Shown piece after piece: positions 1 to 64,000 of a stretch of 64,000 bases of DNA. The notes below the pieces were generated by a model. It ran no database searches, was not told where the DNA came from, and worked only from the letters and a program-made list of their open reading frames with translations. Each line of letters opens with the position of its first letter. Position 1 is the first letter of the stretch. A program made the translations under genes and the position numbers. Source of the DNA: Granulicella sp. 5B5 (GTDB lineage Bacteria > Acidobacteriota > Terriglobia > Terriglobales > Acidobacteriaceae); contig NZ_CP046444.1 in NCBI RefSeq assembly GCF_014083945.1, positions 3,348,001 to 3,412,000 on the forward strand. The letters run 5' to 3'.

Positions 1-192
1 GGGAGAGCGCGTGGCGTTGAGCGAACGCAGTGCGCGGCCGAGTGCGGGATGGCGCTCGGCTTCGGAGATCTCGGCGATGTCGTAGGGCTCGGCGCGGAGA
101 TCGACAAAGTGCGCGCCGCTCTCAGCGTCGGACCAGGGAACGATCAGCGTGGGAGCATCGGCCGAGCACTCGGCTGTCCAGTCAGAGAGCAT
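1..192 (-). CDS. Partial conserved protein, N-terminal 64 residues
   Basis: An ATG at 192 on the minus strand opens a frame that runs without a stop to the window edge. The protein begins MLSDWTAECSADAPTLIVPW and is acidic and rich in Ala and Glu, with an FVDLRAEPYD segment near residues 29-38. I do not recognise the family. It points the same way as the YheT and DUF72 genes upstream of it and could belong to the same transcription unit. Codon use is GC-rich like its neighbours. The C-terminus lies outside the window. Confidence 0.6.
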   Translation of the reverse strand, partial: MLSDWTAECSADAPTLIVPWSDAESGAHFVDLRAEPYDIAEISEAERHPALGRALRSLNATRSP

Positions 193-251
193 CTACTTAG
201 GATAACGGGTTTGGCGAGTAGGCGCAGCTTTGACCTATCGAGCAGGTAGGC

Positions 252-1298
252 CTAGACGGCGTGATCGAAGATAAAGCGGAGCGCGGTATGTTCGGCCCAG
301 TAGCCGTCGTTGTGGGTGGCGGGGTCGGGTGTGGCGAGGAAGGCGCAGTGGCCGCCGTGCCCGGTTTCCAGCCAGGTGATGTGCGGGTTGGCTTCGATGA
401 GCGAGCGCGTCTCGGGTGTGAAGCGGATGAAGGGGTCGTCGTTGGCGTGAATGATCAACGTGGGCACGGCGATGGACGGGAGCACGCGGGCGGAGGCGGC
501 GCGGTAGTAGTAGTCGTCGGCTGAACGGAAGCCGGAGTAGAGCGCGGTGATGCGGTGGTCGAAGTCGCGCAGAGTGGCGATGCCGTAGGCCATCTGTGGA
601 TCGTAGGCACGAGGGAAGAGCATGGCCTTGCGACGAAAGCGCTTGAGCAGCGCGCGCAGGAACCTGCGCTCGTAGAAGCGGTTCTGCTTCTCGTGCAGGG
701 CGTCGGCCGAGGCGGCGAGATCGACTGCGGGTGAGACACCGACGACGGCGCGCAGTTGCGGCACGGATGCGCCGGCCTCGCCCGCGTACTTGAGCATGAG
801 GTTGCCGCCCATGGAGTAGCCGATGAGCGAGATGTGGTTGAGCCCCATCGTTTCCGTGCAAAAGCGCACCACGGCGGCGACGTCGCCGGAGAGCCCGGAG
901 TGGTAAAGAGTGGGTGTGCGTGCGGCCATCTCGTACTTATGGCCGCCGCAGTTGCGCATGTTCATGCGGACGACGTTGGCTCCCGCAGTCCAGAGCTTGT
1001 TGGCGTTGCCGATGACATACTGCGAGCGCGAGGAGCCTTCAAGGCCATGCAGCAGGATGACAGTGGGACGGTCGACGCGGACGGCCTCGGGCTGCCAGTG
1101 GCACTCGCAGAGGATTTCGGTGGAGATCTGATGATGGTGCGCCGGTGTGACTTCGATGATTTCGGCCACGGGCTCGGGCAATGTGTTGGTTCGCGGGAGG
1201 AAGTTACCGGCGATCGTCTGCAGATGGCCGTTGGTGAGCCATTTGCGCGGCTGAAACGGTGGGTAGCCTGCGGGCCAGGCGTGGGGAGTCGACGACAT
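252..1298 (-). CDS. yheT: YheT/EMB8-type alpha/beta hydrolase
   Basis: A 348-residue alpha/beta-fold hydrolase of the YheT (EMB8) family, probably a cytoplasmic esterase of unknown natural substrate. The family N-terminus is visible (PPFQPRKWLTNGHLQTI, residues 13-29). The oxyanion motif HGLEG is at 84-88, the nucleophile elbow GYSMGG has Ser162, the acid lies in NDDPFI (about Asp288) and the catalytic His in GHGGHCAF (about His317), so the triad is complete. Its ATG overlaps the stop of the upstream DUF72 gene in a TGATG junction, implying translational coupling. Length is normal for the family (about 320-350). No signal peptide is visible. Confidence 0.9.
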   Translation of the reverse strand: MSSTPHAWPAGYPPFQPRKWLTNGHLQTIAGNFLPRTNTLPEPVAEIIEVTPAHHHQISTEILCECHWQPEAVRVDRPTVILLHGLEGSSRSQYVIGNANKLWTAGANVVRMNMRNCGGHKYEMAARTPTLYHSGLSGDVAAVVRFCTETMGLNHISLIGYSMGGNLMLKYAGEAGASVPQLRAVVGVSPAVDLAASADALHEKQNRFYERRFLRALLKRFRRKAMLFPRAYDPQMAYGIATLRDFDHRITALYSGFRSADDYYYRAASARVLPSIAVPTLIIHANDDPFIRFTPETRSLIEANPHITWLETGHGGHCAFLATPDPATHNDGYWAEHTALRFIFDHAV

Positions 1299-2089
1299 CA
1301 GCGCGCACCTGCTTTGCGGGCTGCGTCGAGCAGGGCCGTGGCGTTGAGTGCGCCGGTTGGTTCGTCCTCATGCTTGAAGTAGGCGTAGACCTCCGCGTCT
1401 TTGGCGAGAGCTGTGAACTTTTTTGCGAAGGCTTTGAGCTCGGCAGGAGTATAGCCGCCGTCGCGACGCAGACGGTAGCAGTGGAAGTCGGCGGTGGAGA
1501 CGTCGGGAGTTGCGAGGTCGTCACTCTCTGCGATGCACAAGGCCGCGTTATGACGGCGAAGCACGGAGTAGGTGGCTTCGCTGAACCATGTTGCGTGGCG
1601 GAACTCGAAGGCGATGCGGGCAGATTTCGCGGCGAGGGCAGGCAGGCGCAGGAAGGCGTCGAGGCGATCGGTGTCGGCGGCGAAGTTGGGCGGGAGCTGA
1701 AAGAGCAGCGGGCCGAGTTTGCCTGCGGCCTTCGCAGGAGCGAGCGAGGCCAGGAACTCGGCGACGGTGTCCTGGCTTTCGCGCAGACGTTGAAAGTGCG
1801 TGATGCGCTGCGGTGCTTTGAAGGCAAAGCGGAAGGTGGCGGGGACCGACTCGATCCAGCCCTCAAGCTGTTTGGCAGTTGGCAGGGATCGGAAGGTGTA
1901 GTTGACCTCGACCGAGGTGAGGCGTGACGCGTAGTAGCCGAGGAAGGCGCGTGCGGGTGTGCCCGCGGGGTAAAACTCCGGCTTCCAGGTAGGATAGGCC
2001 CAGCCGGAGGTGCCGATGTAGAGGTTTGCGGGGTAGTCCGCTGCCGGCGCTGTGGGCGAGGCCTTGCTGGCGGGGGTTGCGCGCGGCAA
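1298..2089 (-). CDS. DUF72 (YecE-like) protein
   Basis: A 263-residue DUF72 protein. The family signature YIGTSGWAYPTWKPEFYP lies near residues 24-41, followed by the conserved ASRLTSVEVNYTF segment. These are TIM-barrel-like proteins of uncertain biochemical function. The only start in this frame is a TTG at 2089 directly after an in-frame TGA, so the first 20 or so residues are uncertain. A different frame upstream has an ATG at 2126, so a small frameshift near 2090 is possible. The stop overlaps the yheT start by TGATG, and the two genes form an operon. Nothing suggests horizontal transfer. Confidence 0.88.
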   Translation of the reverse strand: MPRATPASKASPTAPAADYPANLYIGTSGWAYPTWKPEFYPAGTPARAFLGYYASRLTSVEVNYTFRSLPTAKQLEGWIESVPATFRFAFKAPQRITHFQRLRESQDTVAEFLASLAPAKAAGKLGPLLFQLPPNFAADTDRLDAFLRLPALAAKSARIAFEFRHATWFSEATYSVLRRHNAALCIAESDDLATPDVSTADFHCYRLRRDGGYTPAELKAFAKKFTALAKDAEVYAYFKHEDEPTGALNATALLDAARKAGAR

Positions 2090-2162
2090 TCAGGGTTCCT
2101 TCCAAGCGCGCGAGAACGACAGTCATCGGCGCTTACGGGGATGGAGATTGCGGGAGGGAGAT

Positions 2163-2238
2163 TGGGGCGGCTAGTGGGGTTCGAACCCACGACATCCGCT
2201 GCCACAGAGCGGCGTTCTGCCACTGAACTATAGCCGCC
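2163..2238 (-). tRNA. tRNA-His (GUG)
   Basis: The minus strand folds into a full cloverleaf with an eight-base-pair acceptor stem that includes the extra G-1, as expected for tRNA-His. The anticodon loop CTGTGGC gives anticodon GTG, the T-arm contains GTTCGAAC, and CCA is encoded (2163-2165). Confidence 0.96.
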
Positions 2239-2297
2239 GTATCGAAGACAAGTATAGCATCCAACATGGTGGCAGGAAAAGCCGTGGGGTGAATGCG

Positions 2298-2831
2298 ATG
2301 CGAGACGCGATAACACCGGAGATTTTGACGCCACAGAAGAAGGGACGCCTGGGTGGTGGCGCAGGCGCGTTTCGGGATGAGAACCTCGACCTGCTCTCGC
2401 GTGTGCTGGATACGTGGTTTCGGGTGCCGGGCACGCAGATACGGTTTGGGCTCGATGGAATTGTAGGATTTTTCCCAGGCGTCGGTGACTTCATCGGCGG
2501 AGCGGCGAGCTGCATTATTGTGTTGGCCGCGTTCTTCCGGGGTGTGCCGATGATCACCATTGCGCGGATGGTGGTGAATCTGGTGATCGAGGTGGGCGTG
2601 GGCATGGTGCCAGTGCTGGGAAATCTCTTCGACATCGGCTGGCGCGCAAACCGGAGGAACTATCACTTGCTGGAGAACAGCCTGCAAGGGCCGGTGCGCG
2701 ATACTGTCGGCGATTGGCTCTTTATGGGAGTGCTCGCGCTGCTGTTGCTGGCGCTTGCGATGGTGCCGTTCCTGCTGCTGCTGTGGATTGGTGACGGGAT
2801 TTTGAAGGTACTGCACGCCCCGGGCATGTGA
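2298..2831 (+). CDS. DUF4112 membrane protein
   Basis: About 177 residues, with an alternative GTG start at 2289 (180 residues). It matches DUF4112: the segment LDTWFRVPGTQIRFGLDGIVG is followed by FPGVGDFIGG and the family hallmark VPVLGNLFDIGWRANRRN. Hydrophobic stretches near residues 60-85 and 90-110, and a strongly hydrophobic C-terminal helix, indicate an inner-membrane protein. Function is unknown. It is monocistronic, lying between tRNA-His and tRNA-Pro, and is core chromosome rather than island cargo. Confidence 0.85.
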   Translation: MRDAITPEILTPQKKGRLGGGAGAFRDENLDLLSRVLDTWFRVPGTQIRFGLDGIVGFFPGVGDFIGGAASCIIVLAAFFRGVPMITIARMVVNLVIEVGVGMVPVLGNLFDIGWRANRRNYHLLENSLQGPVRDTVGDWLFMGVLALLLLALAMVPFLLLLWIGDGILKVLHAPGM

Positions 2832-2914
2832 GCGGACGTTCGTTGATTCGATCCATGATGTTCTCGACAACAGGGTTTCCGAGCCGATGATGTGGATGCG
2901 ATAATGGACAGAGT

Positions 2915-2991
2915 CGGGGCGTAGCGCAGTCTGGTAGCGCATCTGCTTTGGGAGCAGAGGGTCGGGGGTTCGAATCCCTCCGCCCCGACCA
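2915..2991 (+). tRNA. tRNA-Pro (UGG), integration target
   Basis: A 77-base cloverleaf with acceptor stem CGGGGCG/CGCCCCG, anticodon loop TTTGGGA (anticodon TGG, proline), T-loop GTTCGAATC and encoded CCA. The tRNA is intact. Its 3' end is the left attachment site of the island: the same 24 bases recur at 39233-39256, and an integrase starts within 100 bases. Confidence 0.96.
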
Positions 2992-2992
2992 T
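2969..2992 (+). repeat. Island attL: 24-bp direct repeat in tRNA-Pro
   Basis: The T-arm to CCA end of tRNA-Pro is repeated without mismatch at 39233-39256 in the same orientation. The distance between copies is 36264 bases. The integrase gene directly inside makes this a classic tRNA-type attachment site. Confidence 0.92.
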
Positions 2993-3035
2993 CTAACCCT
3001 TTTCCTATCAATATTTTTGACCGAGTATGGGAGGG

Positions 3036-3058
3036 GTGATACGAAAAGTGATACGAAC
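3036..3058 (+). repeat. Integrase arm-type repeat (left)
   Basis: Two copies of GTGATACGAA, four bases apart, lie just inside the left island end. An almost identical pair lies at 39071-39090 just inside the right end, and a single GTGATACGA at 37714-37722. The position suggests integrase or excisionase arm sites; this is an inference from placement. Confidence 0.6.
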
Positions 3059-3077
3059 TTTGTCGTGGGAAGGTCCC

Positions 3078-4292
3078 ATGCAGGTGAATATCACCAAACG
3101 TATCGACACCCCGGAGGGCAAGCGCTACTGCCCTGTTGTTGTCGGTCCCAACGGCCGCATCAAGCCCGATTCAGTGATGGTCGATGGACGCCAGGAAAAG
3201 CATCCCGAAGGCGCCTACTACCTCGATTGGACCGAAGACGGAAAACGCAACCGCGTGTCCGTCGGCACCGACGCAACTGTTGCCTACAATTGCCGCACTC
3301 GAAAACAGCGAGAACTGGATGCGCTCGCATCTGGACTCATCGTTTCCAATCCTCTCGAAGATGACTCTCGCCTAAGAATTAGCGCCGCAGTAGAAGACTT
3401 CCTTGAAGAGATGCAACTCAGCCGGCAAAGAAAAACTTGGATGGGGTATATCGTCTCCCTACGATACTTTCAAGAATCCTGTGGCAAGAGATTTCTAGAT
3501 GAGGTGGAGCGGAAAGATCTCCTACGCCTGGCAGCCTTCCTCCGCGATACGAAGAAGCTTTCATCGCGCACGGTCCACAACAAGTTCGCCGATGTGCTCA
3601 CCTTCCTGCAGGCCCAGGGTGTTCCGAAATTGATTGGCAAGAATGACCATCCTCGTTTTATCGAGCAAGAGGTCTCGATCTACGAAGAAGAGGAACTATC
3701 GAAGCTCCATGCCGTCTGCTCGCCATACCACAGCACGCTCTACGATTTCCTTCTGATGAGCGGCTTCCGGGAGCAGGAAGCAATGCATGTCACCTGGAGC
3801 AACGTCCGCTTCAATGCCAATATCATCGAGATGCGCTGGAAGCCACAGTTCAATTGGACTCCGAAGTCCTACAAAGAGCGGGAAGTTCCTGTGCCGGACG
3901 AGTTACTCGCTAGATTGGAAGCCCATCGTAAGTCCCTACCAGCATCACGCTCATCGGCTCAAGCGTTGGTCTTCAGCACAGCAAACAACACGCACGACAA
4001 ACATATGCTGCGTGCACTCAAGCGAAACGCTAAGAAAGCCAAGCTGAATCCTGATGAGTTCTGGCTTCACAAATTTCGGGCGACCTTTGCAACAACTCAC
4101 CTACAGGCTGGCGTCGACCTCAGAACAGTGATGACCTGGATGGGACAGACCAATCTGGAGAGCATTATCCGGTATCTCAAGCCGGCGAGAAGTTCGACCA
4201 TGATCGAGAAGGTGAATGTGAGCTTCGCGGCTCACAAAAGGATGCGGCCACATTTGCTATCGACCGAGCCGATGGAAACCGCTATGAAGTAG
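3078..4292 (+). CDS. Tyrosine recombinase (island integrase A)
   Basis: A 404-residue tyrosine recombinase that probably integrates and excises the tRNA-Pro island. It has an N-terminal core-binding (SAM-like) region at about 100-185 and a catalytic domain from about 200. Numbered from the ATG at 3078, the catalytic residues are Arg231 (SGFREQEAM), His331-x-x-Arg334 (LHKFRATF) and Tyr366 (IIRYL). The usual second His (LGH box) is Gln357 in WMGQTNLES, so activity may be reduced. An in-frame ATG at 3027 would add 17 residues and overlap the arm repeats; I prefer 3078, which follows AAGG. A fragment nearly identical to residues 195-320 lies at 50098-50490. Confidence 0.93.
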   Translation: MQVNITKRIDTPEGKRYCPVVVGPNGRIKPDSVMVDGRQEKHPEGAYYLDWTEDGKRNRVSVGTDATVAYNCRTRKQRELDALASGLIVSNPLEDDSRLRISAAVEDFLEEMQLSRQRKTWMGYIVSLRYFQESCGKRFLDEVERKDLLRLAAFLRDTKKLSSRTVHNKFADVLTFLQAQGVPKLIGKNDHPRFIEQEVSIYEEEELSKLHAVCSPYHSTLYDFLLMSGFREQEAMHVTWSNVRFNANIIEMRWKPQFNWTPKSYKEREVPVPDELLARLEAHRKSLPASRSSAQALVFSTANNTHDKHMLRALKRNAKKAKLNPDEFWLHKFRATFATTHLQAGVDLRTVMTWMGQTNLESIIRYLKPARSSTMIEKVNVSFAAHKRMRPHLLSTEPMETAMK

Positions 4293-4340
4293 TCTTTTCA
4301 GCCCTATTGCGCGATAAAGAGGAAGACAGCCTTCCCGTCG

Positions 4341-4655
4341 TTACTTTGACGTGTTCACTATCGACAAAAGTTTTGGGGGCCTTTTCGGGGCAGGAAACGC
4401 GCGCGCATAGACTGCTGCAAGTTCAACCTGTCCTTCCTTCACGCTTGGATAAGACTTCAGAATGCGATCTACCGGAATCCCCGCCTCGAAGGAAGCAGCA
4501 ATAGCGTGAACCGGGACCCGAGTCCCTTTAATCACTGGAGTTCCACTCAGAATCTCGGGATCCTCAACCACCATTTCGCGAGCTTCCTCTAATCGATCCA
4601 TATACGCCCAGTCCCCCTCTTGAAAAGAGTGTAGATCAAGGGATTGCGGATACAT
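4341..4655 (-). CDS. DUF433 protein, orphan antitoxin-like
   Basis: About 104 residues. The core IKGTRVPVHAIAASFEAGIP with PVIKGT and a following YPSVKEGQVELA segment is the DUF433 fold, a winged-helix domain usually found as the antitoxin of a VapBC-like pair with a DUF5615 PIN-like toxin. No such toxin lies on either side, so it appears to be an orphan or a remnant of a pair. A later Met (4601) is an alternative start and would remove a non-conserved leader. It lies convergent to integrase A. Confidence 0.75.
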   Translation of the reverse strand: MYPQSLDLHSFQEGDWAYMDRLEEAREMVVEDPEILSGTPVIKGTRVPVHAIAASFEAGIPVDRILKSYPSVKEGQVELAAVYARAFPAPKRPPKLLSIVNTSK

Positions 4656-4828
4656 GCGGCTTGGTTTTGACTCTCACGACATCCAGATTGGCTGAAAAGC
4701 CCGCCGCCCGCTGAGGCCAACATGACAGATGTCATGTATTTGCCGTTTGTTTTCACCCTATTTGACCGAATTTCCATTCGGTGGGACATTCTCCAAACCT
4801 TACTTCTCGTGAGGACTATGGAGGAAGA

Positions 4829-5047
4829 ATGACCTTAGCTGAAATTGTCGAAGGGAAGAAAGAAGCTCTCCGCGTGACGGAGATCGCTGAAATCCTGGAT
4901 GTCTCGATCAAGAAGATCTATCGCATGACCGCAAGGGGGCAAATTCCCTCTCTCAAGATCTCTAGTTCAATCCGATTTGACCCTCAAGAGATTGCCGCCT
5001 GGCTAAGAAGCCAAGCAACTACAAGTCCAGTACGGCGCTCTCGTTAG
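4829..5047 (+). CDS. AlpA/excisionase-like helix-turn-helix protein
   Basis: A 72-residue DNA-binding protein with the MerR/AlpA type helix-turn-helix VTEIAEILDVSIKKIYRMTA and wing PSLKISSSIRFDPQEIAAWL, as in helix_turn_helix_17 excisionases. The start is fixed by a strong GGAGGAAG ribosome site four bases before ATG 4829. Its place next to the integrase and before the cargo suggests it regulates integration or excision, or the gene at 5136. Small, basic and without other domains. Confidence 0.8.
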   Translation: MTLAEIVEGKKEALRVTEIAEILDVSIKKIYRMTARGQIPSLKISSSIRFDPQEIAAWLRSQATTSPVRRSR

Positions 5048-5135
5048 CGGATCATGCCTACCTGGAGAAAATAGCTCTCCGCAACTCACCCTCAAAAGAA
5101 ACGTACCAAGATGCTTGTTGAGATTGGAGGATGGA

Positions 5136-5933
5136 ATGGTTAAGGACGAACTTAGAATAGGCGCAGAATATGCATTCCGAAAGGAGCATACTCTCAACTG
5201 CCCGTTACAGCGTATTCGCTTACTTGAATGGGCTCGGGGCAAATGGAAAGCAGAATGGGTTGATCCGAACCCTGGCCTGATCGACTATGCTGCCCCAAAG
5301 CAGATCGTAGCAAGATGGGAAGATCACAAAGGCTTTCTTCTGGACGAAGCTTCTTGGGCTCACCTGATGGAATACAACCGATCTCTCGGCTACACGTCGG
5401 AATCTCCAATTTATCTGGCTATTGAGGAGATATTCGACAGCACCGGAGAACACATTACCTTCCATAAGGGAATTCTTTCATCGTCTTTGGAAGCCATGAC
5501 GCGCGTTATGGCCCGAGCAGGACTTGTTCAAAATGAGTTGAAACTGCCCGCATACAAGGATCGAAAGGGTAATGTTCATTTGCCATTCGACCAGGCGATG
5601 GAAATCGGCCAGAGCTTCTGTAGGGCTGAGCCATTGAGCGTACTAAAAGAAGTTGAATCAACAGAACGCCAATGGTCTAGGGAAGCGTCTCGCCCAGGCG
5701 AGGAGTACATAATACCTCTCCTTAATTCCTATAGACCGGCTTGGGCTCTCCTTCGTCAGTGGTGCGGCAATGACGACTCCACTGCGACTCAAGAGAAACG
5801 GATCAACACTCTTGTGCAGCTTCTTGAGGGTGCCGTTCATGCACTGCAAAAAGCGGGAGCTGGCGATGAGGCAGTTCGTATACGTCATATATTGGAACAT
5901 GGATGCGATTCCAATCATGCTCGTGTGTGTTGA
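5136..5933 (+). CDS. Unknown island protein (265 aa)
   Basis: I do not recognise this protein. It is soluble, mixed charge and Trp-rich in the first 60 residues (LLEWARGKWKAEWV), without signal peptide or membrane helix. The C-terminal 60 residues look helical (TLVQLLEGAVHALQKAG). The start at ATG 5136 follows GGAGG with five bases spacing; a TTG at 5115 is less likely. It follows the AlpA-like gene in the same direction by 88 bases and may be regulated with it. Base composition is lower in GC than the core genes, in keeping with transfer. Confidence 0.6.
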   Translation: MVKDELRIGAEYAFRKEHTLNCPLQRIRLLEWARGKWKAEWVDPNPGLIDYAAPKQIVARWEDHKGFLLDEASWAHLMEYNRSLGYTSESPIYLAIEEIFDSTGEHITFHKGILSSSLEAMTRVMARAGLVQNELKLPAYKDRKGNVHLPFDQAMEIGQSFCRAEPLSVLKEVESTERQWSREASRPGEEYIIPLLNSYRPAWALLRQWCGNDDSTATQEKRINTLVQLLEGAVHALQKAGAGDEAVRIRHILEHGCDSNHARVC

Positions 5934-6686
5934 GTCAAATGTGCCGCATATGATTTCTGATTTTCAGAAATTAGGGCCAGGGTCGATATCGAACAAACCC
6001 GTGCCTTAGGGCGTGGCCCTGAAAAGGCCGGCGTCGGCGGTTCAGCCGCTGCTTGGTTTTGCCGGTGGAACTAGGTAGCTGGGCGGATCAAATCCAATTT
6101 AAACGCTAAAGACAGCAAGTTCGGTGCATTGCAAGCCCCGCAACCATCTCAAATTTGCGAAGTTGCCTACGCTACAGGATCAAGCAACAGCCCCAGAATT
6201 GAGACATGCAGGGGTGTGTAATGCTGGACACAGCCGTCTCTGGCCACCACCTGACTTCTATATTTATCATCAAGATACAGCTTATTCTGAACCGCCGAAA
6301 TCATGTTTGGCTCTGCTTGCAACGGCTGAGGATGGCAACCCCTCTTTGTTGCAGATCATTGATTTCAAGCGAGCCGTTGGAAATGAATCACTTTAAATTT
6401 GGCCGCAGGCACGGCGTCCCGACTACCATCTGGGGCTGAGTGATCTTGGATGGTAGTCTCTGCGCGTGCGGAGATTCCCCCCCAAACATTGGTCTGCCGG
6501 CGGTAAGCAAAGGCACATCTCCGGCGGACCTGCTTAGAGTGTAGGTTCTCTCTGAACTTCGTAAAAAACAGGGAAAAATCGGCTATTTCAAGGCGCATCA
6601 TATGCCTTCGTGGAAGTAGCTGCGTTCGTGATGACAAGGAGTACCTCACGAAACCTTTGATCTATTTGAGCGGCCGCCGTTAGAGG
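5934..6686. other. Gene-poor gap before the SRAP fragment
   Basis: About 750 bases with only short frames that resemble no family I know. It probably held the lost N-terminal part of the SRAP gene and other decayed sequence; no convincing promoter, RNA or repeat was seen. Confidence 0.4.
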
Positions 6687-7100
6687 ATGCGCTGGGGATT
6701 TAAACTGCCCGACCGCCTGCTCTTCAATGCGCGATCCGAGGGTATCGCCCAAGCAAACTTCTGGAAAGACGCATTTCGTACCGGACGCGCCATCGCTCCA
6801 GGTGGCGCTATTTTCGAGTGGAAGAAGATGACTGTAGGGGGAAAGAAGCCTAAATATAAAATCACCATACCGGGACAGGAGCCCATCGCCAAGGCTGTCA
6901 TGTGGAAGCTCTGGCAGAATCCTAAGAGTTGCCAGTGGGAACTCACCTTTGCAATCCTCACCGGTGATCCAAATGAACTCGTCGCGCCGATCCACCCGCG
7001 CATGACGACCTTCATCGAGCCACGAGATATAGCGGAATACTTGGCGCCAACCGAACGCCCTCCCTCAGGAGCTAATGTGTCCCGTTTTGGAACCACATAA
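6687..7100 (+). pseudogene. SRAP (YedK/HMCES-like) peptidase fragment
   Basis: Residues match the C-terminal two thirds of the SOS-response-associated (SRAP) family: MRWGFKLPD, then FNARSE, the APGGAIFEW segment that corresponds to the conserved GFYEW Glu, and an IHPRM segment that corresponds to the catalytic HxRM motif. The family acts on abasic sites in single-stranded DNA through an N-terminal Cys2. That N-terminal 80 or so residues is absent, and an in-frame TAG sits directly before the ATG, so the catalytic Cys is missing. It ends 90 bases before hamA. Most likely a decayed gene; a reduced binding role cannot be excluded. Confidence 0.7.
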
Positions 7101-7189
7101 ATCTTATCTTGAGTCTTGTAGAACTTACTGGCTTTACAGTGTTTAGAGCTATCATGGCTTAGCAGTGCTTCAGTGGAGTTCAAACGCCT

Positions 7190-7936
7190 GTGCCAAGCGA
7201 GCTGTTCTCGAAATGGTTGGAACCCGGTTCATCATCTGGCACAGCGATCGACTATTTCGTGGAGAAGAAGGGTGGACAGCAGGTTGGCCTCAAGCTGCTG
7301 AAGCCGCTCATGGCGGATCACTTCGTCGGTGAATCGACGGTCATGAAGCTAGGCGGCTATGAAAGATCCGCTGAAGTGCTCAAGAACAGCCTGCCCGAAA
7401 ATAAACGTACCCAATCAGGCGACATGGGCGAGTTGCTGGCCACGGAATACGTCAACTCTCAGACAGAGTTCACTGTGCCCATTAAGAAGCTGCAATGGAA
7501 GAGTGATCGACAGATGCCGATGCACGGCAACGACGTCCTTGGGCTCAACTACACGAGCACTCCACGGAAGATTCTGAAGTGTGAATGCAAAAGCCGTAAT
7601 CAGTTCGGAGATAGTGCCGTGACTGAAGCCAGCGACGGGTTGAACAATTTCGACGGTCGACCGAACCCCTCGACGTTGGCCTTCATTACAAAACGCCTCT
7701 TTGAAGCCGACAAGGATGACGAAGCCAAGATGTGGAGCGAGCTTCAGACAAAAGACCCGTTGCCGGCCAAAAATTTGACACAGATGGTCTTCGCCCTCGG
7801 CGGCAATGATCCCACCCCTGCACTCGCGAAGTGCCCCAAGGCTGCGGTCAAGGGAATTCAGCGGAGGCACGCAGCCATCCGCCTCTCGGCTTATCCGGAC
7901 TTTATGAAGGCGGTCTACACAGTCGATGGCAAATAA
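7190..7936 (+). CDS. hamA: Hachiman nuclease subunit HamA (DUF1837)
   Basis: A 248-residue DUF1837 protein, the nuclease half of the Hachiman anti-phage system. The PD-(D/E)xK-like core is visible: GDMGELL with Glu81, HGNDVLG with Asp115, and CECKSR with Glu132-x-Lys134. In studied Hachiman systems HamA is held inactive by the helicase HamB and degrades DNA when released. The start is a GTG at 7190 (a GGAG lies about 11 bases upstream and an in-frame TAG at 7160 excludes longer forms). The stop overlaps hamB by 11 bases, so the pair is translationally coupled. No toxin-like or membrane region is present. Confidence 0.88.
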   Translation: MPSELFSKWLEPGSSSGTAIDYFVEKKGGQQVGLKLLKPLMADHFVGESTVMKLGGYERSAEVLKNSLPENKRTQSGDMGELLATEYVNSQTEFTVPIKKLQWKSDRQMPMHGNDVLGLNYTSTPRKILKCECKSRNQFGDSAVTEASDGLNNFDGRPNPSTLAFITKRLFEADKDDEAKMWSELQTKDPLPAKNLTQMVFALGGNDPTPALAKCPKAAVKGIQRRHAAIRLSAYPDFMKAVYTVDGK

Positions 7937-10900
7937 TGTCGAAGCGATCGTCGGACGGCTCAATGAGCTGATCGCCCCTGCAGCGCGTGGGCGGTTGTTA
8001 GCCCGGGGGCTGGCGCGTGGACTGCTCTGGCGGGATGGCGTCTTGCCTTTGGGTGCGCCGGAATTCACTCCCTCGCTCAGTCTTGATCTGCTGGACTTCG
8101 GCTATGGCGTGTTGGCACTTGCCTTGGAGGTACGCGACGCGAACCAAACACGCGAACCGGCATTTCCGACCTCCGATGCTTTTCGCGTCGCCGCCGAAGC
8201 GATCGAATCGGCGGTGCGTCGAGACGAAAGCGCAGGCCGGGATCGCGGCCGTCATCTTGTGGTGAGCGCCACTGCATTCCACCTAGCCGGGTACGCGGCT
8301 CGATCCTATTCCATGCTGCCGGTGCCAGCCTTGGAAGCAAACCTGTCAACCCAGGAACGGTGTCTAGCTCTGATCCTGCGGAAAGATATGGGCATCCTGC
8401 GAGAGCAGGTAGTTGATTGGTTTTCGGCGACCAACAGGAGCGATGATCAGATCGCGGCACGCCTGCTCGATCCCGAAGATTCATTCAATGCGGATGACGC
8501 AATGGTTCTCGCGGCAACTAACGCCTACATGCACGCGGTAGGACTAGCCGATTCAGGCCTGCTCTACGGGAACCGCGACCTGTTTCAGGGCGCCATCGAT
8601 CTCTTGCGGAGGCTGATCGCCGCGACTGCTGAGAGTGGCCAACTTGCGACTTGGTGGGTGGCTACGCTGACATTGCATCTGTTGGAAGACCTCTGGAATT
8701 CCAGCCTTCATCAGCGTTTGCCCCAGCAGGGACCTGTCTCCGGAGTCGAACGATGGCCGGAACTTCGCTCCAACTTCATTGCTCAGATGGGCGTGAGACA
8801 TCCTCCGCAACTGGAGCTGTGGCCCTCTCAACTCGATGCCGCCCGGCGTGCTGTCGACTTGTCGGATGATCTCGTCATTGCTCTACCCACTAGCGCGGGC
8901 AAAACACGCATTGCGGAACTCTGCATCCTCTGCACACTGGCAGGCGGGAAGCGAGTCGTCTATGTCACGCCATTGCGGGCCTTGTCTGCCCAGGTCGAAC
9001 GGGTCTTGGCCCGGACGTTTATTCCGCTTGGATTCAGTGTTACCTCATTGTACGGTGCGGCAGGCGCCACTGTCGCTGACGCGGAGAGCCTTGCCAGCGC
9101 CAACATCGTCGTAGCGACGCCGGAGAAGCTCGACTTTGCGATGCGTCAAGACCCGACTGTTCTGGACGATGTCGGTCTGATCGTCTTTGACGAGGGCCAC
9201 ATGATCGGTCTGGGAAGTCGCGAGCTGCGCTACGAAGCCCTGGTACAGAAGCTCCTTCGCCGCAGTGACGCAAACCAACGTCGAATCGTCTGCCTATCGG
9301 CGATGTTCAACGCTCAGGACCCATATTTCGAAGACTTCACTAAATGGCTGCGCAGCGATGATCCCGGAGCTCCGGTACAGGTATCCTGGCGTCCCACACG
9401 TCAGCGCCTGGCAACGCTCGATTGGTATACGTCCTCCGAGTCTGCCCGGCTGACATTCCGTGAAGAAGAGGCGTTCGTCCCCAACTTCCTGAAGGTCCGT
9501 GGCGGGAAAGGACAGCGTAAGAACGGCTTTCCCTTCGACGACAATGAGTTCCACGTGGCGACGGTCGATGCTTTCGCTGGGGACGGCCACTCCGTTCTGG
9601 TGTATTGCCCTGTTCGCAAGCAGACGGAGAGTTTGGCAAAGGCCTTTCTTAAGGCCTCGAAGCAGAAGTATCTGGAGCATGTCCGTCCTCTCGCGCCATT
9701 GGACTTCACTTTTGCGGCGGCCATCGGGCGGGAATGGCTAGGCGAGTCGCATTGCGCGTATACGGCGCTTGAGGCGGGTGTAGGCATCCATCATGGAGCG
9801 CTTCCCAGACCCTTCCTGAGCGCCATCGAGCAACTGCTACATCAGAGGAAGCTGAGCGTCGTGATTGCCTCGCCCACGCTTGCACAAGGTCTTGACCTCT
9901 CTTGCAGTGTGCTGGTATTTCGTTCGCTGCAGCGATACGAGCAGGGGGCGTGGAAGTACATCAGCGCAGCGGAGTTTTCAAACGTAGTTGGGCGTGTGGG
10001 GCGCGCATTCGTCGACCTCGACGGAATCGCCGTGCTGCCAACCTTCAATGCAGATAAGCGCGCGGAGCAACACAAGAACTATGCAAAATTGATTGAAGAC
10101 TCCACGGGGCAACAACTGGTCAGCGGCTTGGCACGTCTCGTGGCAAATCTGGCAATGCGCATAGCGACATTGTTGCGGGTTCCAACCCAGAATTTCTCGG
10201 AGTACGTGTTAAACAATCCCGTGCTGTGGGACGATCCTCGTCTCGCGGACACGAAAGACGACGAAGAGGACGAAGAAGTCGAAGCGACGACGCAGCGCCT
10301 GTCGGCTGATCTCGCGGACCTGGATGTCGCCATCTTATCGACGATGGACCAGCTCGGGGCTGATGTCTCTCAGATTGCAACGCTGCTCGATGAGACGTTG
10401 AAAGGATCGCTATGGCGGAGAACCCTCAACCGGTCGAACCAGCTCACGCAGACGGTTGAGCGCGAGGTACTGATTTCGCGAGCCACATGGCTATGGAGTC
10501 GAACGTCCACACAGCAGCGCGCGGCGCTGTACGCCTCGGGACTCGGCATGGAGCCCGGCCTGTTTCTCGACAATCATCGCGAGGAATTGATCGACTCCCT
10601 CGCGCAATTACACGCTGCCTTCTTGATCGCAGAAGCAGAGACGGCTGGTCAGGCCGCAGTTCGCTTTGCGACGATCGTTCTTGAGCATCCGTTCTTTGGC
10701 GTGAGGAAATTGCCGGAATCGTGGGAAATTGCACTCCAAAATTGGATTGCCGGCGTTCCGGCGGCGGACATTCTGGACGATCGAAAGGGACACGACTTCA
10801 ACCGAATGCAGATATTCCTACAGGACGCTATCGCCTTCAAACTGGTCTGGGCCGCAGAGGCGGTGCGAGTCCAGGCGAACGCACTGGCTCATCCTCGGCT

Positions 10901-11417
10901 CCTTGAGTTGGGAGAGGGTCCTGCGCTCGCGTTTACGTATGGAGTCAGCAACCGCCCTGCGGCCCTGCTGTGCCAGATGGGCTTGGCCTCACGGACTGCC
11001 GCACTGTGGGCGGTCGAAAAAGCCAATGCGACGTTCAAGAACACTTTTGGAGCCAAGCTCTGGTTATCGAACCATGAGCAGCTACTCGGACAGAGAGACT
11101 TCTGGCAGACCGATGACCAGCATTTGCTGTGGAACCGCTTTGTGACTCGGGAAGACATCGACTCCCCGAGGGAGTGGAAGCGTTTGCAGTTTGCTCTCGA
11201 CATCCAGTGGAGCGGCGTACCGCTTCCTCCGCGATCGACGGTGCGGGTAGTTCCCAAGGCAGATAGCACAGGCCTCGTCTGCACAAGTGGTTTACGTCCG
11301 GTGGGCCGGATTGCGATGCCGTTCGACTGTACCGCGTGGCATACCGAGGCCGTGACTGGAGACGATGGCAAGTTGTTGTTCTCCCTCTATGGACCAGAGC
11401 ATTACGCCGCCAACTGA
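7926..11417 (+). CDS. hamB: Hachiman helicase subunit HamB
   Basis: A 1163-residue Ski2-like superfamily 2 helicase. An N-terminal helical region (1-290) precedes the motor: Walker A PTSAGKT (321-327), VVYVTPLRAL, VATPEKLDF, DEGH (422-425, in place of DEAH), LSAMF (458-461), then GVGIHHGALPR (619-628), SPTLAQGLDL (649-658) and NVVGRVGRA (686-694). The remaining C-terminal 460 residues are helical with an acidic DDEEDEEVE patch. In Hachiman, HamB senses DNA damage or phage DNA and controls HamA. Its length and the hamA overlap fit the family. A strong hairpin begins at its stop codon. Confidence 0.9.
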   Translation: MANNVEAIVGRLNELIAPAARGRLLARGLARGLLWRDGVLPLGAPEFTPSLSLDLLDFGYGVLALALEVRDANQTREPAFPTSDAFRVAAEAIESAVRRDESAGRDRGRHLVVSATAFHLAGYAARSYSMLPVPALEANLSTQERCLALILRKDMGILREQVVDWFSATNRSDDQIAARLLDPEDSFNADDAMVLAATNAYMHAVGLADSGLLYGNRDLFQGAIDLLRRLIAATAESGQLATWWVATLTLHLLEDLWNSSLHQRLPQQGPVSGVERWPELRSNFIAQMGVRHPPQLELWPSQLDAARRAVDLSDDLVIALPTSAGKTRIAELCILCTLAGGKRVVYVTPLRALSAQVERVLARTFIPLGFSVTSLYGAAGATVADAESLASANIVVATPEKLDFAMRQDPTVLDDVGLIVFDEGHMIGLGSRELRYEALVQKLLRRSDANQRRIVCLSAMFNAQDPYFEDFTKWLRSDDPGAPVQVSWRPTRQRLATLDWYTSSESARLTFREEEAFVPNFLKVRGGKGQRKNGFPFDDNEFHVATVDAFAGDGHSVLVYCPVRKQTESLAKAFLKASKQKYLEHVRPLAPLDFTFAAAIGREWLGESHCAYTALEAGVGIHHGALPRPFLSAIEQLLHQRKLSVVIASPTLAQGLDLSCSVLVFRSLQRYEQGAWKYISAAEFSNVVGRVGRAFVDLDGIAVLPTFNADKRAEQHKNYAKLIEDSTGQQLVSGLARLVANLAMRIATLLRVPTQNFSEYVLNNPVLWDDPRLADTKDDEEDEEVEATTQRLSADLADLDVAILSTMDQLGADVSQIATLLDETLKGSLWRRTLNRSNQLTQTVEREVLISRATWLWSRTSTQQRAALYASGLGMEPGLFLDNHREELIDSLAQLHAAFLIAEAETAGQAAVRFATIVLEHPFFGVRKLPESWEIALQNWIAGVPAADILDDRKGHDFNRMQIFLQDAIAFKLVWAAEAVRVQANALAHPRLLELGEGPALAFTYGVSNRPAALLCQMGLASRTAALWAVEKANATFKNTFGAKLWLSNHEQLLGQRDFWQTDDQHLLWNRFVTREDIDSPREWKRLQFALDIQWSGVPLPPRSTVRVVPKADSTGLVCTSGLRPVGRIAMPFDCTAWHTEAVTGDDGKLLFSLYGPEHYAAN

Positions 11418-11444
11418 TGTGCCGCTCGCTGAGCGGAACATCAG
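11414..11444. terminator. Hairpin at the hamB stop, convergent junction
   Basis: CTGATGT pairs with ACATCAG and, inside it, CCGCTC pairs with GAGCGG around a three-base loop. The hairpin overlaps the hamB TGA and lies between hamB and the convergent P-loop gene. There is no T-run, so it is either a weak bidirectional terminator or an mRNA 3'-end stabiliser. Confidence 0.55.
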
Positions 11445-11469
11445 GTATCCCTGAAGACCTGCTTGCTGG

Positions 11470-11967
11470 CTACACGACCAGTCCTCTAGCCGACGCCCAA
11501 CCGTGGATGAACTGACGCAGTTCCTCGACTCTGTAACGGAGCCTTTCTGTTCCCGCCCTGCCGTCGCGAATGGAGATGAGGGCATCATTCTGAAGGAGGA
11601 TATTGACCAAGCCAAGCCTGTCCCAATGCTCCTCTCCATCATGACCCGGGTTGAGCCATTGCGCATAGATCGCAAAACCCTCGGTGAAGATGTGATTCCA
11701 GGTACTTTCGAATGCTTCCTCCACATACTGGACCGAACAGAGAACGATTCGGCAATCGACATCCGCAAGCACCTCTGCGGCATATTTCTTTCGCTCTTCA
11801 TTGGAACCGCTGATCAGAAAGACTTCAGCCGTGTGCCCCTCGTCGTCCAACCAAAGTCTTCGGGGCTCTTTGCCCGTTCGGACTTCATGACCGAAGAGAC
11901 TATTCCATGTAGTCGATTTGCCGGAATTCCGGCTACCGATCACCGCAACGAACAAACGATCCGCCAT
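11470..11967 (-). CDS. Small P-loop NTPase-like protein
   Basis: A 165-residue protein starting MADRLFVAVIGSRNSGKSTT, with an unmistakable Walker A (GSRNSGKST, 11-19). A conserved-looking CRIVLCSVQYVEEAF segment and a WLNPG motif follow, but no clear G4/G5 GTPase motifs, so the NTPase class is uncertain. It is convergent with hamB (gap 52 bases) and divergent from the SPARDA operon. Single-domain P-loop proteins of this look are often hypothetical. A role as a sensor or switch for one of the flanking defence systems is only an inference from position. Confidence 0.65.
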   Translation of the reverse strand: MADRLFVAVIGSRNSGKSTTWNSLFGHEVRTGKEPRRLWLDDEGHTAEVFLISGSNEERKKYAAEVLADVDCRIVLCSVQYVEEAFESTWNHIFTEGFAIYAQWLNPGHDGEEHWDRLGLVNILLQNDALISIRDGRAGTERLRYRVEELRQFIHGWASARGLVV

Positions 11968-12192
11968 TTCATCCCTCTCCAGAGCCGGAGTTGCACAACT
12001 TTATAATGCTGCATTGGGCCGTTCACACGCTGTGCGAGGATGCCGGCGATGTCGCTATGACCAGTCTGATCGAGAACTGGATAGACCAGGGGCAGAGGCG
12101 GAGCTGGTTTCTTTTCGCGCCGTAGATAGGTGGAATCGAACCGAGATTTACACGGATTTATACAGAACCATTGGAGTTAGTTCTAATTTCCT

Positions 12193-13587
12193 ATGCCAAT
12201 CCGAGATAATGGAGGGATGGCGAACAGAAGGCGACAGCAGAGCAAAATTCGGCCAAAAACCTTGTCGTCCACGGGACAGACTGGCCAGCAGGGAGTCAAT
12301 TTCATCGAGGGGATTCTCTTGAAGATGGGCTCCCGCTGGACGGCCAGCGGACCGAACGAAGTGGGGATTGATGGTTACATCGAACTCTTCGACCCCGCCA
12401 AGCGAGTCCCCTTGGGCTTGAATCTGGCCGTACAAAGCAAAGTTGTCTCGTCCATCCGCGATGCCGTCGACGAATTCCGTTATACCTGCAATCCGAGTGA
12501 TTTGCAGTACTGGCTTAAAACCAATCTTCCGGTGATTCTGATCGTTTCCGATCCAGAGACGCAGCAGGGCTACTGGGTCTCCATTCCCGAGGTTTTCCGG
12601 GACTGGAAGCCCGGCGACAGCACCTCCATCCTTTATCGAAAAGAACAACACCGCTTTAGCACGGCATCCCTGTCGGAACTTGTGCGCGTGGCCGCACCGA
12701 AAGGAGAGTTATACCTTCCGCCACGGCCCACTGCCGAACGTCTTTGGAGCAACCTGCTTGCGATTGAAGGATTGCCCGCTGTGGTCTACGTGGCGGCGAC
12801 GCAGTATCGGGACCCCACGGATATATGGGAGATTCTGAATCGGAAGAAGATTCGCCCCGCATCCGGGTGGATTATTTGGGAGAAGAAGCTTATCAGTTTC
12901 GAAGATCTATCTAGCTCGGATTGGGACTCGATCTGCGAGCCTGGAACGGTCGAAGGGTTCGACACGGTGGAGTGGTCGGAGTCTGATGATCCCGAACGGA
13001 CGCGCCTCTTCGTCCAGTTGTTGAACAAGACGCTGCGCGCACAGGTTGACGCCCGTCTGCGGTTTTGGCCGAAGGACGACTGCTTCGCGATGGTTGGGGA
13101 AAAACGAAAGCAATCCTACAAATCGCTCAAGCGAACGAGTGGCCTGAGCGTCGTTTCCCAATTCAGCAGCAAGGCCAAGGATGGAAGGGTCTTCCACTAT
13201 CGTCGACACCTTGCCTTTCGCGGGCAATTTCGCTTTTTAGACGGTGCCTGGTTTCTTGAGATCACACCGACCTACCGCTTCACCAGTGACGGTTTCAAAC
13301 GTGACATGTTCCACGAGTCGCGATTGAAAAAGATCAAAGAGATCGAGGGAAACCGCGCCGTGCTGAGTTGCGTGCTCTTCTGGGCAAACCACCTTCAGCC
13401 GGAAGACGGGCTCTTCGCCGGTCCTCAACCGCCCATCGTATTCGGCGAGTTGAAAACGATCAATGTGAACATCGGAGTGGATGATAAGTCCTGGCAGCAA
13501 AATGATCCAGACACGGCAGCACTCGATCAGCAGAGCAGCTCGCAGGGCCTGTTGCCGATGGAGATTCCGACGGGAGAGGCCAAATGA
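12193..13587 (+). CDS. SPARDA effector: DUF4365 nuclease fused to APAZ
   Basis: 464 residues. The N-terminal part (about 25-170) is DUF4365, a PD-(D/E)xK-type nuclease: TGQQGVNFIEGIL, GIDGYIEL with Asp60, and LAVQSKV giving a Gln81-x-Lys83 form of the ExK motif. The rest (about 180-430) is long, beta-rich and in the place of the APAZ domain that pairs with short Argonautes. This is the DREN-APAZ architecture of SPARDA, in which guide-directed target binding by pAgo unleashes indiscriminate nuclease activity. The stop overlaps the pAgo start by ATGA. An alternative ATG at 12217 abuts GGAGGG with too little spacing. APAZ is assigned by position and length more than by motif. Confidence 0.82.
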   Translation: MPIRDNGGMANRRRQQSKIRPKTLSSTGQTGQQGVNFIEGILLKMGSRWTASGPNEVGIDGYIELFDPAKRVPLGLNLAVQSKVVSSIRDAVDEFRYTCNPSDLQYWLKTNLPVILIVSDPETQQGYWVSIPEVFRDWKPGDSTSILYRKEQHRFSTASLSELVRVAAPKGELYLPPRPTAERLWSNLLAIEGLPAVVYVAATQYRDPTDIWEILNRKKIRPASGWIIWEKKLISFEDLSSSDWDSICEPGTVEGFDTVEWSESDDPERTRLFVQLLNKTLRAQVDARLRFWPKDDCFAMVGEKRKQSYKSLKRTSGLSVVSQFSSKAKDGRVFHYRRHLAFRGQFRFLDGAWFLEITPTYRFTSDGFKRDMFHESRLKKIKEIEGNRAVLSCVLFWANHLQPEDGLFAGPQPPIVFGELKTINVNIGVDDKSWQQNDPDTAALDQQSSSQGLLPMEIPTGEAK

Positions 13588-15053
13588 AATTCGAATTCTT
13601 CGATGAGCCTGAACTCGAATTTGGCAATGGCGGCACTCATGTGGACATCCGTTATGGCCTCATGGCGCACGGCCCATTGGATCTCGACGAGACGACCGCA
13701 CCGCAGCAGATTCGCGTGGGACTTTTGGGAACGGCAGAGAGCGTGGCCGCTGTGCGGGCCTGGTTCGAAAAGTGTGAAGCCGGGATCGACGCCAAGAAAA
13801 GCCGTCTCGGGAATCTCTTTCCGCCTTTCCCGGGTTTTCGCGAGGACACAGCGTTCCGCTCGCAACTAATGTTTCACGACCGCTGGACTTCGACGATTCG
13901 TCAACGGGAGATCGACCCGCTGCTCCAGACGCCTGGGAGTCCTACCCTCGTGCAGGACTTCGTCAAGCTTTTCATTGAACACGTGAATGCTGTGCGTGAA
14001 AGCGGTGGGCCAATGGTCATCGTGTGCGCGCCACCCAAAGATGTTCTCGATGCGGTCGATGCACGGGTCTCGCGCAAGGTAGACGCACAGGAGCAGGATC
14101 TGGACGAAAGCGCTGAGGAGACGGAAGCAGCCGTTCCGAGTCCCGCTTTCCATGACCTGTTGAAGGCCGAAGTCATGCGGGTTGGCGTGCCAATTCAGAT
14201 GATCCGTCCTTCTACCTATGGCGGACAGGCGAAGCGCAACCCGAAATCAAGGGCCAGCTCTTTGCCTTTGCAGGATGAGGCGACACGAGCATGGAACATT
14301 CACGCCGCACTCTACTACAAAGCAGGGGGAGCTCCGTGGAGATTGCTGCGCAATCCGAGTGAACTGACGACGTGCTTTGTAGGCATCAGCTTTTATCGGA
14401 GTCTCGACGGGGACCGGATCATGACGTCCGTCGCTCAGGTCTTCAATGAACGGGGCGAAGGTGTGATCGTCAAAGGAGCGCAGGCAGAACTTGATAAGAA
14501 CGATCGGCAACCCCACCTCAAGAAGGAAGATGCCAAAGCGTTGCTGAAGAATGCGATCGCTGTGTACCGCAAGGAACATCACACTAGTCCGGCGCGACTC
14601 GTGGTGCACAAAACATCGCGACTCACGGCTGGAGAGATGGAAGGCTTTCGCAGTGCTGCGGACGAACACGACATCGAATCGGTCGAAATGATTAGTGTCA
14701 AGCGTTCGTTCACCAGGCTTTATCGAGAAGGGACGTATCCGCCGCTGCGAGGCAGCTTCCTGAAGCTCCAAGAAAACAGTGGTCTTCTCTACCTGCGTGG
14801 AAGCGTTCAGTTCTTTGAGACCTATCCGGGGATGTATGTTCCAAGGCCGCTCGAACTATCCGTGACAAAGGCTGAGACGAGCGTCGAACAGATCGCGCGC
14901 GAAATGTTGTCGCTGTCGAAGCTGAATTGGAACAACACCCAGTTCGATGGAGGAGAGCCCATCACGTTACGAGCAGCGCGCCGCGTCGGAGATATTCTGA
15001 AGTGCATTCCGGAGAATGGCATCATCCTGCCCAGCTTCCGTTTCTTTATCTAA
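13584..15053 (+). CDS. Short prokaryotic Argonaute (MID-PIWI), catalytically inactive
   Basis: A 489-residue short Argonaute lacking N and PAZ domains. The MID-like half spans about 50-210 and PIWI about 230-489. The PIWI end signature LNWNNTQFDGGEPITL (447-462) followed by ARRVGDIL is diagnostic. The first catalytic Asp site reads VGISF (266-270) and the RDG-like site reads HKTSR (342-346), so the DEDX tetrad is lost, as in other short pAgos. It should bind a small RNA guide and target DNA and work through the DUF4365-APAZ partner encoded just upstream (ATGA overlap). No signal or membrane segment. Confidence 0.88.
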   Translation: MKFEFFDEPELEFGNGGTHVDIRYGLMAHGPLDLDETTAPQQIRVGLLGTAESVAAVRAWFEKCEAGIDAKKSRLGNLFPPFPGFREDTAFRSQLMFHDRWTSTIRQREIDPLLQTPGSPTLVQDFVKLFIEHVNAVRESGGPMVIVCAPPKDVLDAVDARVSRKVDAQEQDLDESAEETEAAVPSPAFHDLLKAEVMRVGVPIQMIRPSTYGGQAKRNPKSRASSLPLQDEATRAWNIHAALYYKAGGAPWRLLRNPSELTTCFVGISFYRSLDGDRIMTSVAQVFNERGEGVIVKGAQAELDKNDRQPHLKKEDAKALLKNAIAVYRKEHHTSPARLVVHKTSRLTAGEMEGFRSAADEHDIESVEMISVKRSFTRLYREGTYPPLRGSFLKLQENSGLLYLRGSVQFFETYPGMYVPRPLELSVTKAETSVEQIAREMLSLSKLNWNNTQFDGGEPITLRAARRVGDILKCIPENGIILPSFRFFI

Positions 15054-15057
15054 TCCT

Positions 15058-15213
15058 ATGACTATCCCTCTTTCCGATGCGGAGTTGGGCGCGAGGTTGG
15101 ACGCCCGGAGGCAGCAAGGCTTTCTTGTGCCCCTGAATCCGGCGGAAGGCGCCGCTCACAATCAGTGCCGTGAGAAAACCGAAATCACGCTTTCTGCGTT
15201 GATTTTTATTTAG
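15058..15213 (+). CDS. Possible 51-residue ORF after the pAgo gene
   Basis: A short frame begins five bases after the pAgo stop and encodes MTIPLSDAELGARLDARRQQ followed by a probably junk tail. The first 30 residues look protein-like (acidic-basic helix), the rest does not. It could be the start of a third operon gene truncated by recombination, or chance. I do not recognise it. Confidence 0.3.
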   Translation: MTIPLSDAELGARLDARRQQGFLVPLNPAEGAAHNQCREKTEITLSALIFI

Positions 15214-15271
15214 CAGTTAAGACCACGTGGGGAACTATTGACATCATCGCCACATTTGACGATGATTCGGT

Positions 15272-15940
15272 ATGCGCTATTCAGGAGGAAAAGGAAAGAG
15301 CTACCCGCACCTGCTCAATCTAATGCCTCCGCACGAGACCTATGTCGAATCGCATCTCGGAGGTGGCGCGGTTATGAGGCATAAGCGCCCCTCGCCGCGC
15401 CAGATCGGTATTGATATAGATCCGGCCGTCATCACGAAGTGGAGAAAAATCCCGGATCGTCCTTGCGAAGTTGTATGCGGCGATGCCGTTGAGCACCTTA
15501 GCGCGCTAGCCGTAGACCAGAACACGCTGATCTATGCTGATCCGCCATACGTATCCAGCACTCGACGGCGCTCTCGTGTATACCGTTTCGATTACACCGA
15601 TGATGATCACGAGCGTTTGATTGACTGTCTATCCGGGAAAGCATGCTTGGTCATGCTGTCGGGATACGACAACGACCTATACAGAAGCCGATTGAGCGGG
15701 TGGACCAAGGTCTCCTTTCCCGCCAAAACACATACAGGGGTTCGAGAGGAGTCGGTTTGGCTCAACTTCGATCCGCCAAAACGGCTGCATGACAGCACTC
15801 ATCTGGGCAAGAGTTTTCGAGAACGAGAAGTTATCAAGAAACGACGGACAAGATTGCAATCCCGTATAACAAGCCTTCCGGTAGTCGAGCAGCACGGCCT
15901 ACTCACCTGGCTGCAATGCCAACTTGAGGAAACTATATGA
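15272..15940 (+). CDS. D12-class adenine-specific DNA methyltransferase
   Basis: A 222-residue N6-adenine methyltransferase of the Dam/D12 class. SAM motif I is YVESHLGGGAV (24-34), with MRYSGGKGKSY at the start in place of the WAGGK box, and the catalytic motif IV is DPPY (90-93). It is shorter than typical Dam (about 270), mainly through a reduced target-recognition region. An in-frame TGA directly upstream fixes ATG 15272. Its stop overlaps the glycosylase gene by ATGA, so the two are co-translated. No cognate restriction endonuclease is nearby. It may mark self DNA for the neighbouring module or be a solitary methylase. Confidence 0.87.
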   Translation: MRYSGGKGKSYPHLLNLMPPHETYVESHLGGGAVMRHKRPSPRQIGIDIDPAVITKWRKIPDRPCEVVCGDAVEHLSALAVDQNTLIYADPPYVSSTRRRSRVYRFDYTDDDHERLIDCLSGKACLVMLSGYDNDLYRSRLSGWTKVSFPAKTHTGVREESVWLNFDPPKRLHDSTHLGKSFREREVIKKRRTRLQSRITSLPVVEQHGLLTWLQCQLEETI

Positions 15941-16761
15941 GTCGTCTTGTAAGTTTGTTCATCGAAGACCAGTTAGTGCAACGTGAAATGCCACAGGCGA
16001 CTGACGAACTCTTACCCGGAGTCTCTTGGGGTGATCCTTGGACATTATTTACGCCCGCATATTGGCTTGCTCTGGCATGGATAACCAAAGTCGATCGCAG
16101 CAAAACGAACAGGTATCGTGCAAAGGACGGAATTGTTAATGAACTCGGATTTTGCATGCTTGGTGGCTTTGGCATTACCGCCGAACTCGCAACAGTCGCA
16201 TTCGAGCGATGCAAAGAGGCAGGTCTCTTTGCCAATGCGGAAACGCGTGCAGAAAGATGGACGACCGAATTAAGCAGCCCTTTCACCCTCAATGGGCGGT
16301 CAATCAGATACCGCTATCCCAATCAGAAAGCGCGATTCCTCTCCGCAGCGATGAAATACGTGAAAGAGCACGAATTGAGTTTGGATTCGGGACGGGCCCT
16401 CCGTGATCAACTGTTGGAGATTGCGGGGGTAGGCTACAAGACTGCGAGTTGGGTTACACGAAATGTATTGGACAGTGATGATGTTGCGATTTTAGATATC
16501 CATTTGATTCGAGCAGGGCGTCTATGTGGGCTGTTTTCTGCCAAAGATGATGTGCAGCGTAACTACTTGAGCATGGAGGAGCGTTTCCTTTTATTCTCAC
16601 GGCAACTGCAGCTTCGTCCCGCAATTTTGGATTGTTTGATTTGGGATGAAATGCGCGCGGCTGGTCCTCTGCCGATCAATCTTCTGAATGAAACAGACCA
16701 TACTCATACCGGACATCGTCGATCAAAGTCAGGCCAGACGCAATTATGGCTTTCTGTTTGA
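15937..16761 (+). CDS. OGG-fold HhH-GPD DNA glycosylase
   Basis: A 274-residue base-excision type glycosylase. The helix-hairpin-helix LLEIAGVGYKTASWVTRN (159-176) carries the bifunctional glycosylase/AP-lyase Lys168, and AILDIH supplies the catalytic Asp187. It lacks an iron-sulphur cluster motif, as in OGG enzymes. The N-terminal half is divergent from Ogg1 and may set base specificity. It overlaps the D12 methylase by four bases and ends two bases from the convergent QueC-like gene. Together they suggest DNA base modification and removal as one function; the substrate is unknown. Confidence 0.83.
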   Translation: MSRLVSLFIEDQLVQREMPQATDELLPGVSWGDPWTLFTPAYWLALAWITKVDRSKTNRYRAKDGIVNELGFCMLGGFGITAELATVAFERCKEAGLFANAETRAERWTTELSSPFTLNGRSIRYRYPNQKARFLSAAMKYVKEHELSLDSGRALRDQLLEIAGVGYKTASWVTRNVLDSDDVAILDIHLIRAGRLCGLFSAKDDVQRNYLSMEERFLLFSRQLQLRPAILDCLIWDEMRAAGPLPINLLNETDHTHTGHRRSKSGQTQLWLSV

Positions 16762-16762
16762 A

Positions 16763-17356
16763 CTATAGTTCCCAGCCGAGCACTCTCATTACTTCCGAGT
16801 GCTTATTACAGCCAGGACAGCGACCGCAAGCGACATGGGATGTGTGACAAGAGTGCGCCCATCCCAAGAGGGACGGATCCACGTTAGAGACCTTCACAAG
16901 TTCGACTGTGTCTAAGTGGATCGCAGGTGCAACGATCGCGATTCCACCTTCTTGTTGCGCAACCAGATCAGCGATCTGGTTGAGGAATACAGGGCTGCCA
17001 TCAGCGTGGCGACTATCATTTTGAACCGTACCAATCAAGACGGCGTTTAGGGAACGCGGCATCGCATACATCGCACCGAGCGTCAGTAGAAATTGATTGC
17101 GAAACGGCCAGAACTCTTCGTGCGAAGAAAATTCAGAAACTGGCTTTCCGGCCAGCGCACCAGAGCCGAGCTCATTAATAGGCACTCGAATGACATCGTG
17201 GAACAACCCGAGTCTACGGCATACTTCGCTGGCTGCATCCACTTCTGCAGCCGCGGGGCGTTGACCATAATCAATGGTCAGACACTGCGCAGGGCGGAGC
17301 CATGCAGCTATCGCAATCGAATCGATGCCGCCCGATAGTAGGAGCAGTTCAGACAT
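16763..17356 (-). CDS. QueC-like PP-loop (7-deazaguanine synthase family) protein
   Basis: 197 residues, shorter than housekeeping QueC (about 220-230). The PP-loop ATP site is SGGIDS (8-13). The FWPFRNQFLLTLGAMYA segment matches the QueC RN-FL region, and a zinc site of four Cys (170, 177, 180, 183) is intact. The QueC substrate segment (D-x-x-YPDCR) is changed to NDSRHADGSPVF, hinting at a different acceptor. QueC normally makes preQ0 from carboxy-deazaguanine. QueC-like proteins also occur in Qat and type IV CBASS defence. It overlaps the PfkB fusion gene by eight bases. No queD/E/F lie in the window. Confidence 0.87.
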   Translation of the reverse strand: MSELLLLSGGIDSIAIAAWLRPAQCLTIDYGQRPAAAEVDAASEVCRRLGLFHDVIRVPINELGSGALAGKPVSEFSSHEEFWPFRNQFLLTLGAMYAMPRSLNAVLIGTVQNDSRHADGSPVFLNQIADLVAQQEGGIAIVAPAIHLDTVELVKVSNVDPSLLGWAHSCHTSHVACGRCPGCNKHSEVMRVLGWEL

Positions 17357-18584
17357 CGCCCATCAACTGCCAGCAAGCGGTATATACGCTCGTCGCGAAG
17401 TCGTTAGAAATGGCACAGCCGGAACCGATCAGCATCGTGAGCGGTTTAGCTTCAATCGACTCTGCGAGACCGACCACAGGTATGCCGCGCGCCCGAGCGT
17501 ACCCGACCTCAAATATGGTTCCAGTATCGAGGCCGTTCAATAACGCGAACACAAGCGCGCTGTTTTCTAAAGCAAAGAGGTCTGCTGGCGCAACCACGTT
17601 TGCCGGCCCCTCACCAATTTCATGGATTGGTGAGAACACCTTAAAACCCATATCATGCAATGCAAAGCGGGCTTCATCGACCAGCCATTGTTCATTGGTT
17701 GTGAAAAATGGACCAGCCAGATAGATCGTTCCATCAGGGATTGCCCGGGACGTATCGCTTGACTTGGAGAGCGCTAAATTTGAATCTTCACGAATCCGCA
17801 TCAAGGTCTCTTGCGAGAATGTTTCAGCTCTGGTCCCCACGTACTCTGCAACGGTCCGCGATGCAAACCACGCGGACTCTAGAACAGCGCGCCCCTCCTG
17901 GAGCCATGCATGGGCAAATGCAGCGGAAAACACATCTCCAGATCCAATCTTCCAGACCCTCGGGCTCGGAAAAGCTCGTATCCATTTGTGGGAGGTTGCT
18001 GTCGCGACGAGTGCTCCTTGTGGACCACATTTGATGATGACTGCAATGCAGCTTCCGTTTTCTAAGAGCCTCGCGGCAATTCGTTCGGGGTCTTTCTCGT
18101 CGGTCATGGCTCGACCTTCCGACCAAGAGGCTAGAACAACCAACTCTTCCGCTGAAGATCCATTTCCGTCGAAATGTTGAGCGCGAAAGCCATCTTGAGG
18201 ATCATAGACAGCTCGCTTCGCGATCACTTTCGGGCGTCCCTCCATCATCCCAAAAACCAGCGCGTGATCTGTCACGACGTTGGGACGATCTTTGATTGGA
18301 GTAACGATTGCCGGGTAAACATCAGGCTTGGCTAGAGGATGTCGATATCGAAACCAGATATCGTCGCACCCGGAGACCGCTTCGAGGGCAATACCTTTGC
18401 GCTTTGCGATATCGCCGAAGTCGCCTGCTAGAGCAGGACCGATCACCGTATGAAGCGCGGTCGAGTTCCCCAGCCCCATCAAGATGCAGGCGGCCCGCAT
18501 TCCGCTTCCACGGTAGATAGTTGAACGAGGGAAAGAACAATCCTCGGCATAGCACCCGCCAATCACCGAAATTGGAAGGTTCAT
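17349..18584 (-). CDS. PfkB-family kinase fused to nucleoside 2-deoxyribosyltransferase
   Basis: 411 residues from the ATG at 18584, which overlaps the stop of the small-protein gene (ATGA). Residues 1-265 are a PfkB/ribokinase fold: MNLPISVIGG start and the signature KIGSGDVFSAAFAHAW with catalytic Asp217. Residues 284-411 are a nucleoside 2-deoxyribosyltransferase: YLAGPFF (288-294), Asp335 region, and GLDTGTIFEVGYA with nucleophile Glu359. One chain could therefore cleave or exchange a (deoxy)nucleoside base and phosphorylate a nucleoside or sugar. It lies between the glycine-start protein and QueC in one operon. An upstream in-frame codon at 18608 lacks a good ribosome site. Confidence 0.86.
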   Translation of the reverse strand: MNLPISVIGGCYAEDCSFPRSTIYRGSGMRAACILMGLGNSTALHTVIGPALAGDFGDIAKRKGIALEAVSGCDDIWFRYRHPLAKPDVYPAIVTPIKDRPNVVTDHALVFGMMEGRPKVIAKRAVYDPQDGFRAQHFDGNGSSAEELVVLASWSEGRAMTDEKDPERIAARLLENGSCIAVIIKCGPQGALVATATSHKWIRAFPSPRVWKIGSGDVFSAAFAHAWLQEGRAVLESAWFASRTVAEYVGTRAETFSQETLMRIREDSNLALSKSSDTSRAIPDGTIYLAGPFFTTNEQWLVDEARFALHDMGFKVFSPIHEIGEGPANVVAPADLFALENSALVFALLNGLDTGTIFEVGYARARGIPVVGLAESIEAKPLTMLIGSGCAISNDFATSVYTACWQLMGDV

Positions 18585-18895
18585 TTGGGATCGATCCGAA
18601 CGACGCACTGCCCACCGTTCAGCTGCACTACTGTCGCTTGGTAATCGAACCCGGAGTTAATACAGTTCACCAATTGGGCCACCTGGGAGCTGATTAGTGA
18701 TCCAGCAGTCTGACCATTATATTCGAGGACGATTCCTTGCCCCTGGGAGTTCAGGACGACATCCAGCAGATCCCCAATCTTTAATTGGCTCACGATCGCG
18801 GGTTTCGGCGAATTAAGGGTCGCCTGGAAAGTCAACCGCGCGCACGGACTAGCTGGGGCACTTGGCGTGTAACCGCCCGATCCTGAACCACCCAT
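18581..18895 (-). CDS. Glycine-start small protein (MGGSGSGGY), possible conjugation target
   Basis: A 104-residue protein whose N-terminus reads MGGSGSGGYTPSAPASPC. After Met removal it would expose a flexible Gly-Gly tail. The rest (about 20-104) is a small beta-rich domain with two recognisable elements, KIGDLLDVVL and AGSLISSQVAQLVNCI. The start is set by AGGAG nine bases upstream of ATG 18895. It heads the operon with the PfkB fusion and QueC-like genes. Partners of QueC-like enzymes in other defence systems also begin with Met-Gly, and N-terminal deazaguanine attachment has been reported there; by analogy this is the likely acceptor. No known domain was recognised. Confidence 0.78.
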   Translation of the reverse strand: MGGSGSGGYTPSAPASPCARLTFQATLNSPKPAIVSQLKIGDLLDVVLNSQGQGIVLEYNGQTAGSLISSQVAQLVNCINSGFDYQATVVQLNGGQCVVRIDPK

Positions 18896-19140
18896 CGTTG
18901 ATTCTCCTGAAATTCGCAAACGATTGAGAACACCAGAACTAACAGGTTCGAGTTCGGCTCGCAACAACTATCGGAGAATGGGTGCGTATGCATGCGTAAA
19001 GGCAGCCAGATTCTTCACCTTGACGTATGCGGAGGCGGCGTACGCAATCCCCGCGAAGCTGGCCGCATGGCTTTCAGGCAATCCATAAAGCGCAATGGAG
19101 TTGGCGTTCTGCACGACTATAACTCTTCTACTCAACGAAA

Positions 19141-19376
19141 GAACTACGCGTGCTGGCTGAGCGCTGGTGCGTTCACTACAACACTGTCAGCCCCCACTCA
19201 TCGCTAGGCTACAAGCCGCTAGCGCCAGAAGCTTGGCCGACAACCAACACGGGGCATGCAGAAGTGGGAACCGCTATGCGCTTCCTACTTCTCCTCCCGA
19301 CGGCGACCACCTGAACTCAGAGGTAGGCGCGTTGCACTAACTCCTTACTAGTACAAAACATTGGGCATGCCAATCG
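19141..19376 (+). mobile_element. IS3-family remnant: transposase C-terminus and right end
   Basis: A frame from 19141 to 19314 encodes ELRVLAERWCVHYNTV and PHSSLGYKPLAPEAW, the C-terminus of an IS3-type OrfB transposase. The upstream DDE domain is gone. The following bases to about 19376 (CTCAGAGGT ... GTACAAAACAT) form the right end, and a close copy in the same orientation occurs at 42996-43059. The element is dead. It separates the QueC operon from integrase C. Confidence 0.75.
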
Positions 19377-19432
19377 AGCTTGCCGGTCCCGTAAACCGTG
19401 AGACTTGAAGCATCGAAATACGCATTGTGCTC

Positions 19433-20566
19433 TCAAGCTTCTTTGTTCTCTTCTTGCGCCCTTTTCATGAGATTCCAGATTTGCCCCGCAACTTTGACAG
19501 TCTTCGCAATATGGCTTTGTCCAAGTTTGGCGTAGCGCTCGGTCATCTTGATATTGGCATGACCGAGAATCTTGGCGAGTTCATAAAGATCTCCACCGTT
19601 CATCATGTACCAGGAGGCGAAGGTGTGACGCAGATCATGAAACCGGAAATCGGAGATTTCTGCCCTCTCAAGCATCTCAGCGAAGCTCCCATTCAATCGC
19701 TGACGTCGACTTGTCACACCGCCTTTGGGTGGAAAAACTCGGTTTTCACCGATTGGTTTGGGATATTGCCGAATCTCTTCTGCGAGCTGTGATGTCATAG
19801 GGACGTACCGCTCCCTACCTTTTTTCAGCTTCATCCGAACCTTTATTAGCCCTGCGCTGTACATCACATCCGACCAATAGATCTGATGAATTTCACCCGA
19901 CCGCATGCCTGTCGATAGAGCAATCAACGCGATCAGTCTCATACGAAGATAGGTCTGATTAAAGTCTTTGCTGCCCTTTCGAAACACTTTTTCATCCAGA
20001 GCTATCTTCAACCGACATAGTTCGTCTTCTGAGAGAAATCGCTCCCGTGAATCATCTGGGCGGTGTACCTCGATCAGACTAGCCGGATTCTTATCGATCC
20101 CTGTCTGTTTAGACCATATCGTTGAAGCCTTGCGCATCATGTGGCGCATGACATTGAAGTGGCGTGCAGCGGTGTTGACTGCCAGACCGCGCTTTCCCGT
20201 CAGGTTTTCGTACCAGCGTTGCACCGCATAACCATCAACCTCTCGCACGAACATACGACCCAGCTCAGCTCTGATACCTTCGACGATGCTCTTTTCGCGA
20301 TCTGCTGAACTCTTTTTGCTTCCAAAGTGCAACCAATATTGATCGACCAACTCTGACATCTGATAATTCACTTCTTTTTTGATATCGAGGTGTCGATTTT
20401 CGTCCCTAAGTGACAACTTCTTGCGAAGGATCTTCTTTGCCAATTCACGGCAACCATGGACTCGTAGACTCCGGTGGCGACCGCCTTCTCGCCAGCGAAT
20501 TTTGTATAGGCCATCGGACAATTTACTAATACACACGTATGTTTTCCTTCCAATCAATGGCTTCAA
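19433..20566 (-). CDS. Tyrosine recombinase (integrase C), intact
   Basis: A 377-residue tyrosine recombinase with all catalytic residues: Arg222 (STGMRSGEI), His310-x-x-Arg313 (HDLRHTFAS), His336 (ILGHANIKM) and Tyr345 (TERYAKL). An N-terminal AP2/arm-like segment (1-60) precedes a SAM-like core-binding domain (about 70-160). The start is a TTG overlapping the stop of a small excisionase-like gene (TTGA). It is unrelated in detail to integrase A and lies in the middle of the island, so it probably marks a nested element; no tRNA is next to it. Confidence 0.93.
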   Translation of the reverse strand: MKPLIGRKTYVCISKLSDGLYKIRWREGGRHRSLRVHGCRELAKKILRKKLSLRDENRHLDIKKEVNYQMSELVDQYWLHFGSKKSSADREKSIVEGIRAELGRMFVREVDGYAVQRWYENLTGKRGLAVNTAARHFNVMRHMMRKASTIWSKQTGIDKNPASLIEVHRPDDSRERFLSEDELCRLKIALDEKVFRKGSKDFNQTYLRMRLIALIALSTGMRSGEIHQIYWSDVMYSAGLIKVRMKLKKGRERYVPMTSQLAEEIRQYPKPIGENRVFPPKGGVTSRRQRLNGSFAEMLERAEISDFRFHDLRHTFASWYMMNGGDLYELAKILGHANIKMTERYAKLGQSHIAKTVKVAGQIWNLMKRAQEENKEA

Positions 20567-20760
20567 TCATGTTTTGCTCGATGTAACAGTTCAGTACCTT
20601 CACATCGAAACCGCAACGCATGGCCAATCTTCACGAAAGGGATTTCCCGCAGGCTGTCTTTTGAATAGACCGTTGAAATCTTGATTCTTAGATACTGGGT
20701 GTTTCTTCTACATCGGGCGTTATCGAGAATGATGAGATTCTCTGGAATCTTGAATGACAT
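20563..20760 (-). CDS. Excisionase-like small HTH protein
   Basis: 65 residues. The segment ISTVYSKDSLREIPFVKIGH followed by ALRFR matches the recognition helix and wing of helix_turn_helix_17/excisionase proteins (commonly ...REIPFVKIG-x-x-x-RF). The N-terminal helix is less well conserved, so it may be slightly degraded. It overlaps the integrase C start by four bases, the usual xis-int arrangement, and probably controls the direction of recombination. Confidence 0.6.
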   Translation of the reverse strand: MSFKIPENLIILDNARCRRNTQYLRIKISTVYSKDSLREIPFVKIGHALRFRCEGTELLHRAKHD

Positions 20761-20772
20761 ACATCTTCGTTC

Positions 20773-21822
20773 TTATGGAAGTCTGTACCAGGTAGAACGG
20801 CCACCGCCATGTCTCAACAGCAAGCCCTTATCAACAAGTGAGGTGAATGTAGCTTTAAGGGTATTAGGGCTTGCACCGAATTCTCGTACCATGTCTCGGG
20901 TGGTGACACGCCCTTGATCACGCGCATAGTCCAGAATCCTGACAGCCAGTTCCGGCAGTGTAGCAAGAGCGATCTTTTCCCGTTCCACCTTCACTGCGAG
21001 CCGACGCTTTTGCTGTTGCAGGACACGCATGAAGAAAAGCAGCCACGGTTGCCAGTTCGGCGTGTCGGTCCGAATGGTGCTTTGGGTTTGCCGCAGGCCC
21101 AGGTAGTAGGCTTCCTTACTGTGTTCAATCACACTCTCAAGCGACGAATAAGGCACGTAGCTATAACCAGCCTGCAGTAAAAGCAAAGTGGTCAGTACGC
21201 GGCTCAGTCGTCCATTACCGTCTTGAAAAGGATGAATTTCAAGAAAGACGACAATAAAAACAGCGACGGTGAGCAATGGATGTAGGCGACGAATTTCGCG
21301 CTCCTCATCCAGCCACGCGACGAGTTCTGCCATGCGGTGCGGGGTATCGAATGGAGTGGCCGTTTCGAACATGATTCCGATCATCTTGCCAGCGGCATCA
21401 AAGGCGCCCACATCGTTGCGCAAAGTCTTGTAGTTCCCGCGATGCCGCTCGTCCTTCTCGCTGTGCTGCAAAAGATCACGGTGAAGCTGCTTAATGTAAT
21501 TCTCGGTGAGTGGAATATCTGACCACGACCGGAAGACTGTTTCCATTACATCGGCATAGCCCGCGACTTCCTGTTCATCACGACTTCCAAAATGCCTGAT
21601 TTCAAGGCTTCCGAGCAACCGTTCCACTTCACGGTCGGTCAGCTTGCTTCCCTCGATGCGAGTCGAGGATCCGATACTCTCGACAGTAGCCACATGGCGT
21701 AGCGCATTCAGACGCTCTGGTGCGATCGTGCTGAGGGCACGCCATGCCCCTTTGAACTCATCAATCTCGGAAAGGAGAGCAAGAAGTTCTTGGGTAACGA
21801 GAATCGTGTCAGTGTTGATCAT
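20773..21822 (-). CDS. Fic domain protein with C-terminal winged helix
   Basis: A 349-residue Fic AMP-transferase. The N-terminal inhibitory motif SSTRIEG (Ser53-x-x-x-Glu57-Gly58) is of class II, and the active-site loop HPFQDGNGRLSR (197-208) is complete, so AMPylation or deAMPylation is likely. A DUF4172/Fic_N-like start and a C-terminal HTH (about 285-349, VTTRDMVREFGASPNTLKA) suggest autoregulation. Five TACCGG-like repeats lie at and before the start codon. Such proteins can act as toxins or as regulators of self-modification. Confidence 0.9.
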   Translation of the reverse strand: MINTDTILVTQELLALLSEIDEFKGAWRALSTIAPERLNALRHVATVESIGSSTRIEGSKLTDREVERLLGSLEIRHFGSRDEQEVAGYADVMETVFRSWSDIPLTENYIKQLHRDLLQHSEKDERHRGNYKTLRNDVGAFDAAGKMIGIMFETATPFDTPHRMAELVAWLDEEREIRRLHPLLTVAVFIVVFLEIHPFQDGNGRLSRVLTTLLLLQAGYSYVPYSSLESVIEHSKEAYYLGLRQTQSTIRTDTPNWQPWLLFFMRVLQQQKRRLAVKVEREKIALATLPELAVRILDYARDQGRVTTRDMVREFGASPNTLKATFTSLVDKGLLLRHGGGRSTWYRLP

Positions 21823-21883
21823 ACCGGCTAATATACCGGATTATACCGGATTACTGGCCGCAAAGAATACCGGATTATACCTG
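21822..21883. promoter_or_regulatory. TACCGG operator array upstream of fic
   Basis: Copies of TACCGG start at 21822, 21834, 21844 and 21868, with near copies TACTGG and TACCTG; ATACCGGATTATACC occurs twice. They begin on the start codon of the Fic gene. The array is probably the binding site of the Fic C-terminal HTH. Confidence 0.6.
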
Positions 21884-22000
21884 TTTACCCTTCTATGCCT
21901 TCAAGCCACTTTCCGGATTGGGGGAGCTGATTCCCGGCGCTCTGGCCATATAACCTATTTCCTATCACGGATCAAAGAGTTCGGGTATTGCCCGTTGGCC

Positions 22001-22444
22001 TTATTGGGTGATGGGCTGGATCACCTCGAAAAGATTGCCCCAGGGATCTGCAAAGAACGCAACGCGGAGGCCCATCGCGGGTACATCATGTGGCTCGCTC
22101 GCGATCGTCACGTTGCGGCGTTTCAGTTCGTCGATGACAGCGTCGACACTATCGACGCTGAAACCCGGGTGGTGCCAGCCGGACATGTTGTAGCTGTCAT
22201 GCAGATCGTTGTACGTGGGGCGTTCTGCTGCGCCTGGCCCTGCCATCAGCTCGAAGTGGAAGCTATCGTCTCCAGCTGGGTAAAGAAAACTGAAGCTGAG
22301 CCCGGCTACGGACACCGTTTGCTTCACTCGAAAATCGAGCTTGTCGGCATACCAGGCAACGGCTGAGCCAAAGTCCGGTACGCGGATGGCAGTGTGATTG
22401 ATCTTCAGAGAAGCGAGCGGGCCGGAGGTGTGAGGTGTGTTCAT
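22001..22444 (-). CDS. VOC-family (glyoxalase-like) protein
   Basis: A 147-residue vicinal-oxygen-chelate fold protein with two beta-alpha-beta-beta-beta modules: INHTAIRVPDFGSAVAWYAD at 15-34 and HPGFSVDSVDAVIDELKRR further on, ending FADPWGNLFEVIQP. His17, His/Glu ligands in HFEL and Glu in FEVIQ can form the metal site. The family covers glyoxalases, dioxygenases and drug-binding proteins, and substrate cannot be told. It is followed by a hydrolase gene on the same strand 38 bases upstream, in the enzyme block of the island. Confidence 0.83.
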   Translation of the reverse strand: MNTPHTSGPLASLKINHTAIRVPDFGSAVAWYADKLDFRVKQTVSVAGLSFSFLYPAGDDSFHFELMAGPGAAERPTYNDLHDSYNMSGWHHPGFSVDSVDAVIDELKRRNVTIASEPHDVPAMGLRVAFFADPWGNLFEVIQPITQ

Positions 22445-22482
22445 TGTTTTCCTAGAGGATTGCTGGGGGTTATCGCAAAAAA

Positions 22483-23502
22483 CTACAGCGCTGTCATTTT
22501 TAGCCAGGAACGTATCGCTTGCATAACTTCTGTCTTGCGTTCGAGAGGCAGCCAGTGGCCCGAAGGCAGATTTGTCACGGTAAGGTCGGGGCAGGCGCTG
22601 CGCATCGGTTCACCAAAACGGTTGTGGGTGATATCGCAGAGGCCGTCGAATTGGCCATTGATAAACAGCACGGGCTGACGCAGCCGTCCGCCATCCGGTG
22701 CCGCACGTGCGTAGGCGATGTTGACGCTGTCGTTGAGGTACCAGGAGTTGGCGGGCCGGAATCCGGTAACGCGGAACGCTTCGACCAGGGAGGTGAAATC
22801 GGCACGCGGCCAGAGCGCGGGATCAGGTTGTACCGCCGGCGCGTGGTGCTCTGAACCGAACCAGCCGCCATTGTGGGTGACGACCGCGGACCGGTACACC
22901 TTACCTACTGCCTCGGGATTTCCGCTGCGGTATATCGCCGCGAGGCTCGACGGGATGTCAGCATTGAAGTCGGCGACCGTCTGGTCGAAATGAGTCAGGT
23001 AGAAACGGTAGTAGTCCCATTGTCCGTCGGGATACTGGTCGGCCGGATAGAGCTCGCGATCGATGAGCGGCAGGAGGCCGGGCAACGCGAAGGCCTGCGG
23101 GGCATAAGGGACAGAGACAAAGACGACGGCGCGGCTTCGCTCCGCGTGATGCGCGGCCAGCGCACCGACGACGGGACTTCCGAGGTCGTGGCCGACCCAG
23201 ATAGCGGGGCCGGCGCCGAGATAATCATGCAGCTCGACCATGTCGTCGACAATCTCTTTCAGGGCATAGGCCTCGGAGGAGGACGGCGCAGATGATCCGC
23301 CGTAGCCACGCATGTCCGGGGCGATACAGCGCCAGCCTTCGGAGGCGAAGACCTCGACCTGCGCGCGCCATAGCAGGCCGATACCGGGCCAGCCGTGGAG
23401 GAAGATCATCAGTGGGCCGCCGGCGGGTCCGGCCTCCCAGTAGTGCGTCGTGTGGCGTGGAGAGCTGAAAGTGGTGCTGGTGAGTGTGAAGTCTTTCTCC
23501 AT
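22483..23502 (-). CDS. Epoxide-hydrolase-like alpha/beta hydrolase (first)
   Basis: 339 residues from ATG 23502, which follows AAGGAG. Oxyanion motif HGWPG, nucleophile elbow GHDLGS with Asp instead of Ser, and catalytic His in GHWLPLE identify the epoxide hydrolase/haloalkane dehalogenase branch. A DMRGYGGSSAP segment is typical. It is cytoplasmic, with no signal peptide. An ATG at 23517 overlaps the upstream stop (ATGA) and would add five residues. It forms a pair with the related hydrolase encoded directly upstream, with 11 bases between them. Confidence 0.87.
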   Translation of the reverse strand: MEKDFTLTSTTFSSPRHTTHYWEAGPAGGPLMIFLHGWPGIGLLWRAQVEVFASEGWRCIAPDMRGYGGSSAPSSSEAYALKEIVDDMVELHDYLGAGPAIWVGHDLGSPVVGALAAHHAERSRAVVFVSVPYAPQAFALPGLLPLIDRELYPADQYPDGQWDYYRFYLTHFDQTVADFNADIPSSLAAIYRSGNPEAVGKVYRSAVVTHNGGWFGSEHHAPAVQPDPALWPRADFTSLVEAFRVTGFRPANSWYLNDSVNIAYARAAPDGGRLRQPVLFINGQFDGLCDITHNRFGEPMRSACPDLTVTNLPSGHWLPLERKTEVMQAIRSWLKMTAL

Positions 23503-23513
23503 CGCGATCTCCT

Positions 23514-24461
23514 TCATGCAGGGTTGACCGTGCGCAGAAACTTCACAAGCTGTTCGCTGACTTCGGCAAATGCTTCGTGTTGTATCCAGTGGCCTACGTT
23601 GTCGAGTTCGAGGTTTCCGACCAGGCCCGGGAGGCCAGCGTGAAGTTTTTCGGCAGGCGGATAGAGCGCCCCTAGGCCGTCGGCCTTTCCCGAGATGTAA
23701 AACGAGGGCTGGGTGATCTTCGCGCCTTTCCAGGCGGCGGACAGGTAGAAATATGGCTCGGCGGCGCGATAGTAGCTCAGTGCGCCGTGAAAACCGGTAC
23801 GCTTGAATTCCGCTATGTTGTGAGCCACGTAATCCGGTTCCACCCATGAGGGGAGCGGCCCGGGAGCGGGCCGATGAAGACTTCGTGCAGGGGCAAGAGG
23901 GTTCCATCGCGTGTCGGCTGGAGCGGAGCCTGATGCCCAATACAAAATCCCCGGAATTGTTACTGCAGCATCGGCCCATATCTGATCGGCTTCCGGTTTG
24001 ATCTGTTCGAACATGTAGAAGTCGCTTTCATGCCCGGTGGTGCGCATACGCTCAAAGACGCTGACATCACCGCGCGGGAAGTAAGGCACGCTCAGGCAGA
24101 ACACCGCAGTGAATCGATCAGGGCGCATCATGGCGGCATTCCATGCATGGGTTGCACCCCAGTCGTGACCGACGATCACGGCACTGGGGATGTTCAGCGC
24201 GTCGAGGAGGCCGATCAGGTCACCTGCCGTGTGCAGCGGCGTATACAAGGTTGAATCAGATGGAGCGGAACTGCGCCCGTAGCCGCGCATGTCGGGAGCA
24301 ATCGCGCGAAAGCCGGCTGACGCGATAGCTTGCATCTGCCTGCGCCATGTATATGCCGTGTCCGGAAAACCGTGACAGAAAAGAACGGCCGGCCCGTTCC
24401 CAATTTCAGTTACGTGGAGAGAGATGCCATTTGCAGGGACCTGATACTGTTTGAGTTCCAT
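23514..24461 (-). CDS. Epoxide-hydrolase-like alpha/beta hydrolase (second)
   Basis: 315 residues starting MELKQYQVPANGISLHV. HGFPD forms the oxyanion hole, GHDWGATHAW carries the Asp nucleophile, and GHWIQHE the His. It is a paralogue-like neighbour of the hydrolase at 22483-23502, sharing DMRGYG-SSAP. The tandem pair with VOC, SDR and AraC genes points to uptake or detoxification of small organic compounds; this is inferred from families only. A longer in-frame reading up to 24782 has no recognisable homology. Confidence 0.87.
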   Translation of the reverse strand: MELKQYQVPANGISLHVTEIGNGPAVLFCHGFPDTAYTWRRQMQAIASAGFRAIAPDMRGYGRSSAPSDSTLYTPLHTAGDLIGLLDALNIPSAVIVGHDWGATHAWNAAMMRPDRFTAVFCLSVPYFPRGDVSVFERMRTTGHESDFYMFEQIKPEADQIWADAAVTIPGILYWASGSAPADTRWNPLAPARSLHRPAPGPLPSWVEPDYVAHNIAEFKRTGFHGALSYYRAAEPYFYLSAAWKGAKITQPSFYISGKADGLGALYPPAEKLHAGLPGLVGNLELDNVGHWIQHEAFAEVSEQLVKFLRTVNPA

Positions 24462-24705
24462 CGTTCCTCTATGTTCATCATAGGAAATGGGCCTGGTCGT
24501 GCGACCCAAAAGGATAAGTAACGTCAAACGCCGTTCTGGTGAGTGACGCGCCGCAAGCAGCAAGGGGATGATGCAGAAAGGGGGAAACGCGGCTATTACG
24601 AAACCCGTCCATTGACTCATTCTGTCAGATGGACTCTCCGCATAGTCCGGAATGGCGGTATGACTTCGTTCATCCCGCCGCTGTCCATTGCGAAAGCAGT
24701 TCTTA

Positions 24706-25461
24706 TTAGACGATATTCGCTTCTGCCATCCAGATCTCGGCGTCCGCACCCGCTGCTGTGTGCAGCGGTGAAGCCGGATCATTCACCACCCGCCAGATTG
24801 CCTCAGCGACGTCAGGCGAATGGGTCATCGGGCCGGATGTGTCGCGGATGGAGGCCAGAACGTTATTGATCATCGGAGCGTAGTCCGGGTTGTCAAGACC
24901 ACGCAAGTGCGGAAACGCATTCGCTCCGAACCGCGTCTCGGGCGAGCGTCCGGGTAAGACGAGATGCACACGCACTCCGAATTGCTTCACCTCCATCGCG
25001 AGTGACTCGGTAAAGGCATTCACCGCGGCCTTGCTGGCCCGGTACATCCCGATCAGCGGAAGGGTCCTGAGCGTCACCGTCGAGGTGACGTTGATGATGA
25101 CGCCCGACCGGCGCTGTCGGAATGCCGGCAGCACCGCCTGAACCATCGCCAGTGTGCCGAGCGTGTTGGTTTCGAACAGAGCGCGCGCTGTGGCGGGCTC
25201 GGTCAACTCGATCGGCGACGGGGCACCGAAGCCAGCGTTGTTTATTAGCACATCGATCTCGCCCGCATCGGCGACAGCTTTCGCCACGCTGTTAGGATCG
25301 GTGACGTCGAGCGGCAGGATCTGCAGGCGATCGGACTTCGGCAGCAACTCCACGTCAACCGTGCGCATTGTCGCGACGACATCCCAGCCGCGCTCAAGAA
25401 ACAGCTTCGCGGTTTCCTGACCAAAACCAGACGAACAACCCGTAATCAGAATCTTTGACAT
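24706..25461 (-). CDS. Short-chain dehydrogenase/reductase
   Basis: 251 residues, classical SDR. Cofactor motif TGCSSGFGQ (8-16), NNAG, and the active-site Ser with YRASK (Tyr-x-x-x-Lys) are all present. ATMRTVD after beta-2 suggests NADP preference. It is divergently transcribed from the AraC gene at 25562, with a 100-base shared control region, and so is the probable target of that regulator. The substrate is unknown. Confidence 0.9.
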   Translation of the reverse strand: MSKILITGCSSGFGQETAKLFLERGWDVVATMRTVDVELLPKSDRLQILPLDVTDPNSVAKAVADAGEIDVLINNAGFGAPSPIELTEPATARALFETNTLGTLAMVQAVLPAFRQRRSGVIINVTSTVTLRTLPLIGMYRASKAAVNAFTESLAMEVKQFGVRVHLVLPGRSPETRFGANAFPHLRGLDNPDYAPMINNVLASIRDTSGPMTHSPDVAEAIWRVVNDPASPLHTAAGADAEIWMAEANIV

Positions 25462-25561
25462 AAAGGCACCTCCCGATGCGGTTCAATATGTATGAGGATA
25501 GGCCGGATGCACAGGACTTTCTACGGTTGACAGTCCTTGATTCTTTTGCGAGAGTCCTTTC

Positions 25562-26491
25562 ATGTCTGTTGACCCGCTAGCGGAAGTGGTTACCCTGCTC
25601 CAGCCGGCCGCGCGTGCTTCCAAGCTGGTGGAGTGCGCCGGTCAGTGGCGAACCCACCGCGAAGGAACGGGCGAGCCGTTCTTCTGCGCCGTGTTGGAGG
25701 GCCACTGCCGCATCACGGTGGAGGGACGTCCGCCGATGACCCTGGAGGCAGGCGACTTCTTGCTGATACCTGCCTTGCGCGACCTCGTCAACGAAAGCCT
25801 GGATGCCCCGCCTGAGGGCGTCATGACCAACTCGGTTCAGCACAGCCCGGGCTACTTTCGCGTCGGCGACCAGCAGGGCTCGATAGCATTACGCGCACAG
25901 ATTGGGCATTGCAGCTTCGCTTCGCCTGACGCAGAACTGCTCGTACCTCTGCTTCCGCAGATCGTGGTCGTACGCGAGGAGCCACGGCTCGCTGCGCTGA
26001 TGCAACTGGTCGATGGAGAGACCCGTGCGCGGCGGCCAGCGCGCGATTTGGTGCTCGAACGGCTGCTGGAGGTGCTGCTCATCGAGGCGTTGCGGGCCGG
26101 CGGAGAGACTACCTCTGCACCGGGCCTGGCACGAGGCCTTGCGGATGATCGCCTTGCGACAGCGCTTTGCTCCCTGCATGCACATCCAGAGTTTCCCTGG
26201 ACGGTGCCGAAGCTCGCGGCTGAGGCGGCACTCTCGCGCTCAGCGTTTTTCGCTCGGTTCACTCGTACTGTTGGCTTGCCGCCGATGGAATACCTTCTGG
26301 CGTGGAGGATGGCACTCGCCAGGCGGCTGTTGAATGCTCACAAATTAGGGATGGAACAGGTTGCTGAGCGCGTGGGCTACAGCTCGGCTAGTAGCTTCAC
26401 CGTTGCCTTTGCCAGACATGTAGGCATATCGCCTGCAAGATATGCGCGAGATCACTCCGCTTCTCGGATTCTGGCCGATCAGCTTTTGTAA
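25562..26491 (+). CDS. AraC-family regulator with cupin_6 sensor
   Basis: 309 residues. The N-terminal cupin_6 domain (about 5-195; DPLAEVVTLL, LEAGDFLLIPA) is followed by a double helix-turn-helix AraC domain (about 205-300; WTVPKLAAEAALSRSAFFAR and VAERVGYSSASSFTVAFARH). This type usually controls a divergent oxidoreductase, here the SDR at 24706. GC content is high in this gene. Its stop is close to a dispersed repeat at 26527. Confidence 0.9.
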   Translation: MSVDPLAEVVTLLQPAARASKLVECAGQWRTHREGTGEPFFCAVLEGHCRITVEGRPPMTLEAGDFLLIPALRDLVNESLDAPPEGVMTNSVQHSPGYFRVGDQQGSIALRAQIGHCSFASPDAELLVPLLPQIVVVREEPRLAALMQLVDGETRARRPARDLVLERLLEVLLIEALRAGGETTSAPGLARGLADDRLATALCSLHAHPEFPWTVPKLAAEAALSRSAFFARFTRTVGLPPMEYLLAWRMALARRLLNAHKLGMEQVAERVGYSSASSFTVAFARHVGISPARYARDHSASRILADQLL

Positions 26492-26526
26492 CGATCTTCT
26501 CGTCGGTTCGCGATTACTGACGACAA

Positions 26527-26577
26527 GCCGACATATCGGTACTAATCCGGTGTCGGTGAGTAAATTGGCGATCACGC
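26527..26577 (-). repeat. Dispersed island repeat, copy 1 (inverted)
   Basis: On the minus strand it reads ATCGCCAATTTACTCACC then GACACCGGATTAGTACCGA and TATGTCGGC. Close copies are at 30350-30397 (plus strand) and 32045-32087 (minus strand); shorter relatives at 38763 and 44933. No coding sense. Confidence 0.55.
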
Positions 26578-26665
26578 GCTCGTTGAGCGTGAAAAACGGA
26601 TATCCCACGAAAACTCATTTGTTGAGCTGATCCGCAACCTGAGATATAGATGCATTCGATTGGAT

Positions 26666-27265
26666 TCACTTTTCTGAAATCCTTTTCAATGAAGCTAGCC
26701 ACAAATCGTGACCGCGATGCATTGCCTGGGGATCTCTTCGGCGGACCTCAATCGCGCCGGCCCCCTTTACGACCTCCTCGGTGATTACGTGACAGCCCGC
26801 AGGAACTTTCTCCAGAAGGAAGGTGTGATATGCCTGTGTTGCTGTTCCGTCACCAAACCAGCCAATGCGGCTTGTGCGTACGAATTCATGAACACGGCTT
26901 TCGACGTGGACTCCAAAGGTATCCCATGAAAAGCGAGTGTCTGGATGAAGCTTTCCATCCGGACTATTCAACAACCGAACGTTATGAGAGTTCGCATACC
27001 ATTCCGGCCACGAAGATGCCTTGACCAGATGGTTCCAAACAACGGAGCAGGGCGCCTGAATCACCACTTCATTGTGTGCGAACAAGTCTGCATCTTGTGG
27101 CGTATATCCGTCTGGCCAGTGGATTGTAAAAGAACGCAGAGGCCAGTCAGGATTGTCAGTCTGCGATGCCTGCCCCTGAGCGGGCCGGCTCAGCGCCGCA
27201 CCCAGGGTTGCCAGACATACAACAATCCAGCCCGCCATCATGATTTGCTTTCGAAAGAAATTCAT
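26666..27265 (-). CDS. Exported SRPBCC (polyketide cyclase-like) protein
   Basis: 199 residues with an N-terminal signal peptide (hydrophobic 8-25, cleavage likely near AQGQA). The START/SRPBCC fold begins near 65 (NEVVIQAPCSVVWNHLVKAS, WPEWYANSHNV), typical of small-molecule binding or cyclase domains. Export of such a domain is somewhat unusual. It is preceded on the same strand by the DJ-1/PfpI gene, 95 bases away. The ligand is unknown. Confidence 0.78.
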   Translation of the reverse strand: MNFFRKQIMMAGWIVVCLATLGAALSRPAQGQASQTDNPDWPLRSFTIHWPDGYTPQDADLFAHNEVVIQAPCSVVWNHLVKASSWPEWYANSHNVRLLNSPDGKLHPDTRFSWDTFGVHVESRVHEFVRTSRIGWFGDGTATQAYHTFLLEKVPAGCHVITEEVVKGAGAIEVRRRDPQAMHRGHDLWLASLKRISEK

Positions 27266-27359
27266 TTTAGGACTCCTGCTGGAAAATCAAGATCGAAGGC
27301 GCGACTCTCATGTCCACGCAGGGCGCGCGAAAGCAACCTGCGTGGACACGAGCACGCTC

Positions 27360-28220
27360 TCACTGGTTCTTCAACGTACGCAGAACGATGTCCATCAAGG
27401 GGGCATCCGAAGCAGGATTCTGGCCCGTTATCAACTCGCGGTCCACAATCGCATGTGGCTGCCAGGCTTCCGCCGCGTTCGAGATATTTCCGCCGGCGAT
27501 CTGTAGAGCATCCTGCGGGAAGAAGAGCGGGTCGCCTTTGAAGACATACTGGGCCGCGATCTTCTCTTCTGCATCGCTGAAGATGGTCATGCTGTACCCG
27601 GCATAGGGCCATCCAACGGCGATCTTTCGAGCCTCATCCACGTCGCCTGAACGAAGCGCCTTCTGGTATGCGATTGGGTCGCTGGTTGCCGAAGCGAGAG
27701 CGACCGGTCCATGGCACAGCAGGACAATGGTCTTATTGTGTTTGTGAAAGTAGACAAGAATCTTTCCGAGCTCAGGGCTTGCCATCAGATCGATCATGGG
27801 CGCAGGTCCTCCAGGAACGAACACCGCCTTGTACTGATCCAGACCGCCAGCGATTGCCTGGTTTAGCGTGAGTGGATGATCGAGACCTCTCAACGTCTTC
27901 TGAAATTCCACGGCAGCCTTCAGGCGCTCTTCGCTCTCGCCAAAGTATGTCTTGTTTACTGAATCAGCGGCCACTTGCGGCGTGTTGCCCTTTGGATTGG
28001 CAAAGACAAGCTCATAACCAGCGTTCTTGAAACGCATCGCGGGGTCGACCAACTCATTGAGGTAATAGCCGGTCTCGAATGTCTTCCCATCTTTCAACGG
28101 AAGGGTCGTTTCACTTGAAAGAACTACGAGAATTTTTCCTTTGTCTTGCTGCGCCGACGCGCCGCTTATCGAGGCTGCTGTAACTACCGCTGCTATGACC
28201 ATATTCCTCCATATCTTCAT
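27360..28220 (-). CDS. Exported DJ-1/PfpI (Hsp31-like) protein
   Basis: 286 residues. A signal peptide (1-23, ending SGASAQ) precedes a class I glutamine amidotransferase-like fold: KILVVLSSE, the FVPGGPAPM segment, and the nucleophile elbow LLCHGP with Cys169-His170. Large DJ-1 members of this kind act as glyoxalase III, protease or chaperone. The N-terminal export signal suggests periplasmic action. It sits between SRPBCC and NmrA genes, in one gene run on the minus strand, probably regulated by the LysR gene at 29245. Confidence 0.86.
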   Translation of the reverse strand: MKIWRNMVIAAVVTAASISGASAQQDKGKILVVLSSETTLPLKDGKTFETGYYLNELVDPAMRFKNAGYELVFANPKGNTPQVAADSVNKTYFGESEERLKAAVEFQKTLRGLDHPLTLNQAIAGGLDQYKAVFVPGGPAPMIDLMASPELGKILVYFHKHNKTIVLLCHGPVALASATSDPIAYQKALRSGDVDEARKIAVGWPYAGYSMTIFSDAEEKIAAQYVFKGDPLFFPQDALQIAGGNISNAAEAWQPHAIVDRELITGQNPASDAPLMDIVLRTLKNQ

Positions 28221-28258
28221 GTCGTTCCTCTTTCCTGCCTTTGTGTAATGCTGCTTCT

Positions 28259-29137
28259 TTAGCCTTGTGTCGAGTCCACAGCCTCCTGCAGCACTTGCTC
28301 CAGCGTTGTCGCAGCGATGACCCGCTCAGCGCTCGTATTTCCAAATGCAATCCAATGGCTGTTAAACCCTTCAATCATCTCGGCCATCGCTTCCGCAGAG
28401 CGCGGGGTGAGACCCCAACTCTGATAAGTGGGAATCCATTGGTCTCGCGGAACTATCGCGGCCTTTATCTCTCTGCCGAAGATTTTGCTGAACACTGACG
28501 CAACGTCGAGTGGGGAGAGCGCGGGCTCCGCAGCCAGTTCGATCACTCGATGACCCGACCATGCCTGCTGAAGAAGCTCTGCAGCTAGCGTCCCAATGTC
28601 CTTGGTAGCGATCATCGGCACGCGTAGATTTAGAGGATCGAGAAAACTCCAGAGCACACCCGTTTCCCGGGCCGAAGGAATGAGCCCATGGAAGTTCTCC
28701 ATAAACCAGCCCGCGCGAATGGCAGCCGTCGCGATCGGCAAGCTAGAAAATGCCTCTTCCATCGCGTGCAGCTTGAGGATGGCTCCTGTCCCGATTTCAC
28801 GTTCTGCCCCGATGGAGGAAAGAAAGACCACCTTGCGAATTCCTGCGGCCACTACTGCATGTTTCAGGCTGTCCAAGTCCCTGGTGTTTTCCGCGAACAT
28901 GTCCTGGGCTTCGAAATAGGTCGGCAGCATGATGTACACGCCCTCGCTTCCTTCCAGAGCGCGTGCCATCTGTTTTTTGTCCGAAAGCTCTGCCGCGACG
29001 ATCTCCGCGCCCCGCTCTCGCCATTCAATCGCCTTGGCCACATTGCGGACGATGCCTCGGACCTTCTGCCCATTGGCAAGAAGCGCCCTTGCTGCCGTGC
29101 CGCCCGTCTTTCCCGTAATACCGATGACTGTGTACAT
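28259..29137 (-). CDS. NmrA-like NAD(P)-binding protein
   Basis: 292 residues from ATG 29137 (MYTVIGITGKTGGTAARALL), with a GxTGxTGG Rossmann motif at 7-13. The family includes quinone oxidoreductase-like and redox-sensing proteins. An upstream in-frame ATG at 29152 adds five residues but lies in the divergent control region. It is divergent from the LysR gene with a 107-base gap holding a T-N11-A box, so LysR control is likely. Confidence 0.86.
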   Translation of the reverse strand: MYTVIGITGKTGGTAARALLANGQKVRGIVRNVAKAIEWRERGAEIVAAELSDKKQMARALEGSEGVYIMLPTYFEAQDMFAENTRDLDSLKHAVVAAGIRKVVFLSSIGAEREIGTGAILKLHAMEEAFSSLPIATAAIRAGWFMENFHGLIPSARETGVLWSFLDPLNLRVPMIATKDIGTLAAELLQQAWSGHRVIELAAEPALSPLDVASVFSKIFGREIKAAIVPRDQWIPTYQSWGLTPRSAEAMAEMIEGFNSHWIAFGNTSAERVIAATTLEQVLQEAVDSTQG

Positions 29138-29225
29138 AACTACCTCTTCCAACCGAATCTCCTGCTACGGTGGATAGGATTCGCGAGGATGTGTGCGCAA
29201 TTCAAGCATTTATCACACAAAATAC

Positions 29226-29240
29226 ATGATCTAAAATCAT
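29226..29240. promoter_or_regulatory. LysR-type T-N11-A operator
   Basis: ATGAT-CTAAA-ATCAT is a perfect 5-base inverted repeat with the T-N11-A form of LysR boxes, five bases before the LysR start and in the divergent gap to the NmrA gene. Confidence 0.6.
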
Positions 29241-29244
29241 TAAT

Positions 29245-30171
29245 ATGGAGACAGACGCACGTATCCTTGGCGGAATCGCCACACTCTCGGCCGTGGTTGA
29301 GTCAGGGAGCTTTGTGAGAGCAGCCAACACTTTGGGCGTTACCCAATCTGCGGTGAGCCGCGCCATTGGCAAACTGGAGGTCCGAATTGGCATACGGTTG
29401 TTTCATCGCACAACCAGGACCGTGAAGTTGACCGCGGAGGGCAGGCAGTTTTACGAGGAGATCGCACCTCTGCTCGACGGCATTAAGAATGCCGTGACAT
29501 CGGCGAGTGGCGCAGGCACTTCGGTCAAGGGGCATCTGCGCGTCAATATTGATCCATTGTTTTCGCGGCTGCTGATCGCTCCACAGATTGGAAAATTTCT
29601 TGATCGTTATCCTAAACTTTCTCTGGAGTTGGTAACGCGAAGTTTACCGGGAGATTTGGTCAGTGAGGGCTTCGACGTCGGCATTCGTTTCGGAGATCCG
29701 GCTCCCTCTTCGCTTGTCATTCGAAAGTTGCTGGAAACTCGCATTCTCACCGTAGCCGCACCCGGCTATATCGAACGATTCGGCCGCCCTAGCAAGCCGG
29801 CAGATCTCCGGGACCATGATTGTCTTCAATTCCGCAACTCCGCCACCGGCCAACCGTATGAATGGGAATTCCACAGGGGACGCAAAGTCGTCCCGGTTAA
29901 AACCAATAGCCAGCTTATGGTGACTGACGCGGGCACTCTGCTGGCGGCCTGCCTCGCTGGCGCCGGAATCGCGCAAGTGATGAACCTTGAGATTCAGCCA
30001 CTGCTCGATTCGGGCAAACTCATCGATCTTTTCCCAGACTGGCCGGATGAAACGTTCCCTCTCTACATGCTCTATCCTTCTCGCACATTGCCTCCGGCGA
30101 AACTGCGGGTATTTATAGATTTCGCGCAGACGGTGACTGGACAGTGCTCCGATGGTGCTGGGAACACGTAG
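29245..30171 (+). CDS. LysR-family transcriptional regulator
   Basis: 308 residues. The N-terminal winged HTH (9-66; AANTLGVTQSAVSRAIGKLE) and the periplasmic-binding-like effector domain (about 90-300; LRVNIDPLFSRLLIAPQIGKF) are both complete. The close divergent NmrA gene, plus the operator at 29226, indicates it controls the NmrA, DJ-1 and SRPBCC genes. The subfamily resembles CrgA/AaeR-like regulators of oxidoreductases. Confidence 0.92.
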   Translation: METDARILGGIATLSAVVESGSFVRAANTLGVTQSAVSRAIGKLEVRIGIRLFHRTTRTVKLTAEGRQFYEEIAPLLDGIKNAVTSASGAGTSVKGHLRVNIDPLFSRLLIAPQIGKFLDRYPKLSLELVTRSLPGDLVSEGFDVGIRFGDPAPSSLVIRKLLETRILTVAAPGYIERFGRPSKPADLRDHDCLQFRNSATGQPYEWEFHRGRKVVPVKTNSQLMVTDAGTLLAACLAGAGIAQVMNLEIQPLLDSGKLIDLFPDWPDETFPLYMLYPSRTLPPAKLRVFIDFAQTVTGQCSDGAGNT

Positions 30172-30927
30172 CCTTTTCAGTAGGTGGATGTTCTGGTGAG
30201 ATACCCGGAATGTTGGCTTGTATTCTGCAATTGTCGCCTCACTGTCCCATCCAGGCCAATGCACCCGTCGAGTAAGGGGTAGAGTCGACATCGAAGCGAA
30301 GATTAGTCTTGTGAAACGCGCTTCGCGGAAGCAATCCTCAGCGAGTGATAAATCGCCAATGTGCTCACCGACATCGGATTAGTGCCGACATGTCAGCATA
30401 TGGGAAATGGCGTGCGCCCCTTTTGAGTAAGCGGGATGCAAAGCCCGTCACCCATGAGACCTCACTGATTAAGACTCGACTCTTATGCCAGCTGATGTCT
30501 CCTGCGTCTCGATCCGACTTCGTTGTAACGCTTTATCCACTTGTTTGCGGTCGGACGTGAGAGCCGTGCGCATGGCGCAAGTCCGTCAGTGACATCTCTT
30601 ACTGCTGATAGGTCGATAGAGAACTGCAGGAGTTGACCCACAACCCCACTCTCTTTCCAGGATATAAACGCATCTTCTTTGCGTCTCGTTCCTCGTTGAA
30701 GAGCCCCTTCTCCCGTATCTGTAAGCCTTTATAAACCATATTCCCGGTAGCTACTCAACTGCCATCCCTCACGACGTCGCTGCACCCGCGCTGGGACCTC
30801 GGCCGGAAGGTATTTCTATATTCTCAGCATTGGTTCCCCTCACGGGCATTATTTCCCAGCGGCAGCTCTCGGGCCGTTCGTTACTTCGTCGCCAACGCCT
30901 TCCGTAGCAATCACCCCGGAGACCTCC
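30172..30927. other. Gap after LysR; nothing coding seen
   Basis: Apart from the dispersed repeat at 30350-30397 I see no gene or RNA here. Frames are short and of skewed composition. Confidence 0.4.
30350..30397 (+). repeat. Dispersed island repeat, copy 2 (direct)
   Basis: AAATCGCCAATGTGCTCACC, then GACATCGGATTAGTGCCGA and CATGTC. It is inverted relative to copy 1 (26527) and encloses the SRPBCC-DJ-1-NmrA-LysR block with it. Confidence 0.55.
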
Positions 30928-31141
30928 ATGACGCTTGCTGCCGACACCGTCGTTGCAATCGATATCAGCGGAGGAAAAGACAGTCAGGCCTGCGCCATCC
31001 GGATAATAACGTACCTCGAAAGAGATCGGACACGGAGGGCCAAGCGTTCTTATCCACTCCGCTCTCATCGCCGATCAGAACGTAACGCAGCCTATCGTGG
31101 TGCATCGCTCCAGTGATCTCCGCATGGCTCGTCGAATATGA
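30928..31141 (+). pseudogene. PAPS-reductase family N-terminal remnant, frameshifted
   Basis: ATG 30928 (after GGAG) opens DTVVAIDISGGKDSQACAIR, a PP-loop of phosphoadenosine-phosphosulfate-reductase-like proteins. Near 31015 the sense moves to another frame, KEIGHGGPSVLIHSALI, matching the family GH-x-GPR-LIHSDL segment, and a stop follows at about 31139. The rest is absent. Relatives occur on mobile elements; this copy is dead. Confidence 0.55.
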
Positions 31142-32044
31142 AGCCTGATGCGCTCCATTCGTCGGAACTACCTTCCAGTGCTCCCGGAAGAGAACATTGA
31201 ATCTGAAGTGCGACTATGCGAATGCTTATCCGGATGATTTTTGTACGCCTATCACAGTGAAGCCGCCCTTCCGGGCGGCTTTGAACCTTGGGCTTTTGGT
31301 TGGCGTTACAATTCGTCCCAGCTGGTAGATTATTCAGCAATCCCGATAGTTCTAATTCGGTGAACCAGAACTAAAGGGCCATATAGCCGTCAGATCTCAG
31401 GTGATGCCTGGCGCTTTTCCTCATTGCGAGGTCTGCGCGGATACCAGTAACGGTAAACCAAGCCTGAACACAGCTTAGCAATTTAGAGAATGTATGTAAA
31501 GAAAGAATCCCGCTAGGATGGAATATAAGCGGAGATGCAAGTGCCTGTGCCAGATGCGCCCGGATCGCAAGAAATTTAACAATGAAACAGTTTACCGCCA
31601 ATCAGTTGTAACACCCTCTCGCAAAGGCCAAATGCCCCACCTTGAAATGACGGTTAATCGGATTCGTCCCGCAAAAAACACTTGCAAAATTGGCATATTA
31701 ATCATGCAGCCTAAGTACTGATTTTGACGAAATAATGCCAGCATCAACTGACGCATGAACAGAAGTTGCGCAGATCAGAATTGAGCTTTCTCCCTGATGA
31801 GATCTATCTCCGAGATCGCTTGCTGGCAGGCAAGGCCCCCGAAACAGATGAGCCACCTGCCCTTGCGAGCGAATTGGGGAACATCCCCAGCATTTGAATT
31901 GGATTCCGGTTCTCTCAGCCGAATAGGAATTAGTAACGGGAAACATCGTTCTGGGAAGTTATCCACTACCCTGCATAGCTCTCCATGAGTGCATTACTCT
32001 GAAATCGACAGTTGCTGGCCTAACCGGCTGGATGGCTAGATACT
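31142..32044. other. Gap with one hairpin; no gene seen
   Basis: About 900 bases between the PAPS-reductase remnant and the third dispersed repeat. Apart from the hairpin at 31260-31283, the frames are short and match nothing I recognise. Confidence 0.4.
31260..31283 (+). terminator. Intrinsic terminator-like hairpin
   Basis: AAGCCGCCC-TTCC-GGGCGGCTTT is a nine-base-pair GC stem with a short T tail, typical of a rho-independent terminator, but no intact gene precedes it; it probably ended the lost gene. Confidence 0.55.
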
Positions 32045-32087
32045 GGCCGATATGTCGATACCAATCGGATCTCGATGAGTGCATTCG
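32045..32087 (-). repeat. Dispersed island repeat, copy 3 (inverted)
   Basis: The minus strand reads CACTCATCGAGATCCGATTG then GTATCGACATATCGGCC, a looser copy of the repeats at 26527 and 30350. It lies 28 bases after the end of the SDR gene. Confidence 0.5.
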
Positions 32088-32114
32088 TTATGCACTCACT
32101 GAGATCCACTGATA

Positions 32115-32849
32115 TCAGATGGCCGAGAAGCCGCCGTCGACATTCAACTCCATACCGTTCACGAAGCTCGAATCGTCTGAAGCAAGAAACAGTGCGACCG
32201 TCGCGATCTCCTCAGGTCGCCCCATCGTTCCCCGCGGGATCAGGGATTCGAACATCTGCTTCGCCTCCTTGGTGAGAACCTGGTCCTGCATCGGCGTGGC
32301 AATCGGCCCTGGATGCAGGACGTTCACCCGGATATTTCTGCCCTTCAGTTCGTTGAGCCACCCGCGCGCGAATGCGTGCAGCGTCGCCTTGCTCGCCGCA
32401 TACACGCTGTAACTAGGAAAACCTTTGAGCGATGCGACGGACCCAGTCATGAAGATCGATCCGCCATCGTTGAACAGCGGCAACGCTTTCTGAACCGTAA
32501 ACAGCGTTCCACGCACATTCAGGTCGAAGATCGTATCGAAGTGCTGCTCGGTAATCTCGCCCAACGGTGCGGCCTCGCCCCAGCCAGCGCTCGCATACAG
32601 GACGTCGATCTTGCCCTTTTCGCGCTTGACCGTATCGAACAGACGGTCGAGATCATCGAGATTGGCTGCGTCCCCTTGCACGCCGGTCACGTTCCGGCCA
32701 ATCTCCTTGACGGCCTCATCAAGCACCGCTTGCCTCCGCCCCGTGATGAAAACGTAGGCACCTTCTTCAACAAAACGCTTGGCGCTCGCCAGCGCCAAGC
32801 CGCTCGATCCTCCCGTGACGACTGCGACCTTACCCTCAAGCTTTCCCAT
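32115..32849 (-). CDS. Short-chain dehydrogenase/reductase (second)
   Basis: 244 residues with TGGSSGLALA cofactor motif (12-21), ASAG in place of NNAG, Ser in TGSVAS and YAASK catalytic pair, ending in the common ELNVDGGFSAI. FITGRR after beta-2 indicates NADP(H). It is divergent from an AraC gene whose TTG start is 122 bases away, repeating the SDR-AraC arrangement seen at 24706-26491. Confidence 0.9.
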   Translation of the reverse strand: MGKLEGKVAVVTGGSSGLALASAKRFVEEGAYVFITGRRQAVLDEAVKEIGRNVTGVQGDAANLDDLDRLFDTVKREKGKIDVLYASAGWGEAAPLGEITEQHFDTIFDLNVRGTLFTVQKALPLFNDGGSIFMTGSVASLKGFPSYSVYAASKATLHAFARGWLNELKGRNIRVNVLHPGPIATPMQDQVLTKEAKQMFESLIPRGTMGRPEEIATVALFLASDDSSFVNGMELNVDGGFSAI

Positions 32850-32971
32850 ACTTACTCCTGCGGTTAGATGTGTGTAGCATTCCGTACAGGAGAGTAGAGT
32901 TCTTTCGTGGTGGACGAGAACTGCTCGTAAGTCCTAATGTTTTGTCCATTCGTCCAAACTGGGAGGCTGTA

Positions 32972-33934
32972 TTGGATCCAATAACCGACATCTTCAAAAC
33001 GATGCACGTCACCGCTTTCGGTCAGCACAGGCTGGAGGCAACAGCCCCATGGGGTTTAATTCAAGGAAAGCGGGCCGAAGAAGCCACGCCCTCCGATAGA
33101 AAGAGTGGTCCCACAGACCTGGCGCACTTCGCCATGCTCTCGCGCGGCAGCTGCTGGCTCAGTGTGGAAGGAACTCCAGAGCCAATTCCCCTCACCGGTG
33201 GCGATTGCTTTTTTCTGGCCCGGGGAACGTCCTTTGTCTTACGCGACAGCTTGCAAACACGTCCTATGAAGAGTTTCAGCGAAGTCGCGTCCAGGGATGG
33301 CAGTAACGTCGCTCACTACGGAGCAGGCGGCGCACCCACAACTATCGTTTGTGGCTCCCTGAGCTTCGATCGCGCCAGCCTCAAGCCCATCACCCAGCTA
33401 TTGCCGAGCTTCATGCTTATCAAGGCCGATGTGGCCCACACGCTTGCACTCCACACCACCATGCAGGCGCTAGCGTTAGAAATGGCGGAACAGGCGCCCG
33501 GATCGGAAGTTGTGGCAACGCGACTCGCCGAGGTCCTCTTTATCCAGGCACTCCGCGCGCTTATTGCATCCCAGCCGGAACACAATAACGGATGGCTTCG
33601 TGCCATCTTCGATCCTCAAATCGGCACCGCTCTGAATGCCGTTCACAACAATGTGAATACCCCTTGGACGGTCGAATCCATGGCCACAGCAGCAGGCATG
33701 TCCCGTTCCGCATTCGCAGCACGTTTTAAAGAACTGCTCAGACAAACACCGCTGGAATACGTAACCGAATGGCGCATGCAGAAGGCGATGCAGTTTCTTC
33801 AACAGCGCGATAAGAAGCTCATCGACGTTGCCCGATCAGTCGGCTATGAGTCCGACGCCGCGTTCAGCAAAGCATTCAAGCGAGTCGTCGGATCCAACCC
33901 CGGCGAATACCAGAAACGTAGTTTTGGAGACTAG
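32972..33934 (+). CDS. AraC-family regulator with cupin_6 sensor (second)
   Basis: 320 residues from TTG 32972, which follows GGGAGG by five bases and gives the family-typical start MDPITDIFKTMHV. The cupin_6 domain (10-200) is followed by an AraC DNA-binding domain (about 215-315; WTVESMATAAGMSRSAFAAR, VARSVGYESDAAFSKAFKR). A longer frame from 32870 has no conserved residues. It most likely controls the divergent SDR. Confidence 0.9.
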   Translation: MDPITDIFKTMHVTAFGQHRLEATAPWGLIQGKRAEEATPSDRKSGPTDLAHFAMLSRGSCWLSVEGTPEPIPLTGGDCFFLARGTSFVLRDSLQTRPMKSFSEVASRDGSNVAHYGAGGAPTTIVCGSLSFDRASLKPITQLLPSFMLIKADVAHTLALHTTMQALALEMAEQAPGSEVVATRLAEVLFIQALRALIASQPEHNNGWLRAIFDPQIGTALNAVHNNVNTPWTVESMATAAGMSRSAFAARFKELLRQTPLEYVTEWRMQKAMQFLQQRDKKLIDVARSVGYESDAAFSKAFKRVVGSNPGEYQKRSFGD

Positions 33935-34118
33935 AGGGAAAGGGGCGGGTTTGAGAACCGCATCTTCCAGCAGAGGCTCCAAATTTACAATTTTGGAATT
34001 TATTCAGATACCCCACTCAAAAGTCAGGTAAAGCGCAGGCTGCCCCAAGAGAGTCAGCGAGATGTCATTAAGCACGATGACATCTCGCTTGATCATCCTT
34101 ATCAGAGCGTACGTCTTC

Positions 34119-35798
34119 TTAATAGGGAATATCTGCTGTGCGTATCAGGACGGTTCCGTCTGTTTCGATGCGACCGGAAAGATATTTTTGCCGTGCGAGA
34201 TTCTCAATGGCCTCACGGTTTTCTCGAAAAACTCGGATCTGATTTTTGCCGTCGCCGTGAAAATGATCATGTAGCGCTTCTTCGCTGATGACGCACCGTA
34301 TGCGATCTGTTCGATCCTGCCCCCAGAACACGACTGCATCCCGATTGAAGTCGTATCGTTCTTCGGGGGCCGTGAAGACCAATTCCTTGTGTTCCCACGC
34401 GGTCTGCCACACCGCGAACTCACTGGGGCGAACCTGAAGGCGAGCAAAATTTCCCTCATGCAGATTGAGGAGATCAGACTCGGCCGTTTCCCTGAATCTG
34501 CCTCGCTCATCCGCGGAAATATTGTCCTGCACCCACTGCGCGATATAGGAAGCTGCCTCTTTCCTGTCCATATGTCGCCGCACCACATCGCCCACCAGTT
34601 GACGCAGTGCCTCCCGATACCTCTGCCTGAATGGATCGGGATCGCCCAAGGATTGCCGCACCGCTGCGTAGCGCTCGGCTGAGCGCTCGTAGGTCCAGAT
34701 GAAGACATCTTTGAGCAGGTCTACTTTGTTCAACTCATAGACTCCCAGAATGGCTTCCGTGTAGGTCGAGCGCGGAACGTCAGTGAACGACAATGGCGAT
34801 AGATTCTCCTTGATGAAGGGAATATTCGCAGCCAGGCGGGATACGCGTTTATTCACGTCGTCGAAGGGTTGAAGGTACGGCAGTTGCACCATGGCGAAGA
34901 AGGATTGTTCGAACGGATCACGAATCGCTTGCGCAGTTGCTAGCACCTGATTGAAGCACTCCTCGATCAACTGCGGGACTTCGAGAGGATGAAAGACGGA
35001 CTTTTCAATGCCGACCGCAATGCGACGTAGACGTCCAGAAGCTGCCTCGTCCGGCAAGAGATTCTGCGCCAAAATTCCATGGAGGTTCAGAATCGTATAG
35101 CGGTTAAAACCTATCTCATCGGCCGCACTCACAAGAAATGCGATGGCATCCTTGTGATTGAGAATCATCTGGGCTTCTAGTCTGTTCTGCCCCTGCGTCT
35201 CTTCGCCGAATTCAATCAGACGCCGAGTATCGAGCAAGGAATAGGTATTGCCTTCGAGTCGGCTGGAATTCCACGACAGGTCGATGAGCAGGCGGTTAAG
35301 AATCTGTTTGGCATACGTCCCAGCGGCTTCGACCTCGGTCGTCGTTTTGCCTACTTCCGCCAGATGTTCCCGTTCTTTGGGCGTGAGATAAAAACTTGTG
35401 TTGGGTCTGTAGCCGTCGAGAAACTGACGGTTGTACCCAACCGCCTTTCTGGCAGAGGAGGGTTGTCGTAGATACTCACGGTTTTTTTCACTTCCGGCGG
35501 AAAGAGGCACGACCGCCTCATCCGACTTTGCCTGTTCCGGCTGCACTTGCCGGCCGGGGGCGGCTTCTGGTTCCTCTAGTACCTTCGGAAGCCGGTATCG
35601 CGCAGCCCTCCCTTTGCCGTCCTGAGTTAGCTTTCCTTCCTCCACGAGGCGTTTCAGCCAACGCTGTAGAGTTCGCTGAGGAATCTCCTTCAGAGCGTCG
35701 GCAATTTGACCACTCTGTGCGCCATCTGCGCTTTGCCGTATGAAGTCCACGACAGCCGCGAGGTTCTCTGCGATCTCATCACCACGGCGGTTCGCCAT
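34119..35798 (-). CDS. Fic-fold protein with HTH and degenerate active site
   Basis: 559 residues from ATG 35798 (after GAGAGG). The N-terminal winged HTH (about 8-70) has the segment IPQRTLQRWLKRLVEEGKLT. The Fic domain (about 150-400) has an intact inhibitory motif Ser178-x-x-x-Glu182-Gly183, but the catalytic loop reads QPFDDVNKRVSR (310-321): the HPF His is Gln and GNGR is VNKR, so classical AMPylation is doubtful. A C-terminal DUF1488-like domain (about 490-530; VVFWGQDRTDRIRCVIS) follows. Four TCGCGCCAATTA-type repeats lie at the promoter. It may act as a regulator or use another reaction. Confidence 0.83.
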   Translation of the reverse strand: MANRRGDEIAENLAAVVDFIRQSADGAQSGQIADALKEIPQRTLQRWLKRLVEEGKLTQDGKGRAARYRLPKVLEEPEAAPGRQVQPEQAKSDEAVVPLSAGSEKNREYLRQPSSARKAVGYNRQFLDGYRPNTSFYLTPKEREHLAEVGKTTTEVEAAGTYAKQILNRLLIDLSWNSSRLEGNTYSLLDTRRLIEFGEETQGQNRLEAQMILNHKDAIAFLVSAADEIGFNRYTILNLHGILAQNLLPDEAASGRLRRIAVGIEKSVFHPLEVPQLIEECFNQVLATAQAIRDPFEQSFFAMVQLPYLQPFDDVNKRVSRLAANIPFIKENLSPLSFTDVPRSTYTEAILGVYELNKVDLLKDVFIWTYERSAERYAAVRQSLGDPDPFRQRYREALRQLVGDVVRRHMDRKEAASYIAQWVQDNISADERGRFRETAESDLLNLHEGNFARLQVRPSEFAVWQTAWEHKELVFTAPEERYDFNRDAVVFWGQDRTDRIRCVISEEALHDHFHGDGKNQIRVFRENREAIENLARQKYLSGRIETDGTVLIRTADIPY

Positions 35799-35812
35799 AT
35801 TCGCCTCTCGCC

Positions 35813-35885
35813 TAATTGGCGCGAATTCAACTATCGCGCCAATTAAAGCACAAATCGCGCCATTAGTAAAGAATCGTGCCAATTA
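35813..35885. promoter_or_regulatory. TCGCGCCAATTA operator array
   Basis: TAATTGGCGCGA (35813), TCGCGCCAATTA (35834), TCGCGCCATTAG (35855) and TCGTGCCAATTA (35874). One inverted and three direct units about 20 bases apart place them on the same DNA face, upstream of the HTH-Fic gene; probably its own operator. Confidence 0.6.
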
Positions 35886-35974
35886 AAGTGGTTAGAGTGG
35901 CGTGATTTTGGTCGATTTCCAGGTAGCCAATAAGAGTGGTATCGATTTGTGCAGTCTCGAGATTTATGGGTCGT

Positions 35975-36019
35975 ATATGTTTTATGATATGTTTCTTGTG
36001 GACATATCGTATGGCATAT
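35975..36019. promoter_or_regulatory. hipB operator-like inverted repeat
   Basis: ATATGTTTTATGATATGT (35975-35992) and its imperfect inverse ACATATCGTATGGCATAT (36002-36019), the second covering the hipB start codon. This is the usual place for autorepression by a HipB-HipA complex. Confidence 0.5.
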
Positions 36020-36328
36020 ATTCAGGATCAAATCCGGCGGGCTCGTGAGGCTAGGAACTTTACCCAGGGTGACCTGGGGAAGCGTATCGGCCAACCGCAA
36101 AGCTCCGTTTCCAGAATCGAACGCGGCGGCGACCTCCGCGTGTCCACTTTACAGGAGATGGCGCGCGTTTTAGACCTCGAACCTATGCTCATTCCCAAGC
36201 GTCTTGTGCCAGCAGTGCGAGCACTGATCGAACATGCAGCCGATGGAGGCCATTCAAAAGTGCCTGCCAAAAGCAGCCCCTCTCTAGTAGGAGGAGTGCC
36301 GGAAGATGCCGACGAAGAAAGCTACTAG
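36011..36328 (+). CDS. hipB: HipB-like XRE antitoxin
   Basis: 105 residues starting MAYIQDQIRRAREARN. The XRE helix-turn-helix spans 4-62 (NFTQGDLGKRIGQPQSSVSR, IERGGDLRVSTLQEMARVL). The tail (70-105) is Pro/Ser-rich and may contact HipA. It overlaps hipA by 23 bases, giving antitoxin-first coupled translation. An earlier in-frame start at 35936 has no ribosome site and adds a Cys-rich leader, so I prefer 36011. Confidence 0.85.
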   Translation: MAYIQDQIRRAREARNFTQGDLGKRIGQPQSSVSRIERGGDLRVSTLQEMARVLDLEPMLIPKRLVPAVRALIEHAADGGHSKVPAKSSPSLVGGVPEDADEESY

Positions 36329-37553
36329 CGCCAGTCGGCCTTCCGTCCTAGAAGTACGTCTCTCGGGGACCGTTGTTGGCACGATTACGAATCTGCCCAA
36401 CGATCAGAATCTTTTTGTTTTCGATGCGGCCTATATCGCCGATGAGAACCGGCCTGTTCTGAGCTTGAGTTTTTATGACGCATTCCGGGAACTCCGAACC
36501 GACGTTCGGCCAGTGACGCTCCGTCTGCCTCCGTTTTTTTCCAATCTTCTGCCGGAAGGACAGCTGCGGCAATATATTGCCGAGCATGGCGATGTGAACG
36601 CGCAAAGAGAGTTTTTTCTGCTATGGCTTCTCGGCAATGACCTGCCGGGGGCAGTCACCGTTCAAGACATCGAAGGCCGCGCACTTCCGCCGGCTCAGGG
36701 CACTCCCACCGAAGCTCGCACGAAGGTCGGCAAGGATGTCCTGCGATTTTCACTCGCCGGTGTCCAGTTGAAGCTCTCGGCGGTCGGCAATCCGAACCGG
36801 CAACTCTCTATCCCTGCTTCTAGGCAGGGCAAACACTGGATCGTAAAACTGCCGTCTGCGACATATCCAAACCTGCCCGAAAACGAATACTCCATGATGC
36901 AGTTCGCGCGCGAAGTAGGCATACAGGTGCCCGAGGTGGGCCTGCTCCCTATGGACCGGATTGATGGCGTTCCAGAACAATGGCGACAGTTGAAGGGGAA
37001 TGCCTATTACATTAGGCGATTTGATCGCGGCGCGAAGGGAAAGCGCATCCATATCGAGGATTTCAACCAGATATATGAGCAGTTTGCCGAAGCCAAATAT
37101 AAGAACTACAGCTATACCAATATGGCCGCCGATCTATGGCGTCTGACGGATGAGACACAGTTCACCGAGTTCGTCCGAAGGCTCATCTTCAATGCAGTCA
37201 TCGGAAACAATGACATGCACTTGCAGAACTGGTCCCTCATCTACCCCGACGGCCACACGCCACAACTCGCCCCGGCCTACGATTTCGTGTCTACCGTGCG
37301 CTACATCGCAGATGATCGCCTGGCCTTGTCTATCGCCAAAGAGAAGACCATCAGCCGATTGGATTGGGAATTGCTGGAACGGTTTGCACAAAAAGCACAG
37401 GTTCCAAGTAAGCTCGTGCTCGAAACCGCCCGCGAGACCATAGAGAGAATCATGGCACTCTGGCCTACACTTCAGAAAGAGTTCCCGCTGGATCAGAAGA
37501 CCCGCCGTCAGATAACAGCTCACATGAAATCGGTTCCCCTTCTGGCGCGGTGA
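36306..37553 (+). CDS. hipA: HipA-family kinase toxin
   Basis: A 415-residue HipA-like Ser/Thr kinase. A HipA N-terminal subdomain (13-110; LPPFFSNLLPEGQLRQ) is followed by the kinase core: FSLAGVQLK (148-156), Lys181 in IVKLPS, catalytic GNNDMHLQNWSLI with Asp303 and Asn308, and Asp326 in YDFVST. HipA of E. coli phosphorylates glutamyl-tRNA synthetase and causes persistence. Active-site residues look complete, so the toxin is probably functional. Confidence 0.9.
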   Translation: MPTKKATSASRPSVLEVRLSGTVVGTITNLPNDQNLFVFDAAYIADENRPVLSLSFYDAFRELRTDVRPVTLRLPPFFSNLLPEGQLRQYIAEHGDVNAQREFFLLWLLGNDLPGAVTVQDIEGRALPPAQGTPTEARTKVGKDVLRFSLAGVQLKLSAVGNPNRQLSIPASRQGKHWIVKLPSATYPNLPENEYSMMQFAREVGIQVPEVGLLPMDRIDGVPEQWRQLKGNAYYIRRFDRGAKGKRIHIEDFNQIYEQFAEAKYKNYSYTNMAADLWRLTDETQFTEFVRRLIFNAVIGNNDMHLQNWSLIYPDGHTPQLAPAYDFVSTVRYIADDRLALSIAKEKTISRLDWELLERFAQKAQVPSKLVLETARETIERIMALWPTLQKEFPLDQKTRRQITAHMKSVPLLAR

Positions 37554-37947
37554 GCCTTCCGATATTCAACCTGCAATCGTATTGCACCATTTCACCGAAG
37601 ATCCGACGTCAGGGCTATGGTGAGACATCTGGTCCGATATTGCAGACGCCATCTGCAATAAGACGTTCAATCCTCTTCTTTCTGAAGTGGAGTGGTAGGC
37701 TCCCTGCGTCCTAGTGATACGAGCCTAAAAATGTTCGATATCGGCTCTGACACGTGGGCGTGGCCTGAGTACCTCTTTTCGATGATCGGACTGCCCCAAA
37801 GTCAACAGTTGAAGTCTGACGTTGCCGCCGATAAATAAGCCGACTTGTGAAGACTGATCTCCCAGAAATCGCACGCAAGAATCATTTATTCGTTCACTCC
37901 CATAAACTGGGATAGCGGCCGTAGCTGCCCGCCTTGGAGGAACGACG
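37554..37947. other. Gap before TIR gene
   Basis: Holds a 41-base direct repeat (37665-37705) and a lone GTGATACGA (37714). Otherwise no gene; the TIR promoter is presumably in 37800-37930. Confidence 0.4.
37665..37705 (+). repeat. Direct repeat left of the TIR gene
   Basis: GTTCAATCCTCTTC through AGTGGAGTGGTAGGCTCCCT; the same sequence with a few changes is at 38984-39023, and the TIR gene lies between. Confidence 0.65.
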
Positions 37948-38664
37948 ATGCATGACGCTTTCATCTCGTATGCGTTCGAAGACAATGACTTTGCGTCGGA
38001 CATCGCCTATGGTCTCAAAGCGAATGGTTTGTCCGTATGGTTCGCACCGATCTCGCTCGGCGTAGGAGATAAGCTCCTAGATTCTGTAGAGGGAGGCATC
38101 CAGAAGGCACGTACAGGGGTTCTGATCCTCAGCCCAGCCTATCTCGCGAAAGGCTGGACGACCTATGAGATGGATATCCTAGTACGCCAACATATCGAAA
38201 AAAAGAAAAAGATACTGCCCATATGGCGCAACGTCTCAAAGGAAGAAGTAGAAAGTCGACATGCCGGACTTAGCGGCATCTTCGCCTTGACGCAGATGGA
38301 CCCGATGGAACGGGTACTTTCAAAATTGGTCGAGGCGATGTCTGACGGCGCACGCGTACGCGGAGTAATTCCTTCCTATGAGGACCCTGCCCGTCGCTTC
38401 TTGGTAGGGCTTGGAGAAGTGAATTTGCAAAGCACTGAAGGGCCAGCGACGTCCATTTTCAAATTTCTCATTCACACGAAGGATGAAGACTACCCACTCT
38501 GGTTGGCGGGAAGAACTTATTCAAAAGAAGATCTGCTGCTCCAAGTCGCTCAACTCCTCGGTCCCGATCCGGAACGGGCTAAACAACGGATAGGGGAAGA
38601 TGGATACAAAAAACTCTGGAAGATGTGCGTCGAGCACGACCTAGACCCTGGCCACTTTTACTGA
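37948..38664 (+). CDS. TIR-domain protein
   Basis: 238 residues. The N-terminal TIR domain (1-140) starts MHDAFISYAFED, has the BB-loop-like VWFAPISLGVGD and the catalytic Glu74 in GWTTYEMDIL (W-x3-E), indicating NAD+ hydrolase activity. The C-terminal 100 residues have no family I recognise; they end in a helical segment TYSKEDLLLQVAQLLG and may link to a sensor or self-assemble. The start follows GGAGG with normal spacing. It has no operon partner. Its direct-repeat flanks suggest cassette-like acquisition. Most likely an abortive-infection effector. Confidence 0.85.
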   Translation: MHDAFISYAFEDNDFASDIAYGLKANGLSVWFAPISLGVGDKLLDSVEGGIQKARTGVLILSPAYLAKGWTTYEMDILVRQHIEKKKKILPIWRNVSKEEVESRHAGLSGIFALTQMDPMERVLSKLVEAMSDGARVRGVIPSYEDPARRFLVGLGEVNLQSTEGPATSIFKFLIHTKDEDYPLWLAGRTYSKEDLLLQVAQLLGPDPERAKQRIGEDGYKKLWKMCVEHDLDPGHFY

Positions 38665-38983
38665 GGGAAATACCCGCAATCAACAACCGTTGCTCTGACT
38701 TCTCGTTGGGTCACTTCCGGGAAGCGCCGTTCACGGAAGTGACGCATCTGAACTGTGTGCATGATCGCCGAGTCACTCATCGAATCATAAATCCGGCCCT
38801 ATGTGATTGCGTTGATCGGATGGCTTCGACTTTGAGGCTTCCAGCACATCGTTACCCAACGGGAAAAACATCAACGCCTTGTAGTCCGCTTCCCCGTTGA
38901 GTGGGCGAAAAATTAGGCCTGCTAGAAGGTCGCCTTCAAAATGAATGACGTTGAAAGCTCCCCGGCGGATGATCCGCTTAAGG

Positions 38984-39023
38984 CATTCAGTCCTCTTCTC
39001 CAGAGTGGAGTGGTAGGCTCCCT
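38984..39023 (+). repeat. Direct repeat right of the TIR gene
   Basis: Copy of the repeat at 37665-37705, sharing TCCTCTTCT and AGTGGAGTGGTAGGCTCCCT. Confidence 0.65.
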
Positions 39024-39070
39024 CAGCCCCCGACCTTGGGACTCGGTTGCACAATTTTTGATGCAATTAG

Positions 39071-39090
39071 GTGATACGAAGTGATACGAA
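39071..39090 (+). repeat. Integrase arm-type repeat (right)
   Basis: GTGATACGAA repeated twice without gap, same orientation as the left pair at 3036-3058, 143 bases inside the right att site. Confidence 0.6.
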
Positions 39091-39232
39091 AATCTTGCAA
39101 AAATTTGTCCATTGGTGAGAAAATTCGGAACTGAAGGGTATGCCGAAGAATTCTGGCAAACCCTTCAAATTGAGTGCTTTTGCAGCTAAATCTCACAAAG
39201 AAAACGGCATAGCGATCACTGGTGCAGGAGCC

Positions 39233-39256
39233 TTCGAATCCCTCCGCCCCGACCAT
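39233..39256 (+). repeat. Island attR: 24-bp copy of the tRNA-Pro end
   Basis: Exact copy of 2969-2992. The bases before it do not continue the tRNA, so it is a recombination footprint, not a gene. It marks the right end of the 36.3-kb island and probably the left end of the next one. Confidence 0.92.
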
Positions 39257-39300
39257 TCAAATCAATGACTTATAGCTTTGCTCAAGACGCCTGCACTCTG

Positions 39301-39347
39301 ATTGTGTGGGAATTTGTGGTTACCCTTGTGCCCACTCAAGGGTAACG
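39301..39347 (+). repeat. 47-bp imperfect repeat near integrase B, with 10-bp inverted repeat
   Basis: Matches 49858-49904 at 34 of 47 positions by hand alignment. Inside it, GTTACCCTTG (39319) and CAAGGGTAAC (39337) form a perfect 10-base inverted repeat with an 8-base loop. It may be an att or arm site of the second element, or the end signal of the integrase B transcript. Confidence 0.4.
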
Positions 39348-39356
39348 CTGGGTTGA

Positions 39357-40446
39357 TTAGGCGACGTGGCTGATTGTTTCCATAGCTTCGACCGCAGCTC
39401 GCTTTGCCTTCGAACGAATGTGGCTGTACCTCTCCAGCATTTTCCGGCTCAAATGACCGGCAATCGCAAGAATGGTCGAATCCGAGGTCTGGGTCTCGGA
39501 CAGGTTCGTGAGGAAGTGATGCCGGAGATCGTGCAGACGGCATTCAGCACCGGCCCGCCTCTTGGCCGTGTTCCACGCTCTCTTCCACGACCCTAGCGGC
39601 TTGCTGAGATCGAGTTTGAGGGGAGTCATCACACCTTGCTTTGCAGACCCCCCTCCCTTTGAATGCAAGCTTTTCGCTGGGGAAGATGTAGTCCACCGGC
39701 TTCGCCTTTGGCCAGCGAGCCTTCCATGCGGTGAATGCCTCCATCGCAGTCTTATTGAGCGGGATGATTCGCCCCTTGTCTCCCTCCGTTTTCGACTTGC
39801 CTACCTGAAACTCTTCCTGCACAAAATTCACCTGCTTCCAGCGCGCGCGGCGAAGTTCGGCACTGCGGAGACCGGTGTTGCAATAGATCACAATGGCCGG
39901 ATAAAGGCTGGGCTGGTTGCTCCGAAAGCATGCTTCGAGCAGCTGGTATGCTTCCTTCGGTTCAAGAGCCCGACCGATCTCTTCATTCTCGGGAAGCATG
40001 TGCACGTCGTCTTCGATCGTGCTCCAGAGCTTGTTCCGTTTCAGAATCAAGTGGAGCGTCGCGATCTCTATGTTGATCGTGCGGTTTGATGCCCCTTCTC
40101 TTTTCCTTTTGCTCTGGTACTTGCTGATGGCGCTGTGCGTGATTTCACCCAACAGCCTGGTTTTGAAAACGAGATCAAGGTGGTTCAGGCTTGTGTGATG
40201 AATCGTGAGATATGACTTTGACCAGCGCGCCTCATTTGCAGCAATCCACTCTGCGGAGGCGATCGAAAACCTCTTGGGGCGTTCGATGGCGGTGATTCCG
40301 TTGACAGATTCTTCGATACTGCGCCTGCGAGCGCGTTCGGCTTTGATGGCGAGGTTTTTGTTTGCGGTAAATGTGGATTCGCGTACGCGGATGCCGCGCA
40401 CGACAAACTCCATCCACCAGACCCCACCTCTCTTGTAAAGACTCAC
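39357..40446 (-). pseudogene. Tyrosine recombinase (integrase B), frameshifted
   Basis: A GTG at 40446 (after AAAGGAC) starts VSLYKRGGVWWMEFVVRG, the usual beginning of this integrase group. The core-binding domain and the first catalytic Arg (NTGLRSAELRRARW) are in one frame. Near 39660 at a G-run (AGGGGGG on the coding strand) sense moves to a second frame containing HDLRHHFL and GHLSRKMLERYSH, with His, Arg, His and Tyr intact. All catalytic residues exist but in two frames, so it is a recent pseudogene, a sequencing error or, less likely, slippage-controlled. It lies 100 bases from the att repeat at 39233. Confidence 0.82.
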
Positions 40447-41322
40447 ATTGAATGTCCTTTCTTGATCTTCTCTTCGCTGCCAAAAGCGGATACCATTGGC
40501 ATCGTCGGTGGCCGAGGGCGGCAGCGCGAACGGGAATGCATCCGAGGATGGCATAACTGCTCCTGTTCCCGCCCCCTTCTGTTTGAAGGTGCGGATGAAA
40601 CGGCCCGTAAATTTCCCAGGGTCGAATGGTATTCCCAATGGGGACTGCGTTCTCGCTCAAGCTGCAAAATCGTCAATTGGTACGGAAGAAGAGCAGTACG
40701 CGCCGCGCCGGGAGAATGGCTGGCGATCACTTCGTGCCGTCCCCGCCGCGGCGATAAGGCGTATGAGCGGTCGTTCTTCGATGCATTCCGCTTTGTGATG
40801 CTGCTAGCAGCTATCCGCTTCGGGATCATCTCGGAAGTGCAGTGACCGGCAGGTGTGAATACATTTTTGTATAGGCAAATCTGGAACTCAAACCGCGCGT
40901 ATATCTACGTGTAATACTGCACGCATTCATACGCGCAGGTTCGCGCAACGCCACCCTTGTGCAAGTGCTATCTTCTTATGGTCAGTCCAGAATTGAGCCC
41001 ACACTGCACAACGATGTGAAAAACTCTGCTTGCACAGCGTATTGCATCTCATAGCATTCTTGATACTTACGCGTTGTTCAGGCGAGAGCTTCGTTGCGTG
41101 CTCAGTCGTGAGAGTAGTCGAGTCCGGGGGATACGAACTTCGGAGGAGCCAGATGCAGGAAGGCCATGACCCTATTTCGGAAGGTGTACGAAACCCCACG
41201 CTCATTACCCCACGCTCATTCCGTTGTGGATCGGAGTCCTCGAAGCGACTGAAGGGCTTCACCGCTTCGAGCACCTCACTCTTGCTAGAACTGCCTACCT
41301 TCACACCCAAACGCCAATGCGA
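40447..41322. other. Gap between integrase B and RHS fragment
   Basis: About 875 bases without a convincing gene. A 13-base tandem CCCCACGCTCATT pair occurs near 41195-41221. Confidence 0.4.
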
Positions 41323-42995
41323 TCATCGCTGCAGCATCTGATCGGCTGGGTTATACGTCGGACTCTTTGAGACTGTAAAGAACCTATACGTGTCGAGGCT
41401 GGAACCTCCTATGTCGTCATAGAAGATGCCAGTATTTGCCTTGTATCCGTGCCCTGGAGTCACATAATCTGAATCGCCTACTTGCTGTCCTCCAAGGACA
41501 CCTGAGGTCTGGTGTTCATACACATAAAGACCTTCTGATCCAGCGCCAGATAGAGAGTACTGACAAGTATGGTTGCTGCCGCCACAGCTACCTGCAACTG
41601 GGCTCACATTAAGACCTTTGTCGGCTGGCTGACTTCCTCCATACTTCTGCATGTTTCCCTTCGCGTGAGCTTCAGCGGCCGATTTACTTCTCTGCGTGGA
41701 GTTCTGTTGTTGGGCCGTTGCGGACGCCGGAGGAGGGGGTGGCGGAGCTACATTATTTCCGGTACTGGCGGCGGCCTGTTGCGACTCGGCTTCAACATTT
41801 GCAAGGAAAGTCAGCAAGCCATAGCCGCCATGCATCAGCTGACTCGCGAGTATCGGCAGGCAATTGGCATCACCTCCGGCTGAGCCACAGTGCCCGACTG
41901 GCTCCTGAGGCGCGCTAATACTAGCCTGAGCACCATCGTGCCCATCGGCATCCACTCTATTGACGGGTCCGTTTTCGACATAGCTGTACAGGTTCAATGT
42001 CTGCGGATCACCGAACTTGGCATATGGCACTGTGATCGGCTTAGCATCCCAATCCGGCGTCATAAACCGTCCCAGTGCGCTTTCATAATAGCGCGCGCCG
42101 AAGTCATCCAACCCAGTCTCGGGGTCGCGCTCCTTGCCGCTGAACTTATAGTTGTTACCGGTGTCATTTTGCGAGATGATCCGCTCGACCCCATAGGGAA
42201 AGAAGAGCGATTCGTTCAGCACATCGCCTATCGAATCCGTTACCAACGCCGTCGATCCGACATTATCGGTCACATAGTATCTCGGCGGCGTAAATCCAGA
42301 GCCGCATCCAGGGTTGGCGTCCTCTCTTGCAATCCGTTGCCCGTTGAAGAAAATGTATCTACTCAGGCTCGCCCCCTGTTGGTTGGTCTCCGTCAACGCG
42401 GTTGAACCCACTCCCTTCCAATAGAGTTTGCTCCCACCCTTAACCACGCGCTCACCCATGCCATCATAGGTATATGCAGTACCGCTCCCATTAATCAAGC
42501 GCCCTTCCGCATCGTAGGTATACCCAACCCCGTTCTCCTGAATGACGTCCCCAGCCGCATCGTAACTCGCAGACGACAGTTGGTTTCGATTGTTGGTGGT
42601 CGACGCCGACATCGCCTCTCCCTGACACAATATCGAAGTCTTCGCCGTTAGGTTTCCCCATGCATCAACCGAATAGTTGCTTGCCCAGTCATGCGTACCG
42701 CCGGACATCATCGTGCAATCCGTACCTGTTGTTCCAGCCGACATGAGTCGATTCAAAGTATCGTAACCGTAGTTCACGCTACCATTCGGGCGATTTAAGC
42801 TCAAGCCATCCAAGCCATCCTGGACCCCATAGAGGTTCCCGTTATCTCCTGTCCCCGCGTGAAAGTTGTAGGTCCTGCTAAACAGCGTATTTGTGGTGCT
42901 CAATTGCTCGGCGGTCGTGCTTAGTGGTTGTAGCCGTGCATTGTATGTGTCCGTAAGCTGGATGTTCGACCCTAGCTGCCATACCCTGCATCGAT
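41323..42995 (-). pseudogene. RHS-repeat protein, 5'-truncated by an IS end
   Basis: An open frame continues from the stop at 41323 up to the IS3 end at 42996 without a start of its own kind; Met-like codons inside (for example 42903) are not natural starts. It contains YD repeats (YGYDTLNRLMSA, YTYDAEGRLINGSG) and the RHS core GARYYESALGRFMTPDW, after which a 200-residue variable C-terminus (Pro- and Gln-rich, then GSEGLYVYEHQTSG) follows. In intact RHS proteins this tip is a polymorphic toxin. The N-terminal shell and export part are lost. No immunity gene is evident after it. Confidence 0.8.
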
Positions 42996-43059
42996 CTAAA
43001 CTCAGAGGTCGCTGCGCTACACTAACTCCTCACTGGTACAAAACATCGGGCAATCCAAT
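42996..43059 (+). mobile_element. IS3-family right-end remnant
   Basis: Shares CTCAGAGGT, ACTAACTCCT and GGTACAAAACAT with 19314-19376, in the same order and orientation. Only the end is left; it truncates the RHS gene. Confidence 0.65.
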
Positions 43060-43103
43060 TTCAATCGGAGGTTGCAAGACGCAGCCGCTGGACGGCCATT
43101 CGA

Positions 43104-43544
43104 TCACCGCTTGATGCGGGTATCGAATGGGTACGTCAGAGTGTCCACAATCCTAAAATGGGCAGCGGCTGCATGCAGCGGGTTGAAGAGAAAGTTTGAT
43201 GTCTGAGGCACGATTGCACTTGGAACCCGCAGCAGTACGGCCGCATTGCTGCGCAGCCACTGTGTTCCCAGGTTACGGGTGGTCTCCAAATTATTTTGCC
43301 AACTCACTGGAAGATCACTCTCCACGATGGCGATGATCTCCAAGGTGGGCCCCTCGATCTTGAGTAGCGTGAAGTCAGGCGGGATATCGTTGGCAGAAGT
43401 ATGGACGCAAACTTCCAAAAGAGCCGCTGATGGGCTCTCGGCAAGATATACGATAGGTTGACCTGGGTTGTGCCAGCGTCCGTCCGCTTTGAGACCGCCG
43501 ATTCCACTGAGATCAAGATGACGGCTAATACGCCAGAGAATCAT
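43104..43544 (-). CDS. RES-domain toxin
   Basis: 146 residues. RES family features: Arg5 in LWRIS, DGRWHNPG (Gly22-Arg23-Trp24), VYLAESPSAALLEV with Glu44, and the C-terminal SNFLFNPLH. RES toxins degrade NAD+ by an ADP-ribosyltransferase-like fold. It is encoded directly after its antitoxin; start and stop overlap as TGATG. It appears complete. Confidence 0.9.
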   Translation of the reverse strand: MILWRISRHLDLSGIGGLKADGRWHNPGQPIVYLAESPSAALLEVCVHTSANDIPPDFTLLKIEGPTLEIIAIVESDLPVSWQNNLETTRNLGTQWLRSNAAVLLRVPSAIVPQTSNFLFNPLHAAAAHFRIVDTLTYPFDTRIKR

Positions 43545-43966
43545 CAGAGGAACATACCCTCGTCGATCTGCACCAGAAGTTCTTCTACAATTCGACTCCC
43601 GGTGTCGGTCTGTAGAAGCGATAAGGGTGCACGGTCACCGAGGCGTGCATTCGGTCGACGCAACCAAGCGAGTGCGCGCTCCCGACTTCCGTACACTGCC
43701 TCGGCGGATGAGACGATGCGGATGAGACGCAATACTCGATCAGACTCGACCATTGTAAGTTTTTCGCGCCGGGAGCGTCGATGTTGCAGTGTTCGTGAAG
43801 GAATGACAGTCTCATCGATTTCAGTCTGCTTAAGCCCAAGCGAAGCAAGCCTCTTGATGACAGATGTCGCCAATCGGCCTTCTACAATCCGAAGGATCTC
43901 TGTTTCCGAAGACGGCGGTTGTAGCCCCAGCCAATTGCCAATCTGAACATTCGCAGCATTCATCAC
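43544..43966 (-). CDS. Xre/MbcA/ParS-type antitoxin of the RES pair
   Basis: 140 residues. The N-terminal half (30-90) carries a Xre-like HTH (LASLGLKQTEIDETVIPSRT), and the C-terminal MbcA/ParS toxin-binding domain follows (ALAWLRRPNARLGDRAPLSL, LLQTDTGSRIVEELL), the signature DUF2384 element. Together with RES this is a full type II toxin-antitoxin pair. A short inverted repeat TTTTG-TGCGG-CAAAA at 43993-44007 before the start may be its operator. Confidence 0.9.
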   Translation of the reverse strand: MMNAANVQIGNWLGLQPPSSETEILRIVEGRLATSVIKRLASLGLKQTEIDETVIPSRTLQHRRSRREKLTMVESDRVLRLIRIVSSAEAVYGSRERALAWLRRPNARLGDRAPLSLLQTDTGSRIVEELLVQIDEGMFL

Positions 43967-45118
43967 AATTCACCTAACTACATTATGCCATGTTTTGTGC
44001 GGCAAAATGTAAAACCGCCGGAAAGCTCAATTCTAAAGCCAGCACTCACTCCCGCCGGCTTTAGTGGATTGATGCTGAGGGGTGTTGTCTGTTCGCGGCC
44101 TCAAGGTTTGCACAGTAAGACGGACGGCCCACCCTCCCGCAAAAGCTGCAATTCTCTCGCCGTGCCAAAGTTGTGGACGATGTTGCGCATGTCAATGCAA
44201 CCCCGCACAAACGCGCGATATTCAGCTTCAGACGCAAACCCATATCGATTGGACGCTTGCTCGTGATGACGAGCCGCGCCTTGATGGCCGCATATCGTGA
44301 GGGCGATGTGTTTACATCTAAAGGTACGAAGAGCCACAATCACAGGCATGGAATCCAACAGGACATGCAATCAACGACGGAGTAGCTCCGAATAACAGCT
44401 GACAAAGCATGCGGGCTGCAGTGAGCTCTATCAACAATCAAACCAAAACATACACAGAACAGAACCTCGGTCTGCGACGACTCTGCGGTACATGCACGAA
44501 TGATACCTCGACGAACTGAGGTGGAAGAGGCTGCCGAACCGCTCGCTCGAGGCGGCAGAACGTAGCTGCGAAAACAGGCAAAAAATAGGGAGATCAGTGC
44601 GCTAAAGTCGGAAGTAGCAGTCTGGAAGGGGTATTGACAGCTTGTGGCTCAATGCATCCCTGCTCGCAAGCCACTTATTATCATGTAGATGCCTTGGATC
44701 GGGGTAAAAGGCCGTTTCTCTACTTGCCTCTCTACTTGATTAGCCTATGAGTTCCATAAAGAGTACGTTTTGGCAATTCGCCTCGATCTCACGCCGTGAC
44801 TCTCAGAAAGTCGCTTCAGCAAATGACGCCTTCGGCGCGACCCACTTTAATTGAGTGCAAATACCACGATTTCAAGAGGCGGTGTGAGGGGGCTTTGCTT
44901 GTTGGATATCCTACGCAGACTCAATAACCGCATAATCGCCGAGTCACTTATAGATACATGATCGGTACGCGAAAGTCGACCTATCGTCAGTAATCTACCT
45001 CTTCGAGATCCTGTATTCGACCGAGCATGCTGTTCGTTCACCGCCATATCCAATCGCTGATTGCAAATCTGGCGAAAAATGAGTTTGCATCTGGGATTCT
45101 CATCCCGGAGCGCAAATC
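43967..45118. other. Large gap before TonB receptor
   Basis: About 1150 bases. It contains the RES-Xre operator region, a relative of the dispersed repeat (44931-44979, ATAATCGCCGAGTCACTTAT) and presumably the promoter of the TonB receptor. A frame at 44101-44370 minus looks partly protein-like but has no recognisable family. Confidence 0.4.
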
Positions 45119-47851
45119 ATGTATCGATCCTGGATCTCTGTCTGCTTGTTCTTACCGGCAATCCTGACGGCTCAACAGCCTTGCCCGACCGGAGTTCGTG
45201 TCGAAGGCGATGTCTTAGACCCTTCCGGAGCCATGGTCCCGGCAGCCAGGATCAAAGCAGCGAATAGGGTCTCCAGCGTCTCTGACCAGATGGGAAGGTT
45301 TGTCCTGCAGTGTATTCCGGCAGGCAGTGCAATCGAGGTAAGCGCAACAGGCTTCAATACCGCGTCGGCGACGGCAACAGGCGCGGTTGGAGAGGTCGTG
45401 CATGTCACAGTAACGTTGTCGCTCGCGAACATCGATAGCGTCATTCAAGTCGACGCCGATACTGCTGCACTCGACGATACAAACGGCGCGGGCACAATCT
45501 CATTGAACACGAAAGAGATTGAACAACTCCCCGACGATCCCGACGATCTGCTGGCCGAGCTACAGATGATGGCCGCAAGTTCGGGAGGGGACCCCTCAAC
45601 GGTAGTCATCACCGTCAACGGGTTCCAAAACGCGAGCGCCATGCCACCTAAAGCTTCGATAGCATCCATCCGGATCAATCCTGACATCTTTTCGTCGGAG
45701 TACCAGGCGCCTCAATGGCACGGCGGCCGCATTGAGATCACCACGAAACCGGGTGCGGATATCTTTCATGGCGCGTTGTTCTTTACCGACAGCAACCCAG
45801 CCTTTAACGCTCGAGACCCGTTCTCTCTAACATCGACTCCCGCGGGAAAGCATCGCTACGGAGTTGAGTTGACAGGGCCAATACGTCACAACAGGGCCGA
45901 CTTCGCGATGGCCCTGGAGAAGCGTGATATAGACGAGTTCAACGTCGTGAACGCTATCACACTCGACAGCAACTTCAACCAGGTGCCTCTGCATGACGCA
46001 GTCGAGGCCCTCCAACATCTATGGATCGGTTCTCTGAGCGCTAATTGGCAGATGACCCCAAAAGACACCGCAACGCTCGCCTTTTCCTCGAATGTAAATA
46101 GCCTCGGCAATCAAGGTATCGGCGGCCTCACTCTTTCGACAGCCGGCTACTCCAACCTGATAAGCGAATACGATCTACGGTTTAACAACACGCAAACGCT
46201 CTCCGCGAACCTACTCCATGAAACGCGCGTTGGCTACAGTTGGAAACGCAACGAGGAGACGCCGAACTCCACGGAACCATCCGTCCAGGTCGCGGGCTAC
46301 TTTACTGACGGAGGTTCCATGGGGCAGGATCTCAATACTCGCGAGCGAGACCTTGAGATTGATGACAGCCTGATGTTGACCCGCGGCAAACACACTCTCA
46401 AGGTCGGCGCCCAGTCGCTCGGCATCTTCGAGCATAACTACTATCCCAGCAACTTCAACGGAACGTTTGTCTTCGGCGGTGGAAGCGCGCCCGTATTGGA
46501 TGCCAGCAACAATCCCACGGGGCAAACAACCACCATTACCGCAGCGGAACAGTATCGGCGTGCGCAACTGTCGCTTCCCGGAGGCACCCCGACAACGTAT
46601 CAGATTACAACGGGCAACCCTCTAGTCTCATTCACGCAATGGCATCTCGGGCTCTTTGCGCAGGACACGATCAAAGTCGAACCAAACCTAACGCTCGATG
46701 CCGGTCTGCGATATCAACTCCAGACCACTCCAGCCAGTTTCGCCGACTTTCTAGCACGTTTAGGCCTCTCCTGGTCTCCGGACAAGAAGCAGCGTTGGGT
46801 ATTTCATCTACGCGGCGGCCTATTCAGTGGACCCACCAGCTTGAGCATCATGACGGATGTTGCGCGTTTGGGGAGTGGCCGTCAACAGGAGATGCTTATC
46901 TACTCTCCTCGTTACACGGCTCCGCTCACACCTGTCGCGGGGTCGACTCAAATCAACACAATTTACAACCTCTTTCCGCACTTTCGTCAGGACCCGGCGT
47001 ATCAAGGTAGCGCCGTGGTTGAGCATGATCTTCCCTGCCACTGGCACCTCGAAGCCGACTACAACCTGGGCGGAGAGTGGAACAATATCCGGGAGATCAA
47101 CATCAACGCGCCTGAAGTCGCCAGTAGCACGGGTGTGGCTCCAGACCCAATGACAGCCTTGTCCGCACCGCGGCCAGGACCGCCCAATGTGAACATCTAC
47201 CAGTACCAGGACTACGGACATGCACGCGGCTGGTGGATCGCATCCACGCTCACTCAACACAGTTCGAAGTGGCTGAACTCCCAGATCGTATATTGGTACG
47301 TCGACTTCAGAGCGAACTCCATGACCCCACAATCGACATACAGCTCCCAAGGCGAGTCAGCACGGCCTGACTGGATGCGGCGTGACGGTCTCTCCGTCAA
47401 CGAAGTCATTACACTGCCCCGCAGGATTGAGTTTTCCAGCTACTTCAACTGGCAGCCCGGGACCCCTTACAACATCACCACCGGCACGGACGCGAACGGC
47501 GATGGCACGTTCAATGATCGTCCCTCGTTCGCCACGGTACCAGGTGCCGGCGTATACAGCACGCGCTACGGTCTGCTCACGACGAATACTGTCAACGGGG
47601 ACGTCCCCTACAATCTGGGACGTCTGCCTCAAATAATCCAGTTCTCGGCGAATCTCAGCAAGGCCTTCCAGCTCAACCGTGCGAACAAAGATAGCCCGCG
47701 TCTCCTTACCTTCAATGTCCGTGCAGCCAACGTGTTGAATCAGACCCGCGTCACGGCGGTAGGCACGGTCGTGTCCTCGCCGACCCATGGTCAGGCACTT
47801 ACGGCGGAAGAAGCGCGTCGCGTCGAACTTGGCGCCAGGTTCTCTTTTTGA
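45119..47851 (+). CDS. TonB-dependent receptor, Oar-like
   Basis: 910 residues. A signal peptide (1-18) precedes a carboxypeptidase-regulatory-like beta domain (25-100; RVEGDVLDPSGAMVPAARIK), a plug (about 130-220) and an outer-membrane barrel ending in the aromatic LGARFSF. This is the acidobacterial Oar/CarboxypepD_reg receptor type, about 200 residues shorter than usual. No SusD follows. Forty-seven bases downstream lie the LytS and LytTR genes, suggesting joint control or sensing. Substrate unknown; these receptors are thought to import oligosaccharides or bind surface polymers. Confidence 0.86.
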   Translation: MYRSWISVCLFLPAILTAQQPCPTGVRVEGDVLDPSGAMVPAARIKAANRVSSVSDQMGRFVLQCIPAGSAIEVSATGFNTASATATGAVGEVVHVTVTLSLANIDSVIQVDADTAALDDTNGAGTISLNTKEIEQLPDDPDDLLAELQMMAASSGGDPSTVVITVNGFQNASAMPPKASIASIRINPDIFSSEYQAPQWHGGRIEITTKPGADIFHGALFFTDSNPAFNARDPFSLTSTPAGKHRYGVELTGPIRHNRADFAMALEKRDIDEFNVVNAITLDSNFNQVPLHDAVEALQHLWIGSLSANWQMTPKDTATLAFSSNVNSLGNQGIGGLTLSTAGYSNLISEYDLRFNNTQTLSANLLHETRVGYSWKRNEETPNSTEPSVQVAGYFTDGGSMGQDLNTRERDLEIDDSLMLTRGKHTLKVGAQSLGIFEHNYYPSNFNGTFVFGGGSAPVLDASNNPTGQTTTITAAEQYRRAQLSLPGGTPTTYQITTGNPLVSFTQWHLGLFAQDTIKVEPNLTLDAGLRYQLQTTPASFADFLARLGLSWSPDKKQRWVFHLRGGLFSGPTSLSIMTDVARLGSGRQQEMLIYSPRYTAPLTPVAGSTQINTIYNLFPHFRQDPAYQGSAVVEHDLPCHWHLEADYNLGGEWNNIREININAPEVASSTGVAPDPMTALSAPRPGPPNVNIYQYQDYGHARGWWIASTLTQHSSKWLNSQIVYWYVDFRANSMTPQSTYSSQGESARPDWMRRDGLSVNEVITLPRRIEFSSYFNWQPGTPYNITTGTDANGDGTFNDRPSFATVPGAGVYSTRYGLLTTNTVNGDVPYNLGRLPQIIQFSANLSKAFQLNRANKDSPRLLTFNVRAANVLNQTRVTAVGTVVSSPTHGQALTAEEARRVELGARFSF

Positions 47852-47898
47852 GTTACAAGGCCAGGCGTACGCTATGTTAGGGACGAGAGGGGAGCACT

Positions 47899-49014
47899 TT
47901 GGCGAAACTTGATAGTCCGGGCATTGGAAGCTCTACCCTTCATGGCCGTGGCGTCCTCGCCGTCACGGCAGCGGCCGTAATTCTTGCCGGAATCACCGCA
48001 AGCGGTTGCCATGCATATTTTTCGACGCATAACATCCAGGTCTCCGTTATCCCGTCTATCGTCTTTGGGCTTGTGATGTGGCTTTGGTGGGGAGTGCTTG
48101 CATGGTTGTTTTGGCTCAACGCGCGTCGTCATCCGAATAGCCTTAGGTTTTCCGCCCAGACAATCATCCTGCAGCTATGCGTTGGCAGCGTCGTCAGCTT
48201 CATACATCTGCACGCAATTCAACTCAGCCTCCATGTCGGCTATGCGTGGCCAGGATGGCAGGAAGCCTATGCGGGGCTCAATTACATTACCCTCGCGCGC
48301 TTCGGGATGGACCTGCTGACCTATTTCTTCGTCTTTGCTATCTCCGCCACACTTCACCTGCAATCGCAGCGTCAGCTTGACGCGATACAGCGGCTCGAAC
48401 TGGAGCGCCAGCTATCCCAGGCCCAACTCAAAGCCCTGCAGATGCAGATGGAGCCTCACTTTCTGTTCAACACGCTGAACGCCATCAAGAGCCTGGTCAT
48501 CCAGGGTAGAAATCAGGAAGCGAATCGCACGCTCACGCATCTGGACGCAATCCTCCGTATGACCCTGCAGCGCCGGGCCCCCGAGAAAGTTCCGTTTACC
48601 GAAGAGTTGTACATTGTCGAAAGCTACCTTGCGATTCAGCAGGTTCGCTTTGCTGACAGGCTGACCGTTCGCATTGAGGCCACCGACGACGCCAGGCGAT
48701 GTATCGTTCCTTCTTTCATCCTGCAGCCCCTGGTTGAGAACGCAGTTCAGCACGGGATTGCTCCTTCTGAGGCTGGCGGCATCATCGAAACCTCTGCAGA
48801 GCGCATAGGCAATGATCTATGGCTCCGAGTCCGCGACAATGGGTTGGGGATACATGCACCATCCAGCGGTGGCCACGGCATCGGTATCCAGAATACGAGA
48901 GAACGCCTCTCCCACTTCTATCCGGGCGCGCACACTCTCACGGCGGGCCCGCTTCCTTCCGGCGGTTACGAGGTAACCATACAAATCCCCTACGAACAGG
49001 CTGTGTCGGCATGA
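47899..49014 (+). CDS. LytS-type sensor histidine kinase
   Basis: 371 residues from a TTG start (GAGGGGAG ribosome site). Four hydrophobic segments (about 18-36, 50-73, 86-106, 133-153) form the membrane sensor, followed by the His_kinase (PF06580) motif MEPHFLFNTLNAIKSL with His187, and an HATPase: QPLVENAVQHG (N-box), DNGLGI and GHGIGIQNTRERL. Its stop overlaps the LytTR regulator start (ATGA). Location after the TonB receptor suggests cell-surface nutrient sensing. Confidence 0.9.
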   Translation: MAKLDSPGIGSSTLHGRGVLAVTAAAVILAGITASGCHAYFSTHNIQVSVIPSIVFGLVMWLWWGVLAWLFWLNARRHPNSLRFSAQTIILQLCVGSVVSFIHLHAIQLSLHVGYAWPGWQEAYAGLNYITLARFGMDLLTYFFVFAISATLHLQSQRQLDAIQRLELERQLSQAQLKALQMQMEPHFLFNTLNAIKSLVIQGRNQEANRTLTHLDAILRMTLQRRAPEKVPFTEELYIVESYLAIQQVRFADRLTVRIEATDDARRCIVPSFILQPLVENAVQHGIAPSEAGGIIETSAERIGNDLWLRVRDNGLGIHAPSSGGHGIGIQNTRERLSHFYPGAHTLTAGPLPSGGYEVTIQIPYEQAVSA

Positions 49015-49784
49015 CTCTTCGGACCGTGATTGTTGACGACGAAGTCCTCGCACGAGATCTGCTTCGGACCCTGCTTGCCAGCCATCACGACATCGAAATC
49101 GTGGCCGAGTGTCGCAACGGAGCAGAGGCTATCGACTATCTGCGATCACGTCCTGTCGACCTGCTATTTCTGGATGTAGAGATGCCAAAGATGGATGGCT
49201 TTGACGTTGTTCGTCAGGTTGGACTGATCCATCTCCCGCCAATCGTTTTCACTACGGCATTTCATGAATACGCCGTCCGTGCCTTTGAAATACAAGCGGT
49301 CGACTATCTGACCAAACCTATTGATGAAACCCGCTTCCAACTGGCGCTGACGCGTGTTCGAGAAAAGATTGCAGCGAAGGACGCACTGCTCTCACCTGAA
49401 CAGTTGGCGGGACTGCTCGAACATCTGCAAGAGGCGAAAGCCCCTCTGAACACCTCTCCTGATCGTTTGCTCGTCAGGGACGGAGAGCGGGAGATCCTGT
49501 TGCCCGTAGAGCACATCGACTGGATCGAGGCAGCTGAATATTACTGCTGTCTTCATGTGGGAAGCCGCTCCTACATGCTTCGTGAAACCATTTCTGATCT
49601 CGAGCAGCGACTGGACCGTCATAAGTTTCTCCGAATTCACCGCTCAACGATTGTGCGAATCGATCAGATCAAAGAGATCTTTCGAGAAGGACAATCGGAG
49701 GGGTCCGTCGTCCTCCAATCGGGCTGCACCCTTCGGATGAGCCGGCGCGGAAGGCAGCGCCTTGCAGAATACGGTAGCCTCTGA
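49011..49784 (+). CDS. LytTR-family response regulator
   Basis: 257 residues. The receiver domain (3-120) has the acidic pair Asp9-Asp10, phospho-acceptor Asp55 in LLFLDVEMPKMDG, and Lys in LTKPID. The LytTR DNA-binding domain (about 155-255; WIEAAEYYCCLHVGSRSYML, FLRIHRSTIVRIDQIKEI) is complete. It is coupled to the LytS gene by ATGA overlap. The target is probably the TonB receptor at 45119 or another nearby operon; no direct repeat typical of LytTR sites was found by eye. Confidence 0.92.
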   Translation: MTLRTVIVDDEVLARDLLRTLLASHHDIEIVAECRNGAEAIDYLRSRPVDLLFLDVEMPKMDGFDVVRQVGLIHLPPIVFTTAFHEYAVRAFEIQAVDYLTKPIDETRFQLALTRVREKIAAKDALLSPEQLAGLLEHLQEAKAPLNTSPDRLLVRDGEREILLPVEHIDWIEAAEYYCCLHVGSRSYMLRETISDLEQRLDRHKFLRIHRSTIVRIDQIKEIFREGQSEGSVVLQSGCTLRMSRRGRQRLAEYGSL

Positions 49785-49857
49785 ACGTACCAAACTGAGA
49801 GTATCGCTCGGGTGCGGCCTTCACGGGAATCGGGGAACGAAATCCGATGATCTTAGG

Positions 49858-49904
49858 ATTGTGGGGGGATTTGTGGGGACCCGCGTGTCCCTTCAGAGGT
49901 AAAG
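49858..49904 (+). repeat. 47-bp imperfect repeat, right-hand partner
   Basis: Shares ATTGTG-GGG-ATTTGTGG and GTG-CC with 39301-39347 in the same orientation. The pair flanks the 10.5-kb segment that carries integrase B, RHS, RES-Xre and the TonB/LytS genes, so they may be its old ends. Confidence 0.35.
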
Positions 49905-50028
49905 TCACGGAAGACCTGACCAGCCAAGGGTAAGTGCATAATGCCTGAAACCCCCGTCCTTACTGGTGCTTGACCAACCGAGGGATCTCCCGGGTAAAGC
50001 TGGCTAAATCATTGAAATTTCAGGCCGT

Positions 50029-50091
50029 CTGCTTTGGGAGCAGAGGGTCGGGGAGGCGAATCTCTCCGCCTCTACCATCAAACCTTTTCCT
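50029..50091 (+). repeat. Decayed tRNA-Pro 3' half plus flank
   Basis: TCTGCTTTGGGAGCAGAGGG and the following bases repeat tRNA-Pro from its anticodon arm, with changes in the T-loop (GGCGAATCT), then continue through CTACCATC and AACCTTTTCCT like the sequence beyond the real tRNA (2992-3006). It cannot fold as a working tRNA. Confidence 0.75.
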
Positions 50092-50097
50092 TGCCAA

Positions 50098-50557
50098 GCA
50101 GGAAGTTTCGATTTACGAAGAAGAGGAACTGTCGAAGCTCCATGCCGTCTGCTCGCCATATCACAGCACGCTCTACGACTTCTTTCTGATGAGCGGCTTT
50201 CGTGAGCAGGAAGCCATGCACGTCACCTGGAACAATGTCCGCTTCAACGCCAACATCATCGAGATGCGCTGGAAGCCCCAGTTCAACTGGACACCGAAGG
50301 CCTATAAAGAACGGGAAGTTCCTGTGCCAGACGAGTTACTGAAGATGCTGGAAGCCCATCGCAGGTCCTTACCCGCAGTGCGATCATCAGCTCAGCCTCT
50401 GGTCTTCAGCACAGCTAACCGCACGCGCGACAAACACATACTGCACGCTCTCAATCGAAATGCTAAGAAAGCCAAATTGAATCCGATGAGTCCTGGAAGT
50501 ATTCAGGAACCGCTATCGATGTCTCAATGGGCGATTTGCCCTGTTGGCAACAGCTGA
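50098..50557 (+). pseudogene. Integrase A-like remnant
   Basis: From QEVSIYEEEELSKLHAVCSP to about NAKKAKLNP the protein is nearly identical to residues 195-325 of integrase A. The N-terminal 190 residues are deleted, joining the tRNA-Pro remnant directly to the middle of the gene, and the HxxR and Tyr part is lost, replaced by an unrelated tail (SPGSIQEPLSMSQW). This is the left end of another, largely eroded element of the same family. Confidence 0.85.
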
Positions 50558-50871
50558 CGTTTCAGGCTCAAGAGGCTTTTCCGTGCGCTGTCTACTGCAT
50601 GTACGTGGATGTTGGTCGAAATTGACTTCGATTGCTGCGCACTGTATTCTGCTGGACAGCAGGCACATGATTATCAGCCATGGTCAACAACTCGAGATAG
50701 CCCGCCCGAGCTTTATGTCCGGCGTTCCCCTCACGGAGTGTTGTTCTTGTTGCCACTAAGCTCCCTCCATTTTCAATTCTTGTAAATCCATTTGAACGAT
50801 AGGCTGCGCCTGCGTGTCTTCCTGATTCGCGACAGACCTATCCTTCCTTTTCGATCTATTTAGGTGGCGCT

Positions 50872-51184
50872 GTGCGCTGGTTCAAAGCGGCTATTGTGAT
50901 GATCTTCATTCTTTCCCCTCTTGCCATCGGTGTGGGCACGGTGTCCCAGACTGTGCAGGTGACGGGACCCGCCTATCGCAGAGCGGACCTCTCGCTCTTT
51001 CGTGAACTTCCTTTGAAGGAGCAGCTACGGCTGCAGCTTCAATGGAGGCCTTCAGTATCACCAATACCCCGAATTTCTCAGCGCCGGGTAGCTTAACATT
51101 TACCTCGCCGTCCGGCTTCGCCTCCATCACCAGCACGCGCGACAGCTCACGGCAATTGCAATTTGCGGAGAAACTCTTCTGGTA
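50872..51184 (+). pseudogene. Deleted and frameshifted TonB-receptor remnant
   Basis: A start with a signal-like segment (VRWFKAAIVMIFILSPLAIG) runs into ADLSLFRELPLKEQLRLQLQ, the typical last strands of an Oar-like receptor. A frameshift near 51042 continues with AFSITNTPNFSAPGSLTF and ends QLQFAEKLFW, the usual aromatic receptor terminus. Hundreds of barrel residues are missing. It lies directly before the sulfatase operon, so an intact receptor probably once led that operon. Confidence 0.7.
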
Positions 51185-51194
51185 GGAGATCTAA

Positions 51195-52652
51195 ATGTCA
51201 CAAAGAATTGAAGGGCGCAGATCGTTTCTTAAAGGCTCAATCGCAGCGGCGGCAGCCGCAGTCGCGCCGGCGATCTCTAGTGCAGAGAAGACTCACGCCG
51301 GTTCGCCCGGACCGGCAACACGGCCGAATATCATCATTTACCATTCGGATCAGTTTCGTTGGGACTTTGTTGGCGCCAACGGGCGCAACGGCTCGACGAA
51401 TACGCCGAACATCGACGCGCTTGCGGCGCGGGGCAAGAATTTCAGTCACACCGTCACGAATCAACCCGTCTGTGCCCCATCGCGTTCGGTGCTTTTCACC
51501 AGCCGTTATGCCACGGAAACAGGAGTGTGGCATAACGGCCTCGCGCTGGATAAATCACTGCCGACACTTGCCACGGAGCTGCACAAAGCGGGTTACAGCG
51601 CAAACTACATTGGCAAATGGCATCTTGCGCTGGAGAATCCAAAAATCGGGGGCAGTCCCGGACCAGTGAAGCTCGAAGACCGCGGCGGATTTGTCGATTT
51701 GTGGGAAGTAGCGAACGCAATCGAAAATACCTCGCATCCTTACGAAGGCACAATATGGGACCGCGACAATCAGCCCATTGCGTTCAAAGACGAATATCGT
51801 GTCGACTTTCTGACGGACCGAGCTGAGCGATTTCTTCGCCAGAAGCAGGAAAAGCCTTTTTTACTGGTCATTTCGCAACTGGAACCACACCAGCAGAACG
51901 ATGCGCATCGGCCGGTAGCTCCGAATGGCGTGGCGAAACGTTATGTCAACTCGACAGTTCCCGAAGATCTGCGCGCCTTGCCCGGAACATGGCAGGACCA
52001 ATTGCCTGACTACTACGGCTGCATCGAGGCCATTGATGCATCGGTCGGGCGCGTCCGGCGCATCCTGGAGGAAGAGCACCTTGCGGACAACACTATCTTT
52101 GTCTTCATGAGCGATCACGGTTGCCACTTTATGACGCGCAACCAGGAGTACAAGCGCAGCACACACAATAGCTCCATTCGTGTTCCGCTCATCATCGATG
52201 GCCCGGGCTTCCGCGGCTCGCAGCAAATTCCCGAGCTCGTCGGCATCATTGATATAGCTCCCACGTTATTGGAGGCCGCCGGCGTTCCGGTACCGGACTC
52301 ATGGAAAGGCCGCAGTCTGCTGTCTCTGGTCAACGATCCTGAAGCGCGGCAGAACTGGCCGAATCAGCAACTGATCCAGATCAGCGAGTCTATGACAGGC
52401 CGCGCTCTTCGCACCAAGGATTGGACCTATTGCGTGGCGGATCTGACCGGCAATACCAAAGAGCCGGCCGCTGCCTCGTATCATGAATACCAGTTCTATG
52501 ATCAGCGCGCCGACCCGCATGAACTGGTCAATCTCGCAGGCAGAAAGGAGTATCGGGCAAAGGCCGACGAGTTGCGCGAGCAGTTGAAGAAACTGCTGAC
52601 CGCTGCCGGAGAGCCGGAGCCGGAGATCGTGCCTGCGAGACTCTATCCGTGA
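51195..52652 (+). CDS. Tat-exported sulfatase (CxPSR type)
   Basis: 485 residues. A twin-arginine signal (GRRSFLKG, 7-14, then an Ala-rich core) precedes an alkaline-phosphatase-fold sulfatase: metal-binding SDQ near 51, formylglycine site Cys93 in CAPSR, HTVTNQPVC, and the DHG metal motif (FMSDHGCHF). It should hydrolyse sulfate esters, likely of a glycan, outside the cytoplasm. Its stop overlaps the start of the FGE gene, so it is made with its own activator. The promoter may derive from the lost TonB gene. Confidence 0.92.
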   Translation: MSQRIEGRRSFLKGSIAAAAAAVAPAISSAEKTHAGSPGPATRPNIIIYHSDQFRWDFVGANGRNGSTNTPNIDALAARGKNFSHTVTNQPVCAPSRSVLFTSRYATETGVWHNGLALDKSLPTLATELHKAGYSANYIGKWHLALENPKIGGSPGPVKLEDRGGFVDLWEVANAIENTSHPYEGTIWDRDNQPIAFKDEYRVDFLTDRAERFLRQKQEKPFLLVISQLEPHQQNDAHRPVAPNGVAKRYVNSTVPEDLRALPGTWQDQLPDYYGCIEAIDASVGRVRRILEEEHLADNTIFVFMSDHGCHFMTRNQEYKRSTHNSSIRVPLIIDGPGFRGSQQIPELVGIIDIAPTLLEAAGVPVPDSWKGRSLLSLVNDPEARQNWPNQQLIQISESMTGRALRTKDWTYCVADLTGNTKEPAAASYHEYQFYDQRADPHELVNLAGRKEYRAKADELREQLKKLLTAAGEPEPEIVPARLYP

Positions 52653-53701
52653 TGAACAACGAGAATCCATCCAATCTGTCCCATACGGGCAATAGCGAGC
52701 AATGCAAGGATGTGGGGAAACCTGCATCCTGCTGCGCGCCGCGTTCTTCTCATCTGCCGACCATTACACCCGCGTGTCCTGTAGCCGCAATTACGAGGCA
52801 CACGCCAAAGCCATCCGCTCTGTCCAATCGCAAGATGGTCTCGCTGCCCGGCGACACATTTCTCATGGGGACCGATTATCCGCATGGCTTTCTGAAAGAT
52901 GGGGAAGGCCCGATAAGACAAGTATCGCTTTCGCCCTTCGAAATCGATATCTATCCGGTCACGAACGAGGATTTTGTCCGTTTTGTGGATACAACTGGCT
53001 ATCGCACGGAAGCCGAGGCATTCGGTTGGTCGTTTGTCTTCTGGTCACACATCCCGCCGGAGCGCTTTGAAGAGCTTGTCGAAAATACTGCCGCGCAGAC
53101 GCCTTGGTGGTGCAAAGTTCCCGGCGCATCCTGGAAACAGCCGGAAGGGCCAGGATCGAGTGTAGAAAGTAGACTGAAGCATCCCGTGGTCCACGTCTCC
53201 TGGAATGATGCTGCTTCTTATGCCGCGTGGGCCGGTAAATCGCTTCCCACGGAAGCGCAATGGGAATACGCTGCTCGCGGTGGGCTGCATCAGAAGCTCT
53301 ATTCGTGGGGCGATGAGCTCACTCCCGGTGGAAAGCATCTGTGCAATATATGGCAGGGACAGTTTCCGCTGGAAGACACCGCCGAAGATGGCTATGCTGG
53401 CACCTGTCCCGTCGATGCCTTTCCACCTAACGGCTATGGTATCTATTCGGCAACAGGGAATGTCTGGGAGTGGTGCAGCGACTGGTTCGATACTGAGTTT
53501 CGCACTTCGCCGATGCTGCACGATCCGGCAGGGCCCCCTACCGGAGCAGCAAGAGCGATGAAGGGAGGCTCCTTTCTTTGCCATGCCTCCTATTGCAACC
53601 GGTATCGAGTCGCCGCGCGGACATCCAATACTCCCGACAGCTCAGCGTCCAACATCGGATTTCGTTGTGCCAAAGCCCTGTCTTCTTCCTCAGGAAACTA
53701 A
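52649..53701 (+). CDS. Formylglycine-generating enzyme (SUMF1-like)
   Basis: 350 residues. GTG 52649 or ATG 52652 starts inside the sulfatase stop. The FGE-sulfatase domain (about 62-345) contains PGDTFLMGTD, IYPVTNEDFVRFV, LPTEAQWEYAARGG, GNVWEWCSDWF and the copper-binding active pair Cys311 and Cys316 in FLCHASYCNRYR. It oxidises the sulfatase Cys to formylglycine in the cytoplasm before folding and export. A Cys-rich N-terminal extension (1-60; CC at 28-29) is unusual. It should activate both sulfatases in the window. Confidence 0.93.
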   Translation: MMNNENPSNLSHTGNSEQCKDVGKPASCCAPRSSHLPTITPACPVAAITRHTPKPSALSNRKMVSLPGDTFLMGTDYPHGFLKDGEGPIRQVSLSPFEIDIYPVTNEDFVRFVDTTGYRTEAEAFGWSFVFWSHIPPERFEELVENTAAQTPWWCKVPGASWKQPEGPGSSVESRLKHPVVHVSWNDAASYAAWAGKSLPTEAQWEYAARGGLHQKLYSWGDELTPGGKHLCNIWQGQFPLEDTAEDGYAGTCPVDAFPPNGYGIYSATGNVWEWCSDWFDTEFRTSPMLHDPAGPPTGAARAMKGGSFLCHASYCNRYRVAARTSNTPDSSASNIGFRCAKALSSSSGN

Positions 53702-54501
53702 GGCAAAGGGAATTATATGTGGACGATTGGACAGCTCATTCAACAGTTAGGAGAGGAATAGAAAAGTAGTAACGAGGCACCAAAAACCGGCATATCTCGG
53801 CTTGCCAAAGACGTGGCAGGGATAAGAGAGGGCACGGGGAACATAAGAGCTTTCGTTCAAATGCTATGCGTGCCGACAATTAGCAAGACAGGTTCTAGGC
53901 CGGCAGATGGTAGAGGTGTGTGGCTGTCTGCCAGGGACTAAGCGAAGCACAACAGATCGAGGACACGCGCTGGAAGAGGGCGGCAGCAACAAGCGATCTG
54001 ATGGAACTTACTCATGAAGTCAAAATAGTCCTGTCCACAGATGCGGTCAAGTTCATGATTCATCACTCGTTGTCTTAAGCATATTGCGAGACCATTTCTA
54101 GATAATCTGCGAATGCTTGACTACGACGATGTCATATGAGAAATTAGTCCCAGTATGACACTTGGATTTCGCCAAATCGATCGCCGCCCCTGTTGTCGCT
54201 GCATGGAGCATCTGTGTGGAGCAAGGGTATGTGCGGGGTTTGGTAGAGATTGATCTGTCAAATCTGAATTGAGCGCTAGACCTCGCCCACTCCTGGTGGG
54301 CGTTGTTGTCTCTGCGACCACTTCTCATTAAACACCTTTCATTCAGTCACTCGCTCCCCGGACGCCCTGTCGCAGGCCTTTATCGTTTTCGAGTCGGAAG
54401 TTGCCTCGTGAACATCATGGGTTCCGAAACGATCTTCAATATAGGCATTCAACGGGTGACGGCTGTCTGCCGCTCCTTGCACCAACCACGACTGGAGAAC
54501 C
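53702..54501. other. Gap between FGE and second sulfatase
   Basis: About 800 bases in which I see no gene; a short GC hairpin-like CACTCCTGGTGGGCG is near 54289. The promoter of the second sulfatase is probably at 54380-54490. Confidence 0.4.
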
Positions 54502-56055
54502 ATGGAACCGGAATCGAAACGACGTTGGAATCGCCGAGAGTTTGTAGCACAAGCCGCGGCCGCCGCGGTCACCGCCGCGGTCACTGCCGCTGTTACTGGG
54601 ACAGCATCTGCTGTAGAGGCGAAGAAGCCCAATGTCCTCTTCTTCATGTCAGATGACATGCGCGTGGAGTTAGGGTGCTATGGAAGCCGATTTCGCGCTC
54701 AGACGCCGAATCTGGATGCATTGGCGCATCGGGGTGTTCGCTTCGATCGAAACTACTGCCAGTTTCCACTCTGCAATCCGTCCCGAGCCTCCCTCCTTAC
54801 GGGACAGGGGCCCCTGGATACGAAGGTGCTAGGCAATCGAACGAATTTTCGCGATACGCGTCCTGATCTGACGAGCCTTCCGCAGCTCTTTCAGGCAAAT
54901 GGTTATGTTACGGCACGGAGTGGCAAGATCTTCCACGGTGGTTACGATGACCCAAAGGCGTGGACGGTCGGCTATAGCGACGTCACGATTGGTGCCATTG
55001 AATCGGCTGCAGAGGACGGAACGGAGACGGAAAAAGGCAACTACCATATTCATCGCGAGGTCGTTCCCCCGCAACCGGTGCCTCCTCCTCCTCCGGGCAT
55101 ACCGTCGTCCTCAACGCAGAATCCTAAATCCGCGCACTCCGATGAGATATTGATTCTTGATGGAGACGGTGGCGATCATCCGGAGAACCTTGTTGCTGAG
55201 AGGGCCATCGGCTATTTGCGAACCTATCGCAACCGGCCCTTCTTCATTGGGTGTGGTTTCTCCAAGCCACACAGTCCGCCTACTGCGCCGCAGCGGTTCT
55301 TCGACTTGTATGACCCCGCGAAACTCGAATTGACGCCCGACTTCGCGGCATGGCCTACGGTACCGCCGGGATTCCCGAAGGCGGCCATTCGCCCGCGCAA
55401 CGCAGACTTGTTTGTCGGCCGCGGCGCGAGTGTTGTTGAAGCGAAAGAGGTGATTCGTGCCTATCTGGCTTCCATCTCGTGGGTGGACTGGAACCTGGGC
55501 AGAGTTCTTACGGAACTTGATGCTCTGGGGCTCCGACAGAACACGATCGTTGTCTTCGTTGCCGATCACGGTTACCAGCTTGGGGAGAAAGGTAAATGGT
55601 CAAAGGCCGGATCGCTCTTCGAGATGGGTACTCGAGTGCCGCTCATCATTCACGATCCCAGAGCTGGAGGGAATGGCCACACTTCGACGCGCCTCGTGCA
55701 ATCTCTGGATATCTATCCAACCCTCGTAGAGCTTTGCGGCCTTTCGCATCCATCGTCAGGATTGCAGGGCAAGAGTCTTACGCCTCTGCTTCATCATCCG
55801 CAGGCAACATGGGATAGTCCAGCTTTCAGCATCTGGAGCGAAGACGGGAAGAGCATTCACGGCGTTGCCGTGCGGAAGGATCATTGGCGATATGTCGAGT
55901 TTGGTGCCGATGGAAAGAATGGACGCATGCTTTTCAATGAACAGGTAGATCCGCTGGAGATGACCAATATCGCAGAGGATCCTAGCCACGCAAAGGTATG
56001 TTCCCAGTTATCCAAGTTAGTCAATGGATATAGAAGTCGAACTAACGCGACCTAG
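54502..56055 (+). CDS. Tat-exported sulfatase, iduronate-2-sulfatase-like
   Basis: 517 residues. Twin-arginine start (RREFVAQ at 11-17) with a threefold AVTA repeat (22-32) as hydrophobic core. Metal motif MSDDMR (49-54), formylglycine Cys91 in CNPSR, GKIFHGG, GCGFSKPHSPP, and DHGYQLGEKGKWSK are those of the iduronate-2-sulfatase group. It is separate from the first sulfatase by 1.8 kb but likely relies on the same FGE. A TonB receptor follows 85 bases downstream in the same direction. Confidence 0.92.
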   Translation: MEPESKRRWNRREFVAQAAAAAVTAAVTAAVTGTASAVEAKKPNVLFFMSDDMRVELGCYGSRFRAQTPNLDALAHRGVRFDRNYCQFPLCNPSRASLLTGQGPLDTKVLGNRTNFRDTRPDLTSLPQLFQANGYVTARSGKIFHGGYDDPKAWTVGYSDVTIGAIESAAEDGTETEKGNYHIHREVVPPQPVPPPPPGIPSSSTQNPKSAHSDEILILDGDGGDHPENLVAERAIGYLRTYRNRPFFIGCGFSKPHSPPTAPQRFFDLYDPAKLELTPDFAAWPTVPPGFPKAAIRPRNADLFVGRGASVVEAKEVIRAYLASISWVDWNLGRVLTELDALGLRQNTIVVFVADHGYQLGEKGKWSKAGSLFEMGTRVPLIIHDPRAGGNGHTSTRLVQSLDIYPTLVELCGLSHPSSGLQGKSLTPLLHHPQATWDSPAFSIWSEDGKSIHGVAVRKDHWRYVEFGADGKNGRMLFNEQVDPLEMTNIAEDPSHAKVCSQLSKLVNGYRSRTNAT

Positions 56056-56140
56056 AGTTCGATTTGAGTGCCTGCTCGATAGCTATAGCTTTCCTGTGAG
56101 CGCACTAACGGTTTAACACACAAAGGCATTGGAGAAAGAG

Positions 56141-59100
56141 ATGAAATGCTCAACACTGCAGCGCAGGCTGCAGCGCTATATTATCTGCAGCGTGGCAATG
56201 TTGCTGGGATCAGTGATCATTGTGTATTCGGCGAAGGCGCAGACTGGTGGAGACGGCGCCATCACGGGTACGGTTGCAGACTCAACAGGAGCATTAATTC
56301 CGAACGCTACTGTAACAGCTACAAACAAAGATACCGGGGTTGTAACCGCGCGCCCTACATCAGCTAGCGGGTTGTATCAGCTGAGTCCACTCATTGTCGG
56401 GACCTATACCGTTACTGTAGCTGCAGATGGCTTCAAGAGCTTTACGCAGCAGAATGTTGTGCTGAACGCTGCGCAGGTTTTTGGCTTAAATGTGACACTC
56501 CAACCTGGCAACAGAGGTGAGACGGTGACGGTCAATACCGCTCCCCCTGCGTTGGACACAACAAACGCGGTGCTCGGAGGCACCATCACCAGCAAGGAAT
56601 ATATGAATCTTCCGTTGCTGGTTGCGGGCAATCAGCAACGAGACATTACACAGTTCTCCAACCTCCTGCCTGGTGCTCAGCCCGGCGCACGCTCTTCGCT
56701 TTTCTCCGGTACCGCAAGCCGAGTTGAAGAGGTCTACCTTGATGGCATCCCCATCTCAGAGATCAGCCAGATTGGCGACAACCGACCGATCTTCAATCTC
56801 GTTCCTTCGGAGGCGATCGATCAAATCGGTGCGACGACCAGTGGACAGTCCGTTGATGCGCAGGGGGCTGGATCCGTTAACTACACCATGGCTTCGGGCG
56901 CGAATCAGTACCACGGCACGGTTGCCGACTTTATCCGAAACACCATCTTCGATACGTGGGGGTTCACAGCTCCTGCCGCTACTACACGGAAGCTTGTGAA
57001 TGGTGCCATTCAGAATGTTCCAGCCGGCAAGCCCGCTGACCATCAGAATGAATTTACTGCCACAGTCAGTGGCCCTATCAGTATTCCGCACCTGTTTAGT
57101 GGCAGGAATAAGCTCTTCTTCTTTGCCGCTTATGATTTGACGCATGCCAACACGGCCCCGAGTTATTCAACGGCGACCGTACCCACTGCATTGATGCGTA
57201 CGGGAGACTTCACGGAGTTATTGAATAGCACGCAATCCGCGGGTACCGGTGCCGCAGGAACGTCCGGGCCAGGCTATTTGCTATATGATCCGACGACGCA
57301 GTCATGCGTGGGAAGTGTCTGCACTCGCCAGCCGTTTATAGGAATGAAAAATGGCCTACCAACACCTAATATCATTCCGGCAAATAAGATCTCTCCGATT
57401 GCCCAAACAATGCAGTCGTTCCTTCCTCCGCCGACGACATCGGGGCTTCAGAATAACTATCTTGGGGGATATCCGACGGGGAACAAGAACTGGCTCTACT
57501 CTGGCCGAATTGACTATGACATCTCGCCTAAGAACAGGCTCTCCTTTGTTGTGACCGGGGGGAACACTCATCCCGTTCCTTACACGGGTAATGGCGTTTT
57601 ACCCGTGCCATACCTTGCTTCCGTCTACACGCAGACCGGTGGTCATTGGGCAGACATGCAGGACACGTATACGATTACGCCGAATTTGGTCAACCAGTTC
57701 AAGTTCGGGTTCAGCAACTTCGGTGGGCCGCCTTCCACTAACCTGACCCAAGGTGTCTCGCAGTATGAGGCGCAGAACATGGGGATCAATTTCAATGGGC
57801 TACCTGCGGATGCGCAGGCAGTGACCGAGTTCCCGACGCAGGTGTTTGCCGGGAGTAACGCGCAGACGGAGTGGGGTGAGGGAGTACCGGGGACGAGCAA
57901 AACAACGGTCGACGAATCCTACACTACGGTCGATAACCTGCTATGGGTGAAGGGAAGACATGCCATGACGTTCGGGATTCAAATCCAACGTCTCGAGCTG
58001 AACCAGTCTGCCCAAGATGGTCCGACCTCTGGTTTGCAATTGAACTGGAGCACCAATGAAACCTCGCAGGAGACTGGATCAGCCTATACGACAAGTACCG
58101 GCTATGCTTACGCGAGTTATCTTCTCGGTGCGGTCGGAAGTGCCAGCGTCACTGAACTGCCGTTCTCGGTATTGGGCGGCCGCTTTCATCCAGTGGCGCC
58201 ATACTTCCAAGACAACTTCAAGGTCAACACGAAGCTGACGTTGAACCTGGGGCTGCGCTGGGATTATCTCCCGACCTACAACGAGGTACTGGATCGGTTT
58301 TCGTTCCTCAATCCTAATTTAGTGAATCCGGCTACGGGTAATCTCGGTGCCTTGCAGTTTGCAGGGAGCTATGGTGGCCCAGGGGTCAGCTGCGGATGCA
58401 ATTCGCCTGCGCACAACTACATGAAGAATTGGGGGCCACGGTTGGGCTTCGCTTATTCGGTCAATGACAAGACTGTTGTGCGCGGCGCTTATGCCGTTGT
58501 GTATTCCCATGGCGGAGGCACTGGCGGTGCGGGGGGCGCGTACCAGGGGACGGGCTCGCTTGGTCTCACAAGTTCTCCTGTCTTCTCTGATGGTGGAGCT
58601 GGGACAGGCGCTGGCCCAGCGTTCTATCTGAATAATAGTTCGGGCTTCCAGTCTGGAGGCATAGCGAACAGCACCTTTGGCGGCCCGGGCTACACCTTCC
58701 CGGCGATCACACCACCCGGACCCGCAAGCCAGATTTTGAATGTGGGCAACTATGTGAACAGTGCTGGGGCTTTTGTGACGCCTGGCGCCATCAGCTATCT
58801 CGACCCCTATGTTTCAGGGCGTGCGCCGGAGTTTGACTTCTGGAACTTTGGCATTCAGCGTGAGATCATTCGTGATCTCACGATCATGGTGAACTACGCG
58901 GGTTCCGAGAGTCACTTCCTAGCGGGAGCCAGTAACATTCGTGGTTTGCAATCGGGGGAGCTCAATCCTAAATACTTTGCGTTAGGCGTTGGAATATACG
59001 GCGCCGGTCTCCTTTCAAAGCCCGCAACCGCTGCCAACATCGCTGCTGCAGATGCGATTATTCCGGGCATAGCTGCGCCTTACTCTGGTTTTGTAACTGC

Positions 59101-60058
59101 CGCTGGAACCACCAAGGGAGCCAGCTATGCCACCATCGGGCAGATGCTGACGTGGATGCCGCAGTACTCCGGGACCACGGATACCTGGGGTAGCCAAACG
59201 GCGAATGCCGCATACCATTCGTTACAGGTTTCGCTTTCCAAACGGGTGTCACACGGCCTAACGTTCAATCTGAACTACACATATTCCAAACAGCTCGACG
59301 ACACGGGTACGATCCGTAGTGGCTACGCGATTCCAGCGGGCCTTACTCTAAACGGCAAGGCGTGGAAGCAGGACAGGATTGACCGTGGCTTGAGTGCTAC
59401 GAGCGTACCGCAGAACCTTGCGATCTTCGGGGTCTACCGGCTCCCGTTTGGAAAAGGCCAGATAGGGGGAGATCATCTTTTCTCGCGCATATTACTCGGG
59501 GGTTGGGATCTTTCAGGAGTGTTTACGTACGTTTCTGGAGCCCCGCTCGCGCTAACCTCTACTGCGTGTTCCGCGGCGACAGAACCGGGGCAAGGACAGT
59601 GCATGCCGGACGTCAATCCGAACTTTACAGGGAGCGCCCGACAGAACGGCAGCTGGGGGCGCGGAGCCACCGCAGCCAATCTCGGAAAGTATTCCTATAT
59701 TCGGGGCGCTATCACAGGGACGACTCCCGGGGAAGGTGCCGGAAGCGCAGCTTGCACGGCTAGCAGCGGTCCTTTCTGCAACTCTGGAGCCCTGATGATT
59801 GGTGATGCCCCGCGTACTGCTCCTTTTGGCCTCAGAGGGCCGGGTGTCTACAACCTCAACATGGGTGTACGGCGCAGCTTCAAACTTGTCGGGGAGTCCA
59901 ACTTTATCTTCGGTGTCGACTGCCAAAATGTAACGAATAAGGTTACGTTCAGCGGTATCAATACCGTGGTTAACAGCGCCAGCTTCGGAACGATCAGTAG
60001 CGCGACTAGCAACTCTGGCAGTAGAGACTTTCAGTTCTCAGGAAGGATACGCTTCTAA
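56141..60058 (+). CDS. Large TonB-dependent receptor, Oar-like
   Basis: 1305 residues from ATG 56141, after GGAGAAAG (an upstream TTG at 56129 is possible). A signal peptide (about 10-34, ending SAKAQ) is followed by a carboxypeptidase-like beta domain (40-120; ITGTVADSTGALIPNATVTA), plug (about 130-260) and barrel ending FQFSGRIRF. It is full length for acidobacterial Oar-type receptors. Gene order after the sulfatase suggests uptake or binding of the desulfated glycan products. No SusD-like protein follows. Confidence 0.92.
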   Translation: MKCSTLQRRLQRYIICSVAMLLGSVIIVYSAKAQTGGDGAITGTVADSTGALIPNATVTATNKDTGVVTARPTSASGLYQLSPLIVGTYTVTVAADGFKSFTQQNVVLNAAQVFGLNVTLQPGNRGETVTVNTAPPALDTTNAVLGGTITSKEYMNLPLLVAGNQQRDITQFSNLLPGAQPGARSSLFSGTASRVEEVYLDGIPISEISQIGDNRPIFNLVPSEAIDQIGATTSGQSVDAQGAGSVNYTMASGANQYHGTVADFIRNTIFDTWGFTAPAATTRKLVNGAIQNVPAGKPADHQNEFTATVSGPISIPHLFSGRNKLFFFAAYDLTHANTAPSYSTATVPTALMRTGDFTELLNSTQSAGTGAAGTSGPGYLLYDPTTQSCVGSVCTRQPFIGMKNGLPTPNIIPANKISPIAQTMQSFLPPPTTSGLQNNYLGGYPTGNKNWLYSGRIDYDISPKNRLSFVVTGGNTHPVPYTGNGVLPVPYLASVYTQTGGHWADMQDTYTITPNLVNQFKFGFSNFGGPPSTNLTQGVSQYEAQNMGINFNGLPADAQAVTEFPTQVFAGSNAQTEWGEGVPGTSKTTVDESYTTVDNLLWVKGRHAMTFGIQIQRLELNQSAQDGPTSGLQLNWSTNETSQETGSAYTTSTGYAYASYLLGAVGSASVTELPFSVLGGRFHPVAPYFQDNFKVNTKLTLNLGLRWDYLPTYNEVLDRFSFLNPNLVNPATGNLGALQFAGSYGGPGVSCGCNSPAHNYMKNWGPRLGFAYSVNDKTVVRGAYAVVYSHGGGTGGAGGAYQGTGSLGLTSSPVFSDGGAGTGAGPAFYLNNSSGFQSGGIANSTFGGPGYTFPAITPPGPASQILNVGNYVNSAGAFVTPGAISYLDPYVSGRAPEFDFWNFGIQREIIRDLTIMVNYAGSESHFLAGASNIRGLQSGELNPKYFALGVGIYGAGLLSKPATAANIAAADAIIPGIAAPYSGFVTAAGTTKGASYATIGQMLTWMPQYSGTTDTWGSQTANAAYHSLQVSLSKRVSHGLTFNLNYTYSKQLDDTGTIRSGYAIPAGLTLNGKAWKQDRIDRGLSATSVPQNLAIFGVYRLPFGKGQIGGDHLFSRILLGGWDLSGVFTYVSGAPLALTSTACSAATEPGQGQCMPDVNPNFTGSARQNGSWGRGATAANLGKYSYIRGAITGTTPGEGAGSAACTASSGPFCNSGALMIGDAPRTAPFGLRGPGVYNLNMGVRRSFKLVGESNFIFGVDCQNVTNKVTFSGINTVVNSASFGTISSATSNSGSRDFQFSGRIRF

Positions 60059-60462
60059 GTGTCGAAGCTACGGCGGCTTGCGGGCCACGCATCCGCCGTA
60101 ACTGCGACTCTGACCCTGCGTCAGCCAATGGTCGATGAAGTCTCAGTTCAGGTGTTTGGAGATGTTTCCTTCTTGACCAGTGACGCCTGTCGTTCTAAGC
60201 TCTTTCATATGCAGACCAATCCACGACTGTGTTGTTGTTGCCGCGTCCTGCTGGCACCCACAGTCGTGTATCGCGTTCGTTAGACGCCATAAGGCCGCTA
60301 ACAACTAGCCCTACATTCCCCTTACATCCCGCTTCACATACAACTGAACGGAGTTTGTTCAATGGGCCGGCGAACCATCCAGACGCAACGTCGGCTTCAT
60401 CCGTCACATTTTGGGTCCGATCGCTGTCATTCGCTTTAAGTCCAACACTACAAGGAGCAACA

Positions 60463-60906
60463 ATGAAACAACTAACGAGAATCATCTGCACTGCGGTAAT
60501 GACACCCATGTTTGCTCTTGCCAGCGTAGCCGCACACGCGGCGACGATTCACTTCAAAGCCGATCTACAGGCATCTTCTGAGGTTCCGGCGAAGAACAGC
60601 ACGGGTACTGGCGCTCTCACCGCATCGCTGGATACGGATACGAACGAGCTTACGTATCACATAGAGTTCCGTGATCTAACTGGTCCAGTGCTGGCAGCCC
60701 ATTTTCATGGTCCCGCTGCGCCGGGAACGAATGCCAAACCCCAGGTAGCTATCAAAGTGAAGCCGATCGTCAGCCCGATCGAAGGCAAGGTAACCCTCAC
60801 TCCGGAGCAAGCGAAGGATCTGGAAGGCGGCCAGTGGTACTTCAACCTGCACACTTCAGCGAATCCGAGCGGTGAAATTCGTGGGCAGATCCTCAAAACT
60901 GAATGA
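60463..60906 (+). CDS. Exported CHRD-domain protein
   Basis: 147 residues from ATG 60463, preceded by AAGGAGC. A signal peptide (1-25, ending AHAA) precedes one CHRD domain: FKADLQASSEVPAKNSTGTG, LAAHFHGPAAPG, and the closing WYFNLHTSANPSGEIRGQIL. The CHRD fold is found in chordin and in exported bacterial proteins of unknown role. It lies before the cytochrome gene. The 400 bases before it contain no gene. Confidence 0.9.
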   Translation: MKQLTRIICTAVMTPMFALASVAAHAATIHFKADLQASSEVPAKNSTGTGALTASLDTDTNELTYHIEFRDLTGPVLAAHFHGPAAPGTNAKPQVAIKVKPIVSPIEGKVTLTPEQAKDLEGGQWYFNLHTSANPSGEIRGQILKTE

Positions 60907-61023
60907 TGCAGGCTTTCCTGCCATATATCCAGTTACACAATCGCCGCTACTTTCCTGAGCATGTGGAAGCTGTGTCCGTTTCCACATGCTCGTTCGGCCA
61001 ACCCAAGCCAAACAAGGACTGAA

Positions 61024-61479
61024 ATGAATTTTCGATATATGGGAGCAGTTGTCGTCGCAGGCTTAGTGCTTGTTGCAGCTGCGAGTACTGCACAGCAAGA
61101 GCCGCCCGCGAAGAGCACGACGGCGGTACATCATGCACCAACGAATCTGAAAGTGCTTCCGAAAGACATCTCAAGCGAAGAACTGCATGCGCGGATGCGC
61201 CAATACGTCAGTGAGGTCGGCGTGCCGTGCGGATACTGTCATGCAGAAAACCCGCAAACGGGCAAGCTGGACTTTGCCTCTGACGATAACCCCGTGAAAG
61301 AAACGGCGCGATTCATGATCAAAATGACGGATGACATCAACACCAAGTACCTTGCACAGCTCGGAGACCGCCGTTATTCTCCGGCATTTACCTGCGGCTC
61401 TTGCCATCAAGGCCAACCAGAACCACCGACTTTTGTCCCGAAGGCTTCCACGCCGAAAGACAGTGTGGCGAAGCCCTGA
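61024..61479 (+). CDS. Periplasmic dihaem c-type cytochrome
   Basis: 151 residues with a signal peptide (1-23). Two haem-binding motifs, CGYCH (69-73) and CGSCH (124-128), are spaced like the small photosynthetic-reaction-centre cytochrome-like proteins common in Acidobacteriota. ATG 61024 follows AGGACTGAA. It is followed by a DsbD-N-like gene 41 bases on, possibly in one unit; DsbD supplies reductant for cytochrome c assembly. Confidence 0.85.
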   Translation: MNFRYMGAVVVAGLVLVAAASTAQQEPPAKSTTAVHHAPTNLKVLPKDISSEELHARMRQYVSEVGVPCGYCHAENPQTGKLDFASDDNPVKETARFMIKMTDDINTKYLAQLGDRRYSPAFTCGSCHQGQPEPPTFVPKASTPKDSVAKP

Positions 61480-61520
61480 TCACTGTCGATCCAAACGAGA
61501 TTGAAAGGTAAGTCGATACC

Positions 61521-62015
61521 ATGTCATTGCGTCTTATACCTGCAGCTGTAGTTACGCTTTTGTTTAGTGTCAGCCCCGTTCGTGCGCAGATTCCCAATGT
61601 AGTGCAATGGTCAGGGCAGTTGAGCACCAACTCTGCTGCGCATCCAGGACAGCACTCATCGCTCGAAATTACGGCGGTCATTCAAGATGGATGGCATGTC
61701 TACGCGCTGACGCAGGTCGCTGGCGGCCCGATGCCATTGCGCATCGGCATCGGCCACAATCCTACCGTGGAGCTAGACGGCAAGATCACCGGAAGCACCC
61801 CTTCGAAGCAGCACGATCCCAGCTTTGATCTCGAGACCCAGACATATAGCCATGGCTTCACTGTGACAGCTCCGCTGAAGGTAAAGCGAGATGCTCCCGC
61901 TGGTAACGCGAGTGTGCCGGTATCGATCCGCTTTCAAGCTTGCAGCGACCGCACTTGCCTTCCCCCGCGGACGGTTCAGATATCTGTGCCGCTCGAGGTC
62001 GCGGCAGCGAAGTAG
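61521..62015 (+). CDS. DsbD N-terminal-domain-like exported protein
   Basis: 164 residues, signal peptide (1-23), then an immunoglobulin-like fold resembling the N-terminal domain of DsbD: LEITAVIQDGWHVYA, QVAGGPMPLRIG, and RFQACSDRTCLPPRTVQISV, where the two Cys form the exchange pair. The transmembrane and thioredoxin parts of DsbD are absent, so it is a stand-alone alpha domain, likely taking electrons from a separate membrane partner. Confidence 0.83.
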   Translation: MSLRLIPAAVVTLLFSVSPVRAQIPNVVQWSGQLSTNSAAHPGQHSSLEITAVIQDGWHVYALTQVAGGPMPLRIGIGHNPTVELDGKITGSTPSKQHDPSFDLETQTYSHGFTVTAPLKVKRDAPAGNASVPVSIRFQACSDRTCLPPRTVQISVPLEVAAAK

Positions 62016-62062
62016 CCGCCACTTTCTGATTCTTTCAAGTTTTCAAAGTTGTAGGAGTTGGA

Positions 62063-62579
62063 ATGCCTGATAGACTCGATTTTCAGCCGTCGACGTTGGC
62101 GATTCATCCCAACAGAGCATGCGAGTATCCAGCGAATTCGATTGAATTCCCGATTCACCTGACGTCAACGTATATTCTGACGTGATCTACGGTGGCACTG
62201 TGCGGTTGGCGGAATGGTTGGAGAATCACCCCCAGGGTGGAACGGGTCTACTATCCGAGGGTCGCGTCGTTGCCGCAAGCAGAACTCACTAAAAGGCACC
62301 AAAGCACTCGGGTGGAATGCTTGCGTTCGAACTCAATGCGAGCACAATTGATTCTCTGTGGTTCATTGGCGCGCTACCCGTGCTGAAAGCCTTGGAAGCG
62401 TCGAGACGCTGGTTACAAATCCAACTAGAGCGCCACACTGCGATATCCCTGTCGAGATACGGGAATGGCTAGGAGTATCCGATCACCTGATACGGCTATC
62501 TGTAGGTCTTGAAGCTCTATGGGACTTGATCCATGATTTTGAACAGGCATTTTCAGTGATATTCGGCGCTGCTACTTAA
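62063..62579 (+). pseudogene. Cys/Met-metabolism PLP enzyme, internally deleted
   Basis: ATG 62063 (after AGGAG) begins LDFQPSTLAIHPNR and IHLTSTYI, the N-terminus of the cystathionine gamma-synthase / O-acetylhomoserine lyase family. The central part with the PLP Lys is deleted. Then VRLAEWLENHP, frameshifted VERVYYPRVASLPQAEL, and SLGSVETLVTNPTRA with HLIRLSVGLEALWDLI are its C-terminal segments in changing frames. The gene is dead. Confidence 0.7.
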
Positions 62580-62767
62580 CGATTTAGTACGATCAATTTA
62601 TATGCAAGTACGCCTGACACTTGACAAACACTTAGACTGTGGTAGCCTCAATTCAATGGTCATCCTCCCTAACGCGAATTGTTGTTCTCCACGCAGAAAT
62701 CCTGGCGGATGGGGAAGCGCGTTGGCCTATAACTTATAGGATCTTCACGATCGTATAGTTACCGACA
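62580..62767. other. Gap between pseudogene and terminator; nothing seen
   Basis: I see no gene, RNA or repeat here. Confidence 0.4.
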
Positions 62768-62802
62768 AACCCACTTGCCAGTCATGCTGGAGTGGGTTTT
62801 TT
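62768..62802 (+). terminator. Rho-independent terminator
   Basis: AACCCACT and CCAG pair with CTGG and AGTGGGTT around TCATG, followed by TTTT. It is the clearest terminator in the window and ends the region before the haem-protein gene. Confidence 0.8.
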
Positions 62803-62909
62803 ACTTAAGGCACACCTCAATCGAAACCGCCTTCTGTATACCGCTCAGCAGTCTTCGCTGACGTGGTCTACCGTGCTTTGTCGTGACCCATACCTATTCT
62901 CATTTGCCT

Positions 62910-64000
62910 ATGGACACCTCTATGAGCAATAAAGGCTTTTCACAATCAATTGAAGTCGTTCGACGCAACGGCAGCAACCCACGGTTGAAGGCCTTGTCGA
63001 TCCTTTCAGTCCCATCGGTCCTTGCTGTGGGAGCCGCGTCTACCATGCTGGCCTACGGCCAGATTGCTGTACAAAATCAGGGTTATGTGCCGTTCAGTGA
63101 CGCGCCGATCAACTACCGTACGTCAGAGCTGCATGACCCTGTGGCCCTACTTCAGCGGCAACTCGATAGTGGCAAAGCGTCTCTGAAGTATGAGCCTCAG
63201 CACGGGTATTTACGTTCCGTGTTGCAGCTGCTGAAGGTCCCCATCGATTCACAGACGCTGGTCTTTTCCAAGACAAGCTTTCAATACAAGAAGATATCCC
63301 CAGATCATCCACGTGCTCTCTATTTCAACGATGATGTTTACGTCGGTTCAGTGCACGATGGCAAGGCAATCGAGATCGTGTCCTTCGATCCACTACAGGG
63401 CGCGGTCTTTTATTTGCTGGATGAGCACAAGGTGGCCCAACCGGTCTTTCAGCGGGCTGAATTGGATTGCACGCAGTGCCATATAGCCGCAGGGACACGT
63501 GGCGTTCCAGGCGTGCTCTTACGGTCTATCTACCCAACGGAGACGGGCACACAAGCGACCAGCACCCCATCCTATATCACCGATCAGGAGAGCCCATTCA
63601 AAGAGCGCTGGGGAGGTTGGTACGTAACAGGCAAACTTGGGAACCTTACAAGTATGGCCAATGCCGCGGTACCGGACTCTTCAGATCCAACCTCTCCAGC
63701 CATCCCACAGTACGTTCCTGTCGCTACAACGAAACTCGTCGCGCTGAACCATCCATTCGACCCCTCAACCTATCTGATCCCAGGCAGCGACGTAGTCGCG
63801 CAATTGGTACTTGCTCATCAGACGCAGATGCATAATCTGATCACACTGACCAACTACAAGACGCGGATAGCGCTCTACACCGCGGCTATCCGGAACAAGA
63901 ATGCGGGGAAGCTAGCCGATACGTCGCTGCCAGATGACTTGCGCTTGCAGTTCGAGAGGCCAGCAGAGCAGTTGCTGCGGTATCTGCTATTTGTCAACGA
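62910..64000 (+). CDS. Haem-binding (CTQCH) exported protein, partial
   Basis: An open frame runs from ATG 62910 (or 62922) to the window end without stop, about 360 residues so far. A positively charged start and a hydrophobic segment (about 26-46, numbered from 62922) look like an export signal or membrane anchor. One haem motif CTQCH (183-187) is followed by a conserved-looking FKERWGGWYVTGKLGN segment, seen in large periplasmic cytochrome-like proteins. The latter half resembles no enzyme I can name. It follows a strong terminator, so it begins its own unit. Confidence 0.75.
   Translation, partial: MDTSMSNKGFSQSIEVVRRNGSNPRLKALSILSVPSVLAVGAASTMLAYGQIAVQNQGYVPFSDAPINYRTSELHDPVALLQRQLDSGKASLKYEPQHGYLRSVLQLLKVPIDSQTLVFSKTSFQYKKISPDHPRALYFNDDVYVGSVHDGKAIEIVSFDPLQGAVFYLLDEHKVAQPVFQRAELDCTQCHIAAGTRGVPGVLLRSIYPTETGTQATSTPSYITDQESPFKERWGGWYVTGKLGNLTSMANAAVPDSSDPTSPAIPQYVPVATTKLVALNHPFDPSTYLIPGSDVVAQLVLAHQTQMHNLITLTNYKTRIALYTAAIRNKNAGKLADTSLPDDLRLQFERPAEQLLRYLLFVN

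Follow-up and report, generated by a model that had tools for sequence, protein, structure and literature searches.

A recurrent mobile gene module of a Cluster 4 QueC, a PfkB-deoxyribosyltransferase fusion and a small HIRAN-like protein as a candidate for anti-phage defence

The window, i.e. the whole 64,000-nucleotide stretch of Granulicella sp. 5B5 DNA that was analysed, harbors two convergent groups of genes next to known defence systems:

18584..18895, minus strand: candidate small acceptor protein, 104 aa; an ORF with its stop at 18581-18583 and AGGAGA upstream of the ATG
17349..18584, minus strand: fusion of a PfkB kinase and a nucleoside 2-deoxyribosyltransferase (NDT), 411 aa; PF00294 1.4e-8, PF05014 6.2e-16
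16763..17356, minus strand: predicted Cluster 4 QueC-like ATP-dependent ligase, 197 aa; PF06508 2.7e-25
15937..16761, plus strand: predicted Ogg-HhH DNA glycosylase/AP lyase (OGG); PF22175 9.8e-16
15272..15940, plus strand: short (222 aa) D12-class adenine methylase; PF02086 2.5e-10, PADLOC type II MTase 1.7e-28
12193-13587 and 13584-15053, plus strand: SPARDA nuclease-APAZ and short pAgo (context, outside the module); PADLOC REase-APAZ 5.2e-123, pAgo 1e-169
7190-7936 and 7926-11417, plus strand: Hachiman HamA and HamB (context); PADLOC HamA 1.2e-55, HamB E 0
19433..20566, minus strand: tyrosine integrase (context); PF00589 2.8e-31

A previous sequence-only reading had placed five genes of these families between SPARDA and an integrase. 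All five were confirmed by Pfam matches or, for the small gene, by the ORF, and their location by the PADLOC SPARDA matches and the PF00589 match. The convergent OGG and QueC genes end at 16761 and 16763, with one base between them. The most likely start of the PfkB-NDT gene is the ATG at 18584, within an ATGA overlap with the stop of the small gene; a GTG at 18608 was set aside in favor of this start. Promoter and terminator scans gave matches at chance level only.

In order to know how conserved this gene set is, genome contigs were searched with a profile of a QueC alignment; together with loci found via PfkB-NDT, this gave at least 66 loci of the Cluster-4-type clade. Among the matches listed, the PfkB-NDT fusion was found near all 66 QueC genes, the small protein near 64, OGG near 54, a nitroreductase-like gene (absent from the window) near 42 and a dGTPase near 10, while D12 was present in 19 loci, each with a convergent OGG. 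None of 32 other, mostly canonical-type QueC loci used as a control had a PfkB-NDT, small protein, OGG, nitroreductase-like or D12 gene. The co-occurrence of the gene set is beyond chance, and its core comprises the small protein, PfkB-NDT, QueC and usually OGG, D12 being part of one layout. The 66 loci include near-copies (L021/L026/L027, L013/L031, L053/L054 and L006/L039), 21 of them were found via PfkB-NDT, and the profile seeds included several plasmid loci as well as the window; in the subset of non-seed loci detected with QueC only (L026-L068) the counts among the matches listed were 43 of 43 for PfkB-NDT, 41 of 43 for the small protein and 36 of 43 for OGG. Two copies of the window (L001 and L002) were left out of the locus and tail-motif counts. 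Four loci (L012, L023, L024 and L042) were left out of the protein lists for the alignments, which comprised 50 of 59 small proteins and 33 of 53 OGG proteins. The sequence-only reading, which had proposed a five-gene module, held that this idea would fail if the genes were rarely neighbors elsewhere or belonged mostly to queuosine loci; neither was the case, since they recur as neighbors and, with the exception of three actinobacterial loci (L066, L067 and L068), lie outside queuosine loci. That reading was right about a recurrent module but missed the nitroreductase-like gene, the HIRAN-like fold of the small protein and the published pairing of QueC with PfkB-NDT.

The window QueC matched Cap9 in the PDB at 4.8e-7 and reached 74.4 bits against the NCBIfam QueC model, below the canonical cut-off of 150.3. 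Its canonical Y-P-D-C substrate motif is replaced by H-A-D-G, and it contains the zinc motif CH(x)5CxxCxGCxK (CHTSHVACGRCPGCNK). According to the main text of a 2026 survey of PF06508, Cluster 4 QueC proteins have this same motif and a PfkB-NDT neighbor, for which purine salvage was suggested (PMC13329287); by these sequence features the window QueC is a member of Cluster 4. The main text of that survey does not mention a glycosylase, OGG, nitroreductase or "small protein", and it writes the Cluster 4 motif as YGQ(x)6E (PMC13329287); the spacing in the window is five residues. Within the clade, SGGxDS, YGQ with its following E, RN, the base-site Asp and the four Zn cysteines were kept in 62-64 of 64 proteins (the cysteines in 63-64), and the guanine-reading Asp in all 64. 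The base-stacking Tyr of QueC and Cap9 was replaced by His in 61 and by Phe in 3. In a tree with 65 rows labelled as clade, whose bootstrap had not settled, these proteins were separate from canonical QueC with a branch support of 100/100; L015 was placed outside the clade, next to L025 and Cap9, with long branches.

As for the other enzymes, GxGD of PfkB was kept in 63 of 63 fusion proteins and the nucleophile Glu of NDT in 62 of 63, residues whose roles we take to be catalytic, and the catalytic Lys and Asp of OGG were kept in 53 of 53. The window OGG matched a PDB 8-oxoguanine glycosylase/AP lyase at 1.2e-25. As judged by this conservation, the active sites of QueC, PfkB-NDT and OGG are predicted to be intact. 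The position of OGG varies: among the matches listed it was convergent in 26 of the 54 OGG loci, the window included, and lay on the operon strand, without D12, in the other 28, nearly always upstream of the small gene (between the small protein and PfkB in L075). It was absent from 12 of the 66 clade loci, 7 of them with full flanks, and of the 12 genomes or plasmid records that carry these loci, 11 gave no Ogg-HhH match. The convergent layout and these absences would fit two unrelated neighbors, a restriction-like OGG/D12 pair beside a system of QueC, PfkB-NDT and small protein. We consider this improbable, given the 28 loci where OGG shares the strand of the operon without D12 and the recurrence of OGG-family genes with QueC in a TIR variant described below. 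The proposal that OGG attacks non-self DNA while D12 marks self is not supported as a general logic, as D12 occurred in only 19 of 66 loci and 35 of the 54 OGG loci lacked it (among the matches listed); because of the latter, self-marking by D12 is kept only as a weak option.

The 104-aa small protein had no Pfam, NCBIfam or PADLOC match at E <= 1, and its profile had a best match of E 0.083 among PDB sequences. No relative was found in a contig scan with the small protein alone as query, since its sequence diverges too fast. An AlphaFold2 model (mean pLDDT 87.8, pTM 0.71) suggested a low-confidence tail at residues 1-16 (MGGSGSGGYTPSAPAS), with a pLDDT of 61 and 73 in the first two ten-residue blocks, followed at residues 17-104 by a beta domain predicted to adopt a HIRAN-like fold, as matched by both Foldseek and VIA-align. 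Cys18 and Cys78 were invariant in the 50 aligned sequences. The HIRAN domain of HLTF binds DNA 3' ends. In the window the protein begins with MGGSGSGGY. With starts picked by start codon and Shine-Dalgarno score only, blind to the protein sequence, and rows with an identical domain entered once, an M[SG]G[SG] start was found in 49 of 63 distinct small proteins vs 0 of 243 genes of five neighboring families, and M[SG]G in 54 of 63 vs 3 of 243. Apart from this motif the tails differ, the start of the protein and its domain being 12 to 184 residues apart if the broken L042 is disregarded. Nine of the 63 do not fit M[SG]G, and after removal of the Met, Ser and not Gly is predicted to be exposed in 49 of the 63 tails.

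This tail bears on another explanation, in which 7-deazaguanine is put into host DNA, as in Dpd, and bases that are unmodified or foreign are removed by OGG. In its favor, DNA is the substrate of both OGG and D12, a modified base could be turned into its deoxynucleotide by NDT and PfkB, and the dGTPase near 10 of the 66 loci (among the matches listed) could lower competing dGTP. We give this explanation a small chance, as there is no transglycosylase or polymerase among the recurrent genes and the tail motif would have no explanation.

Protein-nucleobase conjugation was reported in 2025 for type IV CBASS, whose Cap9 reportedly tags an MGGS-type motif of CdnD with 7-deazaguanine. The tail of the small protein, with its MGGS or MSGS start, resembles in its predicted sequence this Cap9-tagged motif, and its finding on a predicted HIRAN-like fold is new. 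At a type IV CBASS locus in our collection (L102; PDB Cap10 2.1e-59, CdnD 1.7e-76), CdnD starts with MGGSGGGFF, identical to the first nine residues of the L060 small protein and to 8 of 9 in L062; the PDB CdnD sequence shows GGSFGSGF. The module shares with type IV CBASS its defence setting, an enzyme of the QueC family that has the ATP site, RN and the guanine-reading Asp, and a partner whose flexible tail begins with an MGGS-type sequence. However, that partner is a different protein, the acceptor candidate here being the 104-aa HIRAN-like protein; domain searches of the window's five proteins found neither a CD-NTase nor a TGT-like Cap10, PfkB-NDT replaces Cap10, and OGG is present. An occurrence of OGG in some type IV CBASS operons was considered and set aside, as it was not confirmed: a literature search gave no paper that combines OGG with QueC or type IV CBASS, and there was no Ogg-HhH match on the single plasmid record of type IV CBASS that was searched.

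Conjugation was inferred in 2026 for Qat, which likewise pairs a QueC-family enzyme with a partner of essential Gly N-terminus (MGTS, PMC13279940). In contrast to qatABCD, the QueC of the window (197 aa) lacks the QatC extensions, no QatA-type ATPase or TatD was found by domain search among the five proteins, and the acceptor candidate is a beta domain, whereas that of Qat is helical. The absence of the Qat and CBASS partner genes noted from the sequence was borne out. Brig1 and Brig3 are likewise DNA glycosylases used against phage (PMC13160076). They have their origin in uracil glycosylases and their targets are 5hmC-type bases, whereas the OGG described here belongs to the HhH glycosylase-lyases with Lys and Asp and is linked with QueC. 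Rhizobial relatives represent the TIR variant; in four loci of this variant (L015, L025, L108 and L109), PfkB, an OGG-family or "DNA lyase" gene and QueC are followed by a TIR protein starting with MGGG; a Cap10-like region was found in L025. No phage-protection assay of the gene set of the window was found in the literature.

The module was present in at least nine phyla, i.e. Pseudomonadota, Cyanobacteriota, Bacteroidota, Verrucomicrobiota, Planctomycetota, Campylobacterota, Actinomycetota, the haloarchaea and, if the diverged L075 is counted, Bacillota. It is sporadic in its own phylum (4 of 396 genomes, this one included; 0 of 2 of the same genus), and matched 37 plasmid records and none of 50,697 phage records. 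Known defence systems adjoin it: SPARDA and Hachiman in the window, and, at both E. coli loci examined, which are integrase elements, Gabija (in one E. coli) and PDC-M60-like genes. PADLOC searches of the flanks returned 95 families for module loci (70 of 175 ORFs) vs 79 for controls (70 of 138 ORFs), most with a single match, and did not separate the two sets. The salvage of purines or 7-deazapurines proposed for Cluster 4 in the survey (PMC13329287), in which QueC, kinase and deoxyribosyltransferase would recycle nucleosides, agrees with the apparently intact active sites of PfkB and NDT, both of which act on nucleosides, and with a Vut_1 (YhhQ-type) transporter encoded downstream at L010. 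We regard it as very improbable, as it accounts neither for the plasmid and integrase-element carriage nor for the neighboring defence systems, the conserved HIRAN-like protein and its acceptor-like N-terminus, or the DNA glycosylase present at 54 of 66 loci (among the matches listed).

The supply of the base differed among hosts. In the case of L066, L067 and L068, the module locus contains the sole QueE match of the respective genome, QueD adjoins QueE at L066 and L068, and no second QueC match was found in these three genomes. In the window genome (99.77% complete, one contig) we found neither a canonical QueC nor a QueE match; its only TIGR03365 match (7.2e-6, 72 of 238 positions) was taken as another radical SAM protein. 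Among the 48 host genomes, QueE was likewise not matched, or matched only doubtfully, in six more (G409, G413, G429, G431, G434 and G435), four of them MAGs by title. The lack of QueE and canonical QueC in the window host would mean that CDG is obtained from outside or that the base is another one. The acceptor-like N-terminus, and QueE and QueD at actinobacterial loci, lend support to the proposal of a conjugated deazaguanine made by QueC and the small protein; the window host, without QueE, speaks against it. QueC could instead join a carboxylate other than CDG to the tail, a doubt also voiced for QatC (PMC13279940, section 8) and in keeping with the base-site Tyr to His replacement and with the window host; we find this rather unlikely, given the guanine-edge Asp kept in 64 of 64 proteins and the actinobacterial QueE and QueD.

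Altogether, these data led us to propose that the locus is probably a mobile anti-phage module acting by protein-nucleobase conjugation, like type IV CBASS, with its own acceptor and DNA-directed partners. The computed support consists of the recurrent gene set, the conservation of the active sites, a tail like that of known acceptors, the fold prediction, plasmid and integrase carriage and the defence neighbors. Against this proposal speak the lack of QueE and canonical QueC in the window host and of a clear QueE match in six further hosts, the Ser predicted to be exposed by most tails and the tails that do not fit the motif, the replaced base-stacking Tyr, the 12 loci without OGG and the flanks that PADLOC did not separate from controls. 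As the sequences suggest, the initiator Met would be removed, which would expose, at the end of a disordered tail of Gly and Ser, a Gly in the window and a Ser in most relatives. The Cluster 4 QueC, with its ATP site predicted to be intact, would then activate a 7-deazaguanine at its carboxyl group, CDG being the likeliest candidate, and, by analogy with the reaction published for Cap9 and CdnD, link it to the N-terminal amine of the tail. PfkB-NDT, in the place held in CBASS by the TGT-like Cap10, might add or remove (deoxy)ribose and phosphate on the tail-borne base or on free nucleosides. The HIRAN-like domain would carry the tagged protein to DNA, where OGG would excise a purine and open the strand, the tag serving as a signal or as a base-pocket ligand; D12, where present, might conceivably mark host sites.

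A bolder and unlikely version is that PfkB-NDT builds a nucleotide on the protein: QueC would attach the base to the tail, NDT would transfer deoxyribose from dG and PfkB would add the phosphate, and the tagged HIRAN protein, together with OGG-made abasic sites, would become inserted into phage DNA or lock onto it, the Gly/Ser nucleobase-accepting tail being a portable module on CD-NTase, QatB, HIRAN and TIR proteins. Under this version dG could come from the dGTPase found at some loci.

The spread over at least nine phyla suggests that protein-nucleobase conjugation is more widespread than reported to date, its acceptor tail being portable between receptors as different as HIRAN and TIR proteins. 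The module would link nucleobase tags to a DNA glycosylase and nucleoside enzymes, and offers a testable function for a QueC cluster interpreted until now in terms of purine salvage. Complete copies were found in 10 of 5426 E. coli genomes, so the module can be tested at once in laboratory strains.

The five genes of the sequence-only reading, which had taken them as a candidate nucleobase-chemistry module, were all recovered where it had placed them, in an island that also carries a complete Hachiman system:

7190-11417, Hachiman HamA and HamB, complete, same island
15272-15940, plus strand, D12 gene, paired with OGG
15937-16761, plus strand, OGG gene, paired with D12
18895-18581, minus strand, small protein gene, first of its operon
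18584-17349, minus strand, PfkB-NDT gene, same operon
17356-16763, minus strand, QueC gene, same operon

Stop and start codons overlap in the minus-strand operon, and a rule ignoring protein sequence preferred the ATG start of the small gene over upstream TTG codons. The order along the window is Hachiman, SPARDA, module and integrase. A minus-strand ORF of 165 aa with weak GTPase similarity (11470-11967; MMR_HSR1, 2.4e-4) lies between Hachiman and SPARDA, and a Fic protein (20773-21822; SoFic, 1.5e-47) just past the integrase.

PfkB-NDT matches at E <= 1e-15 occurred in 4 of 396 genomes of the phylum, the window's genome counted; 37 plasmid records contained matches, and none was found among 50,697 phage records. 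Twenty plasmid loci were retrieved, four of them from records without annotation there. A QueC alignment scanned against one genome per species gave at least 76 loci, comprising same-clade QueC (L026-L068) and other, mostly canonical-type QueC (L069-L101 minus L075); profiles from the window and plasmid genes were then searched across all loci. Among the matches listed, the 66 clade loci had, within 6 kb, PfkB-NDT in 66, the small protein in 64, OGG in 54, a nitroreductase-like gene in 42, D12 in 19 and a dGTPase in 10. For the 50 clade loci flanked by 3.5 kb or more on each side, the corresponding numbers were 50, 50, 43, 35, 17 and 10, and none of the six genes was found at the 32 other QueC loci. 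Of the 43 loci discovered by QueC only (L026-L068), all 43 had PfkB-NDT among the matches listed, 41 had the small protein and 36 had OGG. OGG lay on the same strand in 28 loci, none with D12, and was convergent in 26, 19 with D12; the Ogg-HhH family matched in 3 of 14 control genomes. The nitroreductase-like gene, absent from the window, matched PF00881 at 1.9e-7 in L019 and weakly in L052. In a diverged member from a Bacillaceae MAG (L075), the small protein, OGG, PfkB and QueC are consecutive. On an Azospirillum brasilense plasmid (L008), a PfkB/small-protein pair occurs twice, at 440-2076 and 5600-7772, with roughly 4 kb separating the two; any QueC of the first pair would fall past the edge of the examined stretch.

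In the tree, the 64 QueC rows formed one clade (support 100/100) versus 30 canonical-type rows (93/82), with the bootstrap unsettled and with Cap9 and the QueC of a TIR variant on long branches. The ligase residues SGGxDS, YGQ and RN, the guanine-reading Asp and four cysteines were conserved in 62-64 of 64 QueC, and the stacking Tyr was replaced by His (61/64) or Phe (3/64). In PMC13329287, Cluster 4 has a zinc motif and PfkB-NDT neighbour identical to those of the module QueC, and purine salvage is proposed for it. Listings from searches of open texts showed no description of the system beyond this remark.

With moderate confidence, we favor a frame in which QueC would join a nucleobase to the N-terminus of the HIRAN-like small protein, PfkB-NDT would process this tag and OGG would attack DNA; the individual steps beyond tagging are less certain than the whole. 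One concrete route by which a tethered base might activate OGG is suggested by OGG1, in which strand cleavage is assisted by a free guanine-type base occupying the pocket. In the small protein (18584-18895), Cys18 and Cys78 are invariant across 50 aligned relatives and may form a metal site or a disulfide, or be reactive. The haloarchaeal small proteins of L012, L023 and L024 apparently contain tandem domain copies behind an MGGG or MCGGG tail, and Ogg-HhH had no match on these plasmids.

A second form occurs in four rhizobial loci (L015, L025, L108 and L109), which have PfkB, an OGG-family gene and QueC, with a TIR protein starting with MGGGGGG or MGGGSSG directly after QueC; thus, the tail is also present on an unrelated protein adjacent to QueC. 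The OGG-family gene matched its profile in L015 (8e-15) and L025 (4e-16), where the NDT part is degenerate, and is annotated as 'DNA lyase' in L108 and L109. In L025, an additional TIR protein contains a Cap10-like region (PDB Cap10, 1.1e-5; BLASTP to the type IV CBASS locus L102, 2e-11). These loci probably represent a further undescribed defence system.

QueE matches (TIGR03365, E <= 0.001) were present in 43 of 48 host genomes, the weakest probably being other radical SAM proteins. If the deazaguanine CDG is the substrate, its supply enzymes are expected at module loci, as in three actinobacteria:

L066:3185-4371, QueD and QueE
L068:11385-12481, QueD and QueE
L067:6239-6940, QueE alone

Each locus holds the sole QueE match of its genome, scoring under the NCBIfam cut-offs, in genomes with a single QueC match; QueD (TIGR03367, over cut-off) adjoins QueE in L066 and L068. 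Against this substrate, however, count the window's own genome, with TGT and three PTPS-family genes, in which neither a canonical QueC nor QueE was found, and six further host genomes of the 48 without a sure QueE.

Six genes of the set occurred in 10 of 5426 E. coli genomes at >=97.7% identity to a Citrobacter plasmid, on which the adjacent dGTPase matched that of PADLOC (3e-146); PfkB-NDT/QueC relatives occurred in 22, four of them partial. At both loci examined, the module is carried by an element that contains integrase genes and is located between ssb and yjcB:

L110:2525-20972, E. coli element
L111:2997-22319, E. coli element

The neighboring cargo differs: KMi029 has Gabija (GajA 1.5e-256, GajB 3.3e-151), whereas AJ1 has PDC-M60-like genes. 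When flanking genes were compared by number, module and control loci (70 ORFs each) were not separated. One E. coli genome (NZ_CP022154.1) carries the module in two copies.
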